Below are positions 1 to 62,247 of a stretch of DNA of 62,247 nucleotides, piece after piece. How positions within the stretch are numbered: position 1 is the stretch's first letter; each line of letters starts with the position of its first letter. Position numbers and translations under genes: made by a program. Origin of the DNA: Burkholderiales bacterium. GTDB lineage: Bacteria > Pseudomonadota > Gammaproteobacteria > Burkholderiales > Burkholderiaceae_C. The notes under the pieces are model-generated. The model did not search any database, was not told the origin of the DNA, and was given only the letters and a program-made list of their open reading frames with translations. The stretch spans positions 1 to 62,247 of the forward strand of contig RXJV01000061.1 in NCBI GenBank assembly GCA_003963075.1, written 5' to 3'.

Positions 1-431
1 GCGCAGGCCACACCCTCCGGGTAGGGCAGCGGCGAGTTGGTGACCAGCGCACGGCGCAGCGGGATGGAATACATGACGCCCAGCACGCCGCCCAGCGCGC
101 ACAGCGTGACCGACATCCAGTACGGGAAGCCCGTCCACCAGCCGATCATCACCAGGCCGGGCAGCACGAAGATGATGGACGACAGCGTGCCCGCCGACGA
201 GGCGATGGTCTGCACGATGTTGGTCTCGCCGATGGAGTTGCCGCTGAACTTGCGCAGCAGGGCCATCGCGATGACGGCCGCCGGGATGGACGTGGCAAAC
301 GTGAGGCCGGCCTTGAGGCCGAAATACACATTGGCCGCCGTGAAGACCAGCGTGATCAGGATGCCGAGGACGATGCCGCGCAGCGTCAGTTCGGTGCCCA
401 GGTCGGGCGTGGCAGTCGAAGGGTTGCTCAT
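1..431 (-). CDS. OPT family oligopeptide transporter (5' part only)
   Basis: Inner-membrane transporter of the oligopeptide transporter (OPT/YSL) family, which imports peptides or metal chelates with protons. Only the first 143 residues are in the window; the gene runs off the left edge. Reading the minus strand from the ATG at 431 gives a short polar N-terminus, then helices with family hallmarks: [19 protein letters not shown] near residues 37-55, [20 protein letters not shown] near 68-87, and the loop motif LPYPEGVAC near the break. It is transcribed divergently from icmF, with a 149-bp shared upstream region. The substrate cannot be judged from this fragment. Family assignment is by recognition of these motifs. 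Confidence 0.85.
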
Positions 432-527
432 GCGACGGAGAGGTGGAACGCCGGATCTGGCGAGGTGCGCATCATCGCGGCAGGCTGCGAGCGGCTGCGG
501 CCCGGATAACCCTAGACCGGCTCGCAA

Positions 528-558
528 TTGACGTTTACGTCAACCAGCCGCCTAGAAT
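528..558 (+). promoter_or_regulatory. MerR-type promoter and operator of icmF (LiuR-like site)
   Basis: The near-perfect palindrome TTGACGTTTACGTCAA lies at 528-543. Its first six bases (TTGACG, 528-533) form a good -35 box, and TAGAAT at 553-558 forms a -10 box, with a 19-bp spacer. An overlong 19-20 bp spacer covered by a dyad is the hallmark of promoters that MerR-family activators twist open. The dyad resembles, from memory, the site of LiuR, the MerR-family regulator of branched-chain amino acid and acyl-CoA catabolism. That fits an isobutyryl-CoA mutase downstream. The spacing and palindrome are seen directly; the regulator identity is inference. Confidence 0.6.
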
Positions 559-580
559 CACGTCCAGCAAGGAGACAGCC

Positions 581-3500
581 ATGACCGATCTCGCCGCCGA
601 CTACAAGGCGCTGGCCGAGTACCGCCCGACCCACAAGGTCCGTTTCGTCACCGCCGCCAGCCTGTTCGACGGGCATGACGCCGCCATCAACATCATGCGG
701 CGCATCCTGCAGAACATGGGCGCCGAGGTCATCCACCTCGGGCACAACCGTTCGGTGGACGAGGTCGTCACCGCCGCGCTGCAGGAAGACGCCCAGGGCA
801 TCGCCATCAGCTCCTACCAGGGCGGCCACGTCGAGTACTTCAAGTACATGGTGCAGCTGCTGAAGGAACGCGGCGGCGCGCACATCCAGGTCTTCGGCGG
901 CGGCGGTGGCGTCATCGTGCCGGCCGAGATCCGCGAACTGGCCGAGCACGGCGTGCGCATCTTCAGCCCCGAGGACGGCCAGCGCATGGGCCTGCAAGGG
1001 ATGATCGGCGAGATGGTCATGAAGGCCGACCAGGACTTCAGCGTGCATGCGCCGAAGACGCTGGACGCCATCACCGGCCACTCGGAGGGCGCGTGGCGGT
1101 CCCTCGCCCAGTTGCTCACCGCGCTGGAAAACGGCAAGGCCGACGCGGCGCTGGTGGAAGCGCTGCGCGCCCAGGCCCAGGGCCTGAAGACCCCCGTGCT
1201 CGGCATCACCGGCACCGGCGGCGCCGGCAAGAGCAGCCTCACCGATGAACTCATCCGCCGCCTGCGGCTGGACCAGGGCGATGCGCTGCGGGTGGCGCTG
1301 ATCTCCATCGACCCGTCGCGCCGCAAGAGCGGCGGCGCGCTGCTGGGCGACCGCATCCGCATGAATGCGATCAGCCCGTGGAGCCACGGTTATCGCGTGT
1401 TCATGCGCAGCCTCGCCACGCGCGACTTCGGCTCCGAAATCTCGCCGGCCCTGCCGGACGTCATCGCCGCAGCCAAGGTCGCCGGCTTTGACCTCGTGAT
1501 CGTCGAGACCTCCGGCATCGGCCAGGGCGACGCCGCCATCGTGCCGCTGGTGGACCTGCCGATGTATGTGATGACGCCGGAGTTCGGCGCCGCCAGCCAG
1601 CTCGAGAAGATCGACATGCTGGACTTCGCTGAGTTCGTCGCGATCAACAAGTTCGACCGCAAGGGCTCGCTCGATGCCCTGCGCGACGTGGCCAAGCAGG
1701 TGCAACGCAACCGCGAGGCCTTCGGCCAGTCGCCGGACACGATGCCGGTGTTCGGCACCATGGCCAGCCGCTTCAACGACGACGGCGTGACGGCGCTCTA
1801 CCAGGCGCTGAAGGCGCGGCTGGCTGAGCTTGGCCTGCACTTCGGCGAGGGCCGCCTGCCCCGCGTCGACACCCGCCACAGCACCCACCAGACGCCCATC
1901 GTGCCGGCCGCGCGGGTGCGCTACCTGGCGGACATCAGCGACACGGTGCGCGGCTACAAGGCCCGCGCCCGCAAGCAGGCGGCGCTCGCCCGCGAGATCC
2001 AGCAGCTCGAAGCCAGCCGCGCGATGCTGGAGGCGGCCAACCCGGACAAGCAGGGCGCCCGCATCGCGCTGGCCGACCTGGCCGAGCAGCGCCGCGGCAA
2101 GCTCGACGGCGATGCGCGCCAGCTGCTGGCCCAGTGGCCCGACATGGTCAAGGCCTACGCCGGCGACGAGTACGTCGTGAAGATCCGCGACAAGGAGATC
2201 CGCACCTCACTCGTCACGCAGAGCCTCTCGGGCACCAAGATCCGCAAGGTCGTGCTGCCGACCTACGAATGCCACGGCGAGCTGCTGAAGTGGCTGATGC
2301 TGGAGAACGTGCCCGGCAGCTTCCCGTTCACGGCCGGCGTGTTCGCCTTCAAGCGCGAGGGCGAGGACCCGACCCGCATGTTCGCCGGCGAAGGCGACGC
2401 CTTCCGCACCAACCGCCGCTTCAAGCTGGTCAGCGAGGGCATGCCGGCCAAGCGCCTGTCCACCGCCTTCGACTCGGTCACCCTCTACGGCGCCGACCCC
2501 GCGCCGCGGCCGGACATCTACGGCAAGGTCGGCAACAGCGGCGTCAGCATCGCCACGCTGGACGACATGAAAGTGCTGTACGACGGCTTCGACCTGTGCA
2601 ACCCAAGCACCTCGGTGTCGATGACCATCAACGGCCCGGCGCCCACCATCCTGGCGATGTTCATGAACACCGCCATCGACCAGAACCTCGACAAGTTCCG
2701 CCGCGACAACGGCCGCGAGCCCACGGCCGACGAGGCCGCCAAGATCAAGGACTGGGTGCTGGCCAATGTGCGCGGCACCGTGCAGGCCGACATCCTGAAG
2801 GAAGACCAGGGCCAGAACACCTGCATCTTCTCGACCGAGTTCTCGCTGAAGGTCATGGGCGACATCGCCGAGTACTTCGTGCACCACAACGTGCGCAATT
2901 TCTACTCGGTGAGCATCAGCGGCTATCACATCGCCGAGGCCGGGGCCAACCCGATCAGCCAGCTGGCGCTGACGCTCTCGAACGGCTTCACGTTCGTCGA
3001 GGCGTATCTGGCGCGAGGCATGCACATCGACGACTTCGCGCCCAACCTGAGCTTCTTCTTCAGCAACGGCATGGACCCCGAGTACACCGTGCTCGGCCGC
3101 GTCGCCCGCCGCATCTGGGCCGTCGCGATGCGCGACCGCTACGGCGCCAACGAGCGCTCGCAGAAGCTGAAGTACCACGTGCAAACGTCCGGCCGCAGCC
3201 TGCATGCGCAGGAGATCGCCTTCAACGACATCCGCACCACGCTGCAGGCGCTGATCGCGATCTACGACAACTGCAACTCGCTGCACACCAATGCGTTTGA
3301 CGAGGCGATCACGACGCCCACCGAAGACAGCGTGCGCCGCGCGATGGCCATCCAGCTGATCATCAACCGCGAGTGGGGCCTGGCCAAGAACGAGAACCCG
3401 AGCCAGGGCGCCTTCATCATCGACGAGCTGACCGAGCTGGTGGAAGAAGCCGTGCTGGCCGAGTTCGAGCGCATCAGCGAACGCGGCGGCGTGCTCGGTG

Positions 3501-3871
3501 CGATGGAGACGGGCTACCAGCGCGGCCGCATCCAGGAGGAGAGCCTGCACTACGAGATGCTCAAGCACACCGGCGAGTACCCCATCATCGGCGTCAACAC
3601 CTTCCGCAACCCCAAGGGCGACCCGGTGCCCGAGCACATCGAGCTGGCCCGCTCGACCGAGGAAGAAAAGCAGAGCCAGCTCAGCCGCCTGGCCGACTTC
3701 CACAGCCGCCACGCCGCCGAGGCGCCGGCCATGCTGGCCAAGCTTCAGCAGGCCGTCATCGAGAACCGCAATGTGTTCGAGGTGCTGATGGACGCGGTGC
3801 GGGTGTGCTCGCTGGGCCAGATCACCGGCGCGTTGTTCGAGGTGGGCGGGCAGTACCGGCGCAGCATGTGA
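581..3871 (+). CDS. icmF: Fused isobutyryl-CoA mutase with G-protein chaperone (IcmF)
   Basis: Adenosylcobalamin enzyme that interconverts isobutyryl-CoA and n-butyryl-CoA (some members also isovaleryl/pivalyl-CoA), with its own MeaB-like GTPase reactivation chaperone. The 1096-residue protein has the usual IcmF order. A B12-binding domain comes first (DGHD at 30-33, His32 as likely cobalt ligand, glycine-rich loop near 105-115). The GTPase domain follows (P-loop GTGGAGKS, 211-218), then the mutase barrel. Phe601 (RMFAGEG) and Gln745 (GQNT) occupy the positions that are Tyr89 and Arg207 in methylmalonyl-CoA mutase; Phe/Gln is the isobutyryl-type pair, so methylmalonyl-CoA is an unlikely substrate. 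The ATG at 581 follows AAGGAGACA and gives the normal family length; the frame stays open to 443 but that extension lies upstream of the promoter. Confidence 0.95.
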
Positions 3872-3877
3872 CGGGCC

Positions 3878-5452
3878 TCATCGGCTCGACCTTCCTCGGA
3901 ACCGCGTCTGCGGGATCAGCTGAGTCCGTTCGGACAGGCTCACCTCGACATCCTTGCCGGTGAAGCGCAGCAGGATCCGGTACGCATTGATCGCGCCAAC
4001 CTCGTCGTAGTCGATGCGCAACCTGTCCTCGCTCAGCCAGGCACCGCTGACGGCCACCGGCAGGCCGGAGGGTCCGCCGGCCGACACCCGCGCCACGCCG
4101 TCCAAGCCGATGGGCCGGGGGCCGTCACGCCGATCGCCGATCTGCAGCTCCAACTCCGCCGAGCCCGAACGCTGGAAGCGGAGCACCAGGGACTTCAGGT
4201 CCAGCGGGTTGGCTTCGAGCCGATAGTGTCGGCCGGACACCCGCTGCGCCAGCGCAGGGACGAATGCCGCAGGCCGCGGCGGCAGCGCAGCGGCTGACAC
4301 CGCGGCCGCCAGGCGGGCCGCGCCGGCCGGGTTCTCCGGCAGGGGCCGATCCGACTTCAGCGCTCGCCAGATGAAGGGCCCGATCTCGCCCGGCTCGAAC
4401 GACCCGCCGGTGAACACGACGACCAGGCCCTTGTCCGGCACGACGGCGATGCGCTGGCCGCCCCGGCCAACCGCCTCGAACTCCGGCGGCTGACGGTCGG
4501 CATGCAGCCACAGCCCGTAGCCGTATTGTTGACGGCTGTTGGGCGGCTGAGCCTGCGGCTGCACGGCTGCTTCCATCCAGTCCTTGGGGACGATCTGTCG
4601 CCCCTCCCAGCGGCCGTTGTTCAGCCACAGATAGCCCAGCTTGGCCATGTCGCGCGGCTGCAGGCGCAGGTCGCCCCAGCCGAACGAGATGCCTTGGGCA
4701 TCGGCCGGCCATTCCGCGTGGCCGATGCCGAGCGGCGCGAACAGCTCGCGCCGCGCAAACTCCGAGGCGCTGACGCCGGTCGCCCGCGTGATCGCACCGG
4801 AGAGCAGATGCATGCCGCCCGAGCAGTACTCAAAGCGGCTTCCCGGCTCGTCGCGCATCGGCAGGTCCAGCATGAACTGGGTCCAGTCCTGGCTGTTGCG
4901 CATCTGCCAGAGCGTGGCCTCGGCGGGCTCGGCATGGCAGTCCAGCCCGGCGGTCATCGACATCAGATGCTGGAGCGTCAGCCGCCGCTTGCGCTCGTCC
5001 AGATGGGCCATCGACCGCGCGTCGAAGATCGACGCCAGGGTCTGCGACATGCCGGTGAAGGCCCCCTGGCCAACCGCGATCCCGGCCAGCGTCGTGGTCA
5101 CAGACTTGGTCACCGACGCCAGGTCGTGCACTTGCCCGTTCTGGAAGGGCCAGAAGTACGCGTCCAGCACGATGTGGCCGTTGCGGACGATGGTGAGGCT
5201 GTGGATGCGCGTGCCGTGGTCGCGCACATGGTCGAGGGCCTCCGCCAGCGCGTCGGAGTCCAGCCCCTGGGCTTCCGGGGTCGAGGTACGCCAGCCCTGG
5301 GTCGGCCAGACCGGCTCTTGCGCGGCGGCCACCGGCACGCCCGCGGCGCCCAGCATCGTGGCCCCTGCGATCAACAGCGCCCGGCGGCACCGCGGCCAGT
5401 TGCGCATCGACCCGGCTGGAGCAATGCCGGCGGCGCAACGCGCAGCGCTCAT
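3878..5452 (-). CDS. Serine hydrolase of the beta-lactamase/class C family
   Basis: Exported hydrolase of the penicillin-binding-protein/beta-lactamase fold (524 residues from the ATG at 5452). An N-terminal basic stretch and a hydrophobic run ending in VPVAAAQ (about 25-45) look like a signal peptide. The catalytic SxxK is SVTK at 113-116, the second motif is YCS at 209-211, and the KTG position is replaced by GRGGQ. A further domain of about 130 residues follows the hydrolase fold. The chosen start overlaps the stop of the upstream solute-binding gene as ATGA, suggesting translational coupling; an internal ATG at 5407 is an alternative that still leaves a signal peptide. It ends tail to tail with icmF only 6 bp away. 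The substrate is unknown; esterase or peptidase activity is as likely as beta-lactamase activity. Confidence 0.85.
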   Translation of the reverse strand: MSAARCAAGIAPAGSMRNWPRCRRALLIAGATMLGAAGVPVAAAQEPVWPTQGWRTSTPEAQGLDSDALAEALDHVRDHGTRIHSLTIVRNGHIVLDAYFWPFQNGQVHDLASVTKSVTTTLAGIAVGQGAFTGMSQTLASIFDARSMAHLDERKRRLTLQHLMSMTAGLDCHAEPAEATLWQMRNSQDWTQFMLDLPMRDEPGSRFEYCSGGMHLLSGAITRATGVSASEFARRELFAPLGIGHAEWPADAQGISFGWGDLRLQPRDMAKLGYLWLNNGRWEGRQIVPKDWMEAAVQPQAQPPNSRQQYGYGLWLHADRQPPEFEAVGRGGQRIAVVPDKGLVVVFTGGSFEPGEIGPFIWRALKSDRPLPENPAGAARLAAAVSAAALPPRPAAFVPALAQRVSGRHYRLEANPLDLKSLVLRFQRSGSAELELQIGDRRDGPRPIGLDGVARVSAGGPSGLPVAVSGAWLSEDRLRIDYDEVGAINAYRILLRFTGKDVEVSLSERTQLIPQTRFRGRSSR

Positions 5453-6231
5453 GGCCTGCAGCCCGGCGACACGGGGCGCCGACGCGCCTCCTGACACAGT
5501 GCATTCCAGAACGCCTGCACCAGGGCCGGGGCGCGCTCGAACAGCGCGCGGCTGGCCGGGGCGTAGTACTGCAAACGGCCAAGCGGGGGCTCCAGCGTCG
5601 CCAGCGGCTGCTGGCTCTGGCTCATCGGCTCCGCGTAGGCCATGGTCGGAAACGCGATCGCATCGAAGCGCCCCAGCGCGAGCAGCTTGGGCACCTCGTT
5701 CAGGTTGATCACCTGCGTGGTCTTGAGGCCCTGCTCGGCCGCCAGCTGAGCGGCCAGGGTGTCCTGACCGGCGCCGAGGTGATCGCCCAGCCGGCCCTCG
5801 CGCCACAGAGCCTGCAGTTCATGCCGACGCGAGGCCAGCACCACCCACTGGATCGGCGACTCGCCGATGGCCATGCTCTTGTCGACGCCGCCCTGCGGAC
5901 CGAGCGGAAACCGCCACAGCCGCAGCCGCTCCGGCGAATCCGCGAAACCGACGACGAAGTCGACCGTACCGGCGTCCATCTGCGCCAGTGCGCGCTTGTG
6001 TGGCAGGCGGATCAGGTCGGCCGGGCAGCCGAGCGCTTTCAGGGCCGACTTCACCTCCCGCACGACAATACCGGGGTCGTCGGCATCGAACTCGGCACCG
6101 GTGCCGCGCAGGAAGGCACCGGCGGCCCGGTCCGGGAAGGCGATCTTCAAAGGCTCGACGGGGCAAAGGGGCTGGGCGCGGCATGGCACTGCAGCGAGCA
6201 CGCAAACCAGACCAAGCATCAGGGCACGCAT
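5449..6231 (-). CDS. Periplasmic solute-binding protein family 3-like
   Basis: A 260-residue exported protein with a clear signal peptide (MRALMLGLVCVLAAVPCRAQ). The body resembles the small transporter substrate-binding (SBP_bac_3-like) fold: an early strand LKIAFPD, a segment with DFVVGFADSPER near the first lobe crossover, and a late DAIAFPTMAYAE segment. No permease or ATPase genes are adjacent, so it may be an orphan binding protein or a sensor accessory rather than part of an importer. Its stop codon overlaps the start of the downstream serine hydrolase by four bases (ATGA), so the two are very probably co-translated. The ligand is unknown. Confidence 0.7.
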   Translation of the reverse strand: MRALMLGLVCVLAAVPCRAQPLCPVEPLKIAFPDRAAGAFLRGTGAEFDADDPGIVVREVKSALKALGCPADLIRLPHKRALAQMDAGTVDFVVGFADSPERLRLWRFPLGPQGGVDKSMAIGESPIQWVVLASRRHELQALWREGRLGDHLGAGQDTLAAQLAAEQGLKTTQVINLNEVPKLLALGRFDAIAFPTMAYAEPMSQSQQPLATLEPPLGRLQYYAPASRALFERAPALVQAFWNALCQEARRRPVSPGCRP

Positions 6232-6280
6232 GCCACCGACGCTGCCAGCACCGGCCGCGGCTGTCAAACCCCAGCCGGGT

Positions 6281-7444
6281 TCAGGCGGCGAGCTCGACCC
6301 GGTCCCGCCCCTCGTGCTTGGCCCGGTAGAGCGCCACATCCGCCCGGCTGAACAGGGTCTCGGGCGGCTCGCCGGCGCCGCGGGCACGCGCCACGCCGAC
6401 GCTGGCCGTGACGTTCAGCGGTCCGGCGGCGGTCTGGAAGGGGCGCGACGCAATGGCGTCGCGCAGCCGCTCGCCCAGGCGCTGCTCGGCGTCGGCCTCG
6501 GCCTGCGGCCAGACGACCGCGAACTCCTCGCCGCCCAAACGCACCGCCAGGTCCACCGGGCGCAGCGTCTCGCGCAGGCGCTCGCCGATGCCGCTGAGCA
6601 CGGCGTCACCGACGGCATGGCCAAAGTTGTCATTGATGCGCTTGAAATGGTCCACGTCCAGCAGCGCCAGCACGGGCGCATGCGCGGCGCCGCGCTGCAG
6701 CAGCCGGCGGATGCGCTCGTCAAAACCGCGGCGGTTCAGCAGGCCGGTCAGCACGTCGACCTCGATCAGGCGGCGGATCTGCCGCAGCGCATGGTCGTGG
6801 ATCAGCAGCACCAGCGCGAAGGCCTGCACGATCATCAGCGTGATCGCGATCAGCAGCCAGTAGGCGTTGTTCTGCGTGGCCTGGGCGCGGTCGACCACCA
6901 GCCAGGGCGACACGGACAGGCTGCGGCCCAGGTCGGCGACGACGCTGGCGATCAGGTCGCTCATCATCAACCCCATCGCGAAACCGCCGCGTGCGCGCCA
7001 GGCCCGCCAGGCCGCATGCGCCGCCGGCGCGATCAGCAGCAGGGCCGTGCCGGCCTGGGTCAGCACCAGCGACATCGCAAGCTGGCCGGTGGCGGCCGTC
7101 GCCGTGAACGAGGCCAGCGCCAGCAGCACTGCGCAAGCCAGCGGCCAGCGCCAGCGCGCCGGCTGGCCCAGGTAGGCGCGCAGACCCAGCAGCACGAACA
7201 GCGCCGCCACGACGCCACCCACATGGCCGATGGACAGCAGCGCCGGGGGCGCACCGAAGGCCACCAGCAGCGGCCGGGCCAGTTGGGTCAGCGCCGACGC
7301 CGCGAACGCGCCGGACCACAGCCACATGCCGCGCTCGCCGCGCAATTGCCAGGCGCCGCCCAGCGTGACGAGGGCGAGCAGCGTCGCGACGAGCTGAAAC
7401 ACCTTCAGCAAGGTCTCGACATGCAGCGGTTCGACGGTCGACAT
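6281..7444 (-). CDS. Membrane-bound diguanylate cyclase (GGDEF)
   Basis: Makes the second messenger c-di-GMP from two GTP. The 387-residue protein begins with about six hydrophobic segments (residues 10-200) forming a membrane sensor module without a recognisable ligand-binding domain. A C-terminal GGDEF domain follows. The active-site motif is GGEEF (304-308), a catalytically competent version, and the inhibitory I-site RPVD sits exactly five residues before it, so product feedback is expected. LLDVDHFKRINDNFGHAVGD marks the metal and nucleotide pocket. The ATG at 7444 gives the short MSTVEPLHVE N-terminus; the frame is open further upstream but that would run into the 3' end of the lytic transglycosylase gene. 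Confidence 0.9.
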   Translation of the reverse strand: MSTVEPLHVETLLKVFQLVATLLALVTLGGAWQLRGERGMWLWSGAFAASALTQLARPLLVAFGAPPALLSIGHVGGVVAALFVLLGLRAYLGQPARWRWPLACAVLLALASFTATAATGQLAMSLVLTQAGTALLLIAPAAHAAWRAWRARGGFAMGLMMSDLIASVVADLGRSLSVSPWLVVDRAQATQNNAYWLLIAITLMIVQAFALVLLIHDHALRQIRRLIEVDVLTGLLNRRGFDERIRRLLQRGAAHAPVLALLDVDHFKRINDNFGHAVGDAVLSGIGERLRETLRPVDLAVRLGGEEFAVVWPQAEADAEQRLGERLRDAIASRPFQTAAGPLNVTASVGVARARGAGEPPETLFSRADVALYRAKHEGRDRVELAA

Positions 7445-7473
7445 GGGTGGGTGAGGCAGGGTGGAACCAGGGC

Positions 7474-8445
7474 TCAACCGCCGCGCAGGCGCAGCAGCGT
7501 GGGCGAAGGCGACACGATGCTGGAATCGAAGGGGTGGACGCGCTGACCGCCCACGCTCGCCATGATCTTTCGCACATAAAGCCGGGTCTCGGCATAGGGC
7601 GGCACGCCGAGGTAGCGGTCCACCGCCTTCTCGCCGGCGTTGTAGGCCGCCAGCGCGAGCTGCACATCGCCCTGGTAGTAGGCCAGCAGCCACCGCAGAT
7701 AGGCCATGCCGCCGCGGATGTTCTGCGACGGGTCGCGCGGCCGGATGACGCCAAAGCGCGCCGCGGTCTCGGGGATGAGCTGCATCAGGCCCTGCGCCTT
7801 CTTGGGCGATTCGGCCAGCGGGTCGAAGTTGGACTCCTGGGCCATCACCGCCAGCACCAGGGCAGGCGCGAGCTGGTACTCGGGCGCGACGAGCTTGACA
7901 TAGTTGACGATGGCCGGCGGTGCCTGCGACGGCAGCGGCAGCGTGGCCCACAGCGACGCGGGCCGGGCGCCCCGCGCGGGCTGTGGCGCCGGCGCCGCGG
8001 CTGCCACCGGTGGGTCGGTCTCGGGCGGGCGCAGGCAGGGCGGCGGGTCGCCCAGCGGCGTGCCGCCCATCTTGTCGAGCATGTTCTGCGCCTGGGCCAG
8101 GCCCTGCTCGGCCGCCGCGGCGAACAGATGGGCCGCCTCGGCATCGTTGCGCTGGATGCCGCGAGCGTTGGTCAGCATCCAGCCGAGGTTGAACTGCGAC
8201 TCGGCGTCGCCATAGCGCGCGGCCCGGCAGTACAGCTTGGCCGCGGCCACCTCGTCACGCCGCACGCCATCGCCGTATTCCAGCGCCTTGGCCTCTTCGC
8301 GCCAGCGCTCGACCTGGGAGGGCACCACCGGCCCGCGTTCGCCGGGCGGCATGGTCGGGCGGGGCAGTTGCTCCAGCGTCAGCGCCGGCGTTTGCGACCC
8401 GGCCGGGGCGCTGGCGAACAACAGGATCAGCAGCAGGCGTCGCAA
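7474..8445 (-). CDS. Lytic transglycosylase with Sel1-like repeats
   Basis: Periplasmic murein hydrolase of 323 residues. A signal peptide (MRRLLLILLFASAPAGS) is followed by two Sel1-like repeats (about 47-125, e.g. AKLYCRAARYGDAESQFNLG). A Pro/Ala-rich linker leads to an SLT domain from about 180. The catalytic glutamate is E204 in AQESNF, with the standard motifs GLMQLIPETA (219-228) and AYNAGEKAV downstream. The fusion of Sel1 repeats, normally protein-interaction modules, to the SLT domain suggests recruitment to a partner complex in the envelope. The gene ends 29 bp upstream of the diguanylate cyclase start, so the two could share a transcript. Confidence 0.9.
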   Translation of the reverse strand: MRRLLLILLFASAPAGSQTPALTLEQLPRPTMPPGERGPVVPSQVERWREEAKALEYGDGVRRDEVAAAKLYCRAARYGDAESQFNLGWMLTNARGIQRNDAEAAHLFAAAAEQGLAQAQNMLDKMGGTPLGDPPPCLRPPETDPPVAAAAPAPQPARGARPASLWATLPLPSQAPPAIVNYVKLVAPEYQLAPALVLAVMAQESNFDPLAESPKKAQGLMQLIPETAARFGVIRPRDPSQNIRGGMAYLRWLLAYYQGDVQLALAAYNAGEKAVDRYLGVPPYAETRLYVRKIMASVGGQRVHPFDSSIVSPSPTLLRLRGG

Positions 8446-8521
8446 GGGTCAGTCCGGAGGCGGCGGGCGGGGACGGGAAGTCTAGACTGGCCGAAATGAC
8501 AACCCCGCGCCAACGCTCCGC

Positions 8522-9103
8522 ATGAACAAGACCCGCCTCGAAGCCTTCAGTGACGGCGTCATCGCCATCATCATCACCATCATGGTGCTGGAGATGAAGG
8601 TGCCGCATGGGGCCGACTGGGCGTCGCTCGCGCCGCTGTGGCCGGTCTTCCTGTCCTATGTGCTGAGCTTCATCTACGTCGGCATCTACTGGAACAACCA
8701 TCACCATCTGCTGCACGCGGTGCACAAGATCAACGGCGGCGTGCTCTGGCCCAATCTGCACCTGCTGTTCTGGCTGTCGCTGCTGCCCTTTGCCACCGGC
8801 TGGATGGGCGAGAACCATTTCGCGCCGCTGCCGGTGGCGGTCTACGGCGGCGTGATGATCATGTCCGCACTGGCCTGGGTGCTGCTGCAGCGCTCGCTGG
8901 TGCGCATCCCGAGCAACCGCACCGCGCTGGCCGAGGCCCTGGGCCGGGACTGGAAAGGCAAGGTGTCACCGCTCATCTATCTGGCGTCCATCGCGCTGGC
9001 CTTCGTGCATGTGGGCCTGTCGCTGGCCGGCTATGCGCTGGTCGCCGCGCTGTGGCTGATTCCGGACCGCCGCATCGAACACCATCTCGCCCGCACCGAG
9101 TGA
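8522..9103 (+). CDS. TMEM175-family (DUF1211) potassium channel-like membrane protein
   Basis: A 193-residue integral membrane protein with about six hydrophobic helices. The first helix carries the family signature RLEAFSDGVIAIIITIMVLE (5-24), whose FSDG forms part of the pore in bacterial TMEM175 channels. A histidine-rich loop (NNHHHLLHAVHK, near 60-71) follows the second helix, also common in the family. Bacterial members conduct potassium with modest selectivity. It ends two bases before the start of the next gene, so the two are probably co-transcribed. Function is assigned by family only. Confidence 0.85.
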   Translation: MNKTRLEAFSDGVIAIIITIMVLEMKVPHGADWASLAPLWPVFLSYVLSFIYVGIYWNNHHHLLHAVHKINGGVLWPNLHLLFWLSLLPFATGWMGENHFAPLPVAVYGGVMIMSALAWVLLQRSLVRIPSNRTALAEALGRDWKGKVSPLIYLASIALAFVHVGLSLAGYALVAALWLIPDRRIEHHLARTE

Positions 9104-9105
9104 AG

Positions 9106-9702
9106 ATGCCCACGCTCGACCCGCGCATCGACGCCTACCTGGCCCGCGCCGCGGCGTTTGCGCAGCCCCTCCTGAGCCGGCTGCGCGAGGACGTGCATGC
9201 GGCCTGCCCCGAGGTCGTCGAGACCATCAAGTGGAGCCGGCCGCATTTCCTGCTGGACGGCAAGCTGCTGTGCGGCATGTCGGCCTTCAAGGCGCACTGC
9301 GCCTTCGGCTTCTGGCAACGCGCGGGCGCCGAGCCGGCCCAGGCCGGCACGATGGGCGACTTCGGCCGCCTGCAGACCCTGGCCGACCTGCCCGACCGCG
9401 ACGCGCTGCGTCGCCAGATCGAGGCCGCCGCCGCCTTGCTGCGCGCCGGCGCGCCGCGTGCCGTCAAGCCCGGGCGCGAGCCGCGCGCGGTGCTGGAGAT
9501 GCCGGACGACCTCGCCACAGCGCTCGCCGCGAACCCGGCCGCCCGCGCGACCTACGACGCCTTCTCGCCCAGCAAGCAGCGCGACTACCTGGAATGGGTG
9601 CTGGAAGCCAAACGCGCAGCCACCCGCCACCAGCGCATCGCCCAGGCGGTGCAATGGCTGGCCGAAGGCAAGGCCCGACATTGGAAGTACGAGAACTGCT
9701 GA
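9106..9702 (+). CDS. YdeI/OmpD-associated family protein with DUF1801 domain
   Basis: A soluble 198-residue protein. The N-terminal half resembles the DUF1801/YdhG-like fold, with the segment ACPEVVETIKWSRPHFLLDG (about 35-54). The C-terminal half (from about 130) matches the OmdA/YdeI-type helical module, with AFSPSKQRDYLEWVLEAKR and a terminal ARHWKYENC. Relatives are described as bacteriocin-protection or OmpD-associated proteins, but the biochemical role is not established. It begins at an ATG two bases after the stop of the TMEM175-like gene. Confidence 0.75.
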   Translation: MPTLDPRIDAYLARAAAFAQPLLSRLREDVHAACPEVVETIKWSRPHFLLDGKLLCGMSAFKAHCAFGFWQRAGAEPAQAGTMGDFGRLQTLADLPDRDALRRQIEAAAALLRAGAPRAVKPGREPRAVLEMPDDLATALAANPAARATYDAFSPSKQRDYLEWVLEAKRAATRHQRIAQAVQWLAEGKARHWKYENC

Positions 9703-9742
9703 CCCGACCGGCCTCGCGGCCCGCCCCGGCCGACCCAAGAAC

Positions 9743-10855
9743 ATGCAACGCCGATCCCTGCTGACCCTGCCCTCCGCCCTGCTGATGCCTGCCGCCGCCG
9801 CGCCCCTCACGCCCCGCTTCCTGCATGTCGGCAGCTATGCGCCGCTCGGCCAGGGCCTGTACAGCTTCGAGATCGCGGCAGACGGCGGCCTGCGGCCCTG
9901 TGGCCTGACGCCCAACCCGCACAGCCCAAGCTGGCTGGCCCCCGAGGGCCACTGCGTCTATGCCGCCGAGGAGGCCGGCGACCATGTGGCCGTCTATGCC
10001 CAGGACGCGGCGGGCCGCCTGCAACTGCAGCAGCGCCAGCCCAGCGGCGGCCAGGGGCCGGTGCACCTGGCTTTGGCGGCCGGCCGCCTCTGGGTGGCCC
10101 ATTACGGCAGCGCCAGCTTCGCAGCGCTGCCACTGCTGCCGGACGGCCGCCTCGGCCCCGCCGAAGCCTGGCCGGGCTGCAGCGGCGACGACTGCCGCCC
10201 CGGCCCGGCCCAGGCCGTCCGGCGCCCGCCGGGCAGCCAGGCCCGCAGCGGCCACGACGCGCCGCATGCCCACATGATCCAGGCCAGCCCCGACGGCCGC
10301 TGGTTGCTCGGCACCGACCTCGGCCGCGACCGCCTGCTGGTCTGGCCTCTCGGGCCCGGCCTGCCCGGGACACCGGCGCACGAACTCGCGCTCAGCGCCG
10401 GCTCCGGCCCGCGGCACTTCGTCTGCCATCCGGCGCAGCCGCGCTGGGTCTATGTGCTGCAGGAGGAGTCGTCGACGCTGTCCACCATCGAGCTGGCCGC
10501 CGACGGGCCGCGCCTGCGCGACGAAATCTCGGTGCTGCCCGACGGCTTCGCCGGCACCAGCTATGCGTCGGACCTGATCCTCGCGCCCGGCGGGCGCCAC
10601 CTGTACGCGCTGAACCGGCTGCACGACAGCCTGGCCGTGCTGTCGCTGGCCCGACCCGGCAGCCCGCGGCTGCTGGACCACCACTGGGTGCGCGGCAGCT
10701 ACCCGCGCAGCGCCTGCCGCGCTGGCCAGCAGCTCTGGGTCTGCAACCAGCGCAGCGACCAGCTCAGCCACTTCAACCTCAGCCGCCCGGAATCACCGCG
10801 CTTCACCGGCCGCCAGACGCCGGTGCCCAGCCCGGCCGCGGCCTGCGCGCTTTAG
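9743..10855 (+). CDS. Lactonase family seven-bladed beta-propeller protein
   Basis: A 370-residue member of the lactonase/YbhE (6-phosphogluconolactonase-like) family. It starts with a probable export signal (MQRRSLLTLPSALLMPAAAA), unlike cytoplasmic Pgl enzymes, so a periplasmic lactonase on sugar lactones is more likely than a pentose-phosphate role. Family features visible are the first-blade GSYAPLGQGLYSFEIAADGG (about 31-50), PHAHMIQASPDGRWLLGTDLG in the middle, and a repeating LxPGGRHLYALNR-type blade. It lies 40 bp after the YdeI-like gene and 9 bp before creA. The exact substrate is not deducible. Confidence 0.8.
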   Translation: MQRRSLLTLPSALLMPAAAAPLTPRFLHVGSYAPLGQGLYSFEIAADGGLRPCGLTPNPHSPSWLAPEGHCVYAAEEAGDHVAVYAQDAAGRLQLQQRQPSGGQGPVHLALAAGRLWVAHYGSASFAALPLLPDGRLGPAEAWPGCSGDDCRPGPAQAVRRPPGSQARSGHDAPHAHMIQASPDGRWLLGTDLGRDRLLVWPLGPGLPGTPAHELALSAGSGPRHFVCHPAQPRWVYVLQEESSTLSTIELAADGPRLRDEISVLPDGFAGTSYASDLILAPGGRHLYALNRLHDSLAVLSLARPGSPRLLDHHWVRGSYPRSACRAGQQLWVCNQRSDQLSHFNLSRPESPRFTGRQTPVPSPAAACAL

Positions 10856-10864
10856 ACTGGGCCG

Positions 10865-11332
10865 ATGAAGCACGCCGCCCTCCTCCTGCTGCTCACCGCC
10901 GCCGGCCTGGCCGCTGCGGAGCCCATCGGCTCGGTCGACACCGCCTTCAAGCTGGTCGGGCCCGACCACAAGATCGTCGTCGATGCCTACGACGACCCCA
11001 AGGTCGGCGGCGTGGCCTGCTATGTGTCGCGGGCCAAGACCGGCGGGATCAAGGGCGCGCTGGGCATCGCCGAGGACAAGTCCGAGGCCGCCATCGCCTG
11101 CCGCCAGGTCGGGCCCATCCAGATCGGCCAGCCGCTGCCGCGCCAGGAGGAGGTATTCAGCGAACGCATCTCGCTGGTGTTCAAGCGGCTGCGCATCGTC
11201 CGCATCGTCGACCCGGCGCGCAACACCCTGGTCTATCTGACCTATTCCGACCGCCTGATCGACGGCTCGCCGCAGAACAGCGTGACCGCGGTGCCGGTGC
11301 CGCGCGAGACGCCCATCCCGCTGCGCAAATGA
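10865..11332 (+). CDS. creA: CreA family periplasmic protein
   Basis: A small exported protein (155 residues) with a signal peptide ([18 protein letters not shown]). The mature part follows the CreA pattern: an early [16 protein letters not shown], then [20 protein letters not shown] (about 42-61), and a late [18 protein letters not shown]. The family is widespread in proteobacteria and historically linked by name to the creABCD locus, but its function is unknown. It follows the lactonase gene by 9 bp, and 64 bp separate it from the next GGDEF gene. Confidence 0.85.
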
Positions 11333-11396
11333 TACCGGCGCCCACCCATTCGCGGGCCGAGCCGGCCGGCCAGTACCCGCCGCCCGAGGGGGGCGT

Positions 11397-12557
11397 ATGA
11401 GCCTCACCGAGGCCCTGTTCACGCTGATGCCGATGCAGGCCGCGGCAGCGGCCCTGGTGCTGATCACGCTGATCGGCTGGCGCGGTGTCAATGCCGGCGG
11501 CCGCTGGGCGCAATTCGGCCTGGTCGCGCTGGCCCTGGGGCTGGCCCTGCTCAGCCCGGCCTTCGGCGGACGTCTGGCCGCCGCACAGGCCGTCCAGACC
11601 CTCGGCCTGGCGGGCATCAGCGCCGGCCTGTCGGCGCTGTGGGCCGCGCTGGCGCTGTGGTTCTCGCCCCAACCCGGCCGCCGCGCGATGACCGCAGCGC
11701 CGCTGCTGCTGGCCGCCGTGCATCTGGCGCCCTGGGGCGACCACGCCATCGCCCAGGCCCTCGCCGAGGGGGTGCTGGTGGCCCAGCTCGCCTGGCTGGG
11801 CCTGCTGCTGGAGCGGCCGGGCCGCAGCAGCGTGCTGCAGGGCCTGAACAGCGGGCGCTGGCGGCTGCTGGGCCTGATCGCGGTGCTGCCGCTGCTGGCG
11901 GCCATCGCCTGGCGCGCCGCCGTCACCGGCCTCGCGCTGGGGCCGCTGACCTGGCCCAATCTGATGCTGGGCCTGGCCGGCCAGCTCGCGCTGCTGCTGC
12001 TGCTGCCGATGCTGCTGCTGGCCTGGCGCAGCCAGACCGAGGCCGAGCTAGCGCGGCTGGCCCAGACCGATGGCCTGACCGGTCTCATCGATGCCAGCGC
12101 CTTCACGCGGCGCTCGGTGGACCTGATCTCGATGGCGCGCCGCTACGACGAGCCGCTGGCCTTGATGGTGTTTGAGTTGGACAGCTTCCCCGACCTGGTG
12201 GCCGAGAGCGGCCCCGACTTCGCCGACCGCGCGCTGGCCCTGTTTGCGAGCTGCGTGCAGGCCCAGATGCGGCTGGGCGACCTGGCCGGTCGGCTGGGCG
12301 GCGAGCAGTTCGGCGTGCTGATGGCGCGCTGCCTGCCCGAAGGCCCGATCGCACTGGATGCGCGGCTGCGCGCCACCGTGGCCGAACGCGCGCCCGCCGA
12401 ACTCGGCCAGGCCCTGAGCTTCAGCGCCGGCTGGGGCAAGCTGCGCCCCGGCGACCGCGGCCTGGCCGATTTGCAACGCCGCGCCGAAACCGCGCTCTAC
12501 GAGGCCAAGCGCGCCGGCCTGGGCCGGCTGATGGCCGAGCCCGGCCTGGCGGACTAG
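11397..12557 (+). CDS. Membrane GGDEF-domain protein with degenerate active site
   Basis: A 386-residue protein with about seven hydrophobic segments (10-210) followed by a GGDEF-fold domain. The active-site motif reads GGEQF (301-305) instead of GG(D/E)EF. The usual LDxDxFKxxND metal/GTP loop is changed to ELDSFPDLVAESG, so cyclase activity is doubtful. The I-site RLGD is intact five residues upstream, which suggests a c-di-GMP receptor rather than a synthase. The start at 11397 is preceded by a purine-rich GAGGGGGG. Its last four bases overlap the convergent glcF gene. Compare the intact cyclase at 6281-7444. Confidence 0.85.
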   Translation: MSLTEALFTLMPMQAAAAALVLITLIGWRGVNAGGRWAQFGLVALALGLALLSPAFGGRLAAAQAVQTLGLAGISAGLSALWAALALWFSPQPGRRAMTAAPLLLAAVHLAPWGDHAIAQALAEGVLVAQLAWLGLLLERPGRSSVLQGLNSGRWRLLGLIAVLPLLAAIAWRAAVTGLALGPLTWPNLMLGLAGQLALLLLLPMLLLAWRSQTEAELARLAQTDGLTGLIDASAFTRRSVDLISMARRYDEPLALMVFELDSFPDLVAESGPDFADRALALFASCVQAQMRLGDLAGRLGGEQFGVLMARCLPEGPIALDARLRATVAERAPAELGQALSFSAGWGKLRPGDRGLADLQRRAETALYEAKRAGLGRLMAEPGLAD

Positions 12558-13804
12558 GGCCTGTCGACGCCCCGCAAGGCATCGTCCAGCACCTCCACCC
12601 AATGCCGCACCGGCTGGGCGGTGCCGCCTTGCAGGTGCTGGATGCAGCCGATATTGGCCGACACGATCTGCTCGGCCTGCAGCGGCGCCAGCGCGGCGAG
12701 CTTGCGGTCGCGCAGCTGCTTGGCCAGCTCAGGCTGCAACACCGAGTAGGTGCCGGCCGAGCCGCAGCACAGATGGCTGTCGGTTGGCGCACAGGCGATC
12801 TTGAAGCCCAGCTCGCGCAACGCCGCCTCCACGCCGCCCCTGAGCTGCTGGCCATGCTGCAGCGTGCACGGCGGGTGGTAGGCCAGCGCGCCGCCACGGG
12901 CCTTGAGGCGGGGCTTGAGCGGCGGCACCAGCTCGGGCAACAGCTCGCTGAGGTCGCGCGTCATCTCGCTGACGCGGCGGGCCTTGTCGGCATACGCCGG
13001 GTCGTCGCGCAGCGCGTGGGCATAGTCCTTGACCATCACGCCGCAGCCCGACGCGTTCATCACCAGGGCCTCGACCCGCTCGCCCCGACCCGACACCAGC
13101 GGCCACCAGGCGTCGATGTTGCGCCGCATGTCGGCCAGCGCGGCCTCGTGGTCGCCCAAATGCTCGCGGATCGCGCCGCAGCAGCCCGCGCCGTCGGCAA
13201 CCACCGTCTGGATGCCGGCCGCATCGAGCACGCGGGCGGTGGCGCTGTTGATGTTGGGGGCCATCGCCGGCTGCACGCAGCCCAGCAGCAGCGCCACCTT
13301 GCGGTTGAGCTGGCGCGTCGGCCAGTCGTGCGCGGTGGCCGGCGGCTTGGGCGGCACCTTGTCCTTCAGCGCCGCCGGCACGAAGGGGCGGAAGGCCTGG
13401 CCGAGCTTCATGGCCGGCTTGAACAGCGGCGAGGTCAGCCCCTGCTTGAGCAGCCAGCGCACCCGGCGCTCCGGCGCGGGACGCTCGACCTGGGCGTCGA
13501 CGACCCGCCGGCCGATGTCGACCAGGCGGCCGTACTCGACGCCCGACGGGCAGGTGGTCTCGCAGTTGCGGCAGGTCAGGCAGCGGTCGAGGTGGGCCTG
13601 GGTTTCGCGCGTGGGCGTGGCGCCCTCCAACACCTGCTTGATCAGGTAGATGCGGCCACGTGGGCCGTCCAGCTCATCACCGAGCAGCTGGTAGGTCGGG
13701 CAGGTGGCGGTGCAGAAGCCGCAGTGCACACAGCGCCGCAGGATGGCCTCGGCCTCGGTGCCATCCGGCGTGCCGGCGAATTCGGGGGCAAGCGTGGTTT
13801 GCAT
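12554..13804 (-). CDS. glcF: Glycolate oxidase iron-sulfur subunit GlcF
   Basis: Electron-transfer subunit of the GlcDEF glycolate dehydrogenase complex, which oxidises glycolate to glyoxylate at the membrane. The 416-residue protein has two 4Fe-4S ferredoxin motifs: Cys25/28/31 with Cys35 (CVHCGFCTATCP) and Cys75/78/81 with Cys85 (CLTCRNCETTCP). Two CCG-type domains follow, with GAGCCGAIREH and HLCCGSAGTY. Length is normal for GlcF. It is the last gene of the minus-strand glc operon, but a methyltransferase gene separates it from glcE. Its 3' end overlaps the convergent GGDEF gene by 4 bp. Confidence 0.95.
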   Translation of the reverse strand: MQTTLAPEFAGTPDGTEAEAILRRCVHCGFCTATCPTYQLLGDELDGPRGRIYLIKQVLEGATPTRETQAHLDRCLTCRNCETTCPSGVEYGRLVDIGRRVVDAQVERPAPERRVRWLLKQGLTSPLFKPAMKLGQAFRPFVPAALKDKVPPKPPATAHDWPTRQLNRKVALLLGCVQPAMAPNINSATARVLDAAGIQTVVADGAGCCGAIREHLGDHEAALADMRRNIDAWWPLVSGRGERVEALVMNASGCGVMVKDYAHALRDDPAYADKARRVSEMTRDLSELLPELVPPLKPRLKARGGALAYHPPCTLQHGQQLRGGVEAALRELGFKIACAPTDSHLCCGSAGTYSVLQPELAKQLRDRKLAALAPLQAEQIVSANIGCIQHLQGGTAQPVRHWVEVLDDALRGVDRP

Positions 13805-13814
13805 GGCGCAGGCG

Positions 13815-14477
13815 TCAGGCCTCGAAGACCAGGGTCCAGAAGTAGTCCAGCTCACGGAACTCGGTCCGCCGACCGGGCAGCAGGGCCTCGAACTCCGCGG
13901 CGGTCGGGAAGTTCTTCAGCACCTCATACGTGCTGCCATCGGACAACTGGCGCCGTTGGAAACCATTGCCCTCTGCATCGACCCGTGCGATCGGCGTGCT
14001 GTCGCACTCAACGTAGCGGTTGTCGAGCAGCACCACGCGCGCGCCCGGCTGCGGGCAGGCAAGCAGTTGTGCCACCCACGCCGCGCGGCGCGACAGCGGC
14101 ACATGCGAGAACCACAGGCCGGCAAACGCGGCATCGAAGGGCCCCGGGCCGACCGCAGCCGCCAGCGCATAGGCATCGGCCCGCGTGAAACGCACGCGGC
14201 CGAAGTCCAACGGTTTGTCGCGGGCCAGCGCCAGCACCTCGGGGTTCAGGTCGGTGCCCAGCCACGAGGCCGCATCCGCCGTGGCTTGCGGCAGCCAGAA
14301 GCCGGTGCCCGTCGCCACCTCCAGCACGTGGCGGCCGGCGAACTGCTCGCGCAGCCAGGCCTTCAGCGTCGCGATGTCGGCCTGCCGGTGGGGCCTGTCG
14401 AAGACGCGCTCGTACTCCGCCGCGCGCTGGGCGTAATAGCGCGGCATCACGCGCTCGACGTTGTCAGAGGTCTGCAT
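13815..14477 (-). CDS. Class I SAM-dependent methyltransferase within the glc operon
   Basis: A 220-residue cytoplasmic methyltransferase. The SAM-binding motif I is VLEVATGTGFW (about 51-61), followed by an acidic residue in LGTDLNPE at the end of strand 2 and a motif II-like GPFDAAFAGLWFSH. The acceptor substrate is unknown. Its start lies 14 bp inside the 3' end of glcE and its end is 10 bp before glcF, so it is embedded in and co-expressed with glcDEF. Such an insertion is not part of the textbook glc operon. The C-terminal region (LDYFWTLVFEA) is typical of small uncharacterised methyltransferases. Confidence 0.85.
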   Translation of the reverse strand: MQTSDNVERVMPRYYAQRAAEYERVFDRPHRQADIATLKAWLREQFAGRHVLEVATGTGFWLPQATADAASWLGTDLNPEVLALARDKPLDFGRVRFTRADAYALAAAVGPGPFDAAFAGLWFSHVPLSRRAAWVAQLLACPQPGARVVLLDNRYVECDSTPIARVDAEGNGFQRRQLSDGSTYEVLKNFPTAAEFEALLPGRRTEFRELDYFWTLVFEA

Positions 14478-15534
14478 ACAAGCGCCCCGGGTTGAACACG
14501 CCGTGAGGGTCGAAGCTCGCCTTCAGCCGGCGGTGGATGGCCGCCAGCGGCGGTGACAGCGGCGCGAAGGCGCCGGGCGACTTGTCGAGCGCGCGGAACA
14601 GCGTCGCGTGGCCACCGGCACCGGCCGCCGCGTCGCGCACCGCGGCCGGCTCCATCGGCGTGACCACCCAGCGCTGCGCGCCGCCCCATTCGATGAGCTG
14701 TTCGCCGCGCAGCTTGAGCTCCGGCGCGGTGCTGGGCAGCGACAGCCGCCACAGCCGTGCACCGTTGGCCACCGCGCGCTCGGCGCCAATGAAGAACTCG
14801 TCGGTCTGGTCACGCAGGCCGGTCCAGAAAGGCTCGGCGAGGTCGGGCGGAATCAGGTCCCCACCGAGCTTGCGGCGGGCCGAGCCCACGGCGGCCTCGG
14901 CGCCGGCCAGGCGCAGCAGAAGCGCCCCATCCCACCAGGCGCTGGCCTCGATCGGCAGCGGCTGGCCACCCCAGCTGTTCAGGGCCTTCAGCGCGTCGGG
15001 CTGGCTGAGGTCGAAACGCAGCGTGGCGACGGCGGCCGGCAGCGGCAGCACCTTCAGCGTGACCTCGGTGATCAGCCCGAGCTGGCCCATCGAGCCCGCC
15101 AGCGCGCGGCTGACATCGAAGCCGGCCACGTTCTTCATCACCGTGCCGCCAAAGCTCAGCAGCTCGCCCCGGCCGTTGATCAGCACGGCGCCGAGCAGGT
15201 GGTCCCGCACCGAACCCAGCGCCGCGCGGGCCGGGCCGGACAGACCGGCCGCCACCATGCCGCCCACGGTGCCCTTGGCACCGAAGCGGGGCGGCTCGAA
15301 GGCCAAGCGCTGGCGGTGCTGAGCCAGCAGCGCCTCGACCTCGACCAGCGGCGTGCCGGCCAGCGCACTGACGAAGAGCTCGCTGGGCTCATAGGCGGTG
15401 ACGCGATTCAGCGCCAGCGTCGACAGCGGCTCGCCGGCCGGCGCCTCGCCATAGAAGTTTTTGCTGCCGTGGCCGGTGATGCGCAGCGGGCTGCGCGCGT
15501 CGCGGATGAGGGTCTGCAGATCGGCCAGGCTCAA
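14464..15534 (-). CDS. glcE: Glycolate oxidase FAD-binding subunit GlcE
   Basis: Second flavin subunit of glycolate dehydrogenase (356 residues). The PCMH-type FAD-binding fold is visible: RITGHGSKNFYG near residues 18-29, FGAKGTVGGMVAAGLSGPAR (about 84-103) and GELLSFGGTVMKNVAGFDV, the GlcE version of the flavin-contacting loop. The start overlaps the glcD stop by 4 bp (ATGA), indicating translational coupling. It lacks the C-terminal cap seen in GlcD, as expected for GlcE. It is followed by the embedded methyltransferase and then glcF. Confidence 0.95.
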   Translation of the reverse strand: MSLADLQTLIRDARSPLRITGHGSKNFYGEAPAGEPLSTLALNRVTAYEPSELFVSALAGTPLVEVEALLAQHRQRLAFEPPRFGAKGTVGGMVAAGLSGPARAALGSVRDHLLGAVLINGRGELLSFGGTVMKNVAGFDVSRALAGSMGQLGLITEVTLKVLPLPAAVATLRFDLSQPDALKALNSWGGQPLPIEASAWWDGALLLRLAGAEAAVGSARRKLGGDLIPPDLAEPFWTGLRDQTDEFFIGAERAVANGARLWRLSLPSTAPELKLRGEQLIEWGGAQRWVVTPMEPAAVRDAAAGAGGHATLFRALDKSPGAFAPLSPPLAAIHRRLKASFDPHGVFNPGRLYADL

Positions 15535-17012
15535 AACCGCTCCAGCTCAGGAAACGCCAGCAGCCCGCGCCTGACATGCATGCGGCCGTACTCGGCGCAG
15601 CGGTGCAGCGTCGGGATCTGCTTGCCGGGGTTGAGGGTGCCAGCGGGGTCGAAGGCGGCCTTGAGCTGCAGCATCTGCGCGCGCTCCTCGGGGCTGAACT
15701 GCACGCACATCGAATTGAGCTTCTCGACGCCCACGCCATGCTCGCCGGTCACGGTGCCGCCGAGCGCCACGCTGCGCTCCAGGATCTCGGCGCCGAACAG
15801 CTCGCAGCGGTGCAGCTGGTCGGGGTCGTTGGCGTCGAACAGGATCAGCGGGTGCAGATTGCCGTCGCCCGCATGGAAGACATTGGCGCAGCGCAGGCCG
15901 TACTTCTTCTCCATCTGCTGGATGTCGAGCAGGATGGTGGCCAGGTGCTTGCGGGGGATGGTGGAGTCCATGCACATGTAGTCGGGGCTGATGCGGCCGC
16001 TCGCCGGGAAGGCGTTCTTGCGGCCGCTCCAGAACTTCAGCCGCTGGGCCTCGTCGGTGCTGACCTGCACATCGGTCGCGCCGCTGTCACGCAGCACCGC
16101 CTCCATGCGGGCGATCTCCTCGGCCACCTCCTCGGGCGTGCCGTCGCTCTCGCACAGCAGGATGGCCTCGGCGGTGAGGTCGTAGCCGGCGTGGACGAAG
16201 TCCTCGACCGCGGCCGTCATCGGCTTGTCCATCATCTCCAGGCCGGCCGGGATGATGCCGGCCGCGATGATGGCGGCCACTGCGTCGCCGGCCTTGCGCA
16301 CATCGTCGAAGCTGGCCATCAGGCAGCGCGCCAGTTGCGGCTTGGGCACCAGCCTGACGGTGACCTCGGTGACCACGGCCAGCATGCCCTCGCTGCCCAC
16401 CACCAGGGCCAGCAGGTCCAGGCCCGGCGCGTCCAGCGCCTCGCTGCCGAACTCGATCGGTTCGCCCTCGACCGTGAAGCCGCGCACCCGCAGCACGTTG
16501 TGCAGCGTGAGGCCGTATTTCAGGCAGTGCACGCCGCCCGAGTTCTCCGCGATATTGCCGCCGATGGTGCAGGCGATCTGGCTGCTGGGGTCGGGCGCGT
16601 AGTACAGGCCGTGCGGGGCCGCGGCCTCGCTGATCGCCAGGTTGCGCACGCCGCACTGCACCCGCGCCGTGCGGGCCAGCGGGTCGACCTGCAGGATGCG
16701 GTTGAACTTGGCCAGCGCCAGCGTCAGGCCGGAGCCGTGCGGCATCGCGCCGCCGCTCAGGCCGGTGCCGGCGCCGCGCGCAACCACCGGCACGCCGAGG
16801 CGATGACAGGCCTTGAGCACCGCAGCGACCTGGTCTTCGGTCTCGGGCAGGGCCACAGCCAGCGGGCGCTGGCGGTAGGCGGTCAGGCCGTCGCACTCAT
16901 AGGGCGTGGTCTGCTCGGCCTGATAGAGCAGCGCGTGGGCCGGCAGCAGCGGGCTCAGCGCGGCCACCAGCGCGGCGCGGCGCGAGGCGAGATCGTCGGC
17001 AAGGTCGGACAT
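15531..17012 (-). CDS. glcD: Glycolate oxidase subunit GlcD (FAD-linked oxidase)
   Basis: Catalytic flavoprotein of glycolate dehydrogenase, 493 residues, typical for GlcD. FAD-binding motifs include PVVARGAGTGLSGGAMPHGS (about 75-94) and CTIGGNIAENSGGVHCLKYG (about 147-166). The C-terminal cap ends with the substrate/flavin region HAGDGNLHPLI and GTVTGEHGVG. It starts 5 bp downstream of the phaM stop and overlaps glcE by 4 bp, so it belongs to the same minus-strand transcription unit. A closely related D-lactate dehydrogenase is the main alternative, but the adjacent glcE and glcF decide for glycolate. Confidence 0.95.
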   Translation of the reverse strand: MSDLADDLASRRAALVAALSPLLPAHALLYQAEQTTPYECDGLTAYRQRPLAVALPETEDQVAAVLKACHRLGVPVVARGAGTGLSGGAMPHGSGLTLALAKFNRILQVDPLARTARVQCGVRNLAISEAAAPHGLYYAPDPSSQIACTIGGNIAENSGGVHCLKYGLTLHNVLRVRGFTVEGEPIEFGSEALDAPGLDLLALVVGSEGMLAVVTEVTVRLVPKPQLARCLMASFDDVRKAGDAVAAIIAAGIIPAGLEMMDKPMTAAVEDFVHAGYDLTAEAILLCESDGTPEEVAEEIARMEAVLRDSGATDVQVSTDEAQRLKFWSGRKNAFPASGRISPDYMCMDSTIPRKHLATILLDIQQMEKKYGLRCANVFHAGDGNLHPLILFDANDPDQLHRCELFGAEILERSVALGGTVTGEHGVGVEKLNSMCVQFSPEERAQMLQLKAAFDPAGTLNPGKQIPTLHRCAEYGRMHVRRGLLAFPELERF

Positions 17013-17017
17013 CGCGT

Positions 17018-17785
17018 TCAGGGCTTGCGGCGGGCGCTGCTGATGCGTGGCTTGGCGGTCTTGGCCGCCCGCGGGGCCGCCGCCTTGGCCGCGGGAGACT
17101 TGGAGGCCGCGTTGGATGCTGCGCCGGCAGCGAAGCCCTTGGCCACGCTGCCCACCACCGTGCCGGGCACGCTGGCGGCGCGCTTGAGCGTGTCGCTGGC
17201 GGCGTCAAAGCTTTGCTTGACCAGGTTGCCGGCCAGGCTGCGGGCGGCATCCGTCGCGCTGTCCTTCATCGCTGCGGTGGCCAGCTGGGTGAACTGCTGG
17301 CTGAGCGCGGTCCACCACTGGGTGGGGTCGATGGCCGCCGGTGCGCCCACGGTCTTGGCGGAGTCGGCCGCCGCCTTGACGGTCTTGGCCGCGGCCTTGG
17401 CGGTCTTGGTGGCCGTCTTGACCGCCGCCTGGGCCACCGGCGCCGCGGCGGCCAGCACCTCGGGCGGCACACCGGGCCAGGCGCTCGTCTCGGGCAGCTT
17501 GAGGCTGTCGCGCAGGTCGGCCAGCGGCACGTTCATGGACTTCAAGGTGGACAGCGTCATGCGCTGCACTTCCAGCGCCTGGATGGTGGCGGCCAGCATG
17601 CGGGCGTTCTGCTCCAGCCAGAACTGCACGGTGCGCAGCTCCTCGATGCGCTTGGCCAGTTCCTCGGGGTTCAGCGTCGGCGCCACCCACTGGCCGATGC
17701 CGGGCAGGGCCGAGCCGGCGTTCTTGACCAGGCCCTGAAGGAACTCGAAACCGGGCACGAACTTGGTGAAGCTGTTGTCCGTCAT
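17018..17785 (-). CDS. phaM: PhaM-type polyhydroxyalkanoate granule protein
   Basis: A 255-residue protein resembling PhaM of Cupriavidus, which activates PHA synthase and tethers granules to the nucleoid. The conserved N-terminal block includes LPGIGQWVAPTLNPEELAKR (about 28-47) and FWLEQNARMLAATIQALEVQ, an amphipathic helical region. The middle is Ala/Lys/Val-rich with phasin-like repeats (TAKAAAKTVKAAADSAKT). The basic C-terminus (KSPAAKAAAPRAAKTAKPR) resembles the DNA-binding tail of PhaM. It has a strong ribosome site (AGAGGAG) upstream. Placement just before glcD suggests co-transcription without an obvious metabolic link. No phaC gene is in the window. Confidence 0.8.
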   Translation of the reverse strand: MTDNSFTKFVPGFEFLQGLVKNAGSALPGIGQWVAPTLNPEELAKRIEELRTVQFWLEQNARMLAATIQALEVQRMTLSTLKSMNVPLADLRDSLKLPETSAWPGVPPEVLAAAAPVAQAAVKTATKTAKAAAKTVKAAADSAKTVGAPAAIDPTQWWTALSQQFTQLATAAMKDSATDAARSLAGNLVKQSFDAASDTLKRAASVPGTVVGSVAKGFAAGAASNAASKSPAAKAAAPRAAKTAKPRISSARRKP

Positions 17786-17810
17786 GATGTCTCCTCTTGT
17801 GAGGCCGATG

Positions 17811-18728
17811 CTACTTGCTGGGCAGCACCGGCTTCACCTCGAAACCCCGCGCTGCCAGCAGCCGGGGCAGGGCTTCGGGCCCGCTCATGTGCAGCGCACC
17901 CACCGCCACCAGCAGCCGCTGGCCGGCGGCATGCAGCGCATCGATGCGCGCGGCCAGCGCGGTGTTGCGGTCGTCGTTGACGCGCTTGAGCCAGGCCCGC
18001 TCGGCGGCCGTGTCGGCGCAGGCGCACCAGCGCGGGTAGTCGGCCAGCGCCTTCAGGTCACCGCGCGACCAGCTCGCCGCCAGCTGGCGCAGGGGCGCAC
18101 GCATCTGGCCGCGCTGCAGCTGGCGCAGCGTCGAGTCGATCAGGTCGGCCAGCGCCCCGGCCTCGGGCTCCAGCGCAGCGAGCTGTTCGTCCACGCTCTC
18201 CAGCGACTGCACCGGCCGGCGCTCGCGCTTGGCCCAGGCCAGCAGCATCTGGTCCTGGCCGTAGAGCGGGTCGAAGCCGTCGCGGCGCGCCTCCAGCAGC
18301 GTCAGCGTGCTGAGTTGCAGCATGACCGGCAAGGCCGCCAGCGCGGCCGGCGGCAGGCAGCTGGCGCGCGCCTGGGCTTCGATGCGCCGGGCCTGGGCGG
18401 GCGGCAGCGGCGCGGACGGCGACAGCGTGGCCAGCGCGTCGCCGACATCGGCCGGATCCAGCTCCACCGCCAGCACCTCGGTCTCGGCCCAGGCGCGGCG
18501 CAGCGCCGGGCCGGGGTAGGCCCAGTCGGCCTTGCCCAGGTGCAGGCTGCCGAACAGATAGCTGCTGCGGCCATCGCGGCTGATGCGCCACAGCAGGCCG
18601 CGGTCCGGCGCCTGGGCCGCCCAGGCGGCGGCCTGCTCGGCCGTGGGCGCCACCGGTGCCGGCGGGCAAGCGGCAGGGGCCGCACCAGTCCACAGTGCGG
18701 CCAGCAACAACAGAACGGATCGGGTCAT
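17811..18728 (-). CDS. TraB/GumN family protein
   Basis: An exported 305-residue protein (signal peptide MTRSVLLLLAALWTGAAPAA) of the TraB/GumN family, proposed from fold relationships to be metal-dependent proteases or erythromycin-esterase-like hydrolases. The signature elements are LLWRISRDGRSSYLFGSLHL (about 45-64), with the SLHxG histidine, an acidic VLAVELDPAD near residue 86, and a C-terminal VAVGALHMSGPEALPRLLAA that supplies the second GALHxxG motif. The start overlaps the retropepsin stop by 4 bp, and the stop is 25 bp before phaM. The physiological substrate is unknown. Confidence 0.85.
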   Translation of the reverse strand: MTRSVLLLLAALWTGAAPAACPPAPVAPTAEQAAAWAAQAPDRGLLWRISRDGRSSYLFGSLHLGKADWAYPGPALRRAWAETEVLAVELDPADVGDALATLSPSAPLPPAQARRIEAQARASCLPPAALAALPVMLQLSTLTLLEARRDGFDPLYGQDQMLLAWAKRERRPVQSLESVDEQLAALEPEAGALADLIDSTLRQLQRGQMRAPLRQLAASWSRGDLKALADYPRWCACADTAAERAWLKRVNDDRNTALAARIDALHAAGQRLLVAVGALHMSGPEALPRLLAARGFEVKPVLPSK

Positions 18729-19228
18729 GGGGCTTGGATGCGAAGTTCGCCGGGTTTCTGGGAGAAATGCAGCCGCCCGAGCACGTCCATGCCGAGCAGC
18801 GGAGCGGCCAGCTCGGGCAGCACGGTCACGGTGAGGCGCTCGGCGCGGACGCCGCCGGCCAGCGCGATGTCGGCCGTGGCGACAAAGCCCCGCACCGCGC
18901 CGGCCGCGGTTTGCGTGCGCACCGCACCCAGCGGCGTGAGGCCGGCGCGCTCGGCCAGGGCCTGGGGCAGGGCCGTGGAGGTTGCACCGGTGTCGACGAG
19001 GAAGTCCACCTCGATGCCGGCCACGCGGCCGGGCCAATGAAAATGGCCGTCGTCGCCGCGGGTCAGCACGATGTCCTGACCCGCCAGCTGGAAGCGGCTG
19101 GCCTCACGCTGGCGTTCCCAGGCCTTGATGCCCAGGAAGACGCCCAGCGTGACCACCAGCCAGATCGTCACGAGCTTGAACGTGGGGGGCAGGTCCTTCT
19201 GAGGCACGGGCTGCTCGGCGGTGGGCAT
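18725..19228 (-). CDS. Membrane-anchored retropepsin-like aspartic protease
   Basis: A 167-residue protein of the TIGR02281/clan AA family. A single transmembrane helix (about 18-35) follows a short cytoplasmic N-terminus, placing the protease domain in the periplasm. The catalytic motif is DTGA with Asp79 (FLVDTGATSTALP), and the second structural element is LAAPLLGMDVLGRL near the C-terminus. As in retroviral proteases, one aspartate per chain means it must dimerise. The start at 19228 was chosen because the upstream extension lacks conservation-like features. It overlaps the TraB/GumN gene by 4 bp; two putative proteases in one transcript may act on the same envelope target. Confidence 0.85.
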   Translation of the reverse strand: MPTAEQPVPQKDLPPTFKLVTIWLVVTLGVFLGIKAWERQREASRFQLAGQDIVLTRGDDGHFHWPGRVAGIEVDFLVDTGATSTALPQALAERAGLTPLGAVRTQTAAGAVRGFVATADIALAGGVRAERLTVTVLPELAAPLLGMDVLGRLHFSQKPGELRIQAP

Positions 19229-19322
19229 GGGCCTACGATAACCGGCGCCGCGCGCGGCCCCGGCGGGTGGCCGCAATGCCCTCGCAAATGACAGGCCGGC
19301 GCCAGCCGGCGACCATGCCGCC

Positions 19323-20156
19323 ATGCCCTGGGTTCGCCGCATCATCGCCCTGCTCTGCCTCGCCCTGGCGCTGGGACTGGCCGGCTGTTCCGCGCTGACG
19401 CTGGCCTACAACCAGCTGCCGCTGCTTGCCGGCTTCTGGGCCAGCAGCTACCTGGACCTGGAGCCAGCCCAGCAGGCCCGCCTGAGGGAGCAGCTGCGCC
19501 TGTGGCTGGCCTGGCATCGGCGCGAAGAGCTGCCGCATCTGCAGGCCCTGCTGCTGCAGGCCAGCGCCGCGCTGCAGACAGGCGGCATGACGGCGGACGA
19601 GCTGCTGGCGCTGGAGCGCGCCGGCCGCGCCAGCCTGGAGCGCTGCCTGCAGCATGCGGCACCGCTGGCCGCCCCGCTGCTGGCCGAGCTGCGGCCGGCG
19701 CAATGGCTGCATCTGCAGCACAAGCTCGACGACGACACCGACGAGTGGAAGCAGCGCTACAGCGGCCGTGATGCGCCGTCGCAGCGGGCCGCGCGCTATG
19801 TCAAGACGCTGGAGCGCTGGCTCGGCGACCTCGACCGCGCCGCGCGCCGGCAGGCCCGTGCCGAGGCCGAGGGCTGGCAGATGGACCTGCCCCGGCTGCT
19901 GCAGGCCCGCGCCCAGCGACAGGCCGGCACCATCGAAGCCCTGCAGGCCTGGGCCCGGCAGGACCTGGCCGGCGGCACGGCGCAGCTGATGCGCATGTCG
20001 CAGACCCTGCCTGCCGAGCAGGCCTACCGGGAGGAAATCATGGCCAGCGTGCTGAGGCTGTTCCAGGGCCTGGACGCCGGCCAGCGCGAGCAGGTGCGTC
20101 GGCACTGGGCCGACTGGATGGCCCAGCTGCGGACACTGCAAGCGGCTAGCTCCTGA
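19323..20156 (+). CDS. DUF6279 family lipoprotein
   Basis: A 277-residue probable outer- or inner-membrane lipoprotein. The signal peptide ends in the lipobox LAGC with lipidated Cys22. The mature protein is almost entirely helical and rich in Leu, Ala, Arg and Gln. It starts with the family-like LAYNQLPLLAGFWASSYLDL (about 28-47), followed by RxQLRxWLAWHRREELP. I recognise the pattern of DUF6279 lipoproteins; function is unknown. The last 11 bp overlap the convergent permease gene. Confidence 0.8.
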   Translation: MPWVRRIIALLCLALALGLAGCSALTLAYNQLPLLAGFWASSYLDLEPAQQARLREQLRLWLAWHRREELPHLQALLLQASAALQTGGMTADELLALERAGRASLERCLQHAAPLAAPLLAELRPAQWLHLQHKLDDDTDEWKQRYSGRDAPSQRAARYVKTLERWLGDLDRAARRQARAEAEGWQMDLPRLLQARAQRQAGTIEALQAWARQDLAGGTAQLMRMSQTLPAEQAYREEIMASVLRLFQGLDAGQREQVRRHWADWMAQLRTLQAASS

Positions 20157-21453
20157 GCGCCGCCACCGGCGACAGCCGCGCCGCACGCCGTGCCGGCACC
20201 CACACCGCCAGCTGGCCCAGCAGCCACAGCGACAGCGCGCCAGCCGGCAGATAGCCCCAGGGCAGGCCCGGCAGCTCGTAGCTCTGCATCAGCAGCCGGC
20301 TCAGCGCCACGGCACCGGCCAGGCCGAGGGCAATGCCGGTCGTCGTCAGCAGCAGGTTCTCCAGCTGGAAGTAGCGCAGGATCTGGCCCTCGGTGGCGCC
20401 CAGCGCGCGGCGGGTGCCGATCATCCGGGTGCGCTGCTGCACCCAGAAGCTCGCCAGCCCGACGATGCCCATCGCCGTGACCAGCAGCAGCGCCACGCAG
20501 ACGCCGCCCAGCATCCAGGCCATCGCGCGGTCCTGGGCATAGAACTCCGCACGCATCTCGGTCAGGGTTTGGGCGCTCGTGACGACGCGGCTGGGGTCGG
20601 CCTGCTCCAGCGCCGCGGTCGCGGCCTTGATCTGCGCATCGCGCCGGCCAGGCTCGGTGCGCAACACATAGCGGCCGCCATCGCGCAGCGGCAACACCAT
20701 CGCATAGCTGCCGCTCTCGCCGGCCGTGCCACCGCGCCCGAGGTGCATCTGCGGGTGCGTCAGTGTCTCCACGACGCCGATGACGGTGGTCGGTGCGCTG
20801 CCAAAAATATAGACCGACTGGCCCAGCGCCGAGCGGCCCGGGAACAGGCGTTGCGCCACGGCCTGGCTGATGATGACCTGGCCGATCCGCGGCTCGGCCA
20901 CGCTGAAGGCCTGAAAGCCATCGAGCACCTCGTCGGCCGTGAAATTGCGGCCTTCCACCAGCCGCAGCCCGAAGGTGGGCAGCAATTGCTCATCGCCTCC
21001 GTACTGCGACGCAATGATGCGATCCGCCTGCTTGCCAGGCGACAACGCGATGCTGCCGGTGATGCTGTTTCTGAAGAACGCAATCTGGGGGGTCGATGTC
21101 GCGGCCTTGACGCCCGGCAAGGCGCGCAGCCGTGCCAAATCCTGGCCGACGATGCCCGGCACCAGCTCCGGCGCGATGCGCTGGCTGCCGCGAATATTCA
21201 GCACGACCAGCTCGGATTCGGCCAGGCCGGTGGGCGTGTCGAGCAGGGCCACGCGGGTCTGGATCAGGTGCAGCGCATTCGTCACGATGGCGCAGGTCAG
21301 CGCCACCTCCAGCACGATCAGGCCGGCCGCGATGCGGTGGCGGCGCAGCGTGGACAGGATGGGCGCCAGGTCCGACAGCTGGGCACGCAGGCCGGCAAGC
21401 AAGCCGCGGCCGGCACGCGGCGGGTTGGCCGGCAGGGTCATGGAAGAGGACAT
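20146..21453 (-). CDS. ABC transporter permease, MacB/FtsX type (second)
   Basis: A 435-residue inner-membrane permease. One N-terminal helix (about 38-58) is followed by a large periplasmic MacB_PCD-like domain. Three helices follow in an FtsX domain, with the typical sequence LLLVTAMGIVGLASFWVQQR and the coupling region RTRMIGTRRALGATEGQILR. It is the last gene of the efflux operon and pairs with the preceding permease (21453-22760); the two share only this general architecture, so a heterodimeric transporter is expected. The junction is TGATG, a one-base overlap. It lacks the fused ATPase found in MacB itself. Confidence 0.9.
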   Translation of the reverse strand: MSSSMTLPANPPRAGRGLLAGLRAQLSDLAPILSTLRRHRIAAGLIVLEVALTCAIVTNALHLIQTRVALLDTPTGLAESELVVLNIRGSQRIAPELVPGIVGQDLARLRALPGVKAATSTPQIAFFRNSITGSIALSPGKQADRIIASQYGGDEQLLPTFGLRLVEGRNFTADEVLDGFQAFSVAEPRIGQVIISQAVAQRLFPGRSALGQSVYIFGSAPTTVIGVVETLTHPQMHLGRGGTAGESGSYAMVLPLRDGGRYVLRTEPGRRDAQIKAATAALEQADPSRVVTSAQTLTEMRAEFYAQDRAMAWMLGGVCVALLLVTAMGIVGLASFWVQQRTRMIGTRRALGATEGQILRYFQLENLLLTTTGIALGLAGAVALSRLLMQSYELPGLPWGYLPAGALSLWLLGQLAVWVPARRAARLSPVAALRS

Positions 21454-22760
21454 CACTGCACCTTCAGTTGAACGGCGGGGGTCACGAGGGCGGCGCGCCA
21501 GGCCGGCAGCAGGCCGGCACACAGGCTGGCCAGCAGGGCCAGGCCCAGCGTCAGCGCGAGCATGGGCGCGTCGAGTTCGGCGAGCCGGGCGTATTCATTG
21601 GGGCTGTGGCGCACCAGCCAGAGGCCGCCGGCGGCCAGGGCCAGGCCCAGCAGCGCGCCGGCCAGGCCCAGCAGGCCCGCCTCGACGATGAACTGCGCAA
21701 AGATCGCACGGCGCGTCGCGCCCAAGGCGCGGCGCACACCGATCTCGCCGGCGCGCCGCATGGTCTTGGCCAGCAGCAGGCCCACCATGTTGACGACGCA
21801 GACCAGCAGGAAGCCGAAGGCCAGCCAGGTCTGCAGCCGCACGTCGGCCGGCAGCACCTTCTGCGAATCCAGCCACTGCATCACATTGCGCAGCCTCACC
21901 TTGGTCGGGCGCTCGAAGCGGCCGGCCGCTCGCTGGGCCTCCGAGTACCGCACCAGATAGTCGCGGTAGGCGGCCGCGTCCTCGGGTCGGTCGAGCTCGA
22001 CCCAGTACTGGATCCACGAGCAGGAGGCGTTCATGTCATAGGCCGAGCCGCCGTTGGACCCTTTGCCCCAGCACTGAACGTTTCCCCAGTGACCCACCTT
22101 CAGCACCATCGCGGTCGAGAACGGCAAGAACACGTCCTCCATCTGCGTGTAGCTGCCCGTCGTCAGGTCGAAGAAGTGCGGTTGCAGCTTCCAGGGCTTG
22201 AGCACGCCCACCACGCGCAGGGGCTGGCCGCGCACCAGGATCTCGCGTCCGATGCTGTTGGCGCCGCCGAAGAGCTTGTCGTTGAGCGCGGACGAGATCA
22301 CCGCCACGCGGGCCTCGGCCGCATCGTCGGCAGCACTCCAGCCGCCGCCGACCTGCCAGGGCGCGTCGAACATCGCGAAGAAGTCGGCGGACGTGTAGCG
22401 GACGGAGGAAAAAACCGGCTTGGTCCGGGCGTCGGCCAGCGACACCGCGGTGTTGCTGCCACTCATCATGGCCTGGCGCGGCGCGCGCCGGTCGCGCAAC
22501 AGCGCGTTGGCATCGAACCGGGTCAGGTCAAACGTCGGCTCCTCGCCGGCCTTGTAGTCCAACATCTCGCCGGCATCGATCTGCACATTGAACAGCCGCG
22601 CGCTCTTGTGCGGAATCGGGTCGTCGGCGAGCACGTGGTAGACGGTCAGCGTCGTCATGCAGGCGCCGATGCCCAGGCCCAGGGCCAGCACCATCAGCGC
22701 GCTCAGGCCCTTGGAGGCGCGGGCGCTGCGGACGGCGAGTTCAAGGTAATGCAGCAGCAT
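21453..22760 (-). CDS. ABC transporter permease, MacB/FtsX type (first)
   Basis: A 435-residue inner-membrane permease. The N-terminus MLLHYLELAVRSARASKGLS and helix 1 (LMVLALGLGIGACMTTLTVY) are followed by a periplasmic domain of about 230 residues. Three helices with the FtsX motif AKTMRRAGEIGVRRALGATR close the protein. The periplasmic domain contains two cysteines in a short segment (VQCWGKGSNGG and NASCSWIQYW) that might form a disulfide. It starts directly after the TolC-like gene and overlaps the next permease gene by one base. It works with the ATPase at 24148-24831. Confidence 0.9.
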   Translation of the reverse strand: MLLHYLELAVRSARASKGLSALMVLALGLGIGACMTTLTVYHVLADDPIPHKSARLFNVQIDAGEMLDYKAGEEPTFDLTRFDANALLRDRRAPRQAMMSGSNTAVSLADARTKPVFSSVRYTSADFFAMFDAPWQVGGGWSAADDAAEARVAVISSALNDKLFGGANSIGREILVRGQPLRVVGVLKPWKLQPHFFDLTTGSYTQMEDVFLPFSTAMVLKVGHWGNVQCWGKGSNGGSAYDMNASCSWIQYWVELDRPEDAAAYRDYLVRYSEAQRAAGRFERPTKVRLRNVMQWLDSQKVLPADVRLQTWLAFGFLLVCVVNMVGLLLAKTMRRAGEIGVRRALGATRRAIFAQFIVEAGLLGLAGALLGLALAAGGLWLVRHSPNEYARLAELDAPMLALTLGLALLASLCAGLLPAWRAALVTPAVQLKVQ

Positions 22761-24044
22761 TCAGTTCTCCAGCAAGGTGTTCACAGCGGCCAGCTCGGCA
22801 TCGCCCAGCGAGCCGGCCGCGCGGTGCAGGGCCAGCAGGGCCAGCACATGGCGGTGGCGGGCCTGGGTCTGGGCGTTTTGCGCCGCGGTCAGGGTCTGGA
22901 TCGCGAGCAGCAGATCGGTCGTGCTGCGCGTCCCCAGCGTCAGGCCGGCGCGCGTCGAGCTCAACGCACGCTCGGCGGCTTCGACCGCAGCCTGCGCGGC
23001 CTGCAACTGCGCCGCGCCCTGCGCCACCGCCAGATGCTGGGCCCGCACCTCGCGCTGCACCGCACGCCGGCCGGCCTCCATCTGCTCACGCACCGCCTCG
23101 CGCTGCAGGACTGCGCGCTCGGCTGCGGCGCTCGTGGCGCCACCCGCGAACAGCGGCAGGCTCAGGCGCAGCGCGACCTGGGTGGGCGTTCCGCCGGCGG
23201 AAGCCGGCACGCCGTCGCCGCGCTGGCGCGTCGTGTCAACGGCCAGGCTGAGCGTGGGCAGATGGCCGGCGCGGGCTGCGGCGATGCGCTGCTCGCCGGC
23301 CTGCAGGTCCAGCTGCAGCGCACGCAACTCGGGATTGGCCTGCAGCGCACGCCCCGCCCAGGCCTCGGCGTCGTCCGGCAGGGGCTGGGCCGCCAGGCTC
23401 TGGCGCAGCGGCTGCACGGTCGCGGGCGGGCTGCCGGTCACCTGGGCCAGGGCCTGGCGCGCATCGGCCAGCGCCAGCTCGGCGGCCAGCGTGCTCGCAC
23501 GGGCCAGCTCGCGATAGGCCCGCGACTGGTCGGCCTCGACCTGTGCCGACAGGCCGGCCTGGAAACGGCTCTCGGCCTCGCGGACCTGGCGGTCGAAGGC
23601 CTCCTCGTTGGCGCGCGCGGTGGCGAGCTGGGCCTGGGCCGACAGCAGGCCGAAATAGGCCTCGGCCACGCGCTGGCGCGCCGCCTGCTCGGCCGCCGCG
23701 AGGCGCTCGGCCTCGGCCGAAGCCTGGCTGCGGCTGGCGTCCCAGGTGCTCAGCGCGGCCAGGTCCACCAGGGCCTGACTGATGCTGCTGGTGGTCGTGT
23801 GGCTGCGGTTGCCGCCCTGGTCGCGCAGTTCATCGCGGCGCAGGCTCCATTGCGGCAGCAGGGCGGCCCGCGCCACGCCCACCGACGCCTGCTGCGCGCC
23901 ACTCAGCGCGGCGGCCTGGCGCAGCAGCGGGTCGGCCGCACGGGCCTGGGCCCAGACCTGCAGCAGGTCGTCGGCATGGGCGGCCGTGTTCAAGCACAGC
24001 AGGGAGGCGAGCAGCACGCTTGCCCGCCGTGCGCCGGCCCGCAT
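22761..24044 (-). CDS. TolC-family outer membrane efflux protein
   Basis: Outer-membrane exit duct of the tripartite ABC efflux system (427 residues from the ATG at 24044). The N-terminus [24 protein letters not shown] is a signal peptide. Two related halves of long coiled-coil helices follow, rich in Ala, Gln and Arg, e.g. [20 protein letters not shown] near 170 and the matching [20 protein letters not shown] in the second half. An upstream in-frame ATG at 24146, one base after the ATPase stop, would add 34 residues in front of the signal peptide, so I prefer 24044; the upstream start could still serve for coupling. A TolC gene inside an ABC-permease operon makes this export system self-contained. 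Confidence 0.85.
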
Positions 24045-24147
24045 CCAAGCCGACCCGTGCCGGCGGCCGGCTCGCGGCTCGGCGCTGCGGGCATCGCCGC
24101 CGCCCCGGGGGGCCAACCCAGGCAATTCTTGGACGCGGAGCATCATC

Positions 24148-24831
24148 TCAGGCGGTCAGTTCAGCAGCGAGGTCGACCACCTGGCCATCGATGACATGGA
24201 CATTGCGCTGCGCTCGGGCCGCGAGTTGCGGGTCGTGCGTGACCATGACGATGGTGGCGCCGTCGCGGTGCAGTTCCTCCAGCAGTTCCATGACGCTGCG
24301 CGCCATCGCGCTGTCGAGGTTGCCGGTGGGCTCGTCGGCGAGCAGCAGGCGCGGCTCGCCGGCCAGCGCCCGCGCAATGGCCACGCGCTGCTGCTGGCCG
24401 CCGGACAGCTCCGCCGGATAGTGCTTGCCGCGGGCCGACAGGCCGACGCGGGCCAGCGCATCGGCGGCACGCTTGCGGCGCTCGGCCGAGCCGTAGCCGC
24501 GGTAGCGCAGCGGCACCTCGATGTTGTCGAGCACATGGAGGTCGGGGATCAGGTTGAAGGCCTGGAAGATGAAGCCGATCTTCTGGTTGCGCACCGCCGA
24601 GCGCTCGCGGTCGCCCATGCGGCTGACGTCGATGCCGTCGAGCCGATAGCTGCCGCCGCTGAAGGCCTCCAGCAGGCCGGCGATGGTCAGGAAGGTGGTC
24701 TTGCCCGAGCCGGACGGGCCGGTCACGGCGACGAACTCGCCTTCGTTGACGGTGAGGTTGAAATCGCGCAGCGCATAGGTCTCGACCATTTCGGTGCGGT
24801 AGACCTTCTGCAGTTTTTCCATCTGGAGCAT
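24148..24831 (-). CDS. ABC transporter ATP-binding protein, MacB/LolD type
   Basis: A 227-residue ATPase that powers the two FtsX-type permeases downstream. All motifs are intact: Walker A GPSGSGKT (38-45), Q-loop Gln90, signature LSGGQQQ (142-148), Walker B LLLADEP (162-168, Glu167), and the switch histidine in [10 protein letters not shown]. The sequence is typical of the MacB/LolD/SalX subgroup, whose members use mechanotransmission rather than moving substrate through the membrane. It lies between the adaptor and TolC genes; a 141-bp gap separates it from the adaptor stop. Confidence 0.95.
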
Positions 24832-24972
24832 GGGGATTCCTCAGGGTTGTGTTGGGGCTGGGGCCGTGGTGTTGGTTGCTGTTTAGAGAGCCTCAGGACT
24901 CGGTTCAGCTTGACGGGGCGAACTCCCGGCTGGGCCTCGCCATCACGACAGCGCAACCGAAAGCCATGACCC

Positions 24973-26247
24973 TCAATCCGCAATCAGGACGCGCTCCGCG
25001 CCCTTGAAGTTGTCCGTCCCGGAGATCACGACCCGGTCGCCCGCCTGCAGGCCCGACAGCACCTCCACACGTTCCAGCGAGCGCGCACCGAGCTTGACGG
25101 CCACCTTCTCGGCGAAGCCGCCGCGCAGCACATAGGCATGGCTGCCGCCGCCCTCGTCGACGAAGCTGCCGCTCGCCACGCCCAGCACCTTGTCGCGCCG
25201 GTCGAGCAGCACCCGCACCGACAGGCGCTGGTTCTGGCGCAGCTGCTCGGGCTGCGGGCCGGCAAAGCGCAGGCGGGCCGTGACTTCACCGTTCACGACT
25301 TCCGGCGACACCGAGCTGACCTGGCCGGCCCAGCGCTGGCCGTTGCCGGTGATCTCGCCGGGCATGCCCGGCTGCAGCTCGCGGGCGAAGCTCTCGGCCA
25401 CCTGCATCTGCACCTCCAGCGCCGACAGGTCGACGACCGACAGCAGCTTGGCGTCGCGGGCCACGTTCGCGCGGTCGGCCAGGAAGAGCTGGCCGACCTG
25501 GCCGTCCACCGGCGAGCGCACCTGCAGCTCGGCCACCTGGCGCTCCAGGTCGGCGACCAGCAGCTGCTGGCGCGCCAGCGCGCTCCGCTTGGCCTGCACG
25601 TCGAGCTTGAGGCTGTCGGTCTTGAGGCCGCGCAGATCCCGCGCCTGGTCGAGCGCGAGCCGGGCCTTGGCCAGGGCATCCTGGGCGCGCTCCACCTGCA
25701 TGCGGGCCGTGGCGCCGGCCTCGAAGGCCTGGGTCTGGCGGGCCAGGTCGTTGGCGGCGGTCTGCTGGTCGATGCGGGCGTTTTCATAGGCGCTCTGCAG
25801 CGCCGCGGTCTGCTGGCGGGCCTCGACCTCGGCCCGCGCCAGCTCGGCACGCAGCGCGTCGACATGGCTGCGTTCCTGCGCCAGGCGGTTGGTCAGCTCG
25901 GGCGAATCGACCCGGGCCAGCACCTGGCCGCGCTTGACCGGATCGCCGGCCTGCACGACCAGCGTGACGGTGCCGGCGCCCGGGGCGTAGAGCGTCGGGC
26001 TCTGGGCCGCGACGATGCGGCCCTCGCCGGCCACATCGCGCGTCAGTGGCGCGACCTCGACGGTGGCCAGGCTCAGCCGCGCGGCGCTGACCGCGGTGCC
26101 CGCCGACCAGCCCTGCATCAGGCGCGGCAGGCCCAGGGCGGCGGCCAGCACGGCAATCAGGCCAACGCCGACCCAGATCAGCGGCCTGCGGCGGCGCGGG
26201 GCGAGCGGCCGGTCCTGCTCGGAGGTGTCACGAAAAGCTGCACTCAT
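24973..26247 (-). CDS. MacA/HlyD-like periplasmic adaptor (membrane fusion protein)
   Basis: A 424-residue adaptor linking the inner-membrane ABC permeases to the TolC-like duct. An arginine-rich N-terminus precedes one membrane helix (about 22-40). A biotinyl-lipoyl half-domain follows (LYAPGAGTVTLVVQAGDPVK), then a long coiled-coil hairpin of about 130 residues (VDALRAELARAEVEARQQTA onward). The second lipoyl half is VRSPVDGQVGQLFLADRANV, followed by a beta-barrel and a C-terminal membrane-proximal domain. It is the first gene of the five-gene efflux operon. The sigma-54-like element upstream would place the transcript start almost at this ATG, making the message nearly leaderless. Confidence 0.9.
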   Translation of the reverse strand: MSAAFRDTSEQDRPLAPRRRRPLIWVGVGLIAVLAAALGLPRLMQGWSAGTAVSAARLSLATVEVAPLTRDVAGEGRIVAAQSPTLYAPGAGTVTLVVQAGDPVKRGQVLARVDSPELTNRLAQERSHVDALRAELARAEVEARQQTAALQSAYENARIDQQTAANDLARQTQAFEAGATARMQVERAQDALAKARLALDQARDLRGLKTDSLKLDVQAKRSALARQQLLVADLERQVAELQVRSPVDGQVGQLFLADRANVARDAKLLSVVDLSALEVQMQVAESFARELQPGMPGEITGNGQRWAGQVSSVSPEVVNGEVTARLRFAGPQPEQLRQNQRLSVRVLLDRRDKVLGVASGSFVDEGGGSHAYVLRGGFAEKVAVKLGARSLERVEVLSGLQAGDRVVISGTDNFKGAERVLIAD

Positions 26248-26258
26248 GCCCCGGAGTT

Positions 26259-26274
26259 AGCAATCTGCGGGCCA
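26259..26274 (-). promoter_or_regulatory. Sigma-54-like -24/-12 promoter of the efflux operon
   Basis: On the minus strand the sequence TGGCCCGCAGATTGCT matches the sigma-54 pattern TGGC-N7-TTGC, with the invariant GG and GC exactly 10 bases apart. Predicted initiation is near 26248, one base before the adaptor ATG, which is unusually close and lowers confidence. A perfect palindrome further upstream could be the enhancer site. Match and spacing are seen directly; use of sigma-54 is inference. Confidence 0.4.
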
Positions 26275-26316
26275 GCTGCCGCGGCCCGATGAATCAGGCA
26301 CTTGCGTACGCCGAGG

Positions 26317-26348
26317 ACTGTCCGCGGACAGTGCGCGGACAGCGGACA
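26317..26348. promoter_or_regulatory. 16-bp palindrome plus repeated GCGGACA half-sites
   Basis: ACTGTCCGCGGACAGT at 26317-26332 is a perfect 16-bp inverted repeat. Two further copies of its half-site, GCGGACA, follow at 26335-26341 and 26343-26349. It sits about 45-60 bp upstream of the sigma-54-like element and 70 bp upstream of the efflux adaptor start, and also between that operon and the convergent-side ccdA stop. This looks like a binding site for a dimeric regulator, such as a Fis-type enhancer-binding protein; no candidate regulator gene is adjacent. Confidence 0.5.
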
Positions 26349-26360
26349 ACGGTCAGGGAA

Positions 26361-27083
26361 TCAAAATCGGGTGGTCAGCGCCAGCCAGGCGTCGGGCAGA
26401 TGCCGGGTGATCTGGGCCTCGGCCCATTTGTCGGCGCCGCTCAGAATGGCCAGGCCGACCCCCAGCAGCAGCACGCCGAAGACCCGTTTGCCGGCATCAC
26501 CGTGAGCCAGCACCCAGGCCCGCAGCCGGGCCGTGGCGCCGCGCGAGGCATAGGCGGCCAGCATCAGCGGCAGGGCCGCGCCCAGGCCGAACAGGCCCAG
26601 GATCAGCGCGCCGCGCCCGGCCCCGCCCTCGCTGGCCACCAGCGTCAGTGCCGAGCCGAGCAGCGGCCCGGAGCAAGGGCTCCAGATCAGCCCCAGCAGG
26701 GCGCCCAGCAGCAGCGCGCCGCGCAGCGAGCCCGCGTCCACGCCGGCCGAGGCGCGGCTGGCCGAATCGGCCAGCGGGCTGATCCAGCGCGTGAAGCGCT
26801 CGTTCAAGGCCGGCACCAGCATGACCAGGCCAAAAGCCACCAGCAGCAGGGCCGCGAAGACGCGCAGCCGGGCCGGGTCCAGCCCCAGGGCATCGCCCAG
26901 CAGGCCCACCACGACACCGGCCAGCGCAAACGAGGCTGTCATGCCCAGCCCCATCGCCAGCGGCGCCGCGCGGTGGCCCTGCAGGGCGCCGCCCAACACC
27001 AGCGGCAGCAGCGGGAAGACGCAGGGCGACAGCGTCGTCAGGCTGCCCGCGGCGACGCTCAGTCCCAGCTCGGCGACGCTCAC
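26361..27083 (-). CDS. CcdA/DsbD-type thiol-disulfide transmembrane protein
   Basis: A 240-residue inner-membrane protein of the CcdA/DsbD-beta family that carries reducing equivalents from cytoplasmic thioredoxin to the periplasm. Six hydrophobic helices are visible. The redox cysteines are Cys21 (LSPCVFPLLP) in helix 1 and Cys137 (WSPCSGPLLG) in helix 4, both in the family context of Pro-Cys. The start is a GTG at 27083 that overlaps the stop of the thioredoxin gene (GTGA); no ATG fits the hydrophobic N-terminus. With the upstream periplasmic thioredoxin it forms a two-gene version of DsbD. Confidence 0.85.
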   Translation of the reverse strand: MSVAELGLSVAAGSLTTLSPCVFPLLPLVLGGALQGHRAAPLAMGLGMTASFALAGVVVGLLGDALGLDPARLRVFAALLLVAFGLVMLVPALNERFTRWISPLADSASRASAGVDAGSLRGALLLGALLGLIWSPCSGPLLGSALTLVASEGGAGRGALILGLFGLGAALPLMLAAYASRGATARLRAWVLAHGDAGKRVFGVLLLGVGLAILSGADKWAEAQITRHLPDAWLALTTRF

Positions 27084-27463
27084 AGCGCCGCCTTCAGCAG
27101 CTTGCGCACGGCATCGACATCGGTCTGGCCGACCAGCCGGGCGCGCTCGCTGGCGCCGTGATAGGCGATCAGCGTGGACTGGGTGCGCACCTTGAGGGCG
27201 CGGTTGAGCTCGGTCTCCTTGTCGTAGTCGACCCGCAGCACCGTCACGTCCAGGCCGGGTTCGGACTTCAGTGCATCGAATGACTTGTCCTGGGCGCGAC
27301 AGGTGGGACACCAGTCGGCATGGAAATGCAGCACCACCGGGCGGCCGGCGCCCTGGGCCGCGGCCAGCGCGGAAGCGCTGTAGGGCTGGACGTCGAGCGC
27401 CCAGGACGGCGCAGCAAGGGTGAGGGCGCAGAGTACGAGCAGGGAACGGCGGACGATGGACAT
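27080..27463 (-). CDS. Periplasmic thioredoxin-fold protein
   Basis: A 127-residue exported thioredoxin-like protein. The signal peptide MSIVRRSLLVLCALTLAAPSWA is followed by a thioredoxin fold with active site WCPTC (Cys52 and Cys55) after HFHADW. The last strand and helix match (VRTQSTLIAYHG). The cis-proline position before beta-4 is replaced by Ser-Thr (RTQSTL), which differs from classical TrxA. It overlaps the ccdA-like gene by 4 bp and is likely its redox partner in cytochrome c maturation or periplasmic disulfide reduction. Confidence 0.85.
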   Translation of the reverse strand: MSIVRRSLLVLCALTLAAPSWALDVQPYSASALAAAQGAGRPVVLHFHADWCPTCRAQDKSFDALKSEPGLDVTVLRVDYDKETELNRALKVRTQSTLIAYHGASERARLVGQTDVDAVRKLLKAAL

Positions 27464-27715
27464 GGCTGGGCGAAGCAAAGGAAACACAGGACTGAGTCGC
27501 CCGGTCCCGACAGGCCTTACAGCCACGCGGCAAGGCCTTGGATTCGCAGCAGAGATCGTGACGAAATCATGACGCCGCCTCCCATTTGAGGCCGACCGAC
27601 GGCCTGTCATCAGCCTGCAACGCAGGGGTCGCATTTGCTTACGAAAGCCCACAACTGGTGGCGAGACGCGGGTGGGGTCAAGCACCGAACATCTGGGCCT
27701 CACTCGGAGATCGAC

Positions 27716-29344
27716 ATGAAGCACTCGAGCCTCTGCCTGCTGGTCGCCGCCTGCCTGAGCGGAACCGCCCTTGCCGCCACCCCCGGCAGTCCCGCCAACA
27801 AGATGACGGAGTCGGACGCGCGGCGCCTGCTCGGCCAGGCCAGCTTCGGCCCGACCGACGAGAGCGTGGCCGAGCTGATGTCGCTGGGGCGCGAGGCCTG
27901 GCTGGCCAGCCAGTTCGCCCGCAGCGACTCGGACTTCAGCGGCGTGCCCTACGTCAACCCGAATGCCGCCGAGGGCTGCCCGGCCGGTTCGCGGCCCACT
28001 TGCCGGCGCGACAACTACACGCTGTTTCCGGTGCAGGTGCAGTTCTTCGCGAACGCGATCAACCAGCCCGATCAGCTGCGCCAGCGCACCGCGCTGGCCC
28101 TGTCCGAGATCCTGGTCGTGTCGGGCAACGTCATCAAGCTGCCGAATGCGATGGCGAACTACCAGCGCATCTTCCTGCGCCACAGCTTCGGCAATTTCCG
28201 CGATGTGCTCAGGGAGGTGACCTTGAGCCCGGCGATGGGTCGCTATCTGAACATGGCGAACAACGACAAGCCCAACCCGGCCAAGGGCATCCAGCCCAAC
28301 GAGAACTACGCCCGCGAGGTGCTGCAGCTGTTCACCATCGGCCTGTGGCAGCTCAACCCCGATGGCAGCCAGAAGCTCGATGGCCAGGGCCAGCCGATCC
28401 CGAGCTACGACCAGGACACGGTCGAGGGCTTTGCCCACGCCTTCACCGGCTGGACCTATGCCCCGCGGCCCGGCGCGACCCGCAACCGCTTCGGCAACCC
28501 GAGCTACTACGACGCGCCGATGATCGCCTTCGAAGATCACCACGACACCGGCAGCAAGAAGCTGCTCAACGGCGTGGTGCTGCCAGGCGGCCAGAGCGCC
28601 CGCGCCGACCTGGAGGCGGCGCTGGACAACATCTTCAACCACCCCAATGTCGGCCCCTTCATCGGGCGCCAGCTGATCCAGCAGCTCGTCACCGCCAACC
28701 CCAGCCCCGCCTATGTGGAGCGCGTGACCCAGGCCTTCAACGCCAAGCCGCGCGGCGACATGAAGGCCGTACTGCGCGCCATCCTGACCGATACCGAGGC
28801 GCTGAACCCGGCCCAGCCGTCCCGCTTCGGCAAGCTGCGCGAGCCCATCGTGCAGCTGACACATCTGCTGCGGGCCCTGGGCGGCAGCAGCGATGGGGTC
28901 TGGCTGCGCGCGCAAGCTGCCGCGCTGGGCCAGCCGGTGTACAGCCCGGCCACGGTGTTCAACTTCTTCCCGCCGGACTACGACCTGCCCGACAACCCGT
29001 CGCTGGATGGCCCGGCCTTCGGCGTCTTCAATGCCAGCGCGGCCTTCAAGCTCAGCGGCGTGCTCGCCACCGCATTGAACGGCAAGGGCGTGGCGGCGGA
29101 CCCCTCGGTGCCCGGCGCGATCGGTACCCACATCGACCTCAGCCGCTGGCAAGCGCTGGCCGCCACGCCGCCCGCTCTGGTCGCGCAGATCAACCGCCTG
29201 CTGTTCGCCGGCCGCGCCAGCGCCGCACTGCAGGCCGCGCTGCTGAAGGCTTCCCAGATCGCGCCGGCCAGCAAGCCGCTGGAGCGCGCCAAGGCCGCCC
29301 TCTTCCTGGCCGCGATGAGCCCTGAATACCTGGTGGAGAACTGA
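27716..29344 (+). CDS. DUF1800 family exported protein
   Basis: A 542-residue protein with signal peptide MKHSSLCLLVAACLSGTALA. The DUF1800 pattern is clear: DARRLLGQASFGPTDESVAE near the N-terminus, LRQRTALALSEILVVSG, NENYAREVLQLFTIGLWQLN (about 197-216), FAHAFTGWTY, and a C-terminal FNFFPPDYDLP. The family's biochemical role is unknown; it is almost always followed, as here, by a DUF1501 gene, one base after the stop. The ATG at 27716 lies after a weak CGGAG. The frame is open to 27635, but the signal peptide supports 27716. Confidence 0.9.
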   Translation: MKHSSLCLLVAACLSGTALAATPGSPANKMTESDARRLLGQASFGPTDESVAELMSLGREAWLASQFARSDSDFSGVPYVNPNAAEGCPAGSRPTCRRDNYTLFPVQVQFFANAINQPDQLRQRTALALSEILVVSGNVIKLPNAMANYQRIFLRHSFGNFRDVLREVTLSPAMGRYLNMANNDKPNPAKGIQPNENYAREVLQLFTIGLWQLNPDGSQKLDGQGQPIPSYDQDTVEGFAHAFTGWTYAPRPGATRNRFGNPSYYDAPMIAFEDHHDTGSKKLLNGVVLPGGQSARADLEAALDNIFNHPNVGPFIGRQLIQQLVTANPSPAYVERVTQAFNAKPRGDMKAVLRAILTDTEALNPAQPSRFGKLREPIVQLTHLLRALGGSSDGVWLRAQAAALGQPVYSPATVFNFFPPDYDLPDNPSLDGPAFGVFNASAAFKLSGVLATALNGKGVAADPSVPGAIGTHIDLSRWQALAATPPALVAQINRLLFAGRASAALQAALLKASQIAPASKPLERAKAALFLAAMSPEYLVEN

Positions 29345-29345
29345 C

Positions 29346-30680
29346 ATGCTGACCCGACGCCATCTGCTCTCCCACGCCGCCGCACTGGCTGGCGCGTCCG
29401 CCCTGCCTTCGCTCGCCGCGCCACTGGCCGGCGGCGACTACCGCGCCCTCGTCTGCGTGTTCCTCTACGGCGGCAACGACGGCAACAACATGGTCATCCC
29501 GATAGACGCGTCCGGCTACGCGGCCTATGCGCGCGCCCGTGGCACGGCCGGCGCGGGCGGGCTGACGCTGCCGCAGTCGTCGCTCGCGCCGCTCAACGGC
29601 GGCGGCGTCGGGCTGCATCCGGCGCTCACGCCGCTGGCCGACGTGTGGAACCAGGGTCATCTCGCGGTGCAGGCCAATGTCGGCCCGCTGGTCAAGCCCC
29701 TGACGAAGGCCGAGTTCAATGCCGCCAACGCGCTGGTGCCGAGCAATCTGTTCTCGCACGACGACCAGCAGAACCAGTGGCAGCGCGGGCAGTCCTTCGG
29801 CGGCAACGCGGCCACCTCGCCCACCGGATGGGGCGGCCGCATCGCCGACCTGCAGCCGGCCGGCGTGGTGCCGATGGCGCTGTCGGTCAGCGGGAACAAT
29901 GTGTTCATGAACGGCATGGCCGCCCAGGGCCTGGCCGTCGGCACCGGCAACGGATTTGCGATCCGCGGCTTTGGTGGCAACCCCAGCACCAACCCTTTGT
30001 ACGCGCTCTACCAGAGCCTGCTGCAGCAGCCCTATGCGAATGCCGAGGAGCATGCCGCCGCCAGCGTACTCAAGCAGGCCATCAGCGCCAGCAATGCGCT
30101 CAACACGGCGCTGACCAGCGGCGGCAGCGTGGCCGGCCTGTTCAACGGTCTGAACAGCGGCATCGCCCAGCAGCTGCTCACGGTGGCCAAGATGATCGAG
30201 GCCCGCGCCAGCCTGGGCGCGACCCGCCAGCTCTTCTTCGTCAGCATGGGCGGCTTCGACACCCACAACGACCAGCTCAACCAGCAGAACCAGCTGTTCT
30301 CCGACCTCGGCCCGGCGCTGAAGGCCTTCTACGACGCCACCCAACAACTCGGCGTCGCCCAGGCCGTGACGACCTTCACCGCCAGCGACTTCGCCCGCAC
30401 CCTCCAGCCGGCCTCGGGCGGCGGCACGGACCATGCCTGGGGCAACCACCACTTCGTGCTCGGCGGCGCGGTCAAGGGTGGGCTCTACGGGCGCATGCCG
30501 CAGCTGGTGCTCGGCGGCCCCGACGACATGTCGGAAGAGGGCCGCTGGCTGCCGACCACGTCGGTGGACCAGATGAGCGCGACGCTGGCCAGCTGGTTTG
30601 GCGTCGGCGCGGCGGACCTGAACACCGTCTTCCCGCACCTGAGCAACTTCGCGGTAAAGAACCTGCGCTATTTCGGCTGA
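29346..30680 (+). CDS. DUF1501 family exported protein
   Basis: A 444-residue protein with a twin-arginine-like signal (MLTRRHLLSHAAALAGASAL), suggesting export in folded form. DUF1501 proteins belong to the alkaline-phosphatase-like/sulfatase superfamily. Visible family segments are ALVCVFLYGGNDGNNMVIP (about 35-53), FFVSMGGFDTHNDQLNQQNQ (about 298-317), the metal-site-like FTASDFARTL, and the near-C-terminal GGGTDHAWGNHHFVLGG (about 359-375). It partners the DUF1800 protein just upstream. No substrate is known. Confidence 0.9.
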   Translation: MLTRRHLLSHAAALAGASALPSLAAPLAGGDYRALVCVFLYGGNDGNNMVIPIDASGYAAYARARGTAGAGGLTLPQSSLAPLNGGGVGLHPALTPLADVWNQGHLAVQANVGPLVKPLTKAEFNAANALVPSNLFSHDDQQNQWQRGQSFGGNAATSPTGWGGRIADLQPAGVVPMALSVSGNNVFMNGMAAQGLAVGTGNGFAIRGFGGNPSTNPLYALYQSLLQQPYANAEEHAAASVLKQAISASNALNTALTSGGSVAGLFNGLNSGIAQQLLTVAKMIEARASLGATRQLFFVSMGGFDTHNDQLNQQNQLFSDLGPALKAFYDATQQLGVAQAVTTFTASDFARTLQPASGGGTDHAWGNHHFVLGGAVKGGLYGRMPQLVLGGPDDMSEEGRWLPTTSVDQMSATLASWFGVGAADLNTVFPHLSNFAVKNLRYFG

Positions 30681-30721
30681 GGCAGGGCCACGCCCACCGG
30701 ACGCCGCTTGTCCGGTACTGG

Positions 30722-30738
30722 CGGCCGCGCCGCGGCCG
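30722..30738. terminator. Strong GC hairpin between convergent DUF1501 genes
   Basis: CGGCCGCG at 30722-30729 is followed by a single C and its exact complement CGCGGCCG at 30731-30738. The hairpin lies between the plus-strand DUF1501 stop and the minus-strand small-peptide gene. It has no T tract on either strand, so intrinsic termination is doubtful; mRNA 3'-end protection or a pause site is equally plausible. Confidence 0.3.
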
Positions 30739-30825
30739 TCAGCCGCCGGACGCCACCAGCACGCAGTAGGCCAACAGCGCCGCCGAGAGGCACAGACCGA
30801 ACAACGGAACCGCGGTTTTCGACAT
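30739..30825 (-). CDS. 28-residue hydrophobic membrane peptide
   Basis: A very short open frame (ATG at 30825, TGA at 30739) preceded seven bases upstream by the strong ribosome-binding sequence GAGGAG. The peptide starts MSKTAVPLFG and continues as one hydrophobic stretch with two cysteines, ending VASGG: a single transmembrane span with a basic N-terminus. It lies 45 bp downstream of the minus-strand DUF1501 gene and is probably on the same transcript. I do not recognise a family. The strong ribosome site and the hydrophobic-only composition argue for a real gene; its short length allows chance. Confidence 0.5.
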   Translation of the reverse strand: MSKTAVPLFGLCLSAALLAYCVLVASGG

Positions 30826-30869
30826 GCTGCTCTCCTCGGGGTTGAAAAGCGTGGGGCGCAGTCCCGGCC

Positions 30870-32105
30870 TCAGGTGCGCAACAACCGACCGGCATCGCGC
30901 CACGGCGCGGGCGCACCGGGGAAGACCGCCGCCAGCGCGGCGTCATCCAGGCCCAGATGCCGCTGCAAGACCGGCGCCAGCACCTGGCGGAAGTCCGTGC
31001 GCACGGCAAGGTCGCGGCCATCGGCCAGCGCGGCGCGGTCCAGCCCGGGCCATTCGCCCAGCACCTGACCGCCCGCGACCGGGCCGCCCAGCAGCCAGAT
31101 GACGTTGCCGCGACCATGGTCGGTCCCGCCGTTGCCGTTCTGGCGCAGCGTGCGGCCGAATTCGCTGGCGACGACGATGACCGTGTCCTTCAGGCTGTCA
31201 CCCAGTCCAGTGGCGAGCGCGTCCAGGCCCTCGCCGAGACTGGCGAGCCGATTGGCGAGCTGCCCTTTGGCCGCGCCCTGGTTGACATGGGTGTCCCAGC
31301 CACCAACCGATGTGAACGCGAGCTGGGTGTGTGGGTCCTTGCGGATCAGGGTGCCCAGCCGCCGCGCATCGGCCGCAAAGCTGCGCGCGGACGGCGCACC
31401 GCCGTCGGCGCTCGGGTCCATCGAACGCTCCTCACCGCCTGCAGCCATGCTGCGCGCCATCTCGCCGCGGCCCTCGGTGGTGTCGTGCAGCGTGCTGCTG
31501 AGCTGGGGGTCGTTGGCATAGAGCTTGGCCAGACCCGCCTGCAACTGCGGGTTGTCGATCGCGCGGCGCTGCATCGCGCCCGGGCCCAGGCCCAGGCTGG
31601 CGACGCTGGCCGGGCCCGAGAAGATGCGCGGCGGCGTGCTGCCCTGGGCGATCGCCCGCGTCGGGCTGGGCTCGCCGGGAAGGGCACTCAGCAACCGGTT
31701 CATCCAGCCATCGGCCGTGGACTTGCGGCCCGGCGTGCCGGACTCGAAGTAGTCCTGGGCGTCGAAGTGCGAGCGCGTCGGGTCGGGCGAGCCGCTGGCA
31801 TGCACGAAGGCGAGCTGGCCGCCGTCCCAATGGCGCTTGAGCGGCGCGAGGGAGGGGTGCAAACCAAACAGGTTGTCGAGCTTGATCAGGCCATCCTGTG
31901 CGCCCGGCGGCGGCAGCGCGATCTGCGGCCGGCTGGCAGCGTACTCGCGCTCGCCGTAGGGGGCCACGACGGACAGGCCGTCGACCGCACCACGCAGCAG
32001 CACGACGACGAGCTTCTTGGGCGTAGCGCCTTCGGCGCGGACCAGGGACACCGGCAGACCGCCGAGCGTGAACGCGCCGAAATGCAGGAGTTGGCGGCGG
32101 AGCAT
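30870..32105 (-). CDS. DUF1501 family exported protein (second pair)
   Basis: A 411-residue relative of the protein at 29346-30680 but clearly diverged. The signal-like N-terminus is MLRRQLLHFGAFTLGGLPVSLVRA. Family segments include VVLLRGAVDGLSVVAPYG (about 34-51), HFDAQDYFESGTPGRKS, FTSVGGWDTHVNQGAAKGQL, VIVVASEFGRTL and GGTDHGRGNVIWLLGGPVAGG. Compared with the first copy it keeps the aspartate/histidine residues of these motifs. It starts 6 bp after the stop of the DUF1800 gene, the usual pair order. Confidence 0.9.
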   Translation of the reverse strand: MLRRQLLHFGAFTLGGLPVSLVRAEGATPKKLVVVLLRGAVDGLSVVAPYGEREYAASRPQIALPPPGAQDGLIKLDNLFGLHPSLAPLKRHWDGGQLAFVHASGSPDPTRSHFDAQDYFESGTPGRKSTADGWMNRLLSALPGEPSPTRAIAQGSTPPRIFSGPASVASLGLGPGAMQRRAIDNPQLQAGLAKLYANDPQLSSTLHDTTEGRGEMARSMAAGGEERSMDPSADGGAPSARSFAADARRLGTLIRKDPHTQLAFTSVGGWDTHVNQGAAKGQLANRLASLGEGLDALATGLGDSLKDTVIVVASEFGRTLRQNGNGGTDHGRGNVIWLLGGPVAGGQVLGEWPGLDRAALADGRDLAVRTDFRQVLAPVLQRHLGLDDAALAAVFPGAPAPWRDAGRLLRT

Positions 32106-32111
32106 GGCGGA

Positions 32112-33671
32112 CTACCTTTTCATGAAATCGGGGCTGGCGAGCAGCAGCGCCAGCTGCTGGCCGGCGGGCTCGGTGGCCAGCGTGCGGCGCGTGGGCTCGC
32201 TGAGCGAGGCGCCCAGGGTCGCACTGAGCCGCTCGGCGCTGATGCCGCTGCGCTGGCCCAGCGTCGTCGCCAGCTGCACCCGCTGGGTCAACGCCTCGGG
32301 GCTGCGCCAGGCGGCGGCCGTGTTCTTGTAGCCGTCGGGCGTCTGCGCGCCGTACAGCGGCTGGCCGGCCTGGGCCAGCGCGGCCAGCAGCGGGCGCGGC
32401 TCGGCCAGCGGCAGGTCCAGCGCGCGCAGGCTGGAGACGAGGTATTGGTAGGGCGTCTTGAACTTGGCCTGGTAGGCCTCGCGGCTCCAGAACTCGTCGG
32501 ACTTGATCAACGTGCGGGTCAGCTCGCGCAGGTCGCCGCCGGTCGCCTTGAAGTTGTCGGCCAGGCGGGCCACCAGCGCCGGCGGCGGCTCGTCCGCGAC
32601 AAAGGCCTGCGCGAACTGGAAGGCCAGATGCCGGGCCGTGGCCGGGTGGGCGGCGAGCACGTCCAGCGCGCGCTCGCCCTCGGCCTGGCCGGCGCCGCGG
32701 ATGCTCTGGCCCAGCCAGGTCTTGTCGCCACTGTCGTGCTTGTGCGGGTCGAAGGCGTAGAGGTCGCCCGTGCCACCGGCGAGGGCCTTGCGCATGTCGA
32801 TGCCCCAGCCGGTCAGCATGCGCGCAAGTTCGGTCACATCGCGCTGGCTGTAGCCGCCATCGACGCCCAGCGTGTGCAGCTCCATCAGCTCGCGGGCGTA
32901 GTTCTCGTTCAGGCCAGTCGGCTGTCGGGCCTTGAGCTCGGGCCGCGCATCGAGGAAGCGCCGCGCCCGCCGCGGCGGCTCATAGCCGGCCACGACACTC
33001 TGCGCGTTGTCGAGATAGGTCAGCATCGCCGGGTGCCGGGCCGTGGCGCCCAGCATGTCGCGAAAGCGGCCGAGCACGAAGGGCCGGATGGCGCGCTGCT
33101 CGTAGTCGGCCACCAGCACGCTGACCGGCCCCTTGCCAGCGAACACATTGAAGTGGTTGAACCAGAACTCGGTCAGCACCTCCTCCAGCTGGGCCGGGCT
33201 TTGCAGCGCCCGCGCCAGCCTGGCGGTGGCGGCCTCGGCCACCAGGGGCCTGACCTTCTCGCGCACCGCGTTGGCGGCGTCGGCGTCGGGCTTGATGCCC
33301 TGGGCCTGCTCGCGCTTGGCCTCGCGGACGGCCTTGATCGCCTCGCGGTAGCGACCGACGAGTTCGGCCTGGCCCAGGCTGAGCACCTCCAACGCGCTCA
33401 GTTGTTGCGTCAGGGATTCGGGTGCGGCCAGCCGGTTGGGCTGCAGCTGCTCGTCGAGGAAGCGGTCCAGCCAGGGACCGGCGCCCTGCTTGGCGATCGC
33501 GGCGGCGTCTGCCGGGCGGGGGCCGTAGCCCAGCCGGTTCAGTGCATGCAGAGCCCGTTCGTTGGCGCTGAGCGCGGGGGCGGACAGCGTGGCGGCTGGC
33601 GCACGCCGGGCCAGTATCAGCCCCCCGACCAACGCGGCGCCGGAGCTGAGCACGAAGCGTCGGTTTCTCAT
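32112..33671 (-). CDS. DUF1800 family exported protein (second pair)
   Basis: A 519-residue protein with a twin-arginine-like signal (MRNRRFVLSSGAALVGGLIL). DUF1800 features are LHALNRLGYGPRPADAAAIA (about 42-61), FWFNHFNVFAGKGPV, NENYARELMELHTLGVDGGY, LARMLTGWGI and a C-terminal LLASPDFMKR. It is the first gene of a minus-strand operon with the second DUF1501 gene and probably the 28-residue peptide. The pair faces the first DUF1800/DUF1501 pair tail to tail. The two DUF1800 proteins share motifs but little else, so this is not a recent duplication. Confidence 0.9.
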   Translation of the reverse strand: MRNRRFVLSSGAALVGGLILARRAPAATLSAPALSANERALHALNRLGYGPRPADAAAIAKQGAGPWLDRFLDEQLQPNRLAAPESLTQQLSALEVLSLGQAELVGRYREAIKAVREAKREQAQGIKPDADAANAVREKVRPLVAEAATARLARALQSPAQLEEVLTEFWFNHFNVFAGKGPVSVLVADYEQRAIRPFVLGRFRDMLGATARHPAMLTYLDNAQSVVAGYEPPRRARRFLDARPELKARQPTGLNENYARELMELHTLGVDGGYSQRDVTELARMLTGWGIDMRKALAGGTGDLYAFDPHKHDSGDKTWLGQSIRGAGQAEGERALDVLAAHPATARHLAFQFAQAFVADEPPPALVARLADNFKATGGDLRELTRTLIKSDEFWSREAYQAKFKTPYQYLVSSLRALDLPLAEPRPLLAALAQAGQPLYGAQTPDGYKNTAAAWRSPEALTQRVQLATTLGQRSGISAERLSATLGASLSEPTRRTLATEPAGQQLALLLASPDFMKR

Positions 33672-33922
33672 CGGCGTTCTCCGGTTCTGCGACCAGAGCA
33701 TCGCGGCGCTCACGCAAGGCCGTGTGGCCGGAGCGCAAAGTTTTGTGTCATGCCGGGCCGTGGCCCATCGGTCCGGCAATGCAGGGGCCAGCGTTCCGGG
33801 CCGCTACCGGTGGAACCGCAGGCTCTGCCCACCCGCAACTTTCAAAGTTATTGATAGCAACGCTCACGGTCGGCGGCCGAAATGCAGGGCCGCGGCATCG
33901 ATACGCCAAAACCGGCGCGCGC

Positions 33923-34654
33923 TCAGGCGGGCGGATCGCCGCGCAGCGCCGCCAGGCCTTGGGCCAGCGCGGGCCAGCCACCGGGCAGGGCCTGGCCCGG
34001 CGCCCAGGCCGCGGCGGTGTCCTCCAGCGCCCGGGCCTGCGCCGCCAGCGCGGGCTGGCCGATCAGCTCCAGCACGGCCTTCAGGCCGTGGGCGACGCGG
34101 CGCAGCCTGGCGACATCGGACGCAGCCACTGCCGCCTCGCCCTCGGCGATGTCGTCGGCAAAGCGCTCGACGCAGCCGGCGCGGAAGCGCTCGAACAGCT
34201 CGCGGTCGCCCGCGAAATGCTGCTGCACCGGGTCGTTCGGCAGCAACCCGGCGGGCGTTGGCGTCGCGCCCGGCCACAACAGTTCGGCCACGGTATCAAG
34301 CAGCTGCTGCAGGGGCACGGGCTTGTGCAGCACCCGCGCGACGCCGCTGGCGAACAGGGACTGCCGCCGCGCCTCATTCACGCCGGCGCTGAAGATGATC
34401 CAGGGCGGCGCCGCGCCCGCCCGCGCATGGCCCTGGGCGAGCAGGGTCTCAGCCGAGCCGTCGGGCAGCATCAGATCGCTGATGACGAGCTGCCAATCGC
34501 CCGCGGCCAGAGCCGCAGCCGCCGCGGCCAGATCGCGCACGACCTGCAGCGACACCGCCGCCGCCGCGTCCGGCGGGGACAGGTCTTCGAGCGCCATCTC
34601 GACGAAGCGCGCGATGGACGGGTCGTCCTCGATCAGCAGCACCCGTGCGGCCAC
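33923..34654 (-). CDS. Receiver-Hpt phosphotransfer protein
   Basis: A 243-residue cytoplasmic signalling protein. Residues 1-125 form a receiver domain with acidic pocket IEDD (8-11), phosphoacceptor Asp60 (VISDLMLPDG) and conserved Lys111 (HKPVP). Residues 150-235 form an Hpt-like helical bundle with phosphohistidine candidate His189 in AHGLKA. It has no DNA-binding or enzymatic output. It lies 10 bp downstream of the HTH-receiver gene in the same operon. This is the middle component expected in a His-Asp-His-Asp phosphorelay. Confidence 0.85.
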   Translation of the reverse strand: MAARVLLIEDDPSIARFVEMALEDLSPPDAAAAVSLQVVRDLAAAAAALAAGDWQLVISDLMLPDGSAETLLAQGHARAGAAPPWIIFSAGVNEARRQSLFASGVARVLHKPVPLQQLLDTVAELLWPGATPTPAGLLPNDPVQQHFAGDRELFERFRAGCVERFADDIAEGEAAVAASDVARLRRVAHGLKAVLELIGQPALAAQARALEDTAAAWAPGQALPGGWPALAQGLAALRGDPPA

Positions 34655-34664
34655 CGCGGCGCTC

Positions 34665-35297
34665 TCAGGCGGGCTGGGCGGGGGCGTCGACGTCCGCCGT
34701 GGCCTGCGCCAGCAAGCGCGGCAGTTCCGTCACCAGGGCGGTCTTGTGCACCAGGGGCACGCCCTCCAGCGCAAAGGCATAGGGCGCGCGCTGCGCCTCA
34801 TCCAGTGCGGTGACGACGATGAGCCGGCTGCGTGCGAACTGCGGATGCGAACGCAGGCTGGTGATCAGCGCGGCGCCATCGATGCCCGGCAACAGGATGT
34901 CGATCAGCAGCAGGTCCGGCTCCAGTCGGCCGGCCATCGCCAGGCCCGCGATGCCGTCGGACGCGACATGCAGTTGCGCATCCGGCAGTTCGCGCTTGAC
35001 GATGAGGCTGATCAGGTTCTGGAAATGCACCGAGTCTTCGATCAACAGCAGCGTCAGCGGCCGGCCCGGCGTCTGCGTCTGAGGAGCGGGCGGCGCGGCC
35101 GCACCGGCCTTGGCGGCGAGCCAGGCATCCAATGACGAACGCAGGATGCGCCGATGGCCCCCCGGCGTCTTCCAGGCCTGCAGCTCGCCCCGGTCGACCA
35201 TCAGTTGCACGGATCGCACGGCCATGCCGAGACGCTCGGCCGCTTCGGTCGTGGAACAGATTTCGGGCATCGGGGCGCTTGAGTTCACGCGAGACAT
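34665..35297 (-). CDS. HTH (BldC/excisionase type)-receiver regulator with reversed domain order
   Basis: A 210-residue regulator. The N-terminal 13-58 region is a winged-helix/MerR-like excisionase HTH (STTEAAERLGMAVRSVQLMV followed by AWKTPGGHRRILRSSLDAWL). A Pro/Ala linker leads to a complete receiver domain from about 80, with acidic pocket IEDS, phosphoacceptor Asp133 (LLLIDILLPG), Thr163 and Lys185. Most response regulators place the receiver first and the DNA-binding domain last, so the architecture is reversed. It is divergent from the HD-GYP gene across an AT-rich 88-bp region containing direct repeats, which it may bind. Confidence 0.85.
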   Translation of the reverse strand: MSRVNSSAPMPEICSTTEAAERLGMAVRSVQLMVDRGELQAWKTPGGHRRILRSSLDAWLAAKAGAAAPPAPQTQTPGRPLTLLLIEDSVHFQNLISLIVKRELPDAQLHVASDGIAGLAMAGRLEPDLLLIDILLPGIDGAALITSLRSHPQFARSRLIVVTALDEAQRAPYAFALEGVPLVHKTALVTELPRLLAQATADVDAPAQPA

Positions 35298-35333
35298 TTT
35301 GCCGAATTCATCGGACACAACCAGCTTCCAATT

Positions 35334-35361
35334 ATTTGATACAAGTGATTTTGATTTGATA
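35334..35361. promoter_or_regulatory. AT-rich divergent promoter region with ATTTGATA direct repeats
   Basis: Two copies of ATTTGATA at 35334-35341 and 35354-35361 lie exactly 20 bp apart, two helical turns, in an AT-rich stretch unlike the surrounding GC-rich DNA. It separates the HTH-receiver gene from the HD-GYP gene. Direct repeats suit cooperative binding by BldC-like HTH proteins, so autoregulation by the neighbouring regulator is a reasonable guess. GGAGGAG at 35374-35380 is the ribosome site of the HD-GYP gene. Confidence 0.5.
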
Positions 35362-35385
35362 ATTCGGTCCATTGGAGGAGACGCC

Positions 35386-36213
35386 ATGCAACTTGCCGCC
35401 CACGCATCGACGCCACACCCGCTCGCCTTCGACGCCAGCGCCTGCGCGCAAATGGAGCGCCTGCTGAGCGACCTCGGCCGCGTCTACCACGAGCGCACTG
35501 CCGCGCTGCAGGCGCTGGAGCGCGCCCACCATGAGGCGCTGATGCGGCTGGCCGCGGCGGCAGAGCTGCGCGACGACGACACGGGCATCCATATCGTGCG
35601 CCTGGGCTATCTGGCCGAGTCGCTCGCACTGCGCCTGGGCGTCCCACCCGAGCGCGCCCAGGTGCTGCGGATGGCGGCGCCCATGCACGACATCGGCAAG
35701 ATCGGCATTCCGGACTACGTGCTCAAGAAGCCGGGCCAGTTGACCGCCGAGGAGCGCGCGCTGATGCAGACCCATCCGCGCATGGGCGCCGACATCCTCG
35801 GCAGTTCCCGGATCCCGATCTTCTCGCTCGCCGCCGAGGTGGCGCTGCACCACCACGAGCGCTGGGACGGCAGCGGCTACCCGCGTGGGCTGGCCGGCGA
35901 GGACATCCCGCTGTCTGGGCGTATCGTTGCCGTCGTGGACTATTTCGACGCGCTGACCATGGACCGCTGCTACCGCCCGGCGTTTGCCGACGACCGCGCG
36001 CTGGCGATGCTGGTCGACCAGTCGGGACGCGGCTTCGACCCGGCCATCGTCGACGCCTTCGTGGCCCATGCGCCCGAGCTGATCGAACTGCGCGAATGGG
36101 TCAACCGCACCAAGCCGGGCTTCGGCGCGCTCGGTACACCGCTCACGGCATTGCAGGCGCCGCCGCCGGGGTTTTCTGACCTGCTGCGCGCGCCGGCCGA
36201 GGCCTGGGCATGA
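35386..36213 (+). CDS. HD-GYP domain c-di-GMP phosphodiesterase
   Basis: A 275-residue cytoplasmic protein whose HD-GYP domain (about 50-245) is expected to hydrolyse c-di-GMP. Catalytic residues are present: His101-Asp102 in HDIGKIGIPD, His155-157 in HHHERWDG, and GYP at 164-166. The N-terminal 45 residues are a short helix (RVYHERTAALQALERAHHEA) with no receiver domain, so control must come from transcription or a partner protein. The start follows a very strong GGAGGAG. The next gene overlaps it by 4 bp. Confidence 0.9.
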   Translation: MQLAAHASTPHPLAFDASACAQMERLLSDLGRVYHERTAALQALERAHHEALMRLAAAAELRDDDTGIHIVRLGYLAESLALRLGVPPERAQVLRMAAPMHDIGKIGIPDYVLKKPGQLTAEERALMQTHPRMGADILGSSRIPIFSLAAEVALHHHERWDGSGYPRGLAGEDIPLSGRIVAVVDYFDALTMDRCYRPAFADDRALAMLVDQSGRGFDPAIVDAFVAHAPELIELREWVNRTKPGFGALGTPLTALQAPPPGFSDLLRAPAEAWA

Positions 36214-37010
36214 AGCGCCTCGCTGCTGTTGCGCTGACGCTGACGCTGGCGCTGGCGGCCACGGCTGCCACGGCCGTGGCTGCGCAAGGCACCGGCCAGC
36301 GCGTGCGCGACAGCGGCGAGCTGCGCGTCTGCATCTGGCCCGACTACTACGGCATCTCGCTGCGCAATCCGCGCACCGGCCAGCTGGCCGGCATCGACAT
36401 CGACCTGTCCGCGGCCTTCGCGGCCGACCTCAAGGTCACGCCACGCTATGTCGATTCATCCTTCGCGACCCTGATCGACGACCTGCTGCAGGACCGCTGC
36501 GACGTGGCGATGTTCGCGGTCGGCATGACGGCGCAGCGCCAGCAGGCACTGCGCTTCAGCCGGCCCTATCTGCAGAGCGACATCTACGGCGTCACGACCC
36601 AGAGCAGCCGCGTCGTGCAGCGCTGGGAAGACATCGACAAGCCCGGCGTGCGCGTCGCGGTGCAGGCCGGCACCTTCATGGAGCCGGTGATGGCGGCGGC
36701 GCTCAAGCAGGCCACCATGGTCATCGTGCGCCCGCCCGAGACGCGCGAACGCGAGCTGGAGGCCGGTCGCGTCGACGTCTTCATGACCGACTATCCCTAC
36801 AGCCGCCGGCTGCTGGACAACGCCGACTGGGCGCGCCTCGTCGCGCCGCCGCAGCCGTTCTCGGTGCTGCCCTATGCCTACGCCGTCAAGCCGGGCGACG
36901 CCGCCTGGCTGGCCACCGTGGACGAGTTCGTCGCGCGCATCCAGCAGGATGGCCGGCTGCTGGCCGCGGCCAAGCGCCATGGCCTGACCGCCATCGTGCG
37001 CACCCGCTGA
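36210..37010 (+). CDS. Periplasmic amino-acid-type solute-binding protein (sensor partner)
   Basis: A 266-residue exported protein (signal MKRLAAVALTLTLALAATAATAVAA) of solute-binding protein family 3. Typical elements are LRVCIWPDYYGISLRNPRTG, LAGIDIDLSAAFAADL (about 60-75), CDVAMFAVGMTAQRQQALRF and the hinge segment VRVAVQAGTFMEPV. No ABC permease or ATPase follows. Instead it is sandwiched, with 4-bp and 1-bp overlaps, between an HD-GYP phosphodiesterase and a histidine kinase, so it probably senses a ligand and signals rather than transports. The ligand is unknown. Confidence 0.85.
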   Translation: MKRLAAVALTLTLALAATAATAVAAQGTGQRVRDSGELRVCIWPDYYGISLRNPRTGQLAGIDIDLSAAFAADLKVTPRYVDSSFATLIDDLLQDRCDVAMFAVGMTAQRQQALRFSRPYLQSDIYGVTTQSSRVVQRWEDIDKPGVRVAVQAGTFMEPVMAAALKQATMVIVRPPETRERELEAGRVDVFMTDYPYSRRLLDNADWARLVAPPQPFSVLPYAYAVKPGDAAWLATVDEFVARIQQDGRLLAAAKRHGLTAIVRTR

Positions 37011-39511
37011 TGCACCCTCGCGCACGCTGGCGCCCGAGCAACATCACGGCCGGCGTCGGCGTCCTGCTCGCGGCTGCGCTGCTGGCCGGCACCGGTTTCA
37101 ACCTGTGGCGCGATCACCGCGACCTGCATGCCGAGGCGGCCGACCGGCAGACGCTGCTCGCGCGGGTGCTCGAAGACCACGCCAGCCGCAGCCTCGATGC
37201 GACGCAGATCGCGCTCGCCGCCCTGGCCGACGTGGCCGCGCGCGGCGGCCCGCCGGACGTCGTCCAGGCTCTGCTCGGCCAGACCCAGGCCAGCCTGGGC
37301 TTTCTGCGCGGCGTCGTGCTGCTTGACGCCAGCGGCCGCGTGCTCGCGGCGGCCGACCCGAGCGACCGCGGCGTGCAGATCCCGCCCACCGCGCTGGGGC
37401 CCTGGCCGGCCGCCGGGCGCGACGCGGTCGGCCGCTTCGTGCCCGGCCGCAGCCTGGCCAGCCTGAGCGGCGGCGCGTCGGCCGTCGTGCCGCCCGGTGT
37501 CGGCTTCATTCCGATGATGCGCAGCCTGCGCCTGCCGGACGGCCGCACGCAGCTGCTCGCGGCCCTGCTGAATCCCGACGCGCTGGCGAACTTCCAGCAG
37601 CTCACCCTGGGTGACTCGCACAGCGCCGCCGCGCTGGTGGCGCTGGACGGGCAGTTGCTCGCGGCGACGATGCAGTCCGGCCATGTCGCCGGCGAGCAGG
37701 TGGCGGCGCTGCTCGGCGCCGAGCTGCCGCTCGCGCGCGTGCGCGCCGGCAGCGAGCACGGCCGCTGGCAAGGGCCAGGGCTGCGCGCCGAGCCGCAGCT
37801 GGGCGCGTTCCGGGCCCTGCGGGCCCGGCCGCTGGTCGTGCTGGTGGAGCTGCCGCAGGAGGAGCTGCGCCGCCAATGGCTGCTCGATGTGCGCGACATC
37901 GGCCTGCCGGCGCTGGCCATCGCGGCGGCGCTGCTGGTGCTGTCCAACATCGGCGCGGCGGCCCTGCGCGGACGCGAACGCACGACGCTGGCGCTGGACG
38001 CCGCACGCCACCGGGCCGCCGAGCGCGAACGCGAGCTCAGCGCCATCTTCGGCAGCGTGCAGGACCTGCTGTTCCGCACCGATGACAGCGGCCGTGTCAC
38101 CTTCATCAACGAGCGCTATGCCCAGCTCAGCGGCCACCCGGTGTCGCATGCACTGGGCCTGCCCTTGCAAAGCTTCTTCGGCGGCGCCGCGGCGGTGGCG
38201 GCGCTGTTCGAGCACCAGCCCGGCCCCGACGACCAGCTGCCACGGCATGCACGCGCCGACTGGATCGCGCCGAACGGCCAGGCCCACAGCTTCGAGATCA
38301 CGCTGGTGCCGCTGCGCCGCGCCCCCGAGCGGCTCGAATGGGTTGGCAGCGCGACCGACGTCAGCGAGCTGATGCGGGCCCATGCCGAATTGCGCGCCCA
38401 GCTCGGCCTGGCACGCTCGCTGCTGGCGAGCAGCCCGCTGCCGATGTCGCTGCTGGACCGCCAGCACCGCTACCTCGATGTCAACCGCGCCTGGGAGCAG
38501 TTCACCGGGCGGCGCCGCAGCGACGTGCTGGGCCAGCCGGCGATCAGCGAGCTGCCACCCGACGAGGCGCGCGCACGCGAGACGCAGGACGCCGAGCTGC
38601 TGGAACGCGGCGGCGAACTGCGCTATGAGACCGTCTGGCAGGACGCCGATGGCGGCCGCCGCGACATCTTCATCACCAAGTCCACCTTTCCGGGCGCCGA
38701 CGGCCGCCCGCTGGGCCTGGTGGTCTGCTTCATGGACATCAGCGAATTCCGTGAGGCCGAGCGTGCGACCCGCGCCGCACGCGACGCCGCACTGGAAACC
38801 TCGCAGGCCAAGTCCGAATTCATCGCCAATGTCAGCCATGAACTGCGCACGCCGCTGCAGTCCATCCTCGGCTTCTCCGAGCTCGGCACGCTGCGCGCGC
38901 GGCACGAGCCGCGCCTGGCCGGCATGTTCGCCGACGTGAACCGCGCCGGCCAGCGCATGCTGGCCCTGGTGAATGACCTGCTCGACCTCAGCAAGATCGA
39001 ACAGGCCCAGGAGCCGCTGCGCCTGGACCGCCACGACCTGCGACCACTGGTGCGCGAGGTGGTGGCCGAGCTGCAGCCGCTGCTGCAGGGCCGCGCGCTG
39101 GACGTGGACTGCGCACTGGGCAGCACGCCGCTGGTCGCCCGTGTCGACGCGGCCCGCTTCCAGCAGGTGGTGCGCAACGTGCTCGCCAACGCGATCAAGT
39201 TCTCGCCGCAGGGCGCCCGCATCGAGGTGCACGGCCGGCATGCGCCGGATGGCCAGGTGCGGATCGACGTGGCCGACCGCGGCCCGGGCATCCCGCCCGC
39301 GGAGCTGGAGAGCGTGTTCGAGGCCTTCGTGCAGTCCAGTGCGACCAAGGACGGCGCCGGCGGCACCGGCCTCGGGCTGGCCATCTGCCGCCGCATCATG
39401 CAGGCCCACGACGGCCGCATCTGGGCCAGCAACCGCGACGGCGGCGGCACGCTGCTGCACCTGAGCCTGCCCGGCGCCCGATTCGGCGACACCGCACCCG
39501 TGGCGCTTTGA
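37010..39511 (+). CDS. PAS-domain sensor histidine kinase with periplasmic sensor domain
   Basis: An 833-residue membrane kinase. Two helices (about 14-32 and 303-325) flank a periplasmic domain resembling dCache/double-PAS sensors. Two cytoplasmic PAS domains follow (about 345-455 and 470-590, the second with TPxPGxDGRPLG-like end), then HisKA and HATPase_c. The phosphoacceptor is His610 in SHELRTPLQS; the N box is NVLANAIKFSP, G1 is DRGPGIP, and G2 is GTGLGLAI. It has no attached receiver. It overlaps the binding-protein gene by one base, suggesting the periplasmic protein and kinase act together. Confidence 0.9.
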   Translation: MHPRARWRPSNITAGVGVLLAAALLAGTGFNLWRDHRDLHAEAADRQTLLARVLEDHASRSLDATQIALAALADVAARGGPPDVVQALLGQTQASLGFLRGVVLLDASGRVLAAADPSDRGVQIPPTALGPWPAAGRDAVGRFVPGRSLASLSGGASAVVPPGVGFIPMMRSLRLPDGRTQLLAALLNPDALANFQQLTLGDSHSAAALVALDGQLLAATMQSGHVAGEQVAALLGAELPLARVRAGSEHGRWQGPGLRAEPQLGAFRALRARPLVVLVELPQEELRRQWLLDVRDIGLPALAIAAALLVLSNIGAAALRGRERTTLALDAARHRAAERERELSAIFGSVQDLLFRTDDSGRVTFINERYAQLSGHPVSHALGLPLQSFFGGAAAVAALFEHQPGPDDQLPRHARADWIAPNGQAHSFEITLVPLRRAPERLEWVGSATDVSELMRAHAELRAQLGLARSLLASSPLPMSLLDRQHRYLDVNRAWEQFTGRRRSDVLGQPAISELPPDEARARETQDAELLERGGELRYETVWQDADGGRRDIFITKSTFPGADGRPLGLVVCFMDISEFREAERATRAARDAALETSQAKSEFIANVSHELRTPLQSILGFSELGTLRARHEPRLAGMFADVNRAGQRMLALVNDLLDLSKIEQAQEPLRLDRHDLRPLVREVVAELQPLLQGRALDVDCALGSTPLVARVDAARFQQVVRNVLANAIKFSPQGARIEVHGRHAPDGQVRIDVADRGPGIPPAELESVFEAFVQSSATKDGAGGTGLGLAICRRIMQAHDGRIWASNRDGGGTLLHLSLPGARFGDTAPVAL

Positions 39512-39604
39512 GCCGGCAGCGGCCGACATATCGGCAAATATGTGATGCATCTCACAGACGATAAAACTGATTTCAAATATCATTTTTATCAAACGGAGGT
39601 CGAT

Positions 39605-40687
39605 ATGCACACCACTCTTGCCGAAATCCTCGAGAACCAGAAGTCGGGACTGCTCTGGGTCAGCCAGGACGGCGTCGTCCGCTATGCCAACGGTGACGCC
39701 TGCAGCCGCACCGGGCTGGCCGCCGGCGGCAAGCTCTACGACCCGGATCTGGCACGCGCGGTCATGCAGGCGGTGCTGCATCGCGCCAGCGCGGCCGTCA
39801 ACGCCACCGGCCGCCCCGGTCAGCCGGGCGAACCGGCGCCGGAGCTGCGCTGCCGCGTGGTGCCCGGCCTGTCCAAGGACGATGCCTTCGTCTTCATCCG
39901 CGACGCCGTCGCGGCCGACCCTGGCATCGCATTCGAGAACCTGATGCAGATCATCCGCAGCGACCTCGCGGCGCCGCTGCACGATGCCCAGCGCGCGATG
40001 GAGGTGCTGGAGCCCGACCTCGCCAGCCAGGCCGAGCCGCTGCTCACCAGCATCACCGATGTGCTGCAGGTGCTGGACAAGCTGGTCGACCTGGCGAGCC
40101 TGTGGAGCAGCTCCTCGCTGATGGCCAACGACCGCATCGAACTCTGGCCGCTGCTGCAAAGCGTCTGGTCGGAACTGCAGCCGCAGGCGATGTCGCGGCG
40201 CGTGCAGGTTCGCTTCCAGGCCCAGGACGAAGCCGCCAACCTGGCCACGCTCTACGGCAGCGAGCCGTGGATGCGCCGGGTCTTCCTCGAATGCCTGGAG
40301 GCGGCGATCCGCGCCGAACCGCCGGGTGGCACGGTGCTGATCGAGCACCGCCAGTTCGGCCCGCGCGCGCTGATCGTGCTGCGCGACAGCGGCGTGTTCT
40401 CGCACGGCACACGGGGCGTCGAACTCGGCCCGCTGCCCAAGGGCCGGCCGGGCACGGCCGCAGCGCGCGAGCGCATCGGCTTTCACCTGTGTCGGCAGAT
40501 CCTGGCCCTGCACGGCGGCCAGCTGAGCGACGAAGAGGAAGACGGCACGCGTCATCTGCTGATCGACCTGCCGACCGGCGCACCGCATCGCAACGTCGAC
40601 ACCCAGATCGATATCGCCCAGGCCCAGCGCTACGCCAGCGACCTGGCCGCCCTGATGGCTAGGGCGCGGCGCAGGAGCGCCGCCTGA
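39605..40687 (+). CDS. PAS-containing histidine-kinase-like protein lacking the phospho-His
   Basis: A 360-residue cytoplasmic protein built like a histidine kinase. A short PAS-like N-terminus (EILENQKSGLLWVSQDGVVR) precedes a DHp-like helical hairpin (109-165) and a degraded ATPase domain. The H-box, normally (S)HDLRTPL, reads RSDLAAPL, so Ser119 replaces the phosphohistidine. The N box is eroded (FLECLEAAIRAEPPGG) and G1 reads DSGVF. It is likely a pseudokinase that regulates or scaffolds neighbours; His126 one turn further on is a remote alternative acceptor. The ATG at 39605 follows a good GGAGG; an AT-rich 93-bp region precedes it, with an ACATAT/ATATGT inverted repeat at 39525-39542. 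Confidence 0.8.
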   Translation: MHTTLAEILENQKSGLLWVSQDGVVRYANGDACSRTGLAAGGKLYDPDLARAVMQAVLHRASAAVNATGRPGQPGEPAPELRCRVVPGLSKDDAFVFIRDAVAADPGIAFENLMQIIRSDLAAPLHDAQRAMEVLEPDLASQAEPLLTSITDVLQVLDKLVDLASLWSSSSLMANDRIELWPLLQSVWSELQPQAMSRRVQVRFQAQDEAANLATLYGSEPWMRRVFLECLEAAIRAEPPGGTVLIEHRQFGPRALIVLRDSGVFSHGTRGVELGPLPKGRPGTAAARERIGFHLCRQILALHGGQLSDEEEDGTRHLLIDLPTGAPHRNVDTQIDIAQAQRYASDLAALMARARRRSAA

Positions 40688-40719
40688 ACCATCGCACCCA
40701 CTTGCCCGAGGAGACCATC

Positions 40720-41091
40720 ATGAAGCGCGTTCTCATCGTTGAAGACCAGGCCGACATCCGCAAGCTCATCCACATGACGCTGGAGTTCGAGGCCTACGAG
40801 ATCCACGAGGCCGCCGACGGCGTCACCGGCCTGCGGCTGGCGCGAGCGCTGCGCCCCGACCTGATGCTGCTGGACGTGATGATGCCCGGCGAACTCGACG
40901 GCCTGCAGGTCTGCCAGCGCATCAAGGCCGATGCCGAGCTCGCTGGCATCAAGATCGTGCTGCTGACCGCACGCGGCCAGGCTCGCGACCGTGAAGCGGG
41001 CAGCAAGGCCGGCGCAGAGGAATACCTCGTCAAGCCCTTCAGCCCGCTGCAGCTCATCGACACCATCGAACGCCTGACCGCCACCGCCTGA
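40720..41091 (+). CDS. Stand-alone receiver (CheY-like) response regulator
   Basis: A 123-residue single-domain receiver. The acidic pocket is VEDQ (7-10), the phosphoacceptor is Asp52 (LMLLDVMMPG), the Thr switch lies in VLLTARG, and the lysine in YLVKPFSP. The start at 40720 follows GAGGAG at 40708-40713. It sits between the pseudokinase and the large PAS kinase and has no output domain, so it either acts by protein contact or shuttles phosphate between kinase and Hpt. It is a natural partner for the kinase immediately downstream (23-bp gap). Confidence 0.9.
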   Translation: MKRVLIVEDQADIRKLIHMTLEFEAYEIHEAADGVTGLRLARALRPDLMLLDVMMPGELDGLQVCQRIKADAELAGIKIVLLTARGQARDREAGSKAGAEEYLVKPFSPLQLIDTIERLTATA

Positions 41092-41113
41092 GCGCGCCAC
41101 CACGGAGACCGCC

Positions 41114-43693
41114 ATGCGCCGCCCTGCCCCACCCCGGCTGCTGGCGCCCCGGCGCTGGCGGCTGCGCCATCAAGTGCTGTGTCTGCTGGCCGGCGTCACG
41201 TCGCTGACCATGCTGCTGCTGTCGCAGATTTCCAGCCACCGTCTCACCCAGGTCGCCAATGACAGCGCACAGCGCTGGGCCCAGGCGCTGGTGCACACCG
41301 CCGCCGCCGGTGCGGCGGCACGGCTGGCGGCGCACGACAACGCGGGCCTTGAGATGGGCCTCCGTGAGCTCGCCACGCTGCCGGGCGTCGTGCGCATCGA
41401 AGCGCTGGACGGCCAGGGCCGCCTGCGCGTTGGCCTGTCGGTGTCGGCGGACCGCCGCGTGCAGGCCAGTGAGCAGCCGGCGCCCGATCAGGTCGGGCTG
41501 GACATGGCCTGGGCGCCAATCGGACCCGGCGGCCGCGACGGCAGCATCGGCATCGCCGTGACGCCCCAGCAGGAGCTGCTCAACCTGGATGCGCTGCGCA
41601 TGGACAGCGTGCTGGCCATCGGCCTGAGCGGTCTGCTGAGCATCCTGGGTGCATCGCTGCTGATGGCCTGGACGCTGGCGCCGCTGCAGCGCGTGGCGGC
41701 GTTTTCGCGCCGGCTGGTGCGCGACCCGGTGGCGCGCCTGGACACGCATGCCGGCAGCCATGAGGTCAGCGAGCTGGCCCATGCGCTGAACGAAGCGGCC
41801 CAGGCCCTCCAGGAACAACATGCGGCGCTGGACTCCGGCGACCGCCACACCCAGGGCATCCTCGGCGCCGTGCCCGATGCACTGCTCGGCGTGGACGCGC
41901 GCGGACGCATCCTCAGTGCCTCGCCCGCCGTCGCCAGCATCTTCGGCCGCGAGCCTCAGGACCTGATCGGGCACAACCTGGCCGAGCTGCTGCCCGAGCT
42001 GGACGGCGACGAGATGGCCCGGCGCACCCGCGAGGGCCTGTACATGCGCGCCAGCGGCACCCATCTGGCCCGCTTCTCCTGCGAAGCGCTGCGCCATGGC
42101 GGCACGCCGTTTCCGGCCGAGGTGTCGCTGGCCCGGCTCGACCCGCTGCCGGACGACGCCGACGCCGGCCTGCGCTATGTCTGCGCGGTGCGCGACATGA
42201 CCGACCAGCGCATGCTCGACGCGATGCTCAACCTCTATGTTCGCGCGCTGGAGTGCAGCAGCAACGGCGTCATCATTGCCGACCTCGGGTTGCCCGGCCA
42301 GCCCATCATCTATGCCAATGCCGCCTTCGGCCGCATCACCGGCTTTGACCGGCACCAGATCATCGGCCGCGGCTGCAACATGCTGCTGGGCGAAGACCTC
42401 GACCAGCCCGAGAGCCGCGCGTTGGACGATGCCATCACCGCCGGGCGCAGTGCCACCGTGGTGCTGCGCCACTACCGCGCCGACGGCAGCCTGTTCTTCG
42501 ACGAGGTGTCGGTCGCGCCGGTGCTGGACGAACTGGGCGAGCCCCAGCACTACGTCTACATCCTCAATGACGTGACCGAACGCGAACGCGCCCGCCTCGC
42601 GATCGCCGAGCGCAATGCGCGACTCAACGCCGTCTTCGACCTCAGCCCCGACGGCTTCGTCGTGTTCGACCGCGAAGGCCAGCTCGTCTATGCCAACCAG
42701 GCCTTCCTCGCGATGACCGGGCTGAGCGGTCAGGTGCTGGCCGAAGGCCTGAGCCTGGCCGAGTTCGATCTGCGCCTGGCCAGCTCCTGCGCCCCGGAGG
42801 CGCCCTATCCGCCGACCCATCTGGCCGCAGACGCCAGCCAGCGGGTCGAACTGCTGCAACTGGCCAAGCCGGGCGCGCGCGTGCTGACAAGGCTGACCCG
42901 CCACAACGCCGGCGGCCAGGGCGAGTCCATCCTCTACTTCCGCGATGTCACCCACGAGACCGAGGTGGACCGCATGAAGAGCGAATTCCTGACCACGGCC
43001 GCCCACGAGCTGCGCACCCCCATGGTCAGCGTGTTCGGCTTCACCGAACTGCTGCTGCAGCGGCCGGTGCCCGAGGGCCGCCGTCGTGATGTGCTGGAGA
43101 CCATCCATCGCCAGGCCTCGCTGCTGATCACGATGATCAACGACCTGCTGGACCTGGCGCGCATCGAGTCCCGCCAGGGCCGCGACCTGCGCCGCGAGAG
43201 CGTGCCGCTGGGCGAGCTGGTGCGTGACACCGTGGCGCGGATGACCGGCGCCCTCTCCGGCCACGAGCTGCGCGTCGAGCTGCAGGCCGCCCACGCGACG
43301 GCCGCGCTCTGGGCCGACGCCACCAAGACCTCGCAGGCGCTGACCAATGTGCTGTCCAACGCGATCAAGTACTCGCGCCCCGGCACCGTGGTCCGCGTGT
43401 CCAGCCTGGAGCGCGAGGGCCGCTTGGGCATCGTCGTCAGCGACCAGGGCATCGGCATGACGACGGCGCAGCTCGCACGCATCTTCGAGCGCTTCTACCG
43501 TGCCGACCCCAGCGGCAACATCCCGGGCACCGGCCTGGGCATGAGCCTGGTCAAGGAGATCATGGAGCAGCAGCAGGGCGAGGTCGAGATCCGCAGCGAG
43601 GCCGGCATCGGCACCGCCGTCACGCTGTGGCTGCCGCTCGCGGCAAGCGCCGCTGGCGCGCAGGCCGCGCTGCCCGCCCCGGCGGGCGGATAG
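41114..43693 (+). CDS. Large PAS/LOV-like sensor histidine kinase
   Basis: An 859-residue membrane kinase. Two helices (about 20-40 and 170-190) flank a short periplasmic loop, followed by a HAMP-like segment and three PAS domains (about 245-365, 375-490, 495-610). The second PAS is LOV-like: the sequence GRGCNMLLGEDLDQPESRAL resembles the LOV core GRNCRFLQG, with Cys421 at the photoactive position, but several FMN-contacting Asn/Gln residues are replaced. HisKA His631 (AHELRTPMVS) and HATPase_c motifs (NVLSNAIKYS, DQGIGM, GTGLGMSL) are intact. No receiver is attached; the small receiver upstream is probably its partner. Confidence 0.9.
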   Translation: MRRPAPPRLLAPRRWRLRHQVLCLLAGVTSLTMLLLSQISSHRLTQVANDSAQRWAQALVHTAAAGAAARLAAHDNAGLEMGLRELATLPGVVRIEALDGQGRLRVGLSVSADRRVQASEQPAPDQVGLDMAWAPIGPGGRDGSIGIAVTPQQELLNLDALRMDSVLAIGLSGLLSILGASLLMAWTLAPLQRVAAFSRRLVRDPVARLDTHAGSHEVSELAHALNEAAQALQEQHAALDSGDRHTQGILGAVPDALLGVDARGRILSASPAVASIFGREPQDLIGHNLAELLPELDGDEMARRTREGLYMRASGTHLARFSCEALRHGGTPFPAEVSLARLDPLPDDADAGLRYVCAVRDMTDQRMLDAMLNLYVRALECSSNGVIIADLGLPGQPIIYANAAFGRITGFDRHQIIGRGCNMLLGEDLDQPESRALDDAITAGRSATVVLRHYRADGSLFFDEVSVAPVLDELGEPQHYVYILNDVTERERARLAIAERNARLNAVFDLSPDGFVVFDREGQLVYANQAFLAMTGLSGQVLAEGLSLAEFDLRLASSCAPEAPYPPTHLAADASQRVELLQLAKPGARVLTRLTRHNAGGQGESILYFRDVTHETEVDRMKSEFLTTAAHELRTPMVSVFGFTELLLQRPVPEGRRRDVLETIHRQASLLITMINDLLDLARIESRQGRDLRRESVPLGELVRDTVARMTGALSGHELRVELQAAHATAALWADATKTSQALTNVLSNAIKYSRPGTVVRVSSLEREGRLGIVVSDQGIGMTTAQLARIFERFYRADPSGNIPGTGLGMSLVKEIMEQQQGEVEIRSEAGIGTAVTLWLPLAASAAGAQAALPAPAGG

Positions 43694-43823
43694 GCGCCAC
43701 ACAAGACGTCAATCCAGGCGCCAATCCGGGCGCCAATCGAGACGCGGCGCTGGCGCCACGGTGACAGCCTGCGGGCCCGGCCGGGGCACAGAATCCGGAG
43801 CACCGATCCCTCCCGAAAGCCTC

Positions 43824-44405
43824 ATGAGCACACGCGCCCGCTTCACCCGCATGGACGAGAGCACCCGCGAGGACTGGGCTCTGATCGTGCCCGAGGCGAT
43901 GCAGATGGCACGCGGCCTGCCCGACCGCGTGCTCGCCCATCTGCGCCTGCTGGATGGCGATTTCGGCGGCTTCCCGGTCGACCGGCTGACCCACAGCCTG
44001 CAGGCCGCCACCCTCGCGCATGCGGACGGCCGCGACGAGGAATATGTTTGCTGCGCGCTGCTGCACGATATTGGCGACACCCTCGGCAGCTTCAACCACC
44101 CGGACATCGCCGCCGCCATCCTGAAGCCCTTTGTCAGCGAGGCCAACCTGTGGATGGTCCAGCAGCACGGCATCTTCCAGGGCCACAACTTCTTCCACCA
44201 CATCGGCCTGGACCGCGACCTGCGCGAGCAGTTCCGCGGCCATCCGCATTTCGAGCGCGCGGCCGAATTCGTCGCGCTTTACGACAACCCGGCCTTCGAC
44301 CCTGAGGCCGAGGCGCTGCCGCTGGCCTTCTTCGAGCCCCTGCTGCGCCGGCTGATGGCCCAGCCGCGGCAGTCCATCTACAAGGCCGCGACAGCCCTGC
44401 GCTGA
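43824..44405 (+). CDS. HD-domain protein of the PhnZ/inositol-oxygenase-like group
   Basis: A 193-residue HD-fold protein. Metal-binding motifs are His57 (RLTHSLQAAT), His81-Asp82 (ALLHDIGD) and His115 (WMVQQHGIFQG), followed by HNFFHHIGLDRDLREQFRGH and ERAAEFVALYD. From memory this pattern matches the mixed-valence diiron oxygenase branch that includes PhnZ, rather than a nucleotide phosphohydrolase. No phosphonate genes lie nearby, so the substrate is open. The ATG at 43824 is preferred over the upstream open frame, which has no ribosome site. It stands alone, 130 bp after the PAS kinase. Confidence 0.8.
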   Translation: MSTRARFTRMDESTREDWALIVPEAMQMARGLPDRVLAHLRLLDGDFGGFPVDRLTHSLQAATLAHADGRDEEYVCCALLHDIGDTLGSFNHPDIAAAILKPFVSEANLWMVQQHGIFQGHNFFHHIGLDRDLREQFRGHPHFERAAEFVALYDNPAFDPEAEALPLAFFEPLLRRLMAQPRQSIYKAATALR

Positions 44406-44552
44406 AGCCGCCGGCGGCGGCCCGCGGCCGGCAGGCCCGGCCCGCGAATGAAAGAAAATGCGCGCGCCCCGCTGCGGCAGGCTCGCAACCGCGCCCATCG
44501 CAGCGCGCCATCGAGCTTTCCCCACCACGCGACACGAGACGACTGGACGGCC

Positions 44553-45920
44553 TTGGACAACTTCAACCTTCTGGCGCTGCTGAGCGACATCTTCGCCAAG
44601 CACGGCCCGGCAGCCCCGGCCGCCGCGCAGACCTATGCGCCGGGCGATTTCAGCGTCCACTTCTTTCTGCAACTGGCGCTGATCCTGCTGGCCTGCCGCA
44701 TCGTCGGCTGGTTCGGGCGGCGCTTCCTGGGCCAGCCCCAGGTGGTGGGCGAGATGATCGCCGGCGTCTGCCTGGGCCCCTCCCTGCTGGGCCTGTTCCT
44801 GCCCGAGCTGCAGGCCGCGATCTTCCCGAAGGAGATGAAGAACGTTCTCTACACCGGCTCGCAGCTGGGCGTGGGGCTGTATATGTTCCTGGTCGGCACG
44901 ACGCTGCGGCTCGATCATTTCCGCACCAAGCTGCACAGCGCGATCGGGGTGTCCATGGCCGGCATAGCCGCGCCCTTCCTGATGGCCGGGCTGATCACGC
45001 CGACCCTGCTCGGCATGCCGGGCCTGTTCGCGGCCGGCATCTCGCAGGCCAATGCGACGCTCTTCATGGGAGCCTGCATCGCATTGACGGCCTTCCCGAT
45101 GCTGGCCCGCATCATCAACGAGCGCGGGCTGGCCGATACCTCTCTGGGCACGCTGTCGCTGACGGCCGGCGCCTTCGACGACGCCTGCTCCTGGTGCGTG
45201 CTGGCCCTGGTGCTGGCGGCCTTCGGCGGCGGCCCCGGCGTGGCGGTGCTGGCCATCGGCGGGGGCGTGCTCTATGCCGGCTTCATCCTGCTGTTCGGCC
45301 GCCGGCTGCTGGCGCCACTGGGCCGCATCGTCGAGCGCGACGGCGAGATGAGCTCGACGGTGCTGGGCATCACGATGGCGCTGTTCTGCCTGTCCGCCTT
45401 CATCATGGACGCGGTCGGCATCCACTCGATCTTCGGTGGCTTCATCCTGGGCACCGTGATGCCGCGCGGTCGGTTCAGCGAGGAGCTCAAGAAAAAGGTC
45501 GAGCCGCTCGCGGTGGTGCTGCTGCTGCCGATGTTCTTCACCTACTCGGGCCTGAACACGCGCCTGGACATGATCAACTCGGCCGAGCTGCTGCTCATCG
45601 CCCTGGGCGTGCTCGTGGCCTCGGTGCTGGCCAAGTTCGGCGCCTGCTACCTGGCGGCCCGCCTGTCGGGCGAGGACAACCGCACCGCGCTGGGCATCGG
45701 CGCGCTGATGAACTCACGCGGGCTGATGGAGCTCATCATCATCAACATCGGCCTGCAAAAGGGCATCATCGGGCCCGCTCTGTTCTCGATGCTGGTGCTG
45801 ATGGCCATCGTCACCACCATGATGGCCAGCCCGCTGTTCGAGCTCTTCTACGGCCGCAGCGCGCGGGCGAGCGGCGAGCTCGGGGCCATCCCCGGCAGCA
45901 CGACCCGCAGACCGGCCTGA
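44553..45920 (+). CDS. CPA2-family cation:proton antiporter
   Basis: A membrane antiporter (about 455 residues) exchanging Na+ or K+ for H+. About 12 hydrophobic helices are visible. The signature region GQPQVVGEMIAGVCLGPSLL (family KEFB-like) follows helix 1, LTAGAFDDACSWCVLALVLA contains the paired aspartates of the ion site, and GALMNSRGLMELIIINIGLQ lies near the C-terminus. No TrkA-N/RCK domain follows. I chose the TTG at 44553 because homologues begin near DNFNLLALLSDIF; the ATG at 44448 would add 35 residues of low-complexity Arg/Ala sequence. Confidence 0.85.
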   Translation: MDNFNLLALLSDIFAKHGPAAPAAAQTYAPGDFSVHFFLQLALILLACRIVGWFGRRFLGQPQVVGEMIAGVCLGPSLLGLFLPELQAAIFPKEMKNVLYTGSQLGVGLYMFLVGTTLRLDHFRTKLHSAIGVSMAGIAAPFLMAGLITPTLLGMPGLFAAGISQANATLFMGACIALTAFPMLARIINERGLADTSLGTLSLTAGAFDDACSWCVLALVLAAFGGGPGVAVLAIGGGVLYAGFILLFGRRLLAPLGRIVERDGEMSSTVLGITMALFCLSAFIMDAVGIHSIFGGFILGTVMPRGRFSEELKKKVEPLAVVLLLPMFFTYSGLNTRLDMINSAELLLIALGVLVASVLAKFGACYLAARLSGEDNRTALGIGALMNSRGLMELIIINIGLQKGIIGPALFSMLVLMAIVTTMMASPLFELFYGRSARASGELGAIPGSTTRRPA

Positions 45921-45958
45921 TCGGCCGGAGCGGCGGCCCGCCGCGTTACGCTTGGCCC

Positions 45959-46636
45959 ATGCGACTCCTGCTCGTCGAAGACGACCCCATGATTGGCGAG
46001 AGCCTGCGCGAGGCCCTGCGCCGCCAGGGCTTCGCGGCCGACTGGGTGCGCGACGGCGATGCCGCCGACGCCGTGCTGGGCAGCAGCGAGCGCTTCGATG
46101 CCGTGCTGCTGGACCTCGGCCTGCCCCGGCGCGGCGGCATTGAGGTGCTCAGGCGCCTGCGCGCCCGCGGCGACGCCACCCCCGTCCTCGTGCTGACCGC
46201 GCGCGACGCCCTGCCCGACAAAGTGGCCGGCCTGGACGCCGGCGCCGACGACTATCTCGTCAAGCCCTTCGAGCTGGACGAGCTGCTGGCGCGGCTGCGC
46301 GCCGTCACCCGCCGCCACGGCGGGCGCACCGATCCCACGCTGCAGGTGGCCGACCTGCGCCTGGACCCGGCCACGCGCGAGGTCAGCCGGGCGGGCCGGC
46401 CCATCCTGCTGTCGGCGCGCGAGTTCGCGCTGCTGGAAGCCCTGCTCGAACGGCCCGGCGCCATCGTCTCGCGCGCCCAGCTCGAGGACCGGCTCTACGG
46501 CTGGGGCGAGGAGCTGGAGAGCAACGCCATCAGCGTCTACATGCACCAGCTGCGCAAGAAGCTCGGTGCCGACCTGTTGCACACGGTGCGAGGCCTGGGC
46601 TACTACGCGGGGCCGGAGAAGGGCGGCGCAGCCTGA
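45959..46636 (+). CDS. OmpR-family response regulator (QseB/PmrA-like)
   Basis: A 225-residue response regulator. The receiver has acidic pocket VEDD, phosphoacceptor Asp52 (VLLDLGLPRRGG) and Lys in LVKPFELDEL. A winged-helix trans_reg_C domain (about 130-220) includes LSAREFALLEALLERPGAIV and the recognition helix region NAISVYMHQLRKKLG. It is of the QseB/TctD type. Its natural partner, the QseC-like kinase at 48473, lies 1.8 kb away behind an inverted two-gene insertion. The 3' end overlaps the convergent sigma-factor gene by 34 bp. Confidence 0.9.
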   Translation: MRLLLVEDDPMIGESLREALRRQGFAADWVRDGDAADAVLGSSERFDAVLLDLGLPRRGGIEVLRRLRARGDATPVLVLTARDALPDKVAGLDAGADDYLVKPFELDELLARLRAVTRRHGGRTDPTLQVADLRLDPATREVSRAGRPILLSAREFALLEALLERPGAIVSRAQLEDRLYGWGEELESNAISVYMHQLRKKLGADLLHTVRGLGYYAGPEKGGAA

Positions 46637-47868
46637 TGCGGCGCAGCGCCGGGCGCCGAGGCCGCGAGGAACTCGCGCAGTCGCGGGTCGTCGGTCAGGC
46701 CGATGGCGCGCTGGCGGGCCGCCTCGTGCCCCGGCGCACCGGCCCGCTCCAGCACGTGGGCGCGCGCCACCCAGTAGGCCGGGTAGGCCTTCACCGCAGC
46801 AGCGGGCAAGTCGTCCAGCGTCGCCAGCGCGGCCGTGACGTCGCCGGCCTCGGCCTGCGCCACCGCCTGGCCCACGCGCGCGCCCAGGCTGGGGTGATGC
46901 GCCACCAGCACCGCGTAGAGCTGGGCAATGGCCGCCCAGGGCGTGCGGCCGGTCACGCGGCGCTGCGCGTGGGCGGACTGGATCGACGCCTCCAGCTGCA
47001 GGGGCCCGGGCTGGCGCAGGCGCGCGGCGGTCCACAGCGCCTGCTCGGCCTGGGTGGCCAGGTCCACGTCCCAGGCGCTGGGGTCTTGCGCGGCCAGCGG
47101 CACGAAGCGGCCCGCGGCGTCGAACTGCGCACCGCGCCGTGCCTCGACATGCAGCAGCAGCGCCAGCAGCCCCCAGGCCTCGGCCTGGTCGGGCCGCAGC
47201 GAGGTGACGAGCCGGGCCAGAAAGATGGCCTCCTCGCGCAGATCACCCGCCGGGGTGTCCAGCCCCTGGCGGCCCAGCGTGTAGGCGCCGTAGATGGCGT
47301 CCAGCACAGCGGCCAGGCGCTCGGGCAGCTCGCTGGCCTCGGGCGGGTCGAAGCGCAGGCCGGCCTCGCGGATGCGGGCCTTGGCGCGCACCAGGCGCTG
47401 CGCCATTGCCGCGGGTGACACCAGGAAGGCGCTGGCGATGGCCTGGGCCTCCAGGCCGAGCACGGCCTGCAGCATCAGCGGCGCGCGCACGTTCTCGGCC
47501 AGCGCCGGATGGGCGCAGACGAACATCAGCCGCAGGCGCGCGTCGGGCACGGCTTCGGCCGCGGGCGCGGCGGTCTCGTCGTCGAACAGCGCCGTGACGG
47601 CGGGGTCCTGCGTCAGCCGCGTGTGCCGCGCCTCGTGCAGCAGCCGGCGCCGGGCGGCCGACAGCAGCCAGGCCTCGGGCGAGGCGGGCAGGCCGTCCAC
47701 GGGCCAGGAGCGCAGCGCGGCGGCGAAGGCCTCGCTGAGCGCATCCTCGGCCGCCGCCAGGTCGCGCCACTGCCAGGCCAGCAGCGCCACCAGCCGGCCA
47801 TAGCAGTCCCGGGCGACGCGCTCCGCCGCTCGGGCGGCGTCCGTCACCGCCCGGTCGGCTTCGCTCAC
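46603..47868 (-). CDS. ECF-type RNA polymerase sigma factor with DUF6596 domain
   Basis: A 421-residue sigma factor of the long SigJ/YciI-linked class. Sigma-70 region 2 lies near the N-terminus (ARDCYGRLVALLAWQWRDLA, then DALSEAFAAALRSWPVDGLP), region 4 around 115-170 (SPAAMAQRLVRAKARIREAG), and the long helical C-terminal DUF6596 extension covers the rest (TLGRQGLDTPAGDLREEAIF, then EAWGLLALLLHVEARRGAQF). The GTG start at 47868 overlaps the yciI-like stop by 4 bp; the ORF open to 47940 would run inside that gene. YciI-like protein plus this sigma factor is a common co-operon; targets are unknown. Confidence 0.85.
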   Translation of the reverse strand: MSEADRAVTDAARAAERVARDCYGRLVALLAWQWRDLAAAEDALSEAFAAALRSWPVDGLPASPEAWLLSAARRRLLHEARHTRLTQDPAVTALFDDETAAPAAEAVPDARLRLMFVCAHPALAENVRAPLMLQAVLGLEAQAIASAFLVSPAAMAQRLVRAKARIREAGLRFDPPEASELPERLAAVLDAIYGAYTLGRQGLDTPAGDLREEAIFLARLVTSLRPDQAEAWGLLALLLHVEARRGAQFDAAGRFVPLAAQDPSAWDVDLATQAEQALWTAARLRQPGPLQLEASIQSAHAQRRVTGRTPWAAIAQLYAVLVAHHPSLGARVGQAVAQAEAGDVTAALATLDDLPAAAVKAYPAYWVARAHVLERAGAPGHEAARQRAIGLTDDPRLREFLAASAPGAAPHQAAPPFSGPA

Positions 47869-48224
47869 GGGGCCGGCGGCGGCAGCACCGGCCGCACTTC
47901 GACGCTGCCGGCTGCGGCGCAGGGCGCCCGCGCGGCCCACTCCAGCGCCGCGTCCAGCGACGGCACCTCGACGATGAAGTAGCCGCCGAGGTGCTCGTGG
48001 GTGTCGGCGAAGGGGCCGTCCTGCACCTGGCGCTGGCCGCCGCTCACGCGCACGGTCGTGGCGGTGCGCGGCGGCTGCAGGCCGTTGCCGCTGACGATGA
48101 CGCCGGCGCCACCCAGGGCGTCGATGTAGGCCTTCCAGGCGCCCCAGTAGGCGGGCGCGGCCGCGGGGTCGTCGCGGCGGCCGACTTCGGCGCTGGTTTC
48201 GCGGTAGATGAGCATGTATTGCAT
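47865..48224 (-). CDS. YciI-related (YCII/DGPF) protein
   Basis: A 119-residue ferredoxin-like-fold protein of the YCII-related DGPF family. It opens with MQYMLIYRET and has the diagnostic DGPFADTHEHLGGYFIVEVP (about 70-89). These proteins are typically encoded just before SigJ-like sigma factors, as here with a 4-bp GTGA overlap, and may modulate the sigma factor or act as small enzymes. The biochemical function is not established. Confidence 0.9.
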   Translation of the reverse strand: MQYMLIYRETSAEVGRRDDPAAAPAYWGAWKAYIDALGGAGVIVSGNGLQPPRTATTVRVSGGQRQVQDGPFADTHEHLGGYFIVEVPSLDAALEWAARAPCAAAGSVEVRPVLPPPAP

Positions 48225-48472
48225 GAAGGGCTCCAGGTCAGGGTGGGGTTGCGCATGCGCCGGCCAAGCCGGGCAGAGCGTACCGGGGCGGAACCCGCAC
48301 CGCGCGGGTTCCTACCCTGTGATGCGCGAGCCGCGACCCGATCGACAGCGGCGCGAAATCTTTTTTGTGCAGCGGCAGAATGCGGCGCGACAGCCTCCAC
48401 CCTGCGCCCCGTGCCTTCCCAAGCCCATCCCGTGACCCGCCGCCGGCCCGGCCGCCACCCCGAGGCGCCGGC

Positions 48473-49780
48473 ATGACGCTACTGGGCACCTTGCGCGGTC
48501 GGCTGTTCGCGCTGCTCGCGGCGCTGGGGGCTGTGACGGCCGTGGCCGTCGGCGGCGCCACCTATGCCAGTGTGCGCAAGGAGGCCGACGAGCTCTTCGA
48601 CTACCAGCTGCGCCAGACCGCGCTGTCGCTGCGCGACCAGGGCCGCGTCGCCCGCGACGAGGCGGCGGCGCTGGCCGACCCGAGCTTCGACTACGTCGTG
48701 CAGATCTGGTCCGTGCAGGGGCTGGAGCTGTATTCCAGCCGGCCGCAGGGCATGACCGAGCCGCTGCCGGCGCGGGCGGTGCTGGGCTTCTCCAACCTGC
48801 ACCTGGACGGCCAGGACTGGCGCGTGTTCGGCGCGGCCACGCCGCTGCGCGTCGTGCAGGTGGCCCAGCCGCTGGCGGTGCGACAGCGCCTCGCGGCGGT
48901 CGCGGCGCTGCGCAGCATCGTGCCGGTGGCGATCGCGCTGCCCCTGGTGGCCGCGCTGGTGTGGTGGCTGATCGGCGTGTCGCTCGCGCCGCTGGCGCGC
49001 GTGGCCACCGCCGCCGGCACGCGCAGCGCCAGCGCCCTCGACGCCCTGCCCACCACCGGCCTGCCCGGTGAGGTAGCGCCGCTGGTGGAGGCCTTCAACG
49101 GCCTGCTCGCGCGCCTGGCCACGGCCTTCGACACCCAGCGCAGCTTTGTGGCGGACGCGGCCCACGAGCTGCGCACGCCGCTCACGGCACTGAAGCTGCA
49201 GCTCGGCCTGCTGCGCGACGCGCCGCCCGGGCCCGAGCAGGACGCCGCCATCGCCCGGCTGCGCGGCGGCATCGACCGCGCGGTGCGCCTCGTCGAGCAG
49301 CTGCTCGCGCTGGCCCGCGCGGAGCCCGGCGCCGCGGCACCGACCCAGGCGCTGGACCTGGCCGACATCGCCCGCCAGGCGGTGGCCGATGTGCAGCCGC
49401 TGGCCGAGCGCGCCGGCGTCGTGCTCAGCCTGGACGCGGCCGAGCCGCTGCCGCTGGAGGGCGACCCGCAGGCGCTGCGCAGCGCGGTGCGCAACCTCAT
49501 CGACAACGCCGTGAAGTACGGCGCCCGCAACGTGCAGGTCAGCGCACGGCGCCAGGCCGGCGCCTTGCTGCTGCGCGTGGACGACGACGGCCCGGGCATC
49601 CCGCCCGAGGCGCGGGAGCGCGTGTTCGACCGCTTCCAGCGCGGCGACAGCGCCGGCACCGAAGGCAGCGGCCTGGGCCTGGCCATCGTGCGGGCCGCGG
49701 CGCGGCAGCAGGGCGCCCACGTCGTGCTGGGCGAGGCGCCGCTGGGCGGGCTGAGGGCAGAGATCCGCTGGGGCGCCTAG
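48473..49780 (+). CDS. QseC-like sensor histidine kinase
   Basis: A 435-residue inner-membrane kinase. Helix 1 (about 11-32) and helix 2 (about 148-168, VPVAIALPLVAALVWWLIGV) flank a short periplasmic domain of 2CSK_N type. A HAMP-like linker leads to HisKA with His231 (DAAHELRTPLTALKLQLGLL) and HATPase_c motifs NLIDNAVKYG, DDGPGIPPEAR and GSGLGLAIV. It belongs with the OmpR-family regulator at 45959-46636. The start at 48473 gives the usual MTLLGTLRGRLFAL family N-terminus. Its last 4 bp overlap the convergent LacI-type gene. Confidence 0.9.
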   Translation: MTLLGTLRGRLFALLAALGAVTAVAVGGATYASVRKEADELFDYQLRQTALSLRDQGRVARDEAAALADPSFDYVVQIWSVQGLELYSSRPQGMTEPLPARAVLGFSNLHLDGQDWRVFGAATPLRVVQVAQPLAVRQRLAAVAALRSIVPVAIALPLVAALVWWLIGVSLAPLARVATAAGTRSASALDALPTTGLPGEVAPLVEAFNGLLARLATAFDTQRSFVADAAHELRTPLTALKLQLGLLRDAPPGPEQDAAIARLRGGIDRAVRLVEQLLALARAEPGAAAPTQALDLADIARQAVADVQPLAERAGVVLSLDAAEPLPLEGDPQALRSAVRNLIDNAVKYGARNVQVSARRQAGALLLRVDDDGPGIPPEARERVFDRFQRGDSAGTEGSGLGLAIVRAAARQQGAHVVLGEAPLGGLRAEIRWGA

Positions 49781-50943
49781 CTCGCCGTGCCTGCGCCCCG
49801 GCGCAGCGGCGGTCGCAGGCGCGGCGCGGCGTCGGACTGACGGCGCACCAGCTCGAAGTCCATCTGCTGATGCTCGCTCGGCAGAGGCTCGCCGCCGCGG
49901 CGCGCGCGGATGTGGCGCACCAGCAGGTCCACCGCCGCACCGGCCATCTCCATGATGGGCTGGCGCACCGTGGTCAGCTCGGGCCAGATGGTGGTCGCCA
50001 GCGGTGCGTCGTCGAAGCCGACCACGGTCAGGTCGCTGGGCACGTCCAGGCCCATGCGGTGGGCGATGGCCACCGTGGCGGCGGCCATGTCGTCATTGCT
50101 GGCGAAGATGGCCGTGGGCCGGCGCTCCTGGGACAGCAGGGCCTCGGCCGCGTCCAGGCCCGAGCGGTAGGTGAACATGCCCTGAGCGACGACCTCCTCC
50201 TCCTCGATGTTGAGGCCGGCATCGGCCATGGCCGCGTGGAAGCCGGCGAGACGGCGCGCACTGCTGCTCTGGCTGGGGTCGCCGATGATGTAGCCCAGGC
50301 GGTGGTGGCCCAGGCTCATCAGATGCCGCGTCATCTCGTAGGCCGCCTGGTAGTCGTCGATGCCCACCGCGCACACGCCTTCGGGCGGCGTGCCGCTGGA
50401 CACGACGACGGCCGGGGTGTCCGTGTCGGTCACCAGCTGGAACAGCGGCTGCGAATCACAGAAGGGCGGCGGCAGGATCAGGCCGTCGATGCCGTTGGCA
50501 ATCATTTCGGCGGCGGCCTTTTCATCGCCCACGCGCGCGGCCTCGCAGCGCTGCACCACCAGCTGCACATGCCTGAGCGTGGCCTTGTTCAGCAGGCCGA
50601 TCAGGAATTCACTCAGGTAGCCGGCGCCCGGGTCGACATAAAGCATGCCGATGCGGATGGGCTCTGATCCGGCCAGGTGGCGGGCGGCCTGGTTGGGCAC
50701 GTAGTTCAGTTCCGCAACCGCGGCCTGCACCTTCTCGCGCGTGCCTGGGCGCACGTTCTGCTCGCCGTTGATGACCCGCGACACGGTCATGGGGGACACG
50801 CCGGCGAGTTGCGCGACGTCGGCGATGGTGGCGACCTTAGGGCTGCGCCCGGCGCGAGCGGATGGCTTCAAAGGGAGTTCTCGGCGGTTGTTGCCATCAC
50901 TGTAGCCGGCCATCGGGAAGGCACTGTCTGATTGCGCAACCAT
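49777..50943 (-). CDS. LacI-family transcriptional regulator of xylose genes
   Basis: A repressor of about 388 residues. The HTH (ATIADVAQLAGVSPMTVSRV) and hinge (NYVPNQAARHLAGSEP) are followed by a periplasmic-binding-protein-like sugar domain with IRIGMLYVDPGAGYLSEFLI and SNDDMAAATVAIA. It is divergent from the beta-xylosidase gene, and the intergenic region holds a LacI-type palindrome over the xylosidase -10, so it probably represses the xyl operon and responds to xylose. Start uncertain: GTG at 50961, ATG at 50943 and ATG at 50913 are all in frame; none has a good ribosome site. The ATG at 50943 lies inside a 15-bp sequence repeated upstream of galM. Confidence 0.85.
   Translation of the reverse strand: MVAQSDSAFPMAGYSDGNNRRELPLKPSARAGRSPKVATIADVAQLAGVSPMTVSRVINGEQNVRPGTREKVQAAVAELNYVPNQAARHLAGSEPIRIGMLYVDPGAGYLSEFLIGLLNKATLRHVQLVVQRCEAARVGDEKAAAEMIANGIDGLILPPPFCDSQPLFQLVTDTDTPAVVVSSGTPPEGVCAVGIDDYQAAYEMTRHLMSLGHHRLGYIIGDPSQSSSARRLAGFHAAMADAGLNIEEEEVVAQGMFTYRSGLDAAEALLSQERRPTAIFASNDDMAAATVAIAHRMGLDVPSDLTVVGFDDAPLATTIWPELTTVRQPIMEMAGAAVDLLVRHIRARRGGEPLPSEHQQMDFELVRRQSDAAPRLRPPLRRGAGTAS
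50929..50943 (-). repeat. 15-bp repeat ATGGTTGCGCAATCA, copy 1
   Basis: On the minus strand ATGGTTGCGCAATCA spans the putative lacI start codon. The identical 15 bases recur at 58820-58834, upstream of galM. The core TTGCGCAA is palindromic, and a related GGTGCAATCA lies at 50968-50977. A shared regulator site is plausible; the reading as MVAQS codons may be coincidental. Confidence 0.5.
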
Positions 50944-51006
50944 TTTTTCATGTGCCGCCACTCAAAGGTGCAATCACTGACGTTTGCACGCTTGCTTGAA
51001 GCCAAA

Positions 51007-51020
51007 TGGTAGCGCTACAT
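51007..51020 (+). promoter_or_regulatory. xyl-box-like operator over the beta-xylosidase promoter
   Basis: TGGTAGCGCTACAT at 51007-51020 contains the perfect palindrome GTAGCGCTAC and closely resembles the Xanthomonas xyl box TGGTAGCGCTAACA (recalled). It overlaps a plausible -10 TACATT (51016-51021) paired with -35 TTGCTT (50992-50997) at 18-bp spacing, so repressor binding would block initiation. The divergent LacI-type protein is the obvious ligand-responsive repressor. Confidence 0.7.
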
Positions 51021-51070
51021 TTACTTCCACCCATCACGCCAACCCCGCAGTCGCCGCGACTGCCGGCCCC

Positions 51071-52720
51071 ATGATCACCAACCCCATCCTGCCGGGCTTC
51101 CACGCCGACCCGTCGATCTGCCGCGTGCCCGGCGCCGACGGCGTGGACGACTACTACATCGCCACCTCCACCTTCGAGTGGTGGCCGGCGGTGCGCATCC
51201 ACCACTCGCGCGACCTGAAGCACTGGCGCCACCACAGCTACGCGGTCACGCGCACCAGCCAGCTCGACCTGCTCGGCCACCCGGACTCGGCCGGCGTCTG
51301 GGCGCCCTGCCTGAGCTACGCGGACGGCCGGTTCTGGCTGATCTATTCCGATGTGCGCTCGCTCTACGGCGCCTACAAGGATGTGCACAACCACCTCGTC
51401 ACCGCGCCCAGCATCGACGGGCCGTGGAGTGAGCCGATTGACCTGAACAGCTCGGGCTTCGACCCCAGCCTCTTCCACGACGACGATGGCCGCCACTGGT
51501 TGCTCAACCAGCAATGGATCCACCAGCCGGGCAAGCACAACTTCAACGGCATCCTGCTGCAGGAATACGACGCGCAAGCCGGCCGCCTCGTCGGGCCCGT
51601 GAAGAACATCTACGCCGGCACGCGGCTGGGCGTCGTCGAGGGCCCGCACCTCTACCGCCGCAACGGCTGGTACTACCTGCTCACGGCCGAAGGCGGCACC
51701 TTCTACGAGCATGCCGTCACGCTGGCCCGCTCGCGTCGGATCGACGGCCCCTACGAGACCCTGCCCGGCAACCCGCTGCTGACCGCCTGGCAGCAGCCCA
51801 CCGACGGCCTGCAGCGCAGCGGCCATGCCAGCCTCGTGCAGACCGCGCGGGGCGACTGGTACCTCGCCCACCTGGGCGGCCGGCCGCTGGAGTGGAGCGG
51901 CCCGCATGCTGGTGCGCAGAACGGCGTCTACCGCAACCTGCACTGCCCGCTCGGCCGCGAGACCAGCCTGCAGCGCATCGTCTGGCGCGATGACGACTGG
52001 CCCGAGCTCGATGGCGGCGGCAATGCGCCGCGGCTGCAGGTGGCCGACAGCGGCCTGCCCGAGCATCCCTTCCCGGCCGAGCCGGCTCGCGATGACTTCG
52101 ACGCCGCCACGCTGAACCCGCACCTGAACTCGCTGCGCGTGCCGGTCGATGAACGCTGGCTGTCGCTGACCGAACGCCCCGGCTGGCTGCGCCTGAAGGG
52201 CCGCGAGTCGCTGATGAGCACCTTCGAACAAAGCCTCGTCGCGCGCCGCCAGCAGCATTTCAACTGCCGCGTCGACACCCGCGTGGACTTCGTGCCCGAG
52301 CACTTCCAACAGATGGCGGGGCTGGTCGCCTACTACAACACCAGCAACCATGCCTACCTGCACATCAGCCGTGATGTCGACTCCGGCCGGCGCGTGCTGC
52401 GCCTGACGGTCAACCGCCGCGGCGCGCTGACCGAGCCGGTGGCGCCGGCCGTGCTCGCCGACGGGCCGGTGGACCTGGCGGTGGAGTTTCGCCACGACCG
52501 CTACCAGTTCCAGTACCGGCAGGGCAGCGCGGCCTGGCAGGGCCTCGGCCCGCTGCTGGACACGGCCATGCTCAGCGACGAATACGCGACCCACTTCGAG
52601 GGCGAGTTCGCGCGCAGCTTCGGCTTCACCGGCAACTTCATCGGCCTGGCCTGCCAGGACCTGGCCGGCACCCGGCTCGCGGCCGATTTCGATCATTTCA
52701 GCTACCAGCCGCTGGCCTGA
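51071..52720 (+). CDS. GH43 beta-xylosidase (non-reducing-end xylo-oligosaccharide hydrolase)
   Basis: A 549-residue cytoplasmic glycoside hydrolase family 43 enzyme of the long GH43_11-like type that cuts xylose from xylo-oligosaccharides. The catalytic base is Asp13 (GFHADPSICR), the pKa-modulating aspartate is likely Asp131 (SGFDPSLF), and the acid is Glu190 (VVEGPHLYRR). The beta-propeller is followed by a C-terminal beta-sandwich domain (from about 335), with FEQSLVARRQQHFNCRVDTR. No signal peptide, so substrates must be imported, consistent with the symporter gene 36 bp downstream. First gene of the xyl operon. Confidence 0.9.
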   Translation: MITNPILPGFHADPSICRVPGADGVDDYYIATSTFEWWPAVRIHHSRDLKHWRHHSYAVTRTSQLDLLGHPDSAGVWAPCLSYADGRFWLIYSDVRSLYGAYKDVHNHLVTAPSIDGPWSEPIDLNSSGFDPSLFHDDDGRHWLLNQQWIHQPGKHNFNGILLQEYDAQAGRLVGPVKNIYAGTRLGVVEGPHLYRRNGWYYLLTAEGGTFYEHAVTLARSRRIDGPYETLPGNPLLTAWQQPTDGLQRSGHASLVQTARGDWYLAHLGGRPLEWSGPHAGAQNGVYRNLHCPLGRETSLQRIVWRDDDWPELDGGGNAPRLQVADSGLPEHPFPAEPARDDFDAATLNPHLNSLRVPVDERWLSLTERPGWLRLKGRESLMSTFEQSLVARRQQHFNCRVDTRVDFVPEHFQQMAGLVAYYNTSNHAYLHISRDVDSGRRVLRLTVNRRGALTEPVAPAVLADGPVDLAVEFRHDRYQFQYRQGSAAWQGLGPLLDTAMLSDEYATHFEGEFARSFGFTGNFIGLACQDLAGTRLAADFDHFSYQPLA

Positions 52721-52756
52721 CGCCGCACGCCAACCACGACGACACGAGACCAGCCG

Positions 52757-54277
52757 ATGGCCGTCCACCCGCCCCTGTCCTTTCTGGAGAAAGCCGGCTA
52801 CAGCGCGGGCGATGCCGCAGCCAACTTCGTCTTCATGTCGATGGTGCTGTTCCAGCTCAACTTCTACACCGACGTGTTCGGCCTGTCCGCCAACACGGCC
52901 GCCGCCATCCTGCTGTGGCCGCGCCTGTGGGATGCCGTCTTCGACCCGGTGATGGGCGTGCTGGCCGACCGCACCCACACCCGCTGGGGCAAGTTCCGGC
53001 CCTGGGTGCTGTGGACGGCCGTGCCTTGGGCCGTCGTCATGGTGCTGGCCTACACGACGCCCGACCCGGCCTGGGGCTGGAGCACCGGCATGGTCATCGC
53101 GTATGCCGGCATCACCAACACGCTGCTGATGACGCTCTACTCGATGAACAACATGCCCTACTCGGCGCTCGGCGGCGTGATGACGGGCGACCTGAACGAG
53201 CGCACCCAGCTCAACAGCTACCGCTTCGTGTCGGTCAATGTCGCGCAGTTCATCGTCGGCGGCTTCACGCTGCCGCTGGTCGCCAAGTTCGCCCAGGGCC
53301 ATGACCGGGCCCACGGCTGGCAGGTCACGATGACGATCTGGGCGGTGCTCTGCCTCGTGCTGTTCCTGGTGACCTTCTTCACGACGACGGAGCGCATCCG
53401 CCCGCTGGTGGAGGAGCCCTCCTCGCCCTGGCAGGACTTCGTCGACCTGCTGAAGAACCGCCCGTGGATCGCGCTGGTGGCTTATACCGTCTTCAACTTC
53501 GGCATGCTGTCGATGCGCGGCGGCGCGCACTACAACTACTACCACCACTACGTCGACAAGGCCGCGATGTTCGACTTCCTCGCCGCCCTCGGCCTGACCA
53601 CGCCCGAGCCCGGCGGCACCGGCAGCCTCGCCGATGCCCTCGGCTACATCGTGCACGGCAGGCGCGATTCACTCGCGAGCTCCAATGTGGCCGACGTCTA
53701 CAACAGCCTGGTCAACATGGCGGGCTTCGCGACGACCCTGGTCGTGATCATGCTGTCGTCCGGGTTGTCGGCCCGCTACGGCAAGCGCCGGGTGGCCCTG
53801 GTCGGCTTCGCGCTGTCTGCGGTGCAGGCCTGCGCCCTCTATGCGGCCCCGCCGGACGCGGTGTGGAGCCTGCTCGGTCTGGCCATGCTGGGCTCGGTGG
53901 TGTACGCACCCACCATCGCCGTCATGTGGGCCCTGTACGCCGATGCCGCCGACTACTCCGAATGGCAGACCGGCCGGCGCTTCACCGGCATGGTGTTCGC
54001 GACCATCGGCTTTGCGCTGAAGTCGGGCCTGGCGCTGGGCTCGGCCGGCCTGCTGTGGGCGCTGAGCGGCTTGTTTGGCTACGACACCCAGCAGCCCGCG
54101 GCGCCCCACGCGATCGACGGCTACCGCTTCATGTCCAGCTTCGGCGTCGGCGCGCTGTTCGCGGCCTGCACCCTGTGCCTGCTGGCCTGCCGGCTCGACC
54201 AGCGCACCACGCTGCAAATGGCCGACGAACTGAACGCACGCCGCCTGAAGGCCGGCCAGGCGAGCGCCGCTGCCTGA
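52757..54277 (+). CDS. GPH-family sugar:cation symporter (xyloside transporter)
   Basis: A 506-residue permease with about 12 helices of the glycoside-pentoside-hexuronide:cation symporter family (XynP/XylP-like). Hallmarks are the N-terminal EKAGYSAGDAAANFVFMSMV, the loop ADRTHTRWGKFRPWVLW after helix 2, and NMPYSALGGVMTGDLNERTQ. Its neighbours make xylose or xylo-oligosaccharides the likely substrate. Relative to shorter GPH members it has an extra loop (about 270-310, FDFLAALGLTTPEPGGTGSL), probably periplasmic or cytoplasmic, of unknown role. It is followed 39 bp later by xylA. Confidence 0.9.
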   Translation: MAVHPPLSFLEKAGYSAGDAAANFVFMSMVLFQLNFYTDVFGLSANTAAAILLWPRLWDAVFDPVMGVLADRTHTRWGKFRPWVLWTAVPWAVVMVLAYTTPDPAWGWSTGMVIAYAGITNTLLMTLYSMNNMPYSALGGVMTGDLNERTQLNSYRFVSVNVAQFIVGGFTLPLVAKFAQGHDRAHGWQVTMTIWAVLCLVLFLVTFFTTTERIRPLVEEPSSPWQDFVDLLKNRPWIALVAYTVFNFGMLSMRGGAHYNYYHHYVDKAAMFDFLAALGLTTPEPGGTGSLADALGYIVHGRRDSLASSNVADVYNSLVNMAGFATTLVVIMLSSGLSARYGKRRVALVGFALSAVQACALYAAPPDAVWSLLGLAMLGSVVYAPTIAVMWALYADAADYSEWQTGRRFTGMVFATIGFALKSGLALGSAGLLWALSGLFGYDTQQPAAPHAIDGYRFMSSFGVGALFAACTLCLLACRLDQRTTLQMADELNARRLKAGQASAAA

Positions 54278-54316
54278 CCCGCTGCCACCCCACCCGACCC
54301 GCCGCAAGGAAACGCC

Positions 54317-55642
54317 ATGAGCACCGCCACGACCGTCTACGCCGATCTGCCCACCGTCCGCTACGAAGGCCCGCAGTCCACCCACCCGCTGGCCTACCGC
54401 TGGTACGACGCGAGCCGTGTCGTGCTCGGCAAGACCCTGGCCGAGCACCTGCGCCCGGCCGTCTGCTACTGGCACAACTTCTGCTGGCGCGGCGAGGATG
54501 TTTTCGGTCTCGGCAACACGGTGTTCCCGCGCCCCTGGTTCAGCGAACCCGACCCGGTCAAGGCCGCCCACCTGAAGCTGGACGCCGCCTTCGACTTCTT
54601 CGGCAAGCTCGGCCTGCCCTATTGGTGCTTCCACGACCGCGACGTGGCGCCCGAGGGCGCGACGCTGGCCGAATCCAACCGCCTCCTCGACGGCCTGCTG
54701 GAAGCCGCCGCACGCAAGATGCAGGACGGCAAGGTGCAGCTGCTGTGGGGCACGGCCAACCTGTTCTCGCACGGCCGCTACATGAGCGGCGCGGCCACCA
54801 ACCCCGACCCCGCCGTCTACGCCTACGCCGCCGCGCAGGTCAAGCATGTGCTGGAGTGGACCCATCGCCTGGGCGGCGCCAACTACGTGCTCTGGGGCGG
54901 CCGCGAGGGCTACGAAACCCTGCTGAACACCGACCTCAAGCGCGAGCTGGCGCACTACGGCCGCTTCCTAACCAGTGTCGTCGAGCACAAGCACAAGATC
55001 GGCTTCAAGGGCACCATCCTGATCGAGCCCAAGCCGCAGGAGCCCACCAAGCACCAGTACGACTACGACAGCGCCACGGTCTACGGCTTTCTGAAGACCT
55101 ATGGCCTGGAGCACGAGGTCAAGGTCAATATCGAGGTCAACCACGCGACGCTGGCCGGCCACAGCTTCGAGCACGAGGTGGCCACCGCCTGCGCTCTGGG
55201 CATCTTCGGCTCCATCGACGCCAACCGCGGCGATGAGCAGCTGGGCTGGGACACCGACCAGTTCCCCAACAACCATGTGCAGCTGGTGCCCGCCATGCTG
55301 GAGATCATCCGCGCCGGCGGCTTCACCACCGGTGGCACCAACTTCGATGCCAAGGTGCGCCGCCAGAGCATCGACCCGATCGACCAGCTCGAAGGCCATA
55401 TCGGCGGCATGGACACCATGGCCCGCGCCTTCCTGGCCGCGGCGGCGCTGTACGAGAGCGGTCAGCTGGAGCAGGTCGTCAGCGACCGCTACGCCGGCTG
55501 GAGCGGCGAGCTGGGCCAGAAGATACAAAGCGGCGCCAGCCTGGATGAACTGGCCCAGATCGTCCACTCGCACAGCATCGCGCCCCTGCCGCGCTCCGGC
55601 CGCCAGGAGCGCCTGGAGAACATCGTCAACGCGTTTGTCTGA
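54317..55642 (+). CDS. xylA: Xylose isomerase
   Basis: A 441-residue class II xylose isomerase converting D-xylose to D-xylulose with two divalent metals. The catalytic histidine is His106 ([13 protein letters not shown]), the metal-binding glutamate Glu237 with Lys239 ([17 protein letters not shown]), and further metal ligands lie in [20 protein letters not shown] and [19 protein letters not shown]. The ATG follows GCAAGGAAACGCC. It is the third gene of the operon. The longer N-terminus (about 45 residues) is typical of class II enzymes. Confidence 0.97.
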
Positions 55643-55685
55643 CCCCTCGCCCAGCTCACCCTGCTGAACACGGGCGAGCTGATCG

Positions 55686-55729
55686 ATCCCCCGCGGGGAT
55701 GGCGATGCTTGCGGCATTGAGCCGCAAGC
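55686..55729 (+). promoter_or_regulatory. Two tandem hairpins between xylA and xylB
   Basis: ATCCCC/GGGGAT (55686-55700, 3-nt loop) is followed by a perfect 9-bp stem GCTTGCGGC/GCCGCAAGC (55707-55729, loop ATTGA). Both lie in the 159-bp xylA-xylB gap, the longest inside the operon. No T tract follows, so these may stabilise the xylA 3' end or slow read-through, giving more isomerase than kinase. A separate xylB promoter in this gap is not excluded. Confidence 0.5.
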
Positions 55730-55801
55730 GCATTGCCTGACGGGCCGGCTTGGGGCGGCCCGGCGCTCGGCCCGAAAGCCCAACACCGAATTCAAGACAT
55801 C

Positions 55802-57271
55802 ATGTTCCTCGGCATCGACCTCGGCACCTCCGAACTCAAGTTGCTGCTACTCGACGAGGGCCACCGCATCGTCGCCACCACCGGCGTGCCGCTCAGCGTG
55901 CAGCGCCCGCAACCGCTGTGGAGCGAGCAGCAGCCGGCCGACTGGTGGGCCGCACTCGAGGCCGGCATGGCCGCGCTGAAGGCCGAGCACGGCACCGCGC
56001 TCGCGCGGGTTCGTGGCATCGGCCTGTCCGGCCAGATGCACGGCGCCGTCACGCTGGACGGCGATGACACCGTGCTGCGCCCGGCCATCCTGTGGAACGA
56101 CGGCCGCAGCGCCCCGCAGTGCGAGCAGATGATGGCCGCCTGCCCCGGGCTGCCGGCCATCACCGGCAACCTCGCGATGCCGGGCTTCACCGCGCCCAAG
56201 CTGGCCTGGATGCGCGAGCAAGAGCCCGAACTGTTCCGCCGCGTCGCCAAGGTGCTGCTGCCCAAGGACTGGCTGCGGCTGCAGCTCAGCGGCGAGGCGG
56301 TCAGCGAGATGAGCGACGCGGCCGGCACCCTGTGGCTGGACGTGGCGCAGCGGCGCTGGTCACCCGAGGCGCTGGCCCTCACCGGGCTGACCGAGGCCCA
56401 GATGCCCCGGCTCGTGGAGGGCAGCGAGGTCAGCGCGACGCTCAAGCCCGAGCTGGCGGCACGCTGGGGTCTTCAGAGCCCGGCTGGGGGCATCCCGATC
56501 GCCGGCGGCGGCGGCGACAACGCCGCGAGCGCGGTCGGCATGGGCGTGGTGAAGCCGGGCCAGGGCTTCCTCTCGCTCGGCACCTCGGGCGTCATCTTTC
56601 TGTGCAACGAGGCCTTCAGCCCCAACCCGGCCCGCGCGGTGCATGCCTTCTGCCATGCACTGCCCGACACCTGGCACCAGATGAGCGTGATGCTCAGCGC
56701 GGCCAGTGCGCTGCGCTGGGTCACCCAGTTGCTGGGCCAGCCGGACGAGGCCACGCTGATCGCGCAGGTCGCGGCACTCACGCCGGCCCAGCGTGAGCAG
56801 GCCCCCCTCTTCCTGCCCTATCTCAGCGGCGAACGCACGCCGCACAACGACGCCCGGGCCCAGGGCGTGTTCTTCGGGCTCACGCACGCGCATGACGCGG
56901 CGGCCCTGGGCTACGCGGTTCTGGAGGGCGTCGGCTTCGGCCTGCTGGATGGCTGGCAGGCCTTGCAGCCACAGGGTAGCGCGGCCGGGGCCCTGTGGCT
57001 GGTGGGCGGCGGCGCGCGCAGTGCCTGGTGGGCCGAGCTGCTGGCCGCGCTGCTGAACACCCGCCTGGTCACCGGCGTCGGCGCCGAGACCGGGGGCGCC
57101 CTCGGCGCGGCGCGGCTGGCCTGGCTGGCCTGCGGCGGGCGGGTTGACGAGGTCTGCCGCACACCCGCCATCGCCCGTGTCGCCGAGCCCGATGCCGCGC
57201 TCGCCGCCGCCCTGCGGCCGCGCCATGCGCGCTTCCAGCGCCTGTACCAGGCCGTGCGCGGCGAGTTCTAG
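55802..57271 (+). CDS. xylB: Xylulokinase
   Basis: A 489-residue FGGY-family kinase phosphorylating D-xylulose. The N-terminal phosphate loop is MFLGIDLGTSELKLLLLDEG, with Asp6 and Gly8; the xylulose-binding region is LSGQMHGAVTLDGDD, and the catalytic base is Asp239 (IAGGGGDNAASAVGMG), matching Asp233 of the E. coli enzyme from memory. The C-terminal FGGY part includes LPYLSGERTPHNDARAQGVF and VGGGARSAWWAELLAALLNT. It completes the isomerase pathway into the pentose phosphate route. Confidence 0.95.
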   Translation: MFLGIDLGTSELKLLLLDEGHRIVATTGVPLSVQRPQPLWSEQQPADWWAALEAGMAALKAEHGTALARVRGIGLSGQMHGAVTLDGDDTVLRPAILWNDGRSAPQCEQMMAACPGLPAITGNLAMPGFTAPKLAWMREQEPELFRRVAKVLLPKDWLRLQLSGEAVSEMSDAAGTLWLDVAQRRWSPEALALTGLTEAQMPRLVEGSEVSATLKPELAARWGLQSPAGGIPIAGGGGDNAASAVGMGVVKPGQGFLSLGTSGVIFLCNEAFSPNPARAVHAFCHALPDTWHQMSVMLSAASALRWVTQLLGQPDEATLIAQVAALTPAQREQAPLFLPYLSGERTPHNDARAQGVFFGLTHAHDAAALGYAVLEGVGFGLLDGWQALQPQGSAAGALWLVGGGARSAWWAELLAALLNTRLVTGVGAETGGALGAARLAWLACGGRVDEVCRTPAIARVAEPDAALAAALRPRHARFQRLYQAVRGEF

Positions 57272-57298
57272 GGCCGGTTCTCGCGACGGCCGCGGGCC

Positions 57299-58666
57299 CT
57301 AGTTCAACCGGATCGCGCTGTCGAAATGCCAGCTGCGGCGGATTTCGACTACGTCGTAATCGCGCAGCAGGGCCGGCGGAAAAGGCGGGTAGCGCTCCTG
57401 GCTCAGCACGACGCGCCGCACCGCGTCGTCCAGGGCCGGCACGCCGCTGGAGCGCAGAAAGGTCACCGACTCCACCGAGCCGTCGCTGCGCACCGCCACC
57501 GTGACGACAGGGTCGGTGTGCGGCTGGCGCGCCGCCTCGCGGACCATGTCAAAGGTCTGGTTGAACTCCAGCTTGCGCGACCAGAGCTCACCGTATTGCG
57601 TGAGCGCCTCGTTGGCATCGATGCGCGAATACAGCCGCCCTCGGCGCGCCGGCGCCCAGTCCGGCCGCTGGCGCTCGGCATCGCGCTTGGCGCGCTCCTC
57701 GTCGAGGTGCTTGCCGATCGCGCGCAGGCGCGCCTCGCGCTGCTCCGCCTCGGCCTCGGCCTGGGCCTGGGCCTGGGCCTGCACCTGGGCCAGCCGCGCC
57801 GACTCGATGCGTCCGAGCTCCAGCCGGGCTGCGGCCTGGCGTGCGGCCTCGGCACGCGCGGCCTCCAGGCGCTGGGCGCGTTGCTGCGAATCCTGCCGCG
57901 CCGCGTCGAGCCCGGCCAGCTCAGTCGAGCGGTCCCGGTCGGTGCCGTTGCGCAGCGCGTCGGCCGAGCGGCGCAGACGCTCCAGCGCCGGGCTGGACGC
58001 GCTCGCAAACGCCGCCACGGCCGTGGTGGGCACGGGCTGGGCATCGTCGTTCGGCGCATCCAACTGGGCCAGGGCAGCCGCCCGCTCACGCGCCTCGCGG
58101 TCATCACGCGTGCGCAATGCATCCCCCGGCCGCCGCAGCGCTTCAACGCCCGGGCTGGACGCCGCCGACAGGGTGGCGACAGCGGTCGTCGGCACCGCCG
58201 ACGCGGCCGCCACGGCCCAGGCAGCCACCGTGGGGCGCTCGGCCACCAGCAACGGCGGCGGGCTCAGCGGCGTCAGCGCGGCCTCGGGCGCCGCATCGCC
58301 GGACATCAGCTTGCGCGTGACGGGCTCGTCGGCCCGCACCGGCGCCGGCACCGCGGCGGCCTCGACCGACGGCGGTGCCTCGGCCTTGCGCGCCGGTGCC
58401 GGTGCCGGTGCCGGTGTTGGTGTCGGCGTGGGCCGTGGCGGCGCCGGCACCGGCTCCGGCTGCAGCGCGACCTGCAGCTCCGGCGCGGCGTCCCAGGTCG
58501 ACCAGGGCAGCTCCAGCCCCGGCAGGCCGCGGCCGGTACCGAAGGTCAGGCTCAGCAGCAGCCCGTGGGCCAGCACAGACACCAGCAGCGCACCGTTCAG
58601 CCGTGCCTGGGATCGAGCACGGGGCCGCGCGCTGGGCCGCGCCGCAGTGGCCAGGTTCAGCCCCAT
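57299..58666 (-). CDS. TonB-family energy transducer-like protein with internal repeat
   Basis: A 455-residue inner-membrane protein. One helix (about 24-41, GALLVSVLAHGLLLSLTF) follows a basic N-terminus, then a Pro/Ala-rich segment (APAPAPARKAEAP), a tandem repeat of about 54 residues, a long Ala/Arg/Gln/Glu coiled coil (about 250-360), and a C-terminal TonB-like domain with PVVTVAVRSDGSVESVTFLR and RYPPFPPALLRDYDVVEIRR. It may energise a TonB-dependent receptor for xylan fragments, given its position at the edge of the xylose cluster. The length and coiled coil resemble TolA as much as TonB. Convergent with xylB. Confidence 0.75.
   Translation of the reverse strand: MGLNLATAARPSARPRARSQARLNGALLVSVLAHGLLLSLTFGTGRGLPGLELPWSTWDAAPELQVALQPEPVPAPPRPTPTPTPAPAPAPARKAEAPPSVEAAAVPAPVRADEPVTRKLMSGDAAPEAALTPLSPPPLLVAERPTVAAWAVAAASAVPTTAVATLSAASSPGVEALRRPGDALRTRDDREARERAAALAQLDAPNDDAQPVPTTAVAAFASASSPALERLRRSADALRNGTDRDRSTELAGLDAARQDSQQRAQRLEAARAEAARQAAARLELGRIESARLAQVQAQAQAQAEAEAEQREARLRAIGKHLDEERAKRDAERQRPDWAPARRGRLYSRIDANEALTQYGELWSRKLEFNQTFDMVREAARQPHTDPVVTVAVRSDGSVESVTFLRSSGVPALDDAVRRVVLSQERYPPFPPALLRDYDVVEIRRSWHFDSAIRLN
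57893..58195 (-). repeat. Tandem 54-residue internal repeat in the TonB-like gene
   Basis: Residues 158-211 and 212-258 of the encoded protein align: both open with VPTTAVA, share ASSP..E.LRR..DALR, then an Asp/Arg-rich stretch and an A.LDA segment. The units are directly adjacent, so they arose by tandem duplication. They lie in the periplasm between the membrane helix and the coiled coil. No repeat family is recognised. Confidence 0.7.
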
Positions 58667-58819
58667 GCCGCGCCCTCTCGCACCGAGTCCTCGTCGAAAC
58701 CTCGCTCCCTCATGCTGCCGATTGTGCGGCCCGGCCGTGGCAGGCCCCGGCGCGCCGCAACAGCCGGGCGCCGCGGCGGGGCTATAGCCGGCCTTCATGA
58801 CGCCGGCCCATTGACCTGC

Positions 58820-58834
58820 ATGGTTGCGCAATCA
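58820..58834 (+). repeat. 15-bp repeat ATGGTTGCGCAATCA, copy 2
   Basis: Identical over 15 bases to 50929-50943 (minus strand). It lies between the divergent TonB-like and galM genes, 109 bp before the galM start. It would also open a 13-codon reading frame ending at 58861, which I regard as probably fortuitous. Confidence 0.5.
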
Positions 58835-58907
58835 CCCGGCGTCAACAGAAAGGAAGCTTGAGAAACGGCGCATCGCGACGGCTGCCGGGTGGCACGCCAG
58901 CGAATGA

Positions 58908-58919
58908 TGGTAGCGTGAC
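58908..58919 (+). promoter_or_regulatory. Imperfect xyl-box-like site upstream of galM
   Basis: TGGTAGCGTGAC matches the left half (TGGTAGCG) of the operator at 51007 but not its right half. It is centred about 30 bp upstream of the galM start, where repressor binding could block the promoter. This suggests the epimerase belongs to the same LacI-type regulon. The match is only half a palindrome, so confidence is moderate. Confidence 0.45.
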
Positions 58920-58942
58920 CTTTTCTATTGCCACCTCGCTCC

Positions 58943-59977
58943 ATGCCCGACCCTGCCGTGCTGCCCGCCCCTGTGGTCTACACCCTCGGCACGGCCGGAG
59001 GCCTGCACATCCAGGTCAGCGAGCTGGGCGCGCGCTGGCTGTCCTGCCGCGTGCCGATGCCCAAAGGCCACTTGCGCGAGGTGCTGCTCGGTCATCCCAC
59101 GCCGGCCGACCATGCACACGAGCCGGGCTACTTCGGCGCCATCGTCGGCCGCTATGCCAACCGGCTGGCCAGCGCCGGCTTCATGCTCGACGGCCGGCAT
59201 CACGCGCTGCTCGCCAACGAGGGCGCCCACCAGCTGCACGGCGGGCCCGAGGGCTTCGACCGCCGGACCTGGACCGTCGTCGACCACGGCGCCCTGCATC
59301 TGCGCCTCGCCCTGCACTCGCCGGACGGCGACCAGGGCTACCCCGGCGCACTGGACGCCGAGGTCGAGTACCGCCTCGACCCGGACCGCCCGGCGCTGAC
59401 GCTGCGCTTCGGCGCCCGGGTCAGCGCGCCCTGCCCGGTCAGCCTGACCAGCCACCCCTACTTCAACCTCGACGGCGACGCCGCCAGCATCCTCGAGCAC
59501 CGGCTGCAGGTTGCCGCCGCCGCGATGCTGCCCGTGCGGGCCGGCATGATCCCAACCGGCGACCTCGCCGCGGTGGACGGCACGCCCTTCGACCTGCGCC
59601 AGCCCCGGCGCCTGGCCGACGGCCTCGGCCAGGGCGAGCAGCAGCAGCTCGCTGGCGGCGGCTACGACCACTGCTTTGCCCTCGACCCCGCCGCCGCAGG
59701 CGGCGAACAGGCCGCCGCGGCGCTGGTGTCGGGCGACGGCCGCCTCGGCATGCAGCTCAGCACCAACTACCCCGGCCTGCAGGTCTACAGCGGCAACCAT
59801 GTGCAGCAATCACGCGGCCGCGACGGCCACCCATTCGCCCGCCATGCCGGCATCGCGCTGGAGCCGCAGTTCTTCCCTGATGCGCCCAACCACCCACTCT
59901 GGCGCGAGCAGGGCTGCATCCTGCGCCCGGGCCAGCCGCTGGCGCGTTGGATGCGCCTGGTGTTCGACCCGCGCTGA
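58943..59977 (+). CDS. galM: Aldose 1-epimerase (galactose mutarotase type)
   Basis: A 344-residue cytoplasmic mutarotase interconverting alpha and beta anomers of aldoses, here probably xylose. Sugar-binding and catalytic elements are NEGAHQLHGGPEGFDRRTW (about 87-105), the catalytic histidine in SLTSHPYFNLDGD, and the catalytic glutamate in IALEPQFFPDAPNH. The ATG at 58943 is preferred over the TTG at 58928. Upstream lies an imperfect xyl-box-like site. A mutarotase speeds supply of the alpha anomer to xylose isomerase, so it fits the xylose cluster functionally. Confidence 0.9.
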   Translation: MPDPAVLPAPVVYTLGTAGGLHIQVSELGARWLSCRVPMPKGHLREVLLGHPTPADHAHEPGYFGAIVGRYANRLASAGFMLDGRHHALLANEGAHQLHGGPEGFDRRTWTVVDHGALHLRLALHSPDGDQGYPGALDAEVEYRLDPDRPALTLRFGARVSAPCPVSLTSHPYFNLDGDAASILEHRLQVAAAAMLPVRAGMIPTGDLAAVDGTPFDLRQPRRLADGLGQGEQQQLAGGGYDHCFALDPAAAGGEQAAAALVSGDGRLGMQLSTNYPGLQVYSGNHVQQSRGRDGHPFARHAGIALEPQFFPDAPNHPLWREQGCILRPGQPLARWMRLVFDPR

Positions 59978-60327
59978 GCCCAGCCGCGCGGAGGCCCGGA
60001 CTTGGTGGTCAGAGGGCCGTCGGGATTGCACGAGGCGCGCCGGTCATGGGCAGCGAAGGCGGCTGAACCCACAGCTTCCGACGGCGCGGCTGGCCGCACC
60101 TGCCCCGAGATGGTCAGCGACCTGACCTCGCCCTTGATCGGCAATGCCCGAGGAGGCCTGAAGGCCCAGGCGCTGGGCGTGGTCGGCCGTCTGGTTGAGC
60201 GCGATGCTGTGACTGGGCCCCACGGTGCTACAGCGGTCTGCCCTGCCGCCTACCTGGTGCTGCCGCACGCTGCGCCGGCAGCTTCTGGCCAAGGGGTCGC
60301 GCAAGCTTGGGCCGACCGCCCAGCGAG
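59978..60327. other. 350-bp intergenic stretch without a recognisable gene
   Basis: Lies between the convergent galM and beta-lactamase-fold genes. Open frames on both strands have no ribosome site and no family resemblance. No inverted repeat with a T tract was seen, although a GGCCGACC-type sequence near the right end could pair locally. It may be decayed sequence left at the junction where the lower-GC hydrolase gene begins. Confidence 0.5.
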
Positions 60328-61791
60328 TCAATACCGGTCGACGCGGACTGCCCAACCGTCACCGTTACCCATCACCATCCGCGTGACCTTTCCGTCCTTT
60401 TCCTCGAAGTGATAGAGCTCGCCCACCCGACCACCACCGACGGGCGAGACCAGCTTGAAGCGTCCACCACCGAGCGGCTCCAACACGCTTCGGGTCTCCG
60501 CAGGCCCGTCACCGGCTGGCAACAACACCAGTTGTTTGTTGAGCAGCACCACTTCGGTGAGGCTGTCGTCATACGGGTTGCGGTAAAGGCCGGCAAACCG
60601 GGCCCAGGCGTCGTCCCAGACCACTGTGGGCTTGGGCTTTGCGGCCTTTGCGATGGCATCACCAACAGTGGCGAGCAGTTGGTTGGCAATGTCACCGGGG
60701 TAGCTGTCGTTGGTGTTGGTGAGCACCACGACGCCGACCTTGTCGTCCAGTTGCACCCGAGTCATCGTTGAATTGCCCGGGAAGCCGCCGCTGTGACCCA
60801 CATAGGTACGCCCCTTGACGCGGACGTGATCGAAACCAAGGCCTGAGCCGCTCTCCCAGTTCTCCTCCACCGACCGCACGCGAAGCGCCTCCCGCCACGA
60901 GCCGGTCGACAGCACATTGGCTCCGCCAGCCGGTCCGCGGCGGAATTGGGCGGAGATGAACTTGGCCAAGTCGACAACATTGCTGGTCATGCCCGTCGCC
61001 GATGCCATGCCCCTTGAGTCGACAAATGGCTGAATGCGACGCGTGCCGGCCGCCGTGCGGTTGGCATAGGGGACAGCCAGTTCAGGATCGGGCTTGTCGA
61101 TGCTGGTGCTGGTCATGTTGAGCGGCGCAAGGATGTTCGCCTGAACGTAGTCGGCCCACCGCTGACCGGTGATGGCCTCCACCACCTGACCCGCGACGGC
61201 ATAGGCCAAATTCGAATACTTCCACCGCGTCTGGGGCGGAAAGGCGGCCTGACGCTCGGGCATCAGCTTGATCAGTTCCGCCTCCGTGGGAAAGTTGAAG
61301 CTAGCCCAATGATCGGAGGCCTCACGCTGCAGGCCAGAACTGTGCGACAGCAACTGCTCAATCGTGATGGCGCCATCGTCCTGCCCGGCCGGCTTCGGCT
61401 TGAACCACGGCAGGTACTTGACGACCGGATCATCCAGCCGGAGCTTGCCCGCTTCACGCAACTGCAAGATCGCAATGGCGGCGAACAACTTCGAGTTGGA
61501 CGCAATGCGGAACTTCGTCTGCTCCGACATGGGCTTTTTGGCTTCGACGTCGGCGAAGCCGAAACCCTTGGACCAAACCAGCTGCTGGTCGTGCACCACA
61601 CCCACCGCCACGCCCGGTAGCCCGCGGTAAGCCATCTGGCCAAGAAGCCAGGCACTGAACAAGCGCTGGGCGGCCAGCACGTCAGGGTTCTCAGCCAGGG
61701 ACGCGGCGGGCGCAACGGCTGGCTGAGCCGCTGCTGGCATGGCCGCTGATGCCGACAGCATCAGGGCCACAAGAAGGGTTCGGTGAAACAT
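60328..61791 (-). CDS. Serine hydrolase, beta-lactamase fold, with C-terminal domain
   Basis: A 487-residue exported hydrolase. Signal peptide MFHRTLLVALMLSASAAMPAAA; catalytic SNSK at 98-101; second motif YSN at 192-194; third motif HSG in YVGHSGGFPGN. All three motifs of the penicillin-binding-protein/beta-lactamase fold are present, unlike the divergent copy at 3878-5452. A C-terminal domain of about 120 residues follows (YHFEEKDGKVTRMVMGNGDG near the end). The gene is visibly less GC-rich than its neighbours, with more A/T third positions, suggesting later acquisition. The substrate is unknown; peptidase, esterase or lactamase all fit. Confidence 0.9.
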   Translation of the reverse strand: MFHRTLLVALMLSASAAMPAAAQPAVAPAASLAENPDVLAAQRLFSAWLLGQMAYRGLPGVAVGVVHDQQLVWSKGFGFADVEAKKPMSEQTKFRIASNSKLFAAIAILQLREAGKLRLDDPVVKYLPWFKPKPAGQDDGAITIEQLLSHSSGLQREASDHWASFNFPTEAELIKLMPERQAAFPPQTRWKYSNLAYAVAGQVVEAITGQRWADYVQANILAPLNMTSTSIDKPDPELAVPYANRTAAGTRRIQPFVDSRGMASATGMTSNVVDLAKFISAQFRRGPAGGANVLSTGSWREALRVRSVEENWESGSGLGFDHVRVKGRTYVGHSGGFPGNSTMTRVQLDDKVGVVVLTNTNDSYPGDIANQLLATVGDAIAKAAKPKPTVVWDDAWARFAGLYRNPYDDSLTEVVLLNKQLVLLPAGDGPAETRSVLEPLGGGRFKLVSPVGGGRVGELYHFEEKDGKVTRMVMGNGDGWAVRVDRY

Positions 61792-62016
61792 GCAATCTCC
61801 CACTGAAGATGCCGAAACGCTAACAGCCAATCTTCAAGCGTCCACTCGGAAAGCCCCTGTATCCAGCGCCCAGCGGACGGATAGGCAGCCCGAGGAGGAC
61901 ACCCGCACGCCCCACGCCGACTGAAACGAGGGTGCCCCGTGGGCCGCTCTCCCTGTCCCCTGAGCCGCGTGCTCCCTGGCGGCTCGGGTTGAACCCAAGG
62001 TCTTTGGGAGGCTGGC

Positions 62017-62022
62017 TACAAT
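62017..62022 (+). promoter_or_regulatory. -10 box of the ahcY transcript
   Basis: TACAAT lies 10 bp before the first riboswitch helix, which places transcription start at or just before the aptamer. No convincing -35 is seen at 16-18 bp; TTGAAC at 61989-61994 is 22 bp away. The remaining 61792-62016 stretch upstream holds no gene that I can support. Confidence 0.5.
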
Positions 62023-62030
62023 TCGGACCA

Positions 62031-62126
62031 TCCGAGGAGCGTTGCAACCTCAACACCTTTTGAGGCCAGGCTCGGAGTCTTACCCCCTGCAACCGCGCTC
62101 ACCCGCTGACCATCGGTCGGGGTGAG
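62031..62126 (+). promoter_or_regulatory. SAH riboswitch upstream of ahcY
   Basis: S-adenosylhomocysteine-sensing riboswitch that turns on SAH hydrolase. P1 pairs CCGAG (62032-62036) with CTCGG (62071-62075). The conserved GAGCGTTGCAAC follows P1. A small hairpin pairs CCTCAA (62048-62053) with TTGAGG (62060-62065). The pseudoknot pairs GAGCG (62037-62041) with CGCTC (62096-62100) next to a second GCAACC. An alternative helix, CTCACC (62098-62103) with GGTGAG (62121-62126), shares three bases with the pseudoknot, so the two are mutually exclusive. That is a ready-made expression switch ahead of the ribosome site AAGGAG (62170-62175). The match to the SAH motif is from memory but extensive. 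Confidence 0.9.
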
Positions 62127-62180
62127 GCATGAACTCCCCCGGTCCCGTCGCCAGCGGCTTCATTCCCTGAAGGAGCCGAC

Positions 62181-62247
62181 ATGACCGCCAACCTCCCCGC
62201 CCACATCGTCAAGGACCTGTCGCTGGCCGACTGGGGCCGCAAGGAAA
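62181..62247 (+). CDS. ahcY: S-adenosylhomocysteine hydrolase (5' end only)
   Basis: Only 22 codons are inside the window; the gene continues past the right edge. The product hydrolyses S-adenosylhomocysteine to adenosine and homocysteine, relieving product inhibition of methyltransferases. The peptide ends with LSLADWGRKE, the conserved N-terminal block of AHCY proteins (ADISLADWGRKEI-like). The ATG follows AAGGAG by 5 bp. The upstream SAH riboswitch independently supports the assignment. Confidence 0.95.
   Translation, partial: MTANLPAHIVKDLSLADWGRKE

Follow-up and report, generated by a model that had tools for sequence, protein, structure and literature searches.

HnoK and HnoB are names in the H-NOX network of Shewanella and Vibrio, RpfC/RpfG uses a receiver (REC) and an HD-GYP domain as its signalling output, and in the Caulobacter relay CckA is a hybrid and ChpT carries no receiver. 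The H-NOX network also includes HnoC and HnoD, and as described in PMC8738867 it shares with our locus an H-NOX-adjacent kinase, a DNA-binding regulator with transcriptional feedback and a c-di-GMP phosphodiesterase output. NosP-NosK-NosR serves NO signalling in Burkholderia, and it has in common with our locus a kinase plus an HD-GYP-domain output in the Burkholderiales (PMC12570481). The Caulobacter system DivL/DivK-CckA-ChpT-CtrA, as described in PMC5361649, couples a pseudokinase and a single-domain receiver to a relay ending in a DNA-binding regulator. In Streptomyces, protomers of BldC, a 68-residue lone domain, bind 9-bp direct repeats (PMC5859096). PMC5192318 concerns another, different Burkholderia operon. 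No published description of the present cluster was found in the open-licence literature, most subscription papers falling outside that scope.

The window, the whole stretch of DNA analysed, is 62,247 nucleotides of a Burkholderiales bacterium. Gene calling confirms the eight genes of the first-pass annotation at 33923-43693, and Pfam assigns their domains. Two lie on the minus strand: the phosphotransfer protein REC-Hpt (33923..34654; Response_reg and Hpt, Asp60 and His189) and the response regulator HTH-REC (34665..35297; HTH_17 and Response_reg). The remaining six are on the plus strand. They begin with an HD-GYP c-di-GMP phosphodiesterase that lacks a receiver of its own (35386..36213; HD_5), its start corrected to about 35386, and a family 3 periplasmic solute-binding protein, SBP (36210..37010; SBP_bac_3). 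The membrane histidine kinase HK1 (37010..39511) follows with a periplasmic dCache fold, PAS, HisKA (His610) and HATPase. Then come the pseudokinase psHK (39605..40687; PAS-DHp-CA, of which Pfam finds only the HATPase), a lone receiver (40720..41091; Response_reg) and the histidine kinase HK2 (41114..43693; PAS/HisKA/HATPase, His631).

As first proposed, a His-Asp-His-Asp set of stations is present. It is syntenic at many loci of related genera, and its acceptors are invariant in the aligned rows. Asp60 and His189 are each kept in 75/75 rows of REC-Hpt, and His610 in 66/67 rows of HK1, the remaining row being gapped. The receiver Asp, Lys and Thr of HTH-REC are each found in 84/84. In these alignments L053 and L099 are one genome under two labels, and 10 rows (9 loci) read through an in-frame stop marked X. 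The acceptor of HTH-REC is Asp133, the number given originally, if the protein starts at MSRVN (35297), but Asp124 if it starts at MPEIC (35270). The stations were also said to lie all on separate proteins. There are in fact four stations on three proteins, since Pfam and the alignment place both intermediate ones, Asp60 and His189, on one polypeptide. HK1 has HisKA and HATPase and no Response_reg by Pfam. Its residues 1-345 give a confident AF2 model (pLDDT 94.4), and the predicted sensor best matches PDB entry 3lif (TM 0.78, target-normalised). We infer the relay order among HK1, REC-Hpt and HTH-REC. Kinase-receiver covariation, the check suggested with the first-pass annotation, gave scattered top pairs at effective sequence numbers of 39.9, 14.8 and 22.2.

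The best NCBIfam hit of the HD-GYP protein is the NosR model, at 128.6 bits far under the 400 cut-off. In NosR itself a receiver is fused to an HD-GYP domain that is degenerate, and no relay, pseudokinase or HTH-REC is described with it in the text consulted (PMC12570481). In the window gene the aligned metal-ligand columns are intact. By Pfam and synteny, receiver and HD-GYP are separate genes in the window and the listed relatives, whereas an RpfG-type protein is a single chain. At L132, L103 and L134 the two genes share four bases, and the receiver is retained at 8 loci where HD-GYP was not found. Decay of HD-GYP following receiver loss was considered, prompted by 12 Roseateles-lineage loci with a degenerate HD-GYP and no REC. 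These 12 form one clade in a tree that leaves out L073, L090 and L108, which carry a different HD-GYP (36%), so they represent one event. The idea is further weakened by six genomes (G001, G009, G011, G015, G018 and G019) in which another contig carries a REC-HD-GYP pair that is intact by its ligand residues and has the operator described below. Three further "degenerate" calls (L096, L101 and L055) come from reading frames that are split or short and do not represent decay.

Synteny was examined in the best 80 of 412 confirmed loci, which are mutually related, so that the counts are not independent. One gene order, REC-Hpt <- HTH-REC / REC -> HD-GYP -> SBP -> dCache kinase, is syntenic across related genera. 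REC-Hpt directly follows HTH-REC at 71 of these best 80 loci; it is not adjacent in the other 9, where L123 and L111 owe this to a mis-set frame. In the same sample HK1 is found at 63/80 loci, SBP at 52/80, HD-GYP at 42/80 and the divergent lone REC at 29/80. The other order, pseudokinase -> REC -> kinase, is found at only 7/80. For the relay half, the many syntenic loci in related genera speak against the proposed refutation by absent synteny. A receiver tree gives moderate support to the view that the receiver of the pseudokinase module is distinct from the relay's own. Since psHK sits at few relay loci, its receiver is probably distinct and in other genomes it lies beside H-NOX genes, the island, judged from the sequences, is a composite of two modules with separate histories and not the single signalling island of the first-pass annotation.

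The relay's own REC is found at none of the 9 relay loci with psHK, and psHK at 0/31 loci with the relay's own REC. At relay loci psHK occupies two different positions. There are counter-cases, since the relay REC is kept alongside psHK in the genomes of L132 and G287. In 3/50 genomes (L132, L093 and L106), that is 3/8 of the psHK genomes there, psHK lies off the relay locus.

DivL/DivK is a known parallel to psHK and its receiver in an unrelated gene set. The aligned phospho-His position is without His in 14/14 members of the psHK family; S, T, A, L or E stands there, and Ser in the window. There is a conserved C-terminal helix, and the predicted fold (AF2, pLDDT 74.3) resembles kinases, RetS and DivL included. 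Like DivL, psHK has a predicted kinase fold with no acceptor His and a gene paired with a single-domain REC. Among 399 sampled Burkholderiales genomes 8 have it at 190 bits or more, and the following hits are at 90 bits or less. In a class-wide sample of 369 genomes at E 1e-30 the sole match was the window's own. REC is the next gene in 8/8 of the psHK genomes, and in 6/8 HTH-REC is no more than about 5 kb away; psHK is near HTH-REC in other families too. The lone-receiver Asp is kept in 46/46 aligned rows, and the tree places this receiver among those from H-NOX clusters (bootstrap 81, SH-aLRT 95). The DHp domain of HK2 is 78% identical to that of the H-NOX-linked kinase, against 61% for the next kinase and 40% for HK1. 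HK2 had been described as LOV-like. At the motifs that we take to hold the flavin-binding residues, L146, L160, L227 and L239 have the canonical sequence and HK2 has GRGCNMLLG / LFFD / ILND. The domain looks like a decayed LOV.

The two modules, joined here in a Roseateles-type bacterium, share a putative operator, the 9-bp direct repeat TATCA-N4-TATCA. It is exact before psHK (TATCATTTTTATCA, 39578..39591, plus strand, 13 bases to the psHK ATG) and has one mismatch in the divergent promoter between HTH-REC and HD-GYP (AATCACTTGTATCA, 35337..35350, minus strand). The window's 4.65 Mb genome has three exact copies. TATCA is present in 66/70 HTH-REC / HD-GYP intergenics (shuffle mean 10.8, maximum 20) and at least two copies in 23 (mean 1.2, maximum 5), the shuffles being first-order Markov resamples and not strict dinucleotide shuffles. 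The commonest ATCA-ATCA spacing in the divergent promoters is 9 bp. With up to 2 mismatches the site precedes psHK in 14/19 upstreams, against 6/254 control upstreams; it was not found at that threshold before psHK of L089, L238, L146, L147 and L160. A one-mismatch search of the window's own genome gave 22 sites against 11 in the reversed control, so sites of this kind are weak evidence. By eye, TATCA-type repeats recur in the distant HTH-REC clusters L140, L143, L139 and L144. Conservation of the repeats in the HTH-REC promoter makes them a candidate BldC-type operator. BldC and HTH-REC share a MerR-like winged helix of HTH_17 type (47.2 bits by Pfam), but a receiver is fused to it here, where BldC is a lone domain, and the match to BldC chains 6amk and 6ama is weak (E 0.64 and 0.99; the top PDB match is 8jbs, E 0.0046).

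Across 25 genomes, 30/37 exact sites stand at most some 300 bp before circuit, REC-HD-GYP, cheW, MCP, CheY or H-NOX genes, target classes that were assigned after the sites had been inspected and in part of the genomes named by local profiles, not Pfam. Two of the 30 (G001, L287/L290, which overlap) precede an MCP called by eye, in whose first 482 residues no Pfam family was found. Pfam finds no H-NOX among the island's proteins. The window's genome yielded a single H-NOX gene, on contig C90; an HNOBA-kinase gene accompanies it, and an exact site precedes the H-NOX ATG by 80 bases. Neither the shared operator nor this pair in trans was part of the first-pass annotation. Among 40 genomes searched, the window's included, H-NOX occurs in just G000 and G015, and in G015 the pair is present and the operator absent. 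At 4/59 distant loci (L140, L143, L146 and L160, assigned by Pfam for three, in part) H-NOX and HNOBA-kinase genes adjoin HTH-REC/psHK/REC; only 6/59 distant HTH-REC loci have H-NOX or HNOBA genes at all. Local profiles give the order psHK-REC-H-NOX-HNOBA-kinase in Rubrivivax albus (L238). In this genome or in related ones the same switch also stands before chemotaxis, c-di-GMP-breakdown and NO-sensor genes, which makes the island look like the centre of a circuit for motility. It differs from the Shewanella/Vibrio network in having a receiver separate from HD-GYP, a His-less pseudokinase, a REC-Hpt relay with periplasmic input, an HTH_17-type regulator and an H-NOX pair in trans, not in the cluster.

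Other scenarios can be imagined. HK1 -> REC-Hpt -> HTH-REC could be a plain linear relay, as first drawn, and psHK-REC-HK2 an unrelated neighbour downstream. The unequal frequency of the two halves (71/80 against 7/80 of the best 80 of 412 loci), the psHK genes away from the relay and G005, which keeps the relay without psHK and HK2 at the locus, all fit this. It is nevertheless unlikely: the operator before psHK is exact, psHK is near HTH-REC in other families also, and among relay loci psHK is confined to those that lack the relay REC. Alternatively, another motility regulator reads TATCA-N4-TATCA and HTH-REC is a target, not the reader. Many of the targets are chemotaxis genes, seven HTH-REC genomes (G002, G004, G007, G008, G012, G016 and G022) have no exact site, and in G013 (91% complete) HTH-REC was not found yet two operator sites remain, at cheW / REC-HD-GYP and at an MCP. 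The last case means either an assembly gap or another reader. We still doubt this scenario, since the repeat is conserved in HTH-REC's own promoter and recurs by eye in its distant clusters, and a BldC-like domain fits a 9-bp direct repeat. In G021 an exact site precedes the second HTH-REC paralogue by about 135 bp. Among the genomes lacking HTH-REC, no exact site occurs in G020, and G023 and G014 have a single, unrelated one apiece.

The H-NOX link could also be a relic of former NO control over the psHK module, the operator at the H-NOX gene having no present role. The two H-NOX genomes among 40, one without the operator, would agree with that. It is an improbable scenario when the site 80 bases upstream is one of just three in 4.65 Mb and the DHp domains of HK2 and the H-NOX kinase are so alike. 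Finally, Hpt shuttles and phosphatase modes of kinases are known, and REC-Hpt might be a phosphate sink or reverse shuttle through which HTH-REC, or else the lone REC, loses its phosphate to HK1 in phosphatase mode. Direction cannot be read from sequence, and the invariant D60 and H189 are compatible with either one. We consider a relay running backwards the least probable of these scenarios.

We argue that the best explanation as a whole is a hub of a c-di-GMP/chemotaxis circuit built from two merged modules, and we give it an even chance; G013 and the seven HTH-REC genomes with no exact site count against it. The amino-acid-type periplasmic binding protein, the dCache domain or both would set HK1 activity, and phosphate would pass from His610 of HK1 to Asp60 and then His189 of REC-Hpt and on to Asp133 of HTH-REC. 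HTH-REC would read the repeats head-to-tail in the manner of BldC. Its targets would be the promoter region that it shares with the divergent HD-GYP operon, the psHK-REC-HK2 operon and, elsewhere in the genome, the genes of the H-NOX/HNOBA-kinase pair, with an MCP gene as a probable further target. In a second branch the lone REC would receive phosphate from HK2 and from the H-NOX-linked kinase, which have closely similar DHp domains. The His-less psHK would pass no phosphate but read or tune this receiver, which may adjust HD-GYP activity like an RpfG split across two proteins.

A fuller version can be put forward tentatively, with somewhat less than even confidence. A receiver-fused BldC-like domain would end a periplasmic-ligand phosphorelay and command a c-di-GMP/chemotaxis regulon as its master switch, and an NO (H-NOX) branch would enter via a dedicated psHK/REC pair, a betaproteobacterial counterpart of DivL-DivK. 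The psHK module would have docked at least twice beside the relay, replacing its REC each time. If true, this would offer a clear test of the ways in which pseudokinases and phosphotransfer proteins can link input pathways that are otherwise separate. It also raises the prospect that receivers control head-to-tail DNA binding of the BldC-like kind. Studies of c-di-GMP and motility in the Roseateles group would gain a list of targets and a DNA motif, and work on the motif does not depend on knowledge of the ligand.

The first-pass annotation saw a signalling island at 33923-43693, and this observation is correct. Gene calls and Pfam place eight genes there. REC-Hpt (a receiver and an Hpt domain on one chain) and HTH-REC (a BldC-like HTH_17 domain plus a receiver) are on the minus strand. 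HD-GYP, a family 3 binding protein (SBP), the kinase HK1, the pseudokinase psHK, a lone REC and the kinase HK2 are on the plus strand. Residues 1-345 of HK1 are predicted to form a dCache sensor flanked by two long helices (pLDDT 94.4), and the top PDB match of this model is the sensor domain 3lif (TM 0.78 by target). The predicted fold of psHK is PAS-DHp-CA (pLDDT 74.3). Its phospho-His position is S, T, A, L or E in 14/14 aligned members, the most distant of which (L147, 22% identity) is uncertain at that position. HK2 (41114-43693) has a decayed LOV motif that keeps the Cys while adjacent motif residues are altered. The motif is canonical in four other loci (L146, L160, L227 and L239), and in L070 the Cys is gone as well. 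A DUF1800 gene with neighbours that look DUF1501-like by eye (29346-33779) flanks REC-Hpt, and the DUF1800 flank is retained in most loci of the same genus. An HD-domain protein with weak PhnZ/Phn-HD similarity is encoded at 43761-44405. This gene is kept near the cluster end in many Roseateles loci, even those without psHK-REC-HK2.

The annotation read a His-Asp-His-Asp phosphorelay into the island, and this interpretation holds by half. The relay composition is real and conserved, but the relay is one of two modules that have merged here. Named genomes gave 412 confirmed HTH-REC relatives, and synteny was scored at the best 80. REC-Hpt follows HTH-REC in 71/80, HK1 is on the strand opposite HTH-REC in 63, and SBP and HD-GYP are present in 52 and 42. 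Of the 80 loci, 29 have a lone REC immediately divergent from HTH-REC, and 18 have all five relay partners together. The usual layout in Acidovorax and its relatives is REC-Hpt <- HTH-REC, then divergently REC -> HD-GYP -> SBP -> HK1. The REC and HD-GYP genes share four bases at L132, L103 and L134. No REC-Hpt was found adjoining the HTH-REC relatives at L074, L083, L092, L097, L100, L125 and L127. psHK is present in just 7 of these best 80.

psHK-REC-HK2 is separate from the relay module. In the window, L057, L070 and L072 (whose contig stops before HK2) it comes after HK1, and in Rubrivivax loci, L123 and G021 it lies on the far side of REC-Hpt. L057, from Roseateles saccharophilus DSM 654, has the island in full. 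The relay's own REC is absent from all 9 relay loci with psHK, and psHK is in 0/31 loci carrying that REC, counts in which L053 and L099 are one genome. This exclusion is looser at the level of whole genomes. psHK is in 8/50 genomes behind the named loci, 5 times at the relay locus and 3 times elsewhere. G287 and the genome of L132 each have the relay REC and, at a distance from it, a psHK module that carries an HD-GYP of its own. In a receiver tree the psHK-linked receivers, including the window's, group with H-NOX-cluster receivers. The relay receivers fall outside this group, whose support (bootstrap 81, SH-aLRT 95) misses the tool's star. Given the locus exclusion and this tree, the relay receiver appears to have been lost, with the psHK-linked receiver standing beside the relay instead. 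Pelomonas aquatica (L069 / G005) retains a psHK-type receiver with an exact operator ~90 bp upstream; psHK was not found in this genome, nor HK2 at this locus.

Full-length psHK is found in 8/399 sampled Burkholderiales genomes, with a clear score gap below, and the next gene is a REC in 8/8. In Rubrivivax albus psHK, REC, H-NOX and the H-NOX-linked kinase (HNOBA-kinase) are consecutive (L238), and the relay locus of this genome (L106) has HD-GYP but no REC. An HTH-REC relative at E 1e-25 is found in 52/399 sampled genomes. We fetched 59 distant HTH-REC loci and assigned genes by local profiles, with Pfam for selected proteins. L140, L143, L146 and L160 have HTH-REC, psHK, REC, H-NOX and HNOBA-kinase genes, and L139 and L144 have HTH-REC, REC and HNOBA-kinase. 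Neither H-NOX nor HNOBA was seen by local profiles in the other 53/59. In the window genome these two genes are on another contig, C90, and no response regulator was found beside them (L242:6900-9136, G000). The DHp of this kinase is 78% identical to that of HK2, compared with 61% for a kinase on C20 and 40% for HK1. We therefore argue that the psHK-linked REC is probably a common receiver of HK2 and the H-NOX kinase, and that HK1 probably serves REC-Hpt. Alignments for residue covariation of kinase-receiver pairs are shallow. DivL and DivK are a precedent for a pseudokinase reading a single-domain receiver (PMC5361649), and in Shewanella H-NOX networks are known whose output is c-di-GMP and which include a regulator acting in feedback (PMC8738867).

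A putative operator, the 9-bp direct repeat TATCA-N4-TATCA, is found at both modules. We compared 70 intergenics between HTH-REC and its divergent gene (69 distinct). TATCA is in 66/70 (shuffle mean 10.8, maximum 20), and 23 have at least two copies (shuffle mean 1.2). The commonest spacing of ATCA pairs is 9 bp (43 pairs). With up to two mismatches the operator is in 14/19 psHK upstreams versus 6/254 control upstreams. Two of the five misses are L146 and L160, where psHK lies behind HTH-REC in the same orientation. CGGCAAA(AT), a few bases ahead of the start of HTH-REC (window 35280-35320), is conserved in about half of the 70 loci, with CGGCAAA in 36. This suggests a -10 element and a message that would be leaderless or nearly so.

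The window genome (4.65 Mb, 95.65% complete) has three exact copies of the operator. One is before psHK (39578-39591), one is 80 bases before the ATG of the H-NOX gene, after which comes HNOBA-kinase (C90:9329-9342), and one is within an open frame on C42. One-mismatch sites number 19, and they are individually weak because the reversed pattern gives 11 at the same tolerance. Among them are the HTH-REC/HD-GYP promoter (35337) and, on C156, a site ~70 bp upstream of an MCP-like gene. In 12 further genomes 19/23 exact sites are within ~300 bp upstream of circuit or chemotaxis genes (psHK, REC, HTH-REC, REC-HD-GYP, cheW, MCP or CheY), and the reversed pattern gives 5 sites. Another 12 genomes give 9/11 by the same target list, and 2 reversed sites. 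The remaining six exact sites in these two sets are in or next to unrelated frames. Overall 30/37 exact sites are on target. This tally is descriptive, since the choice of genomes and target classes was ours and the classes were drawn up once the sites were known; the cleaner control is the number of reversed-pattern sites. G021 also encodes a second HTH-REC, a paralogue with an exact operator of its own (L293:1-1366), and the N-terminus of the next gene is pseudokinase-like by eye. In G006 (L298) a cheW-like gene just past REC-Hpt likewise has an exact operator to itself.

It is worth considering what reads this operator. BldC belongs to the HTH_17 domains, and its protomers bind head-to-tail on 9-bp direct repeats (PMC5859096). 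HTH-REC is the likeliest candidate, because a 9-bp direct repeat is at its own promoter in many loci. In sequence its HTH matches BldC chains weakly, and its top PDB match is another MerR-like domain, 8jbs. Against this candidate, G013 has operator sites and no HTH-REC was found in that genome, and exact sites are absent from seven genomes that carry HTH-REC. It must be noted that no description of the cluster was found in full-text searches of open-licence literature, which does not prove its absence from print. The two modules would be tied together by a common operator and a wider chemotaxis/c-di-GMP regulon.
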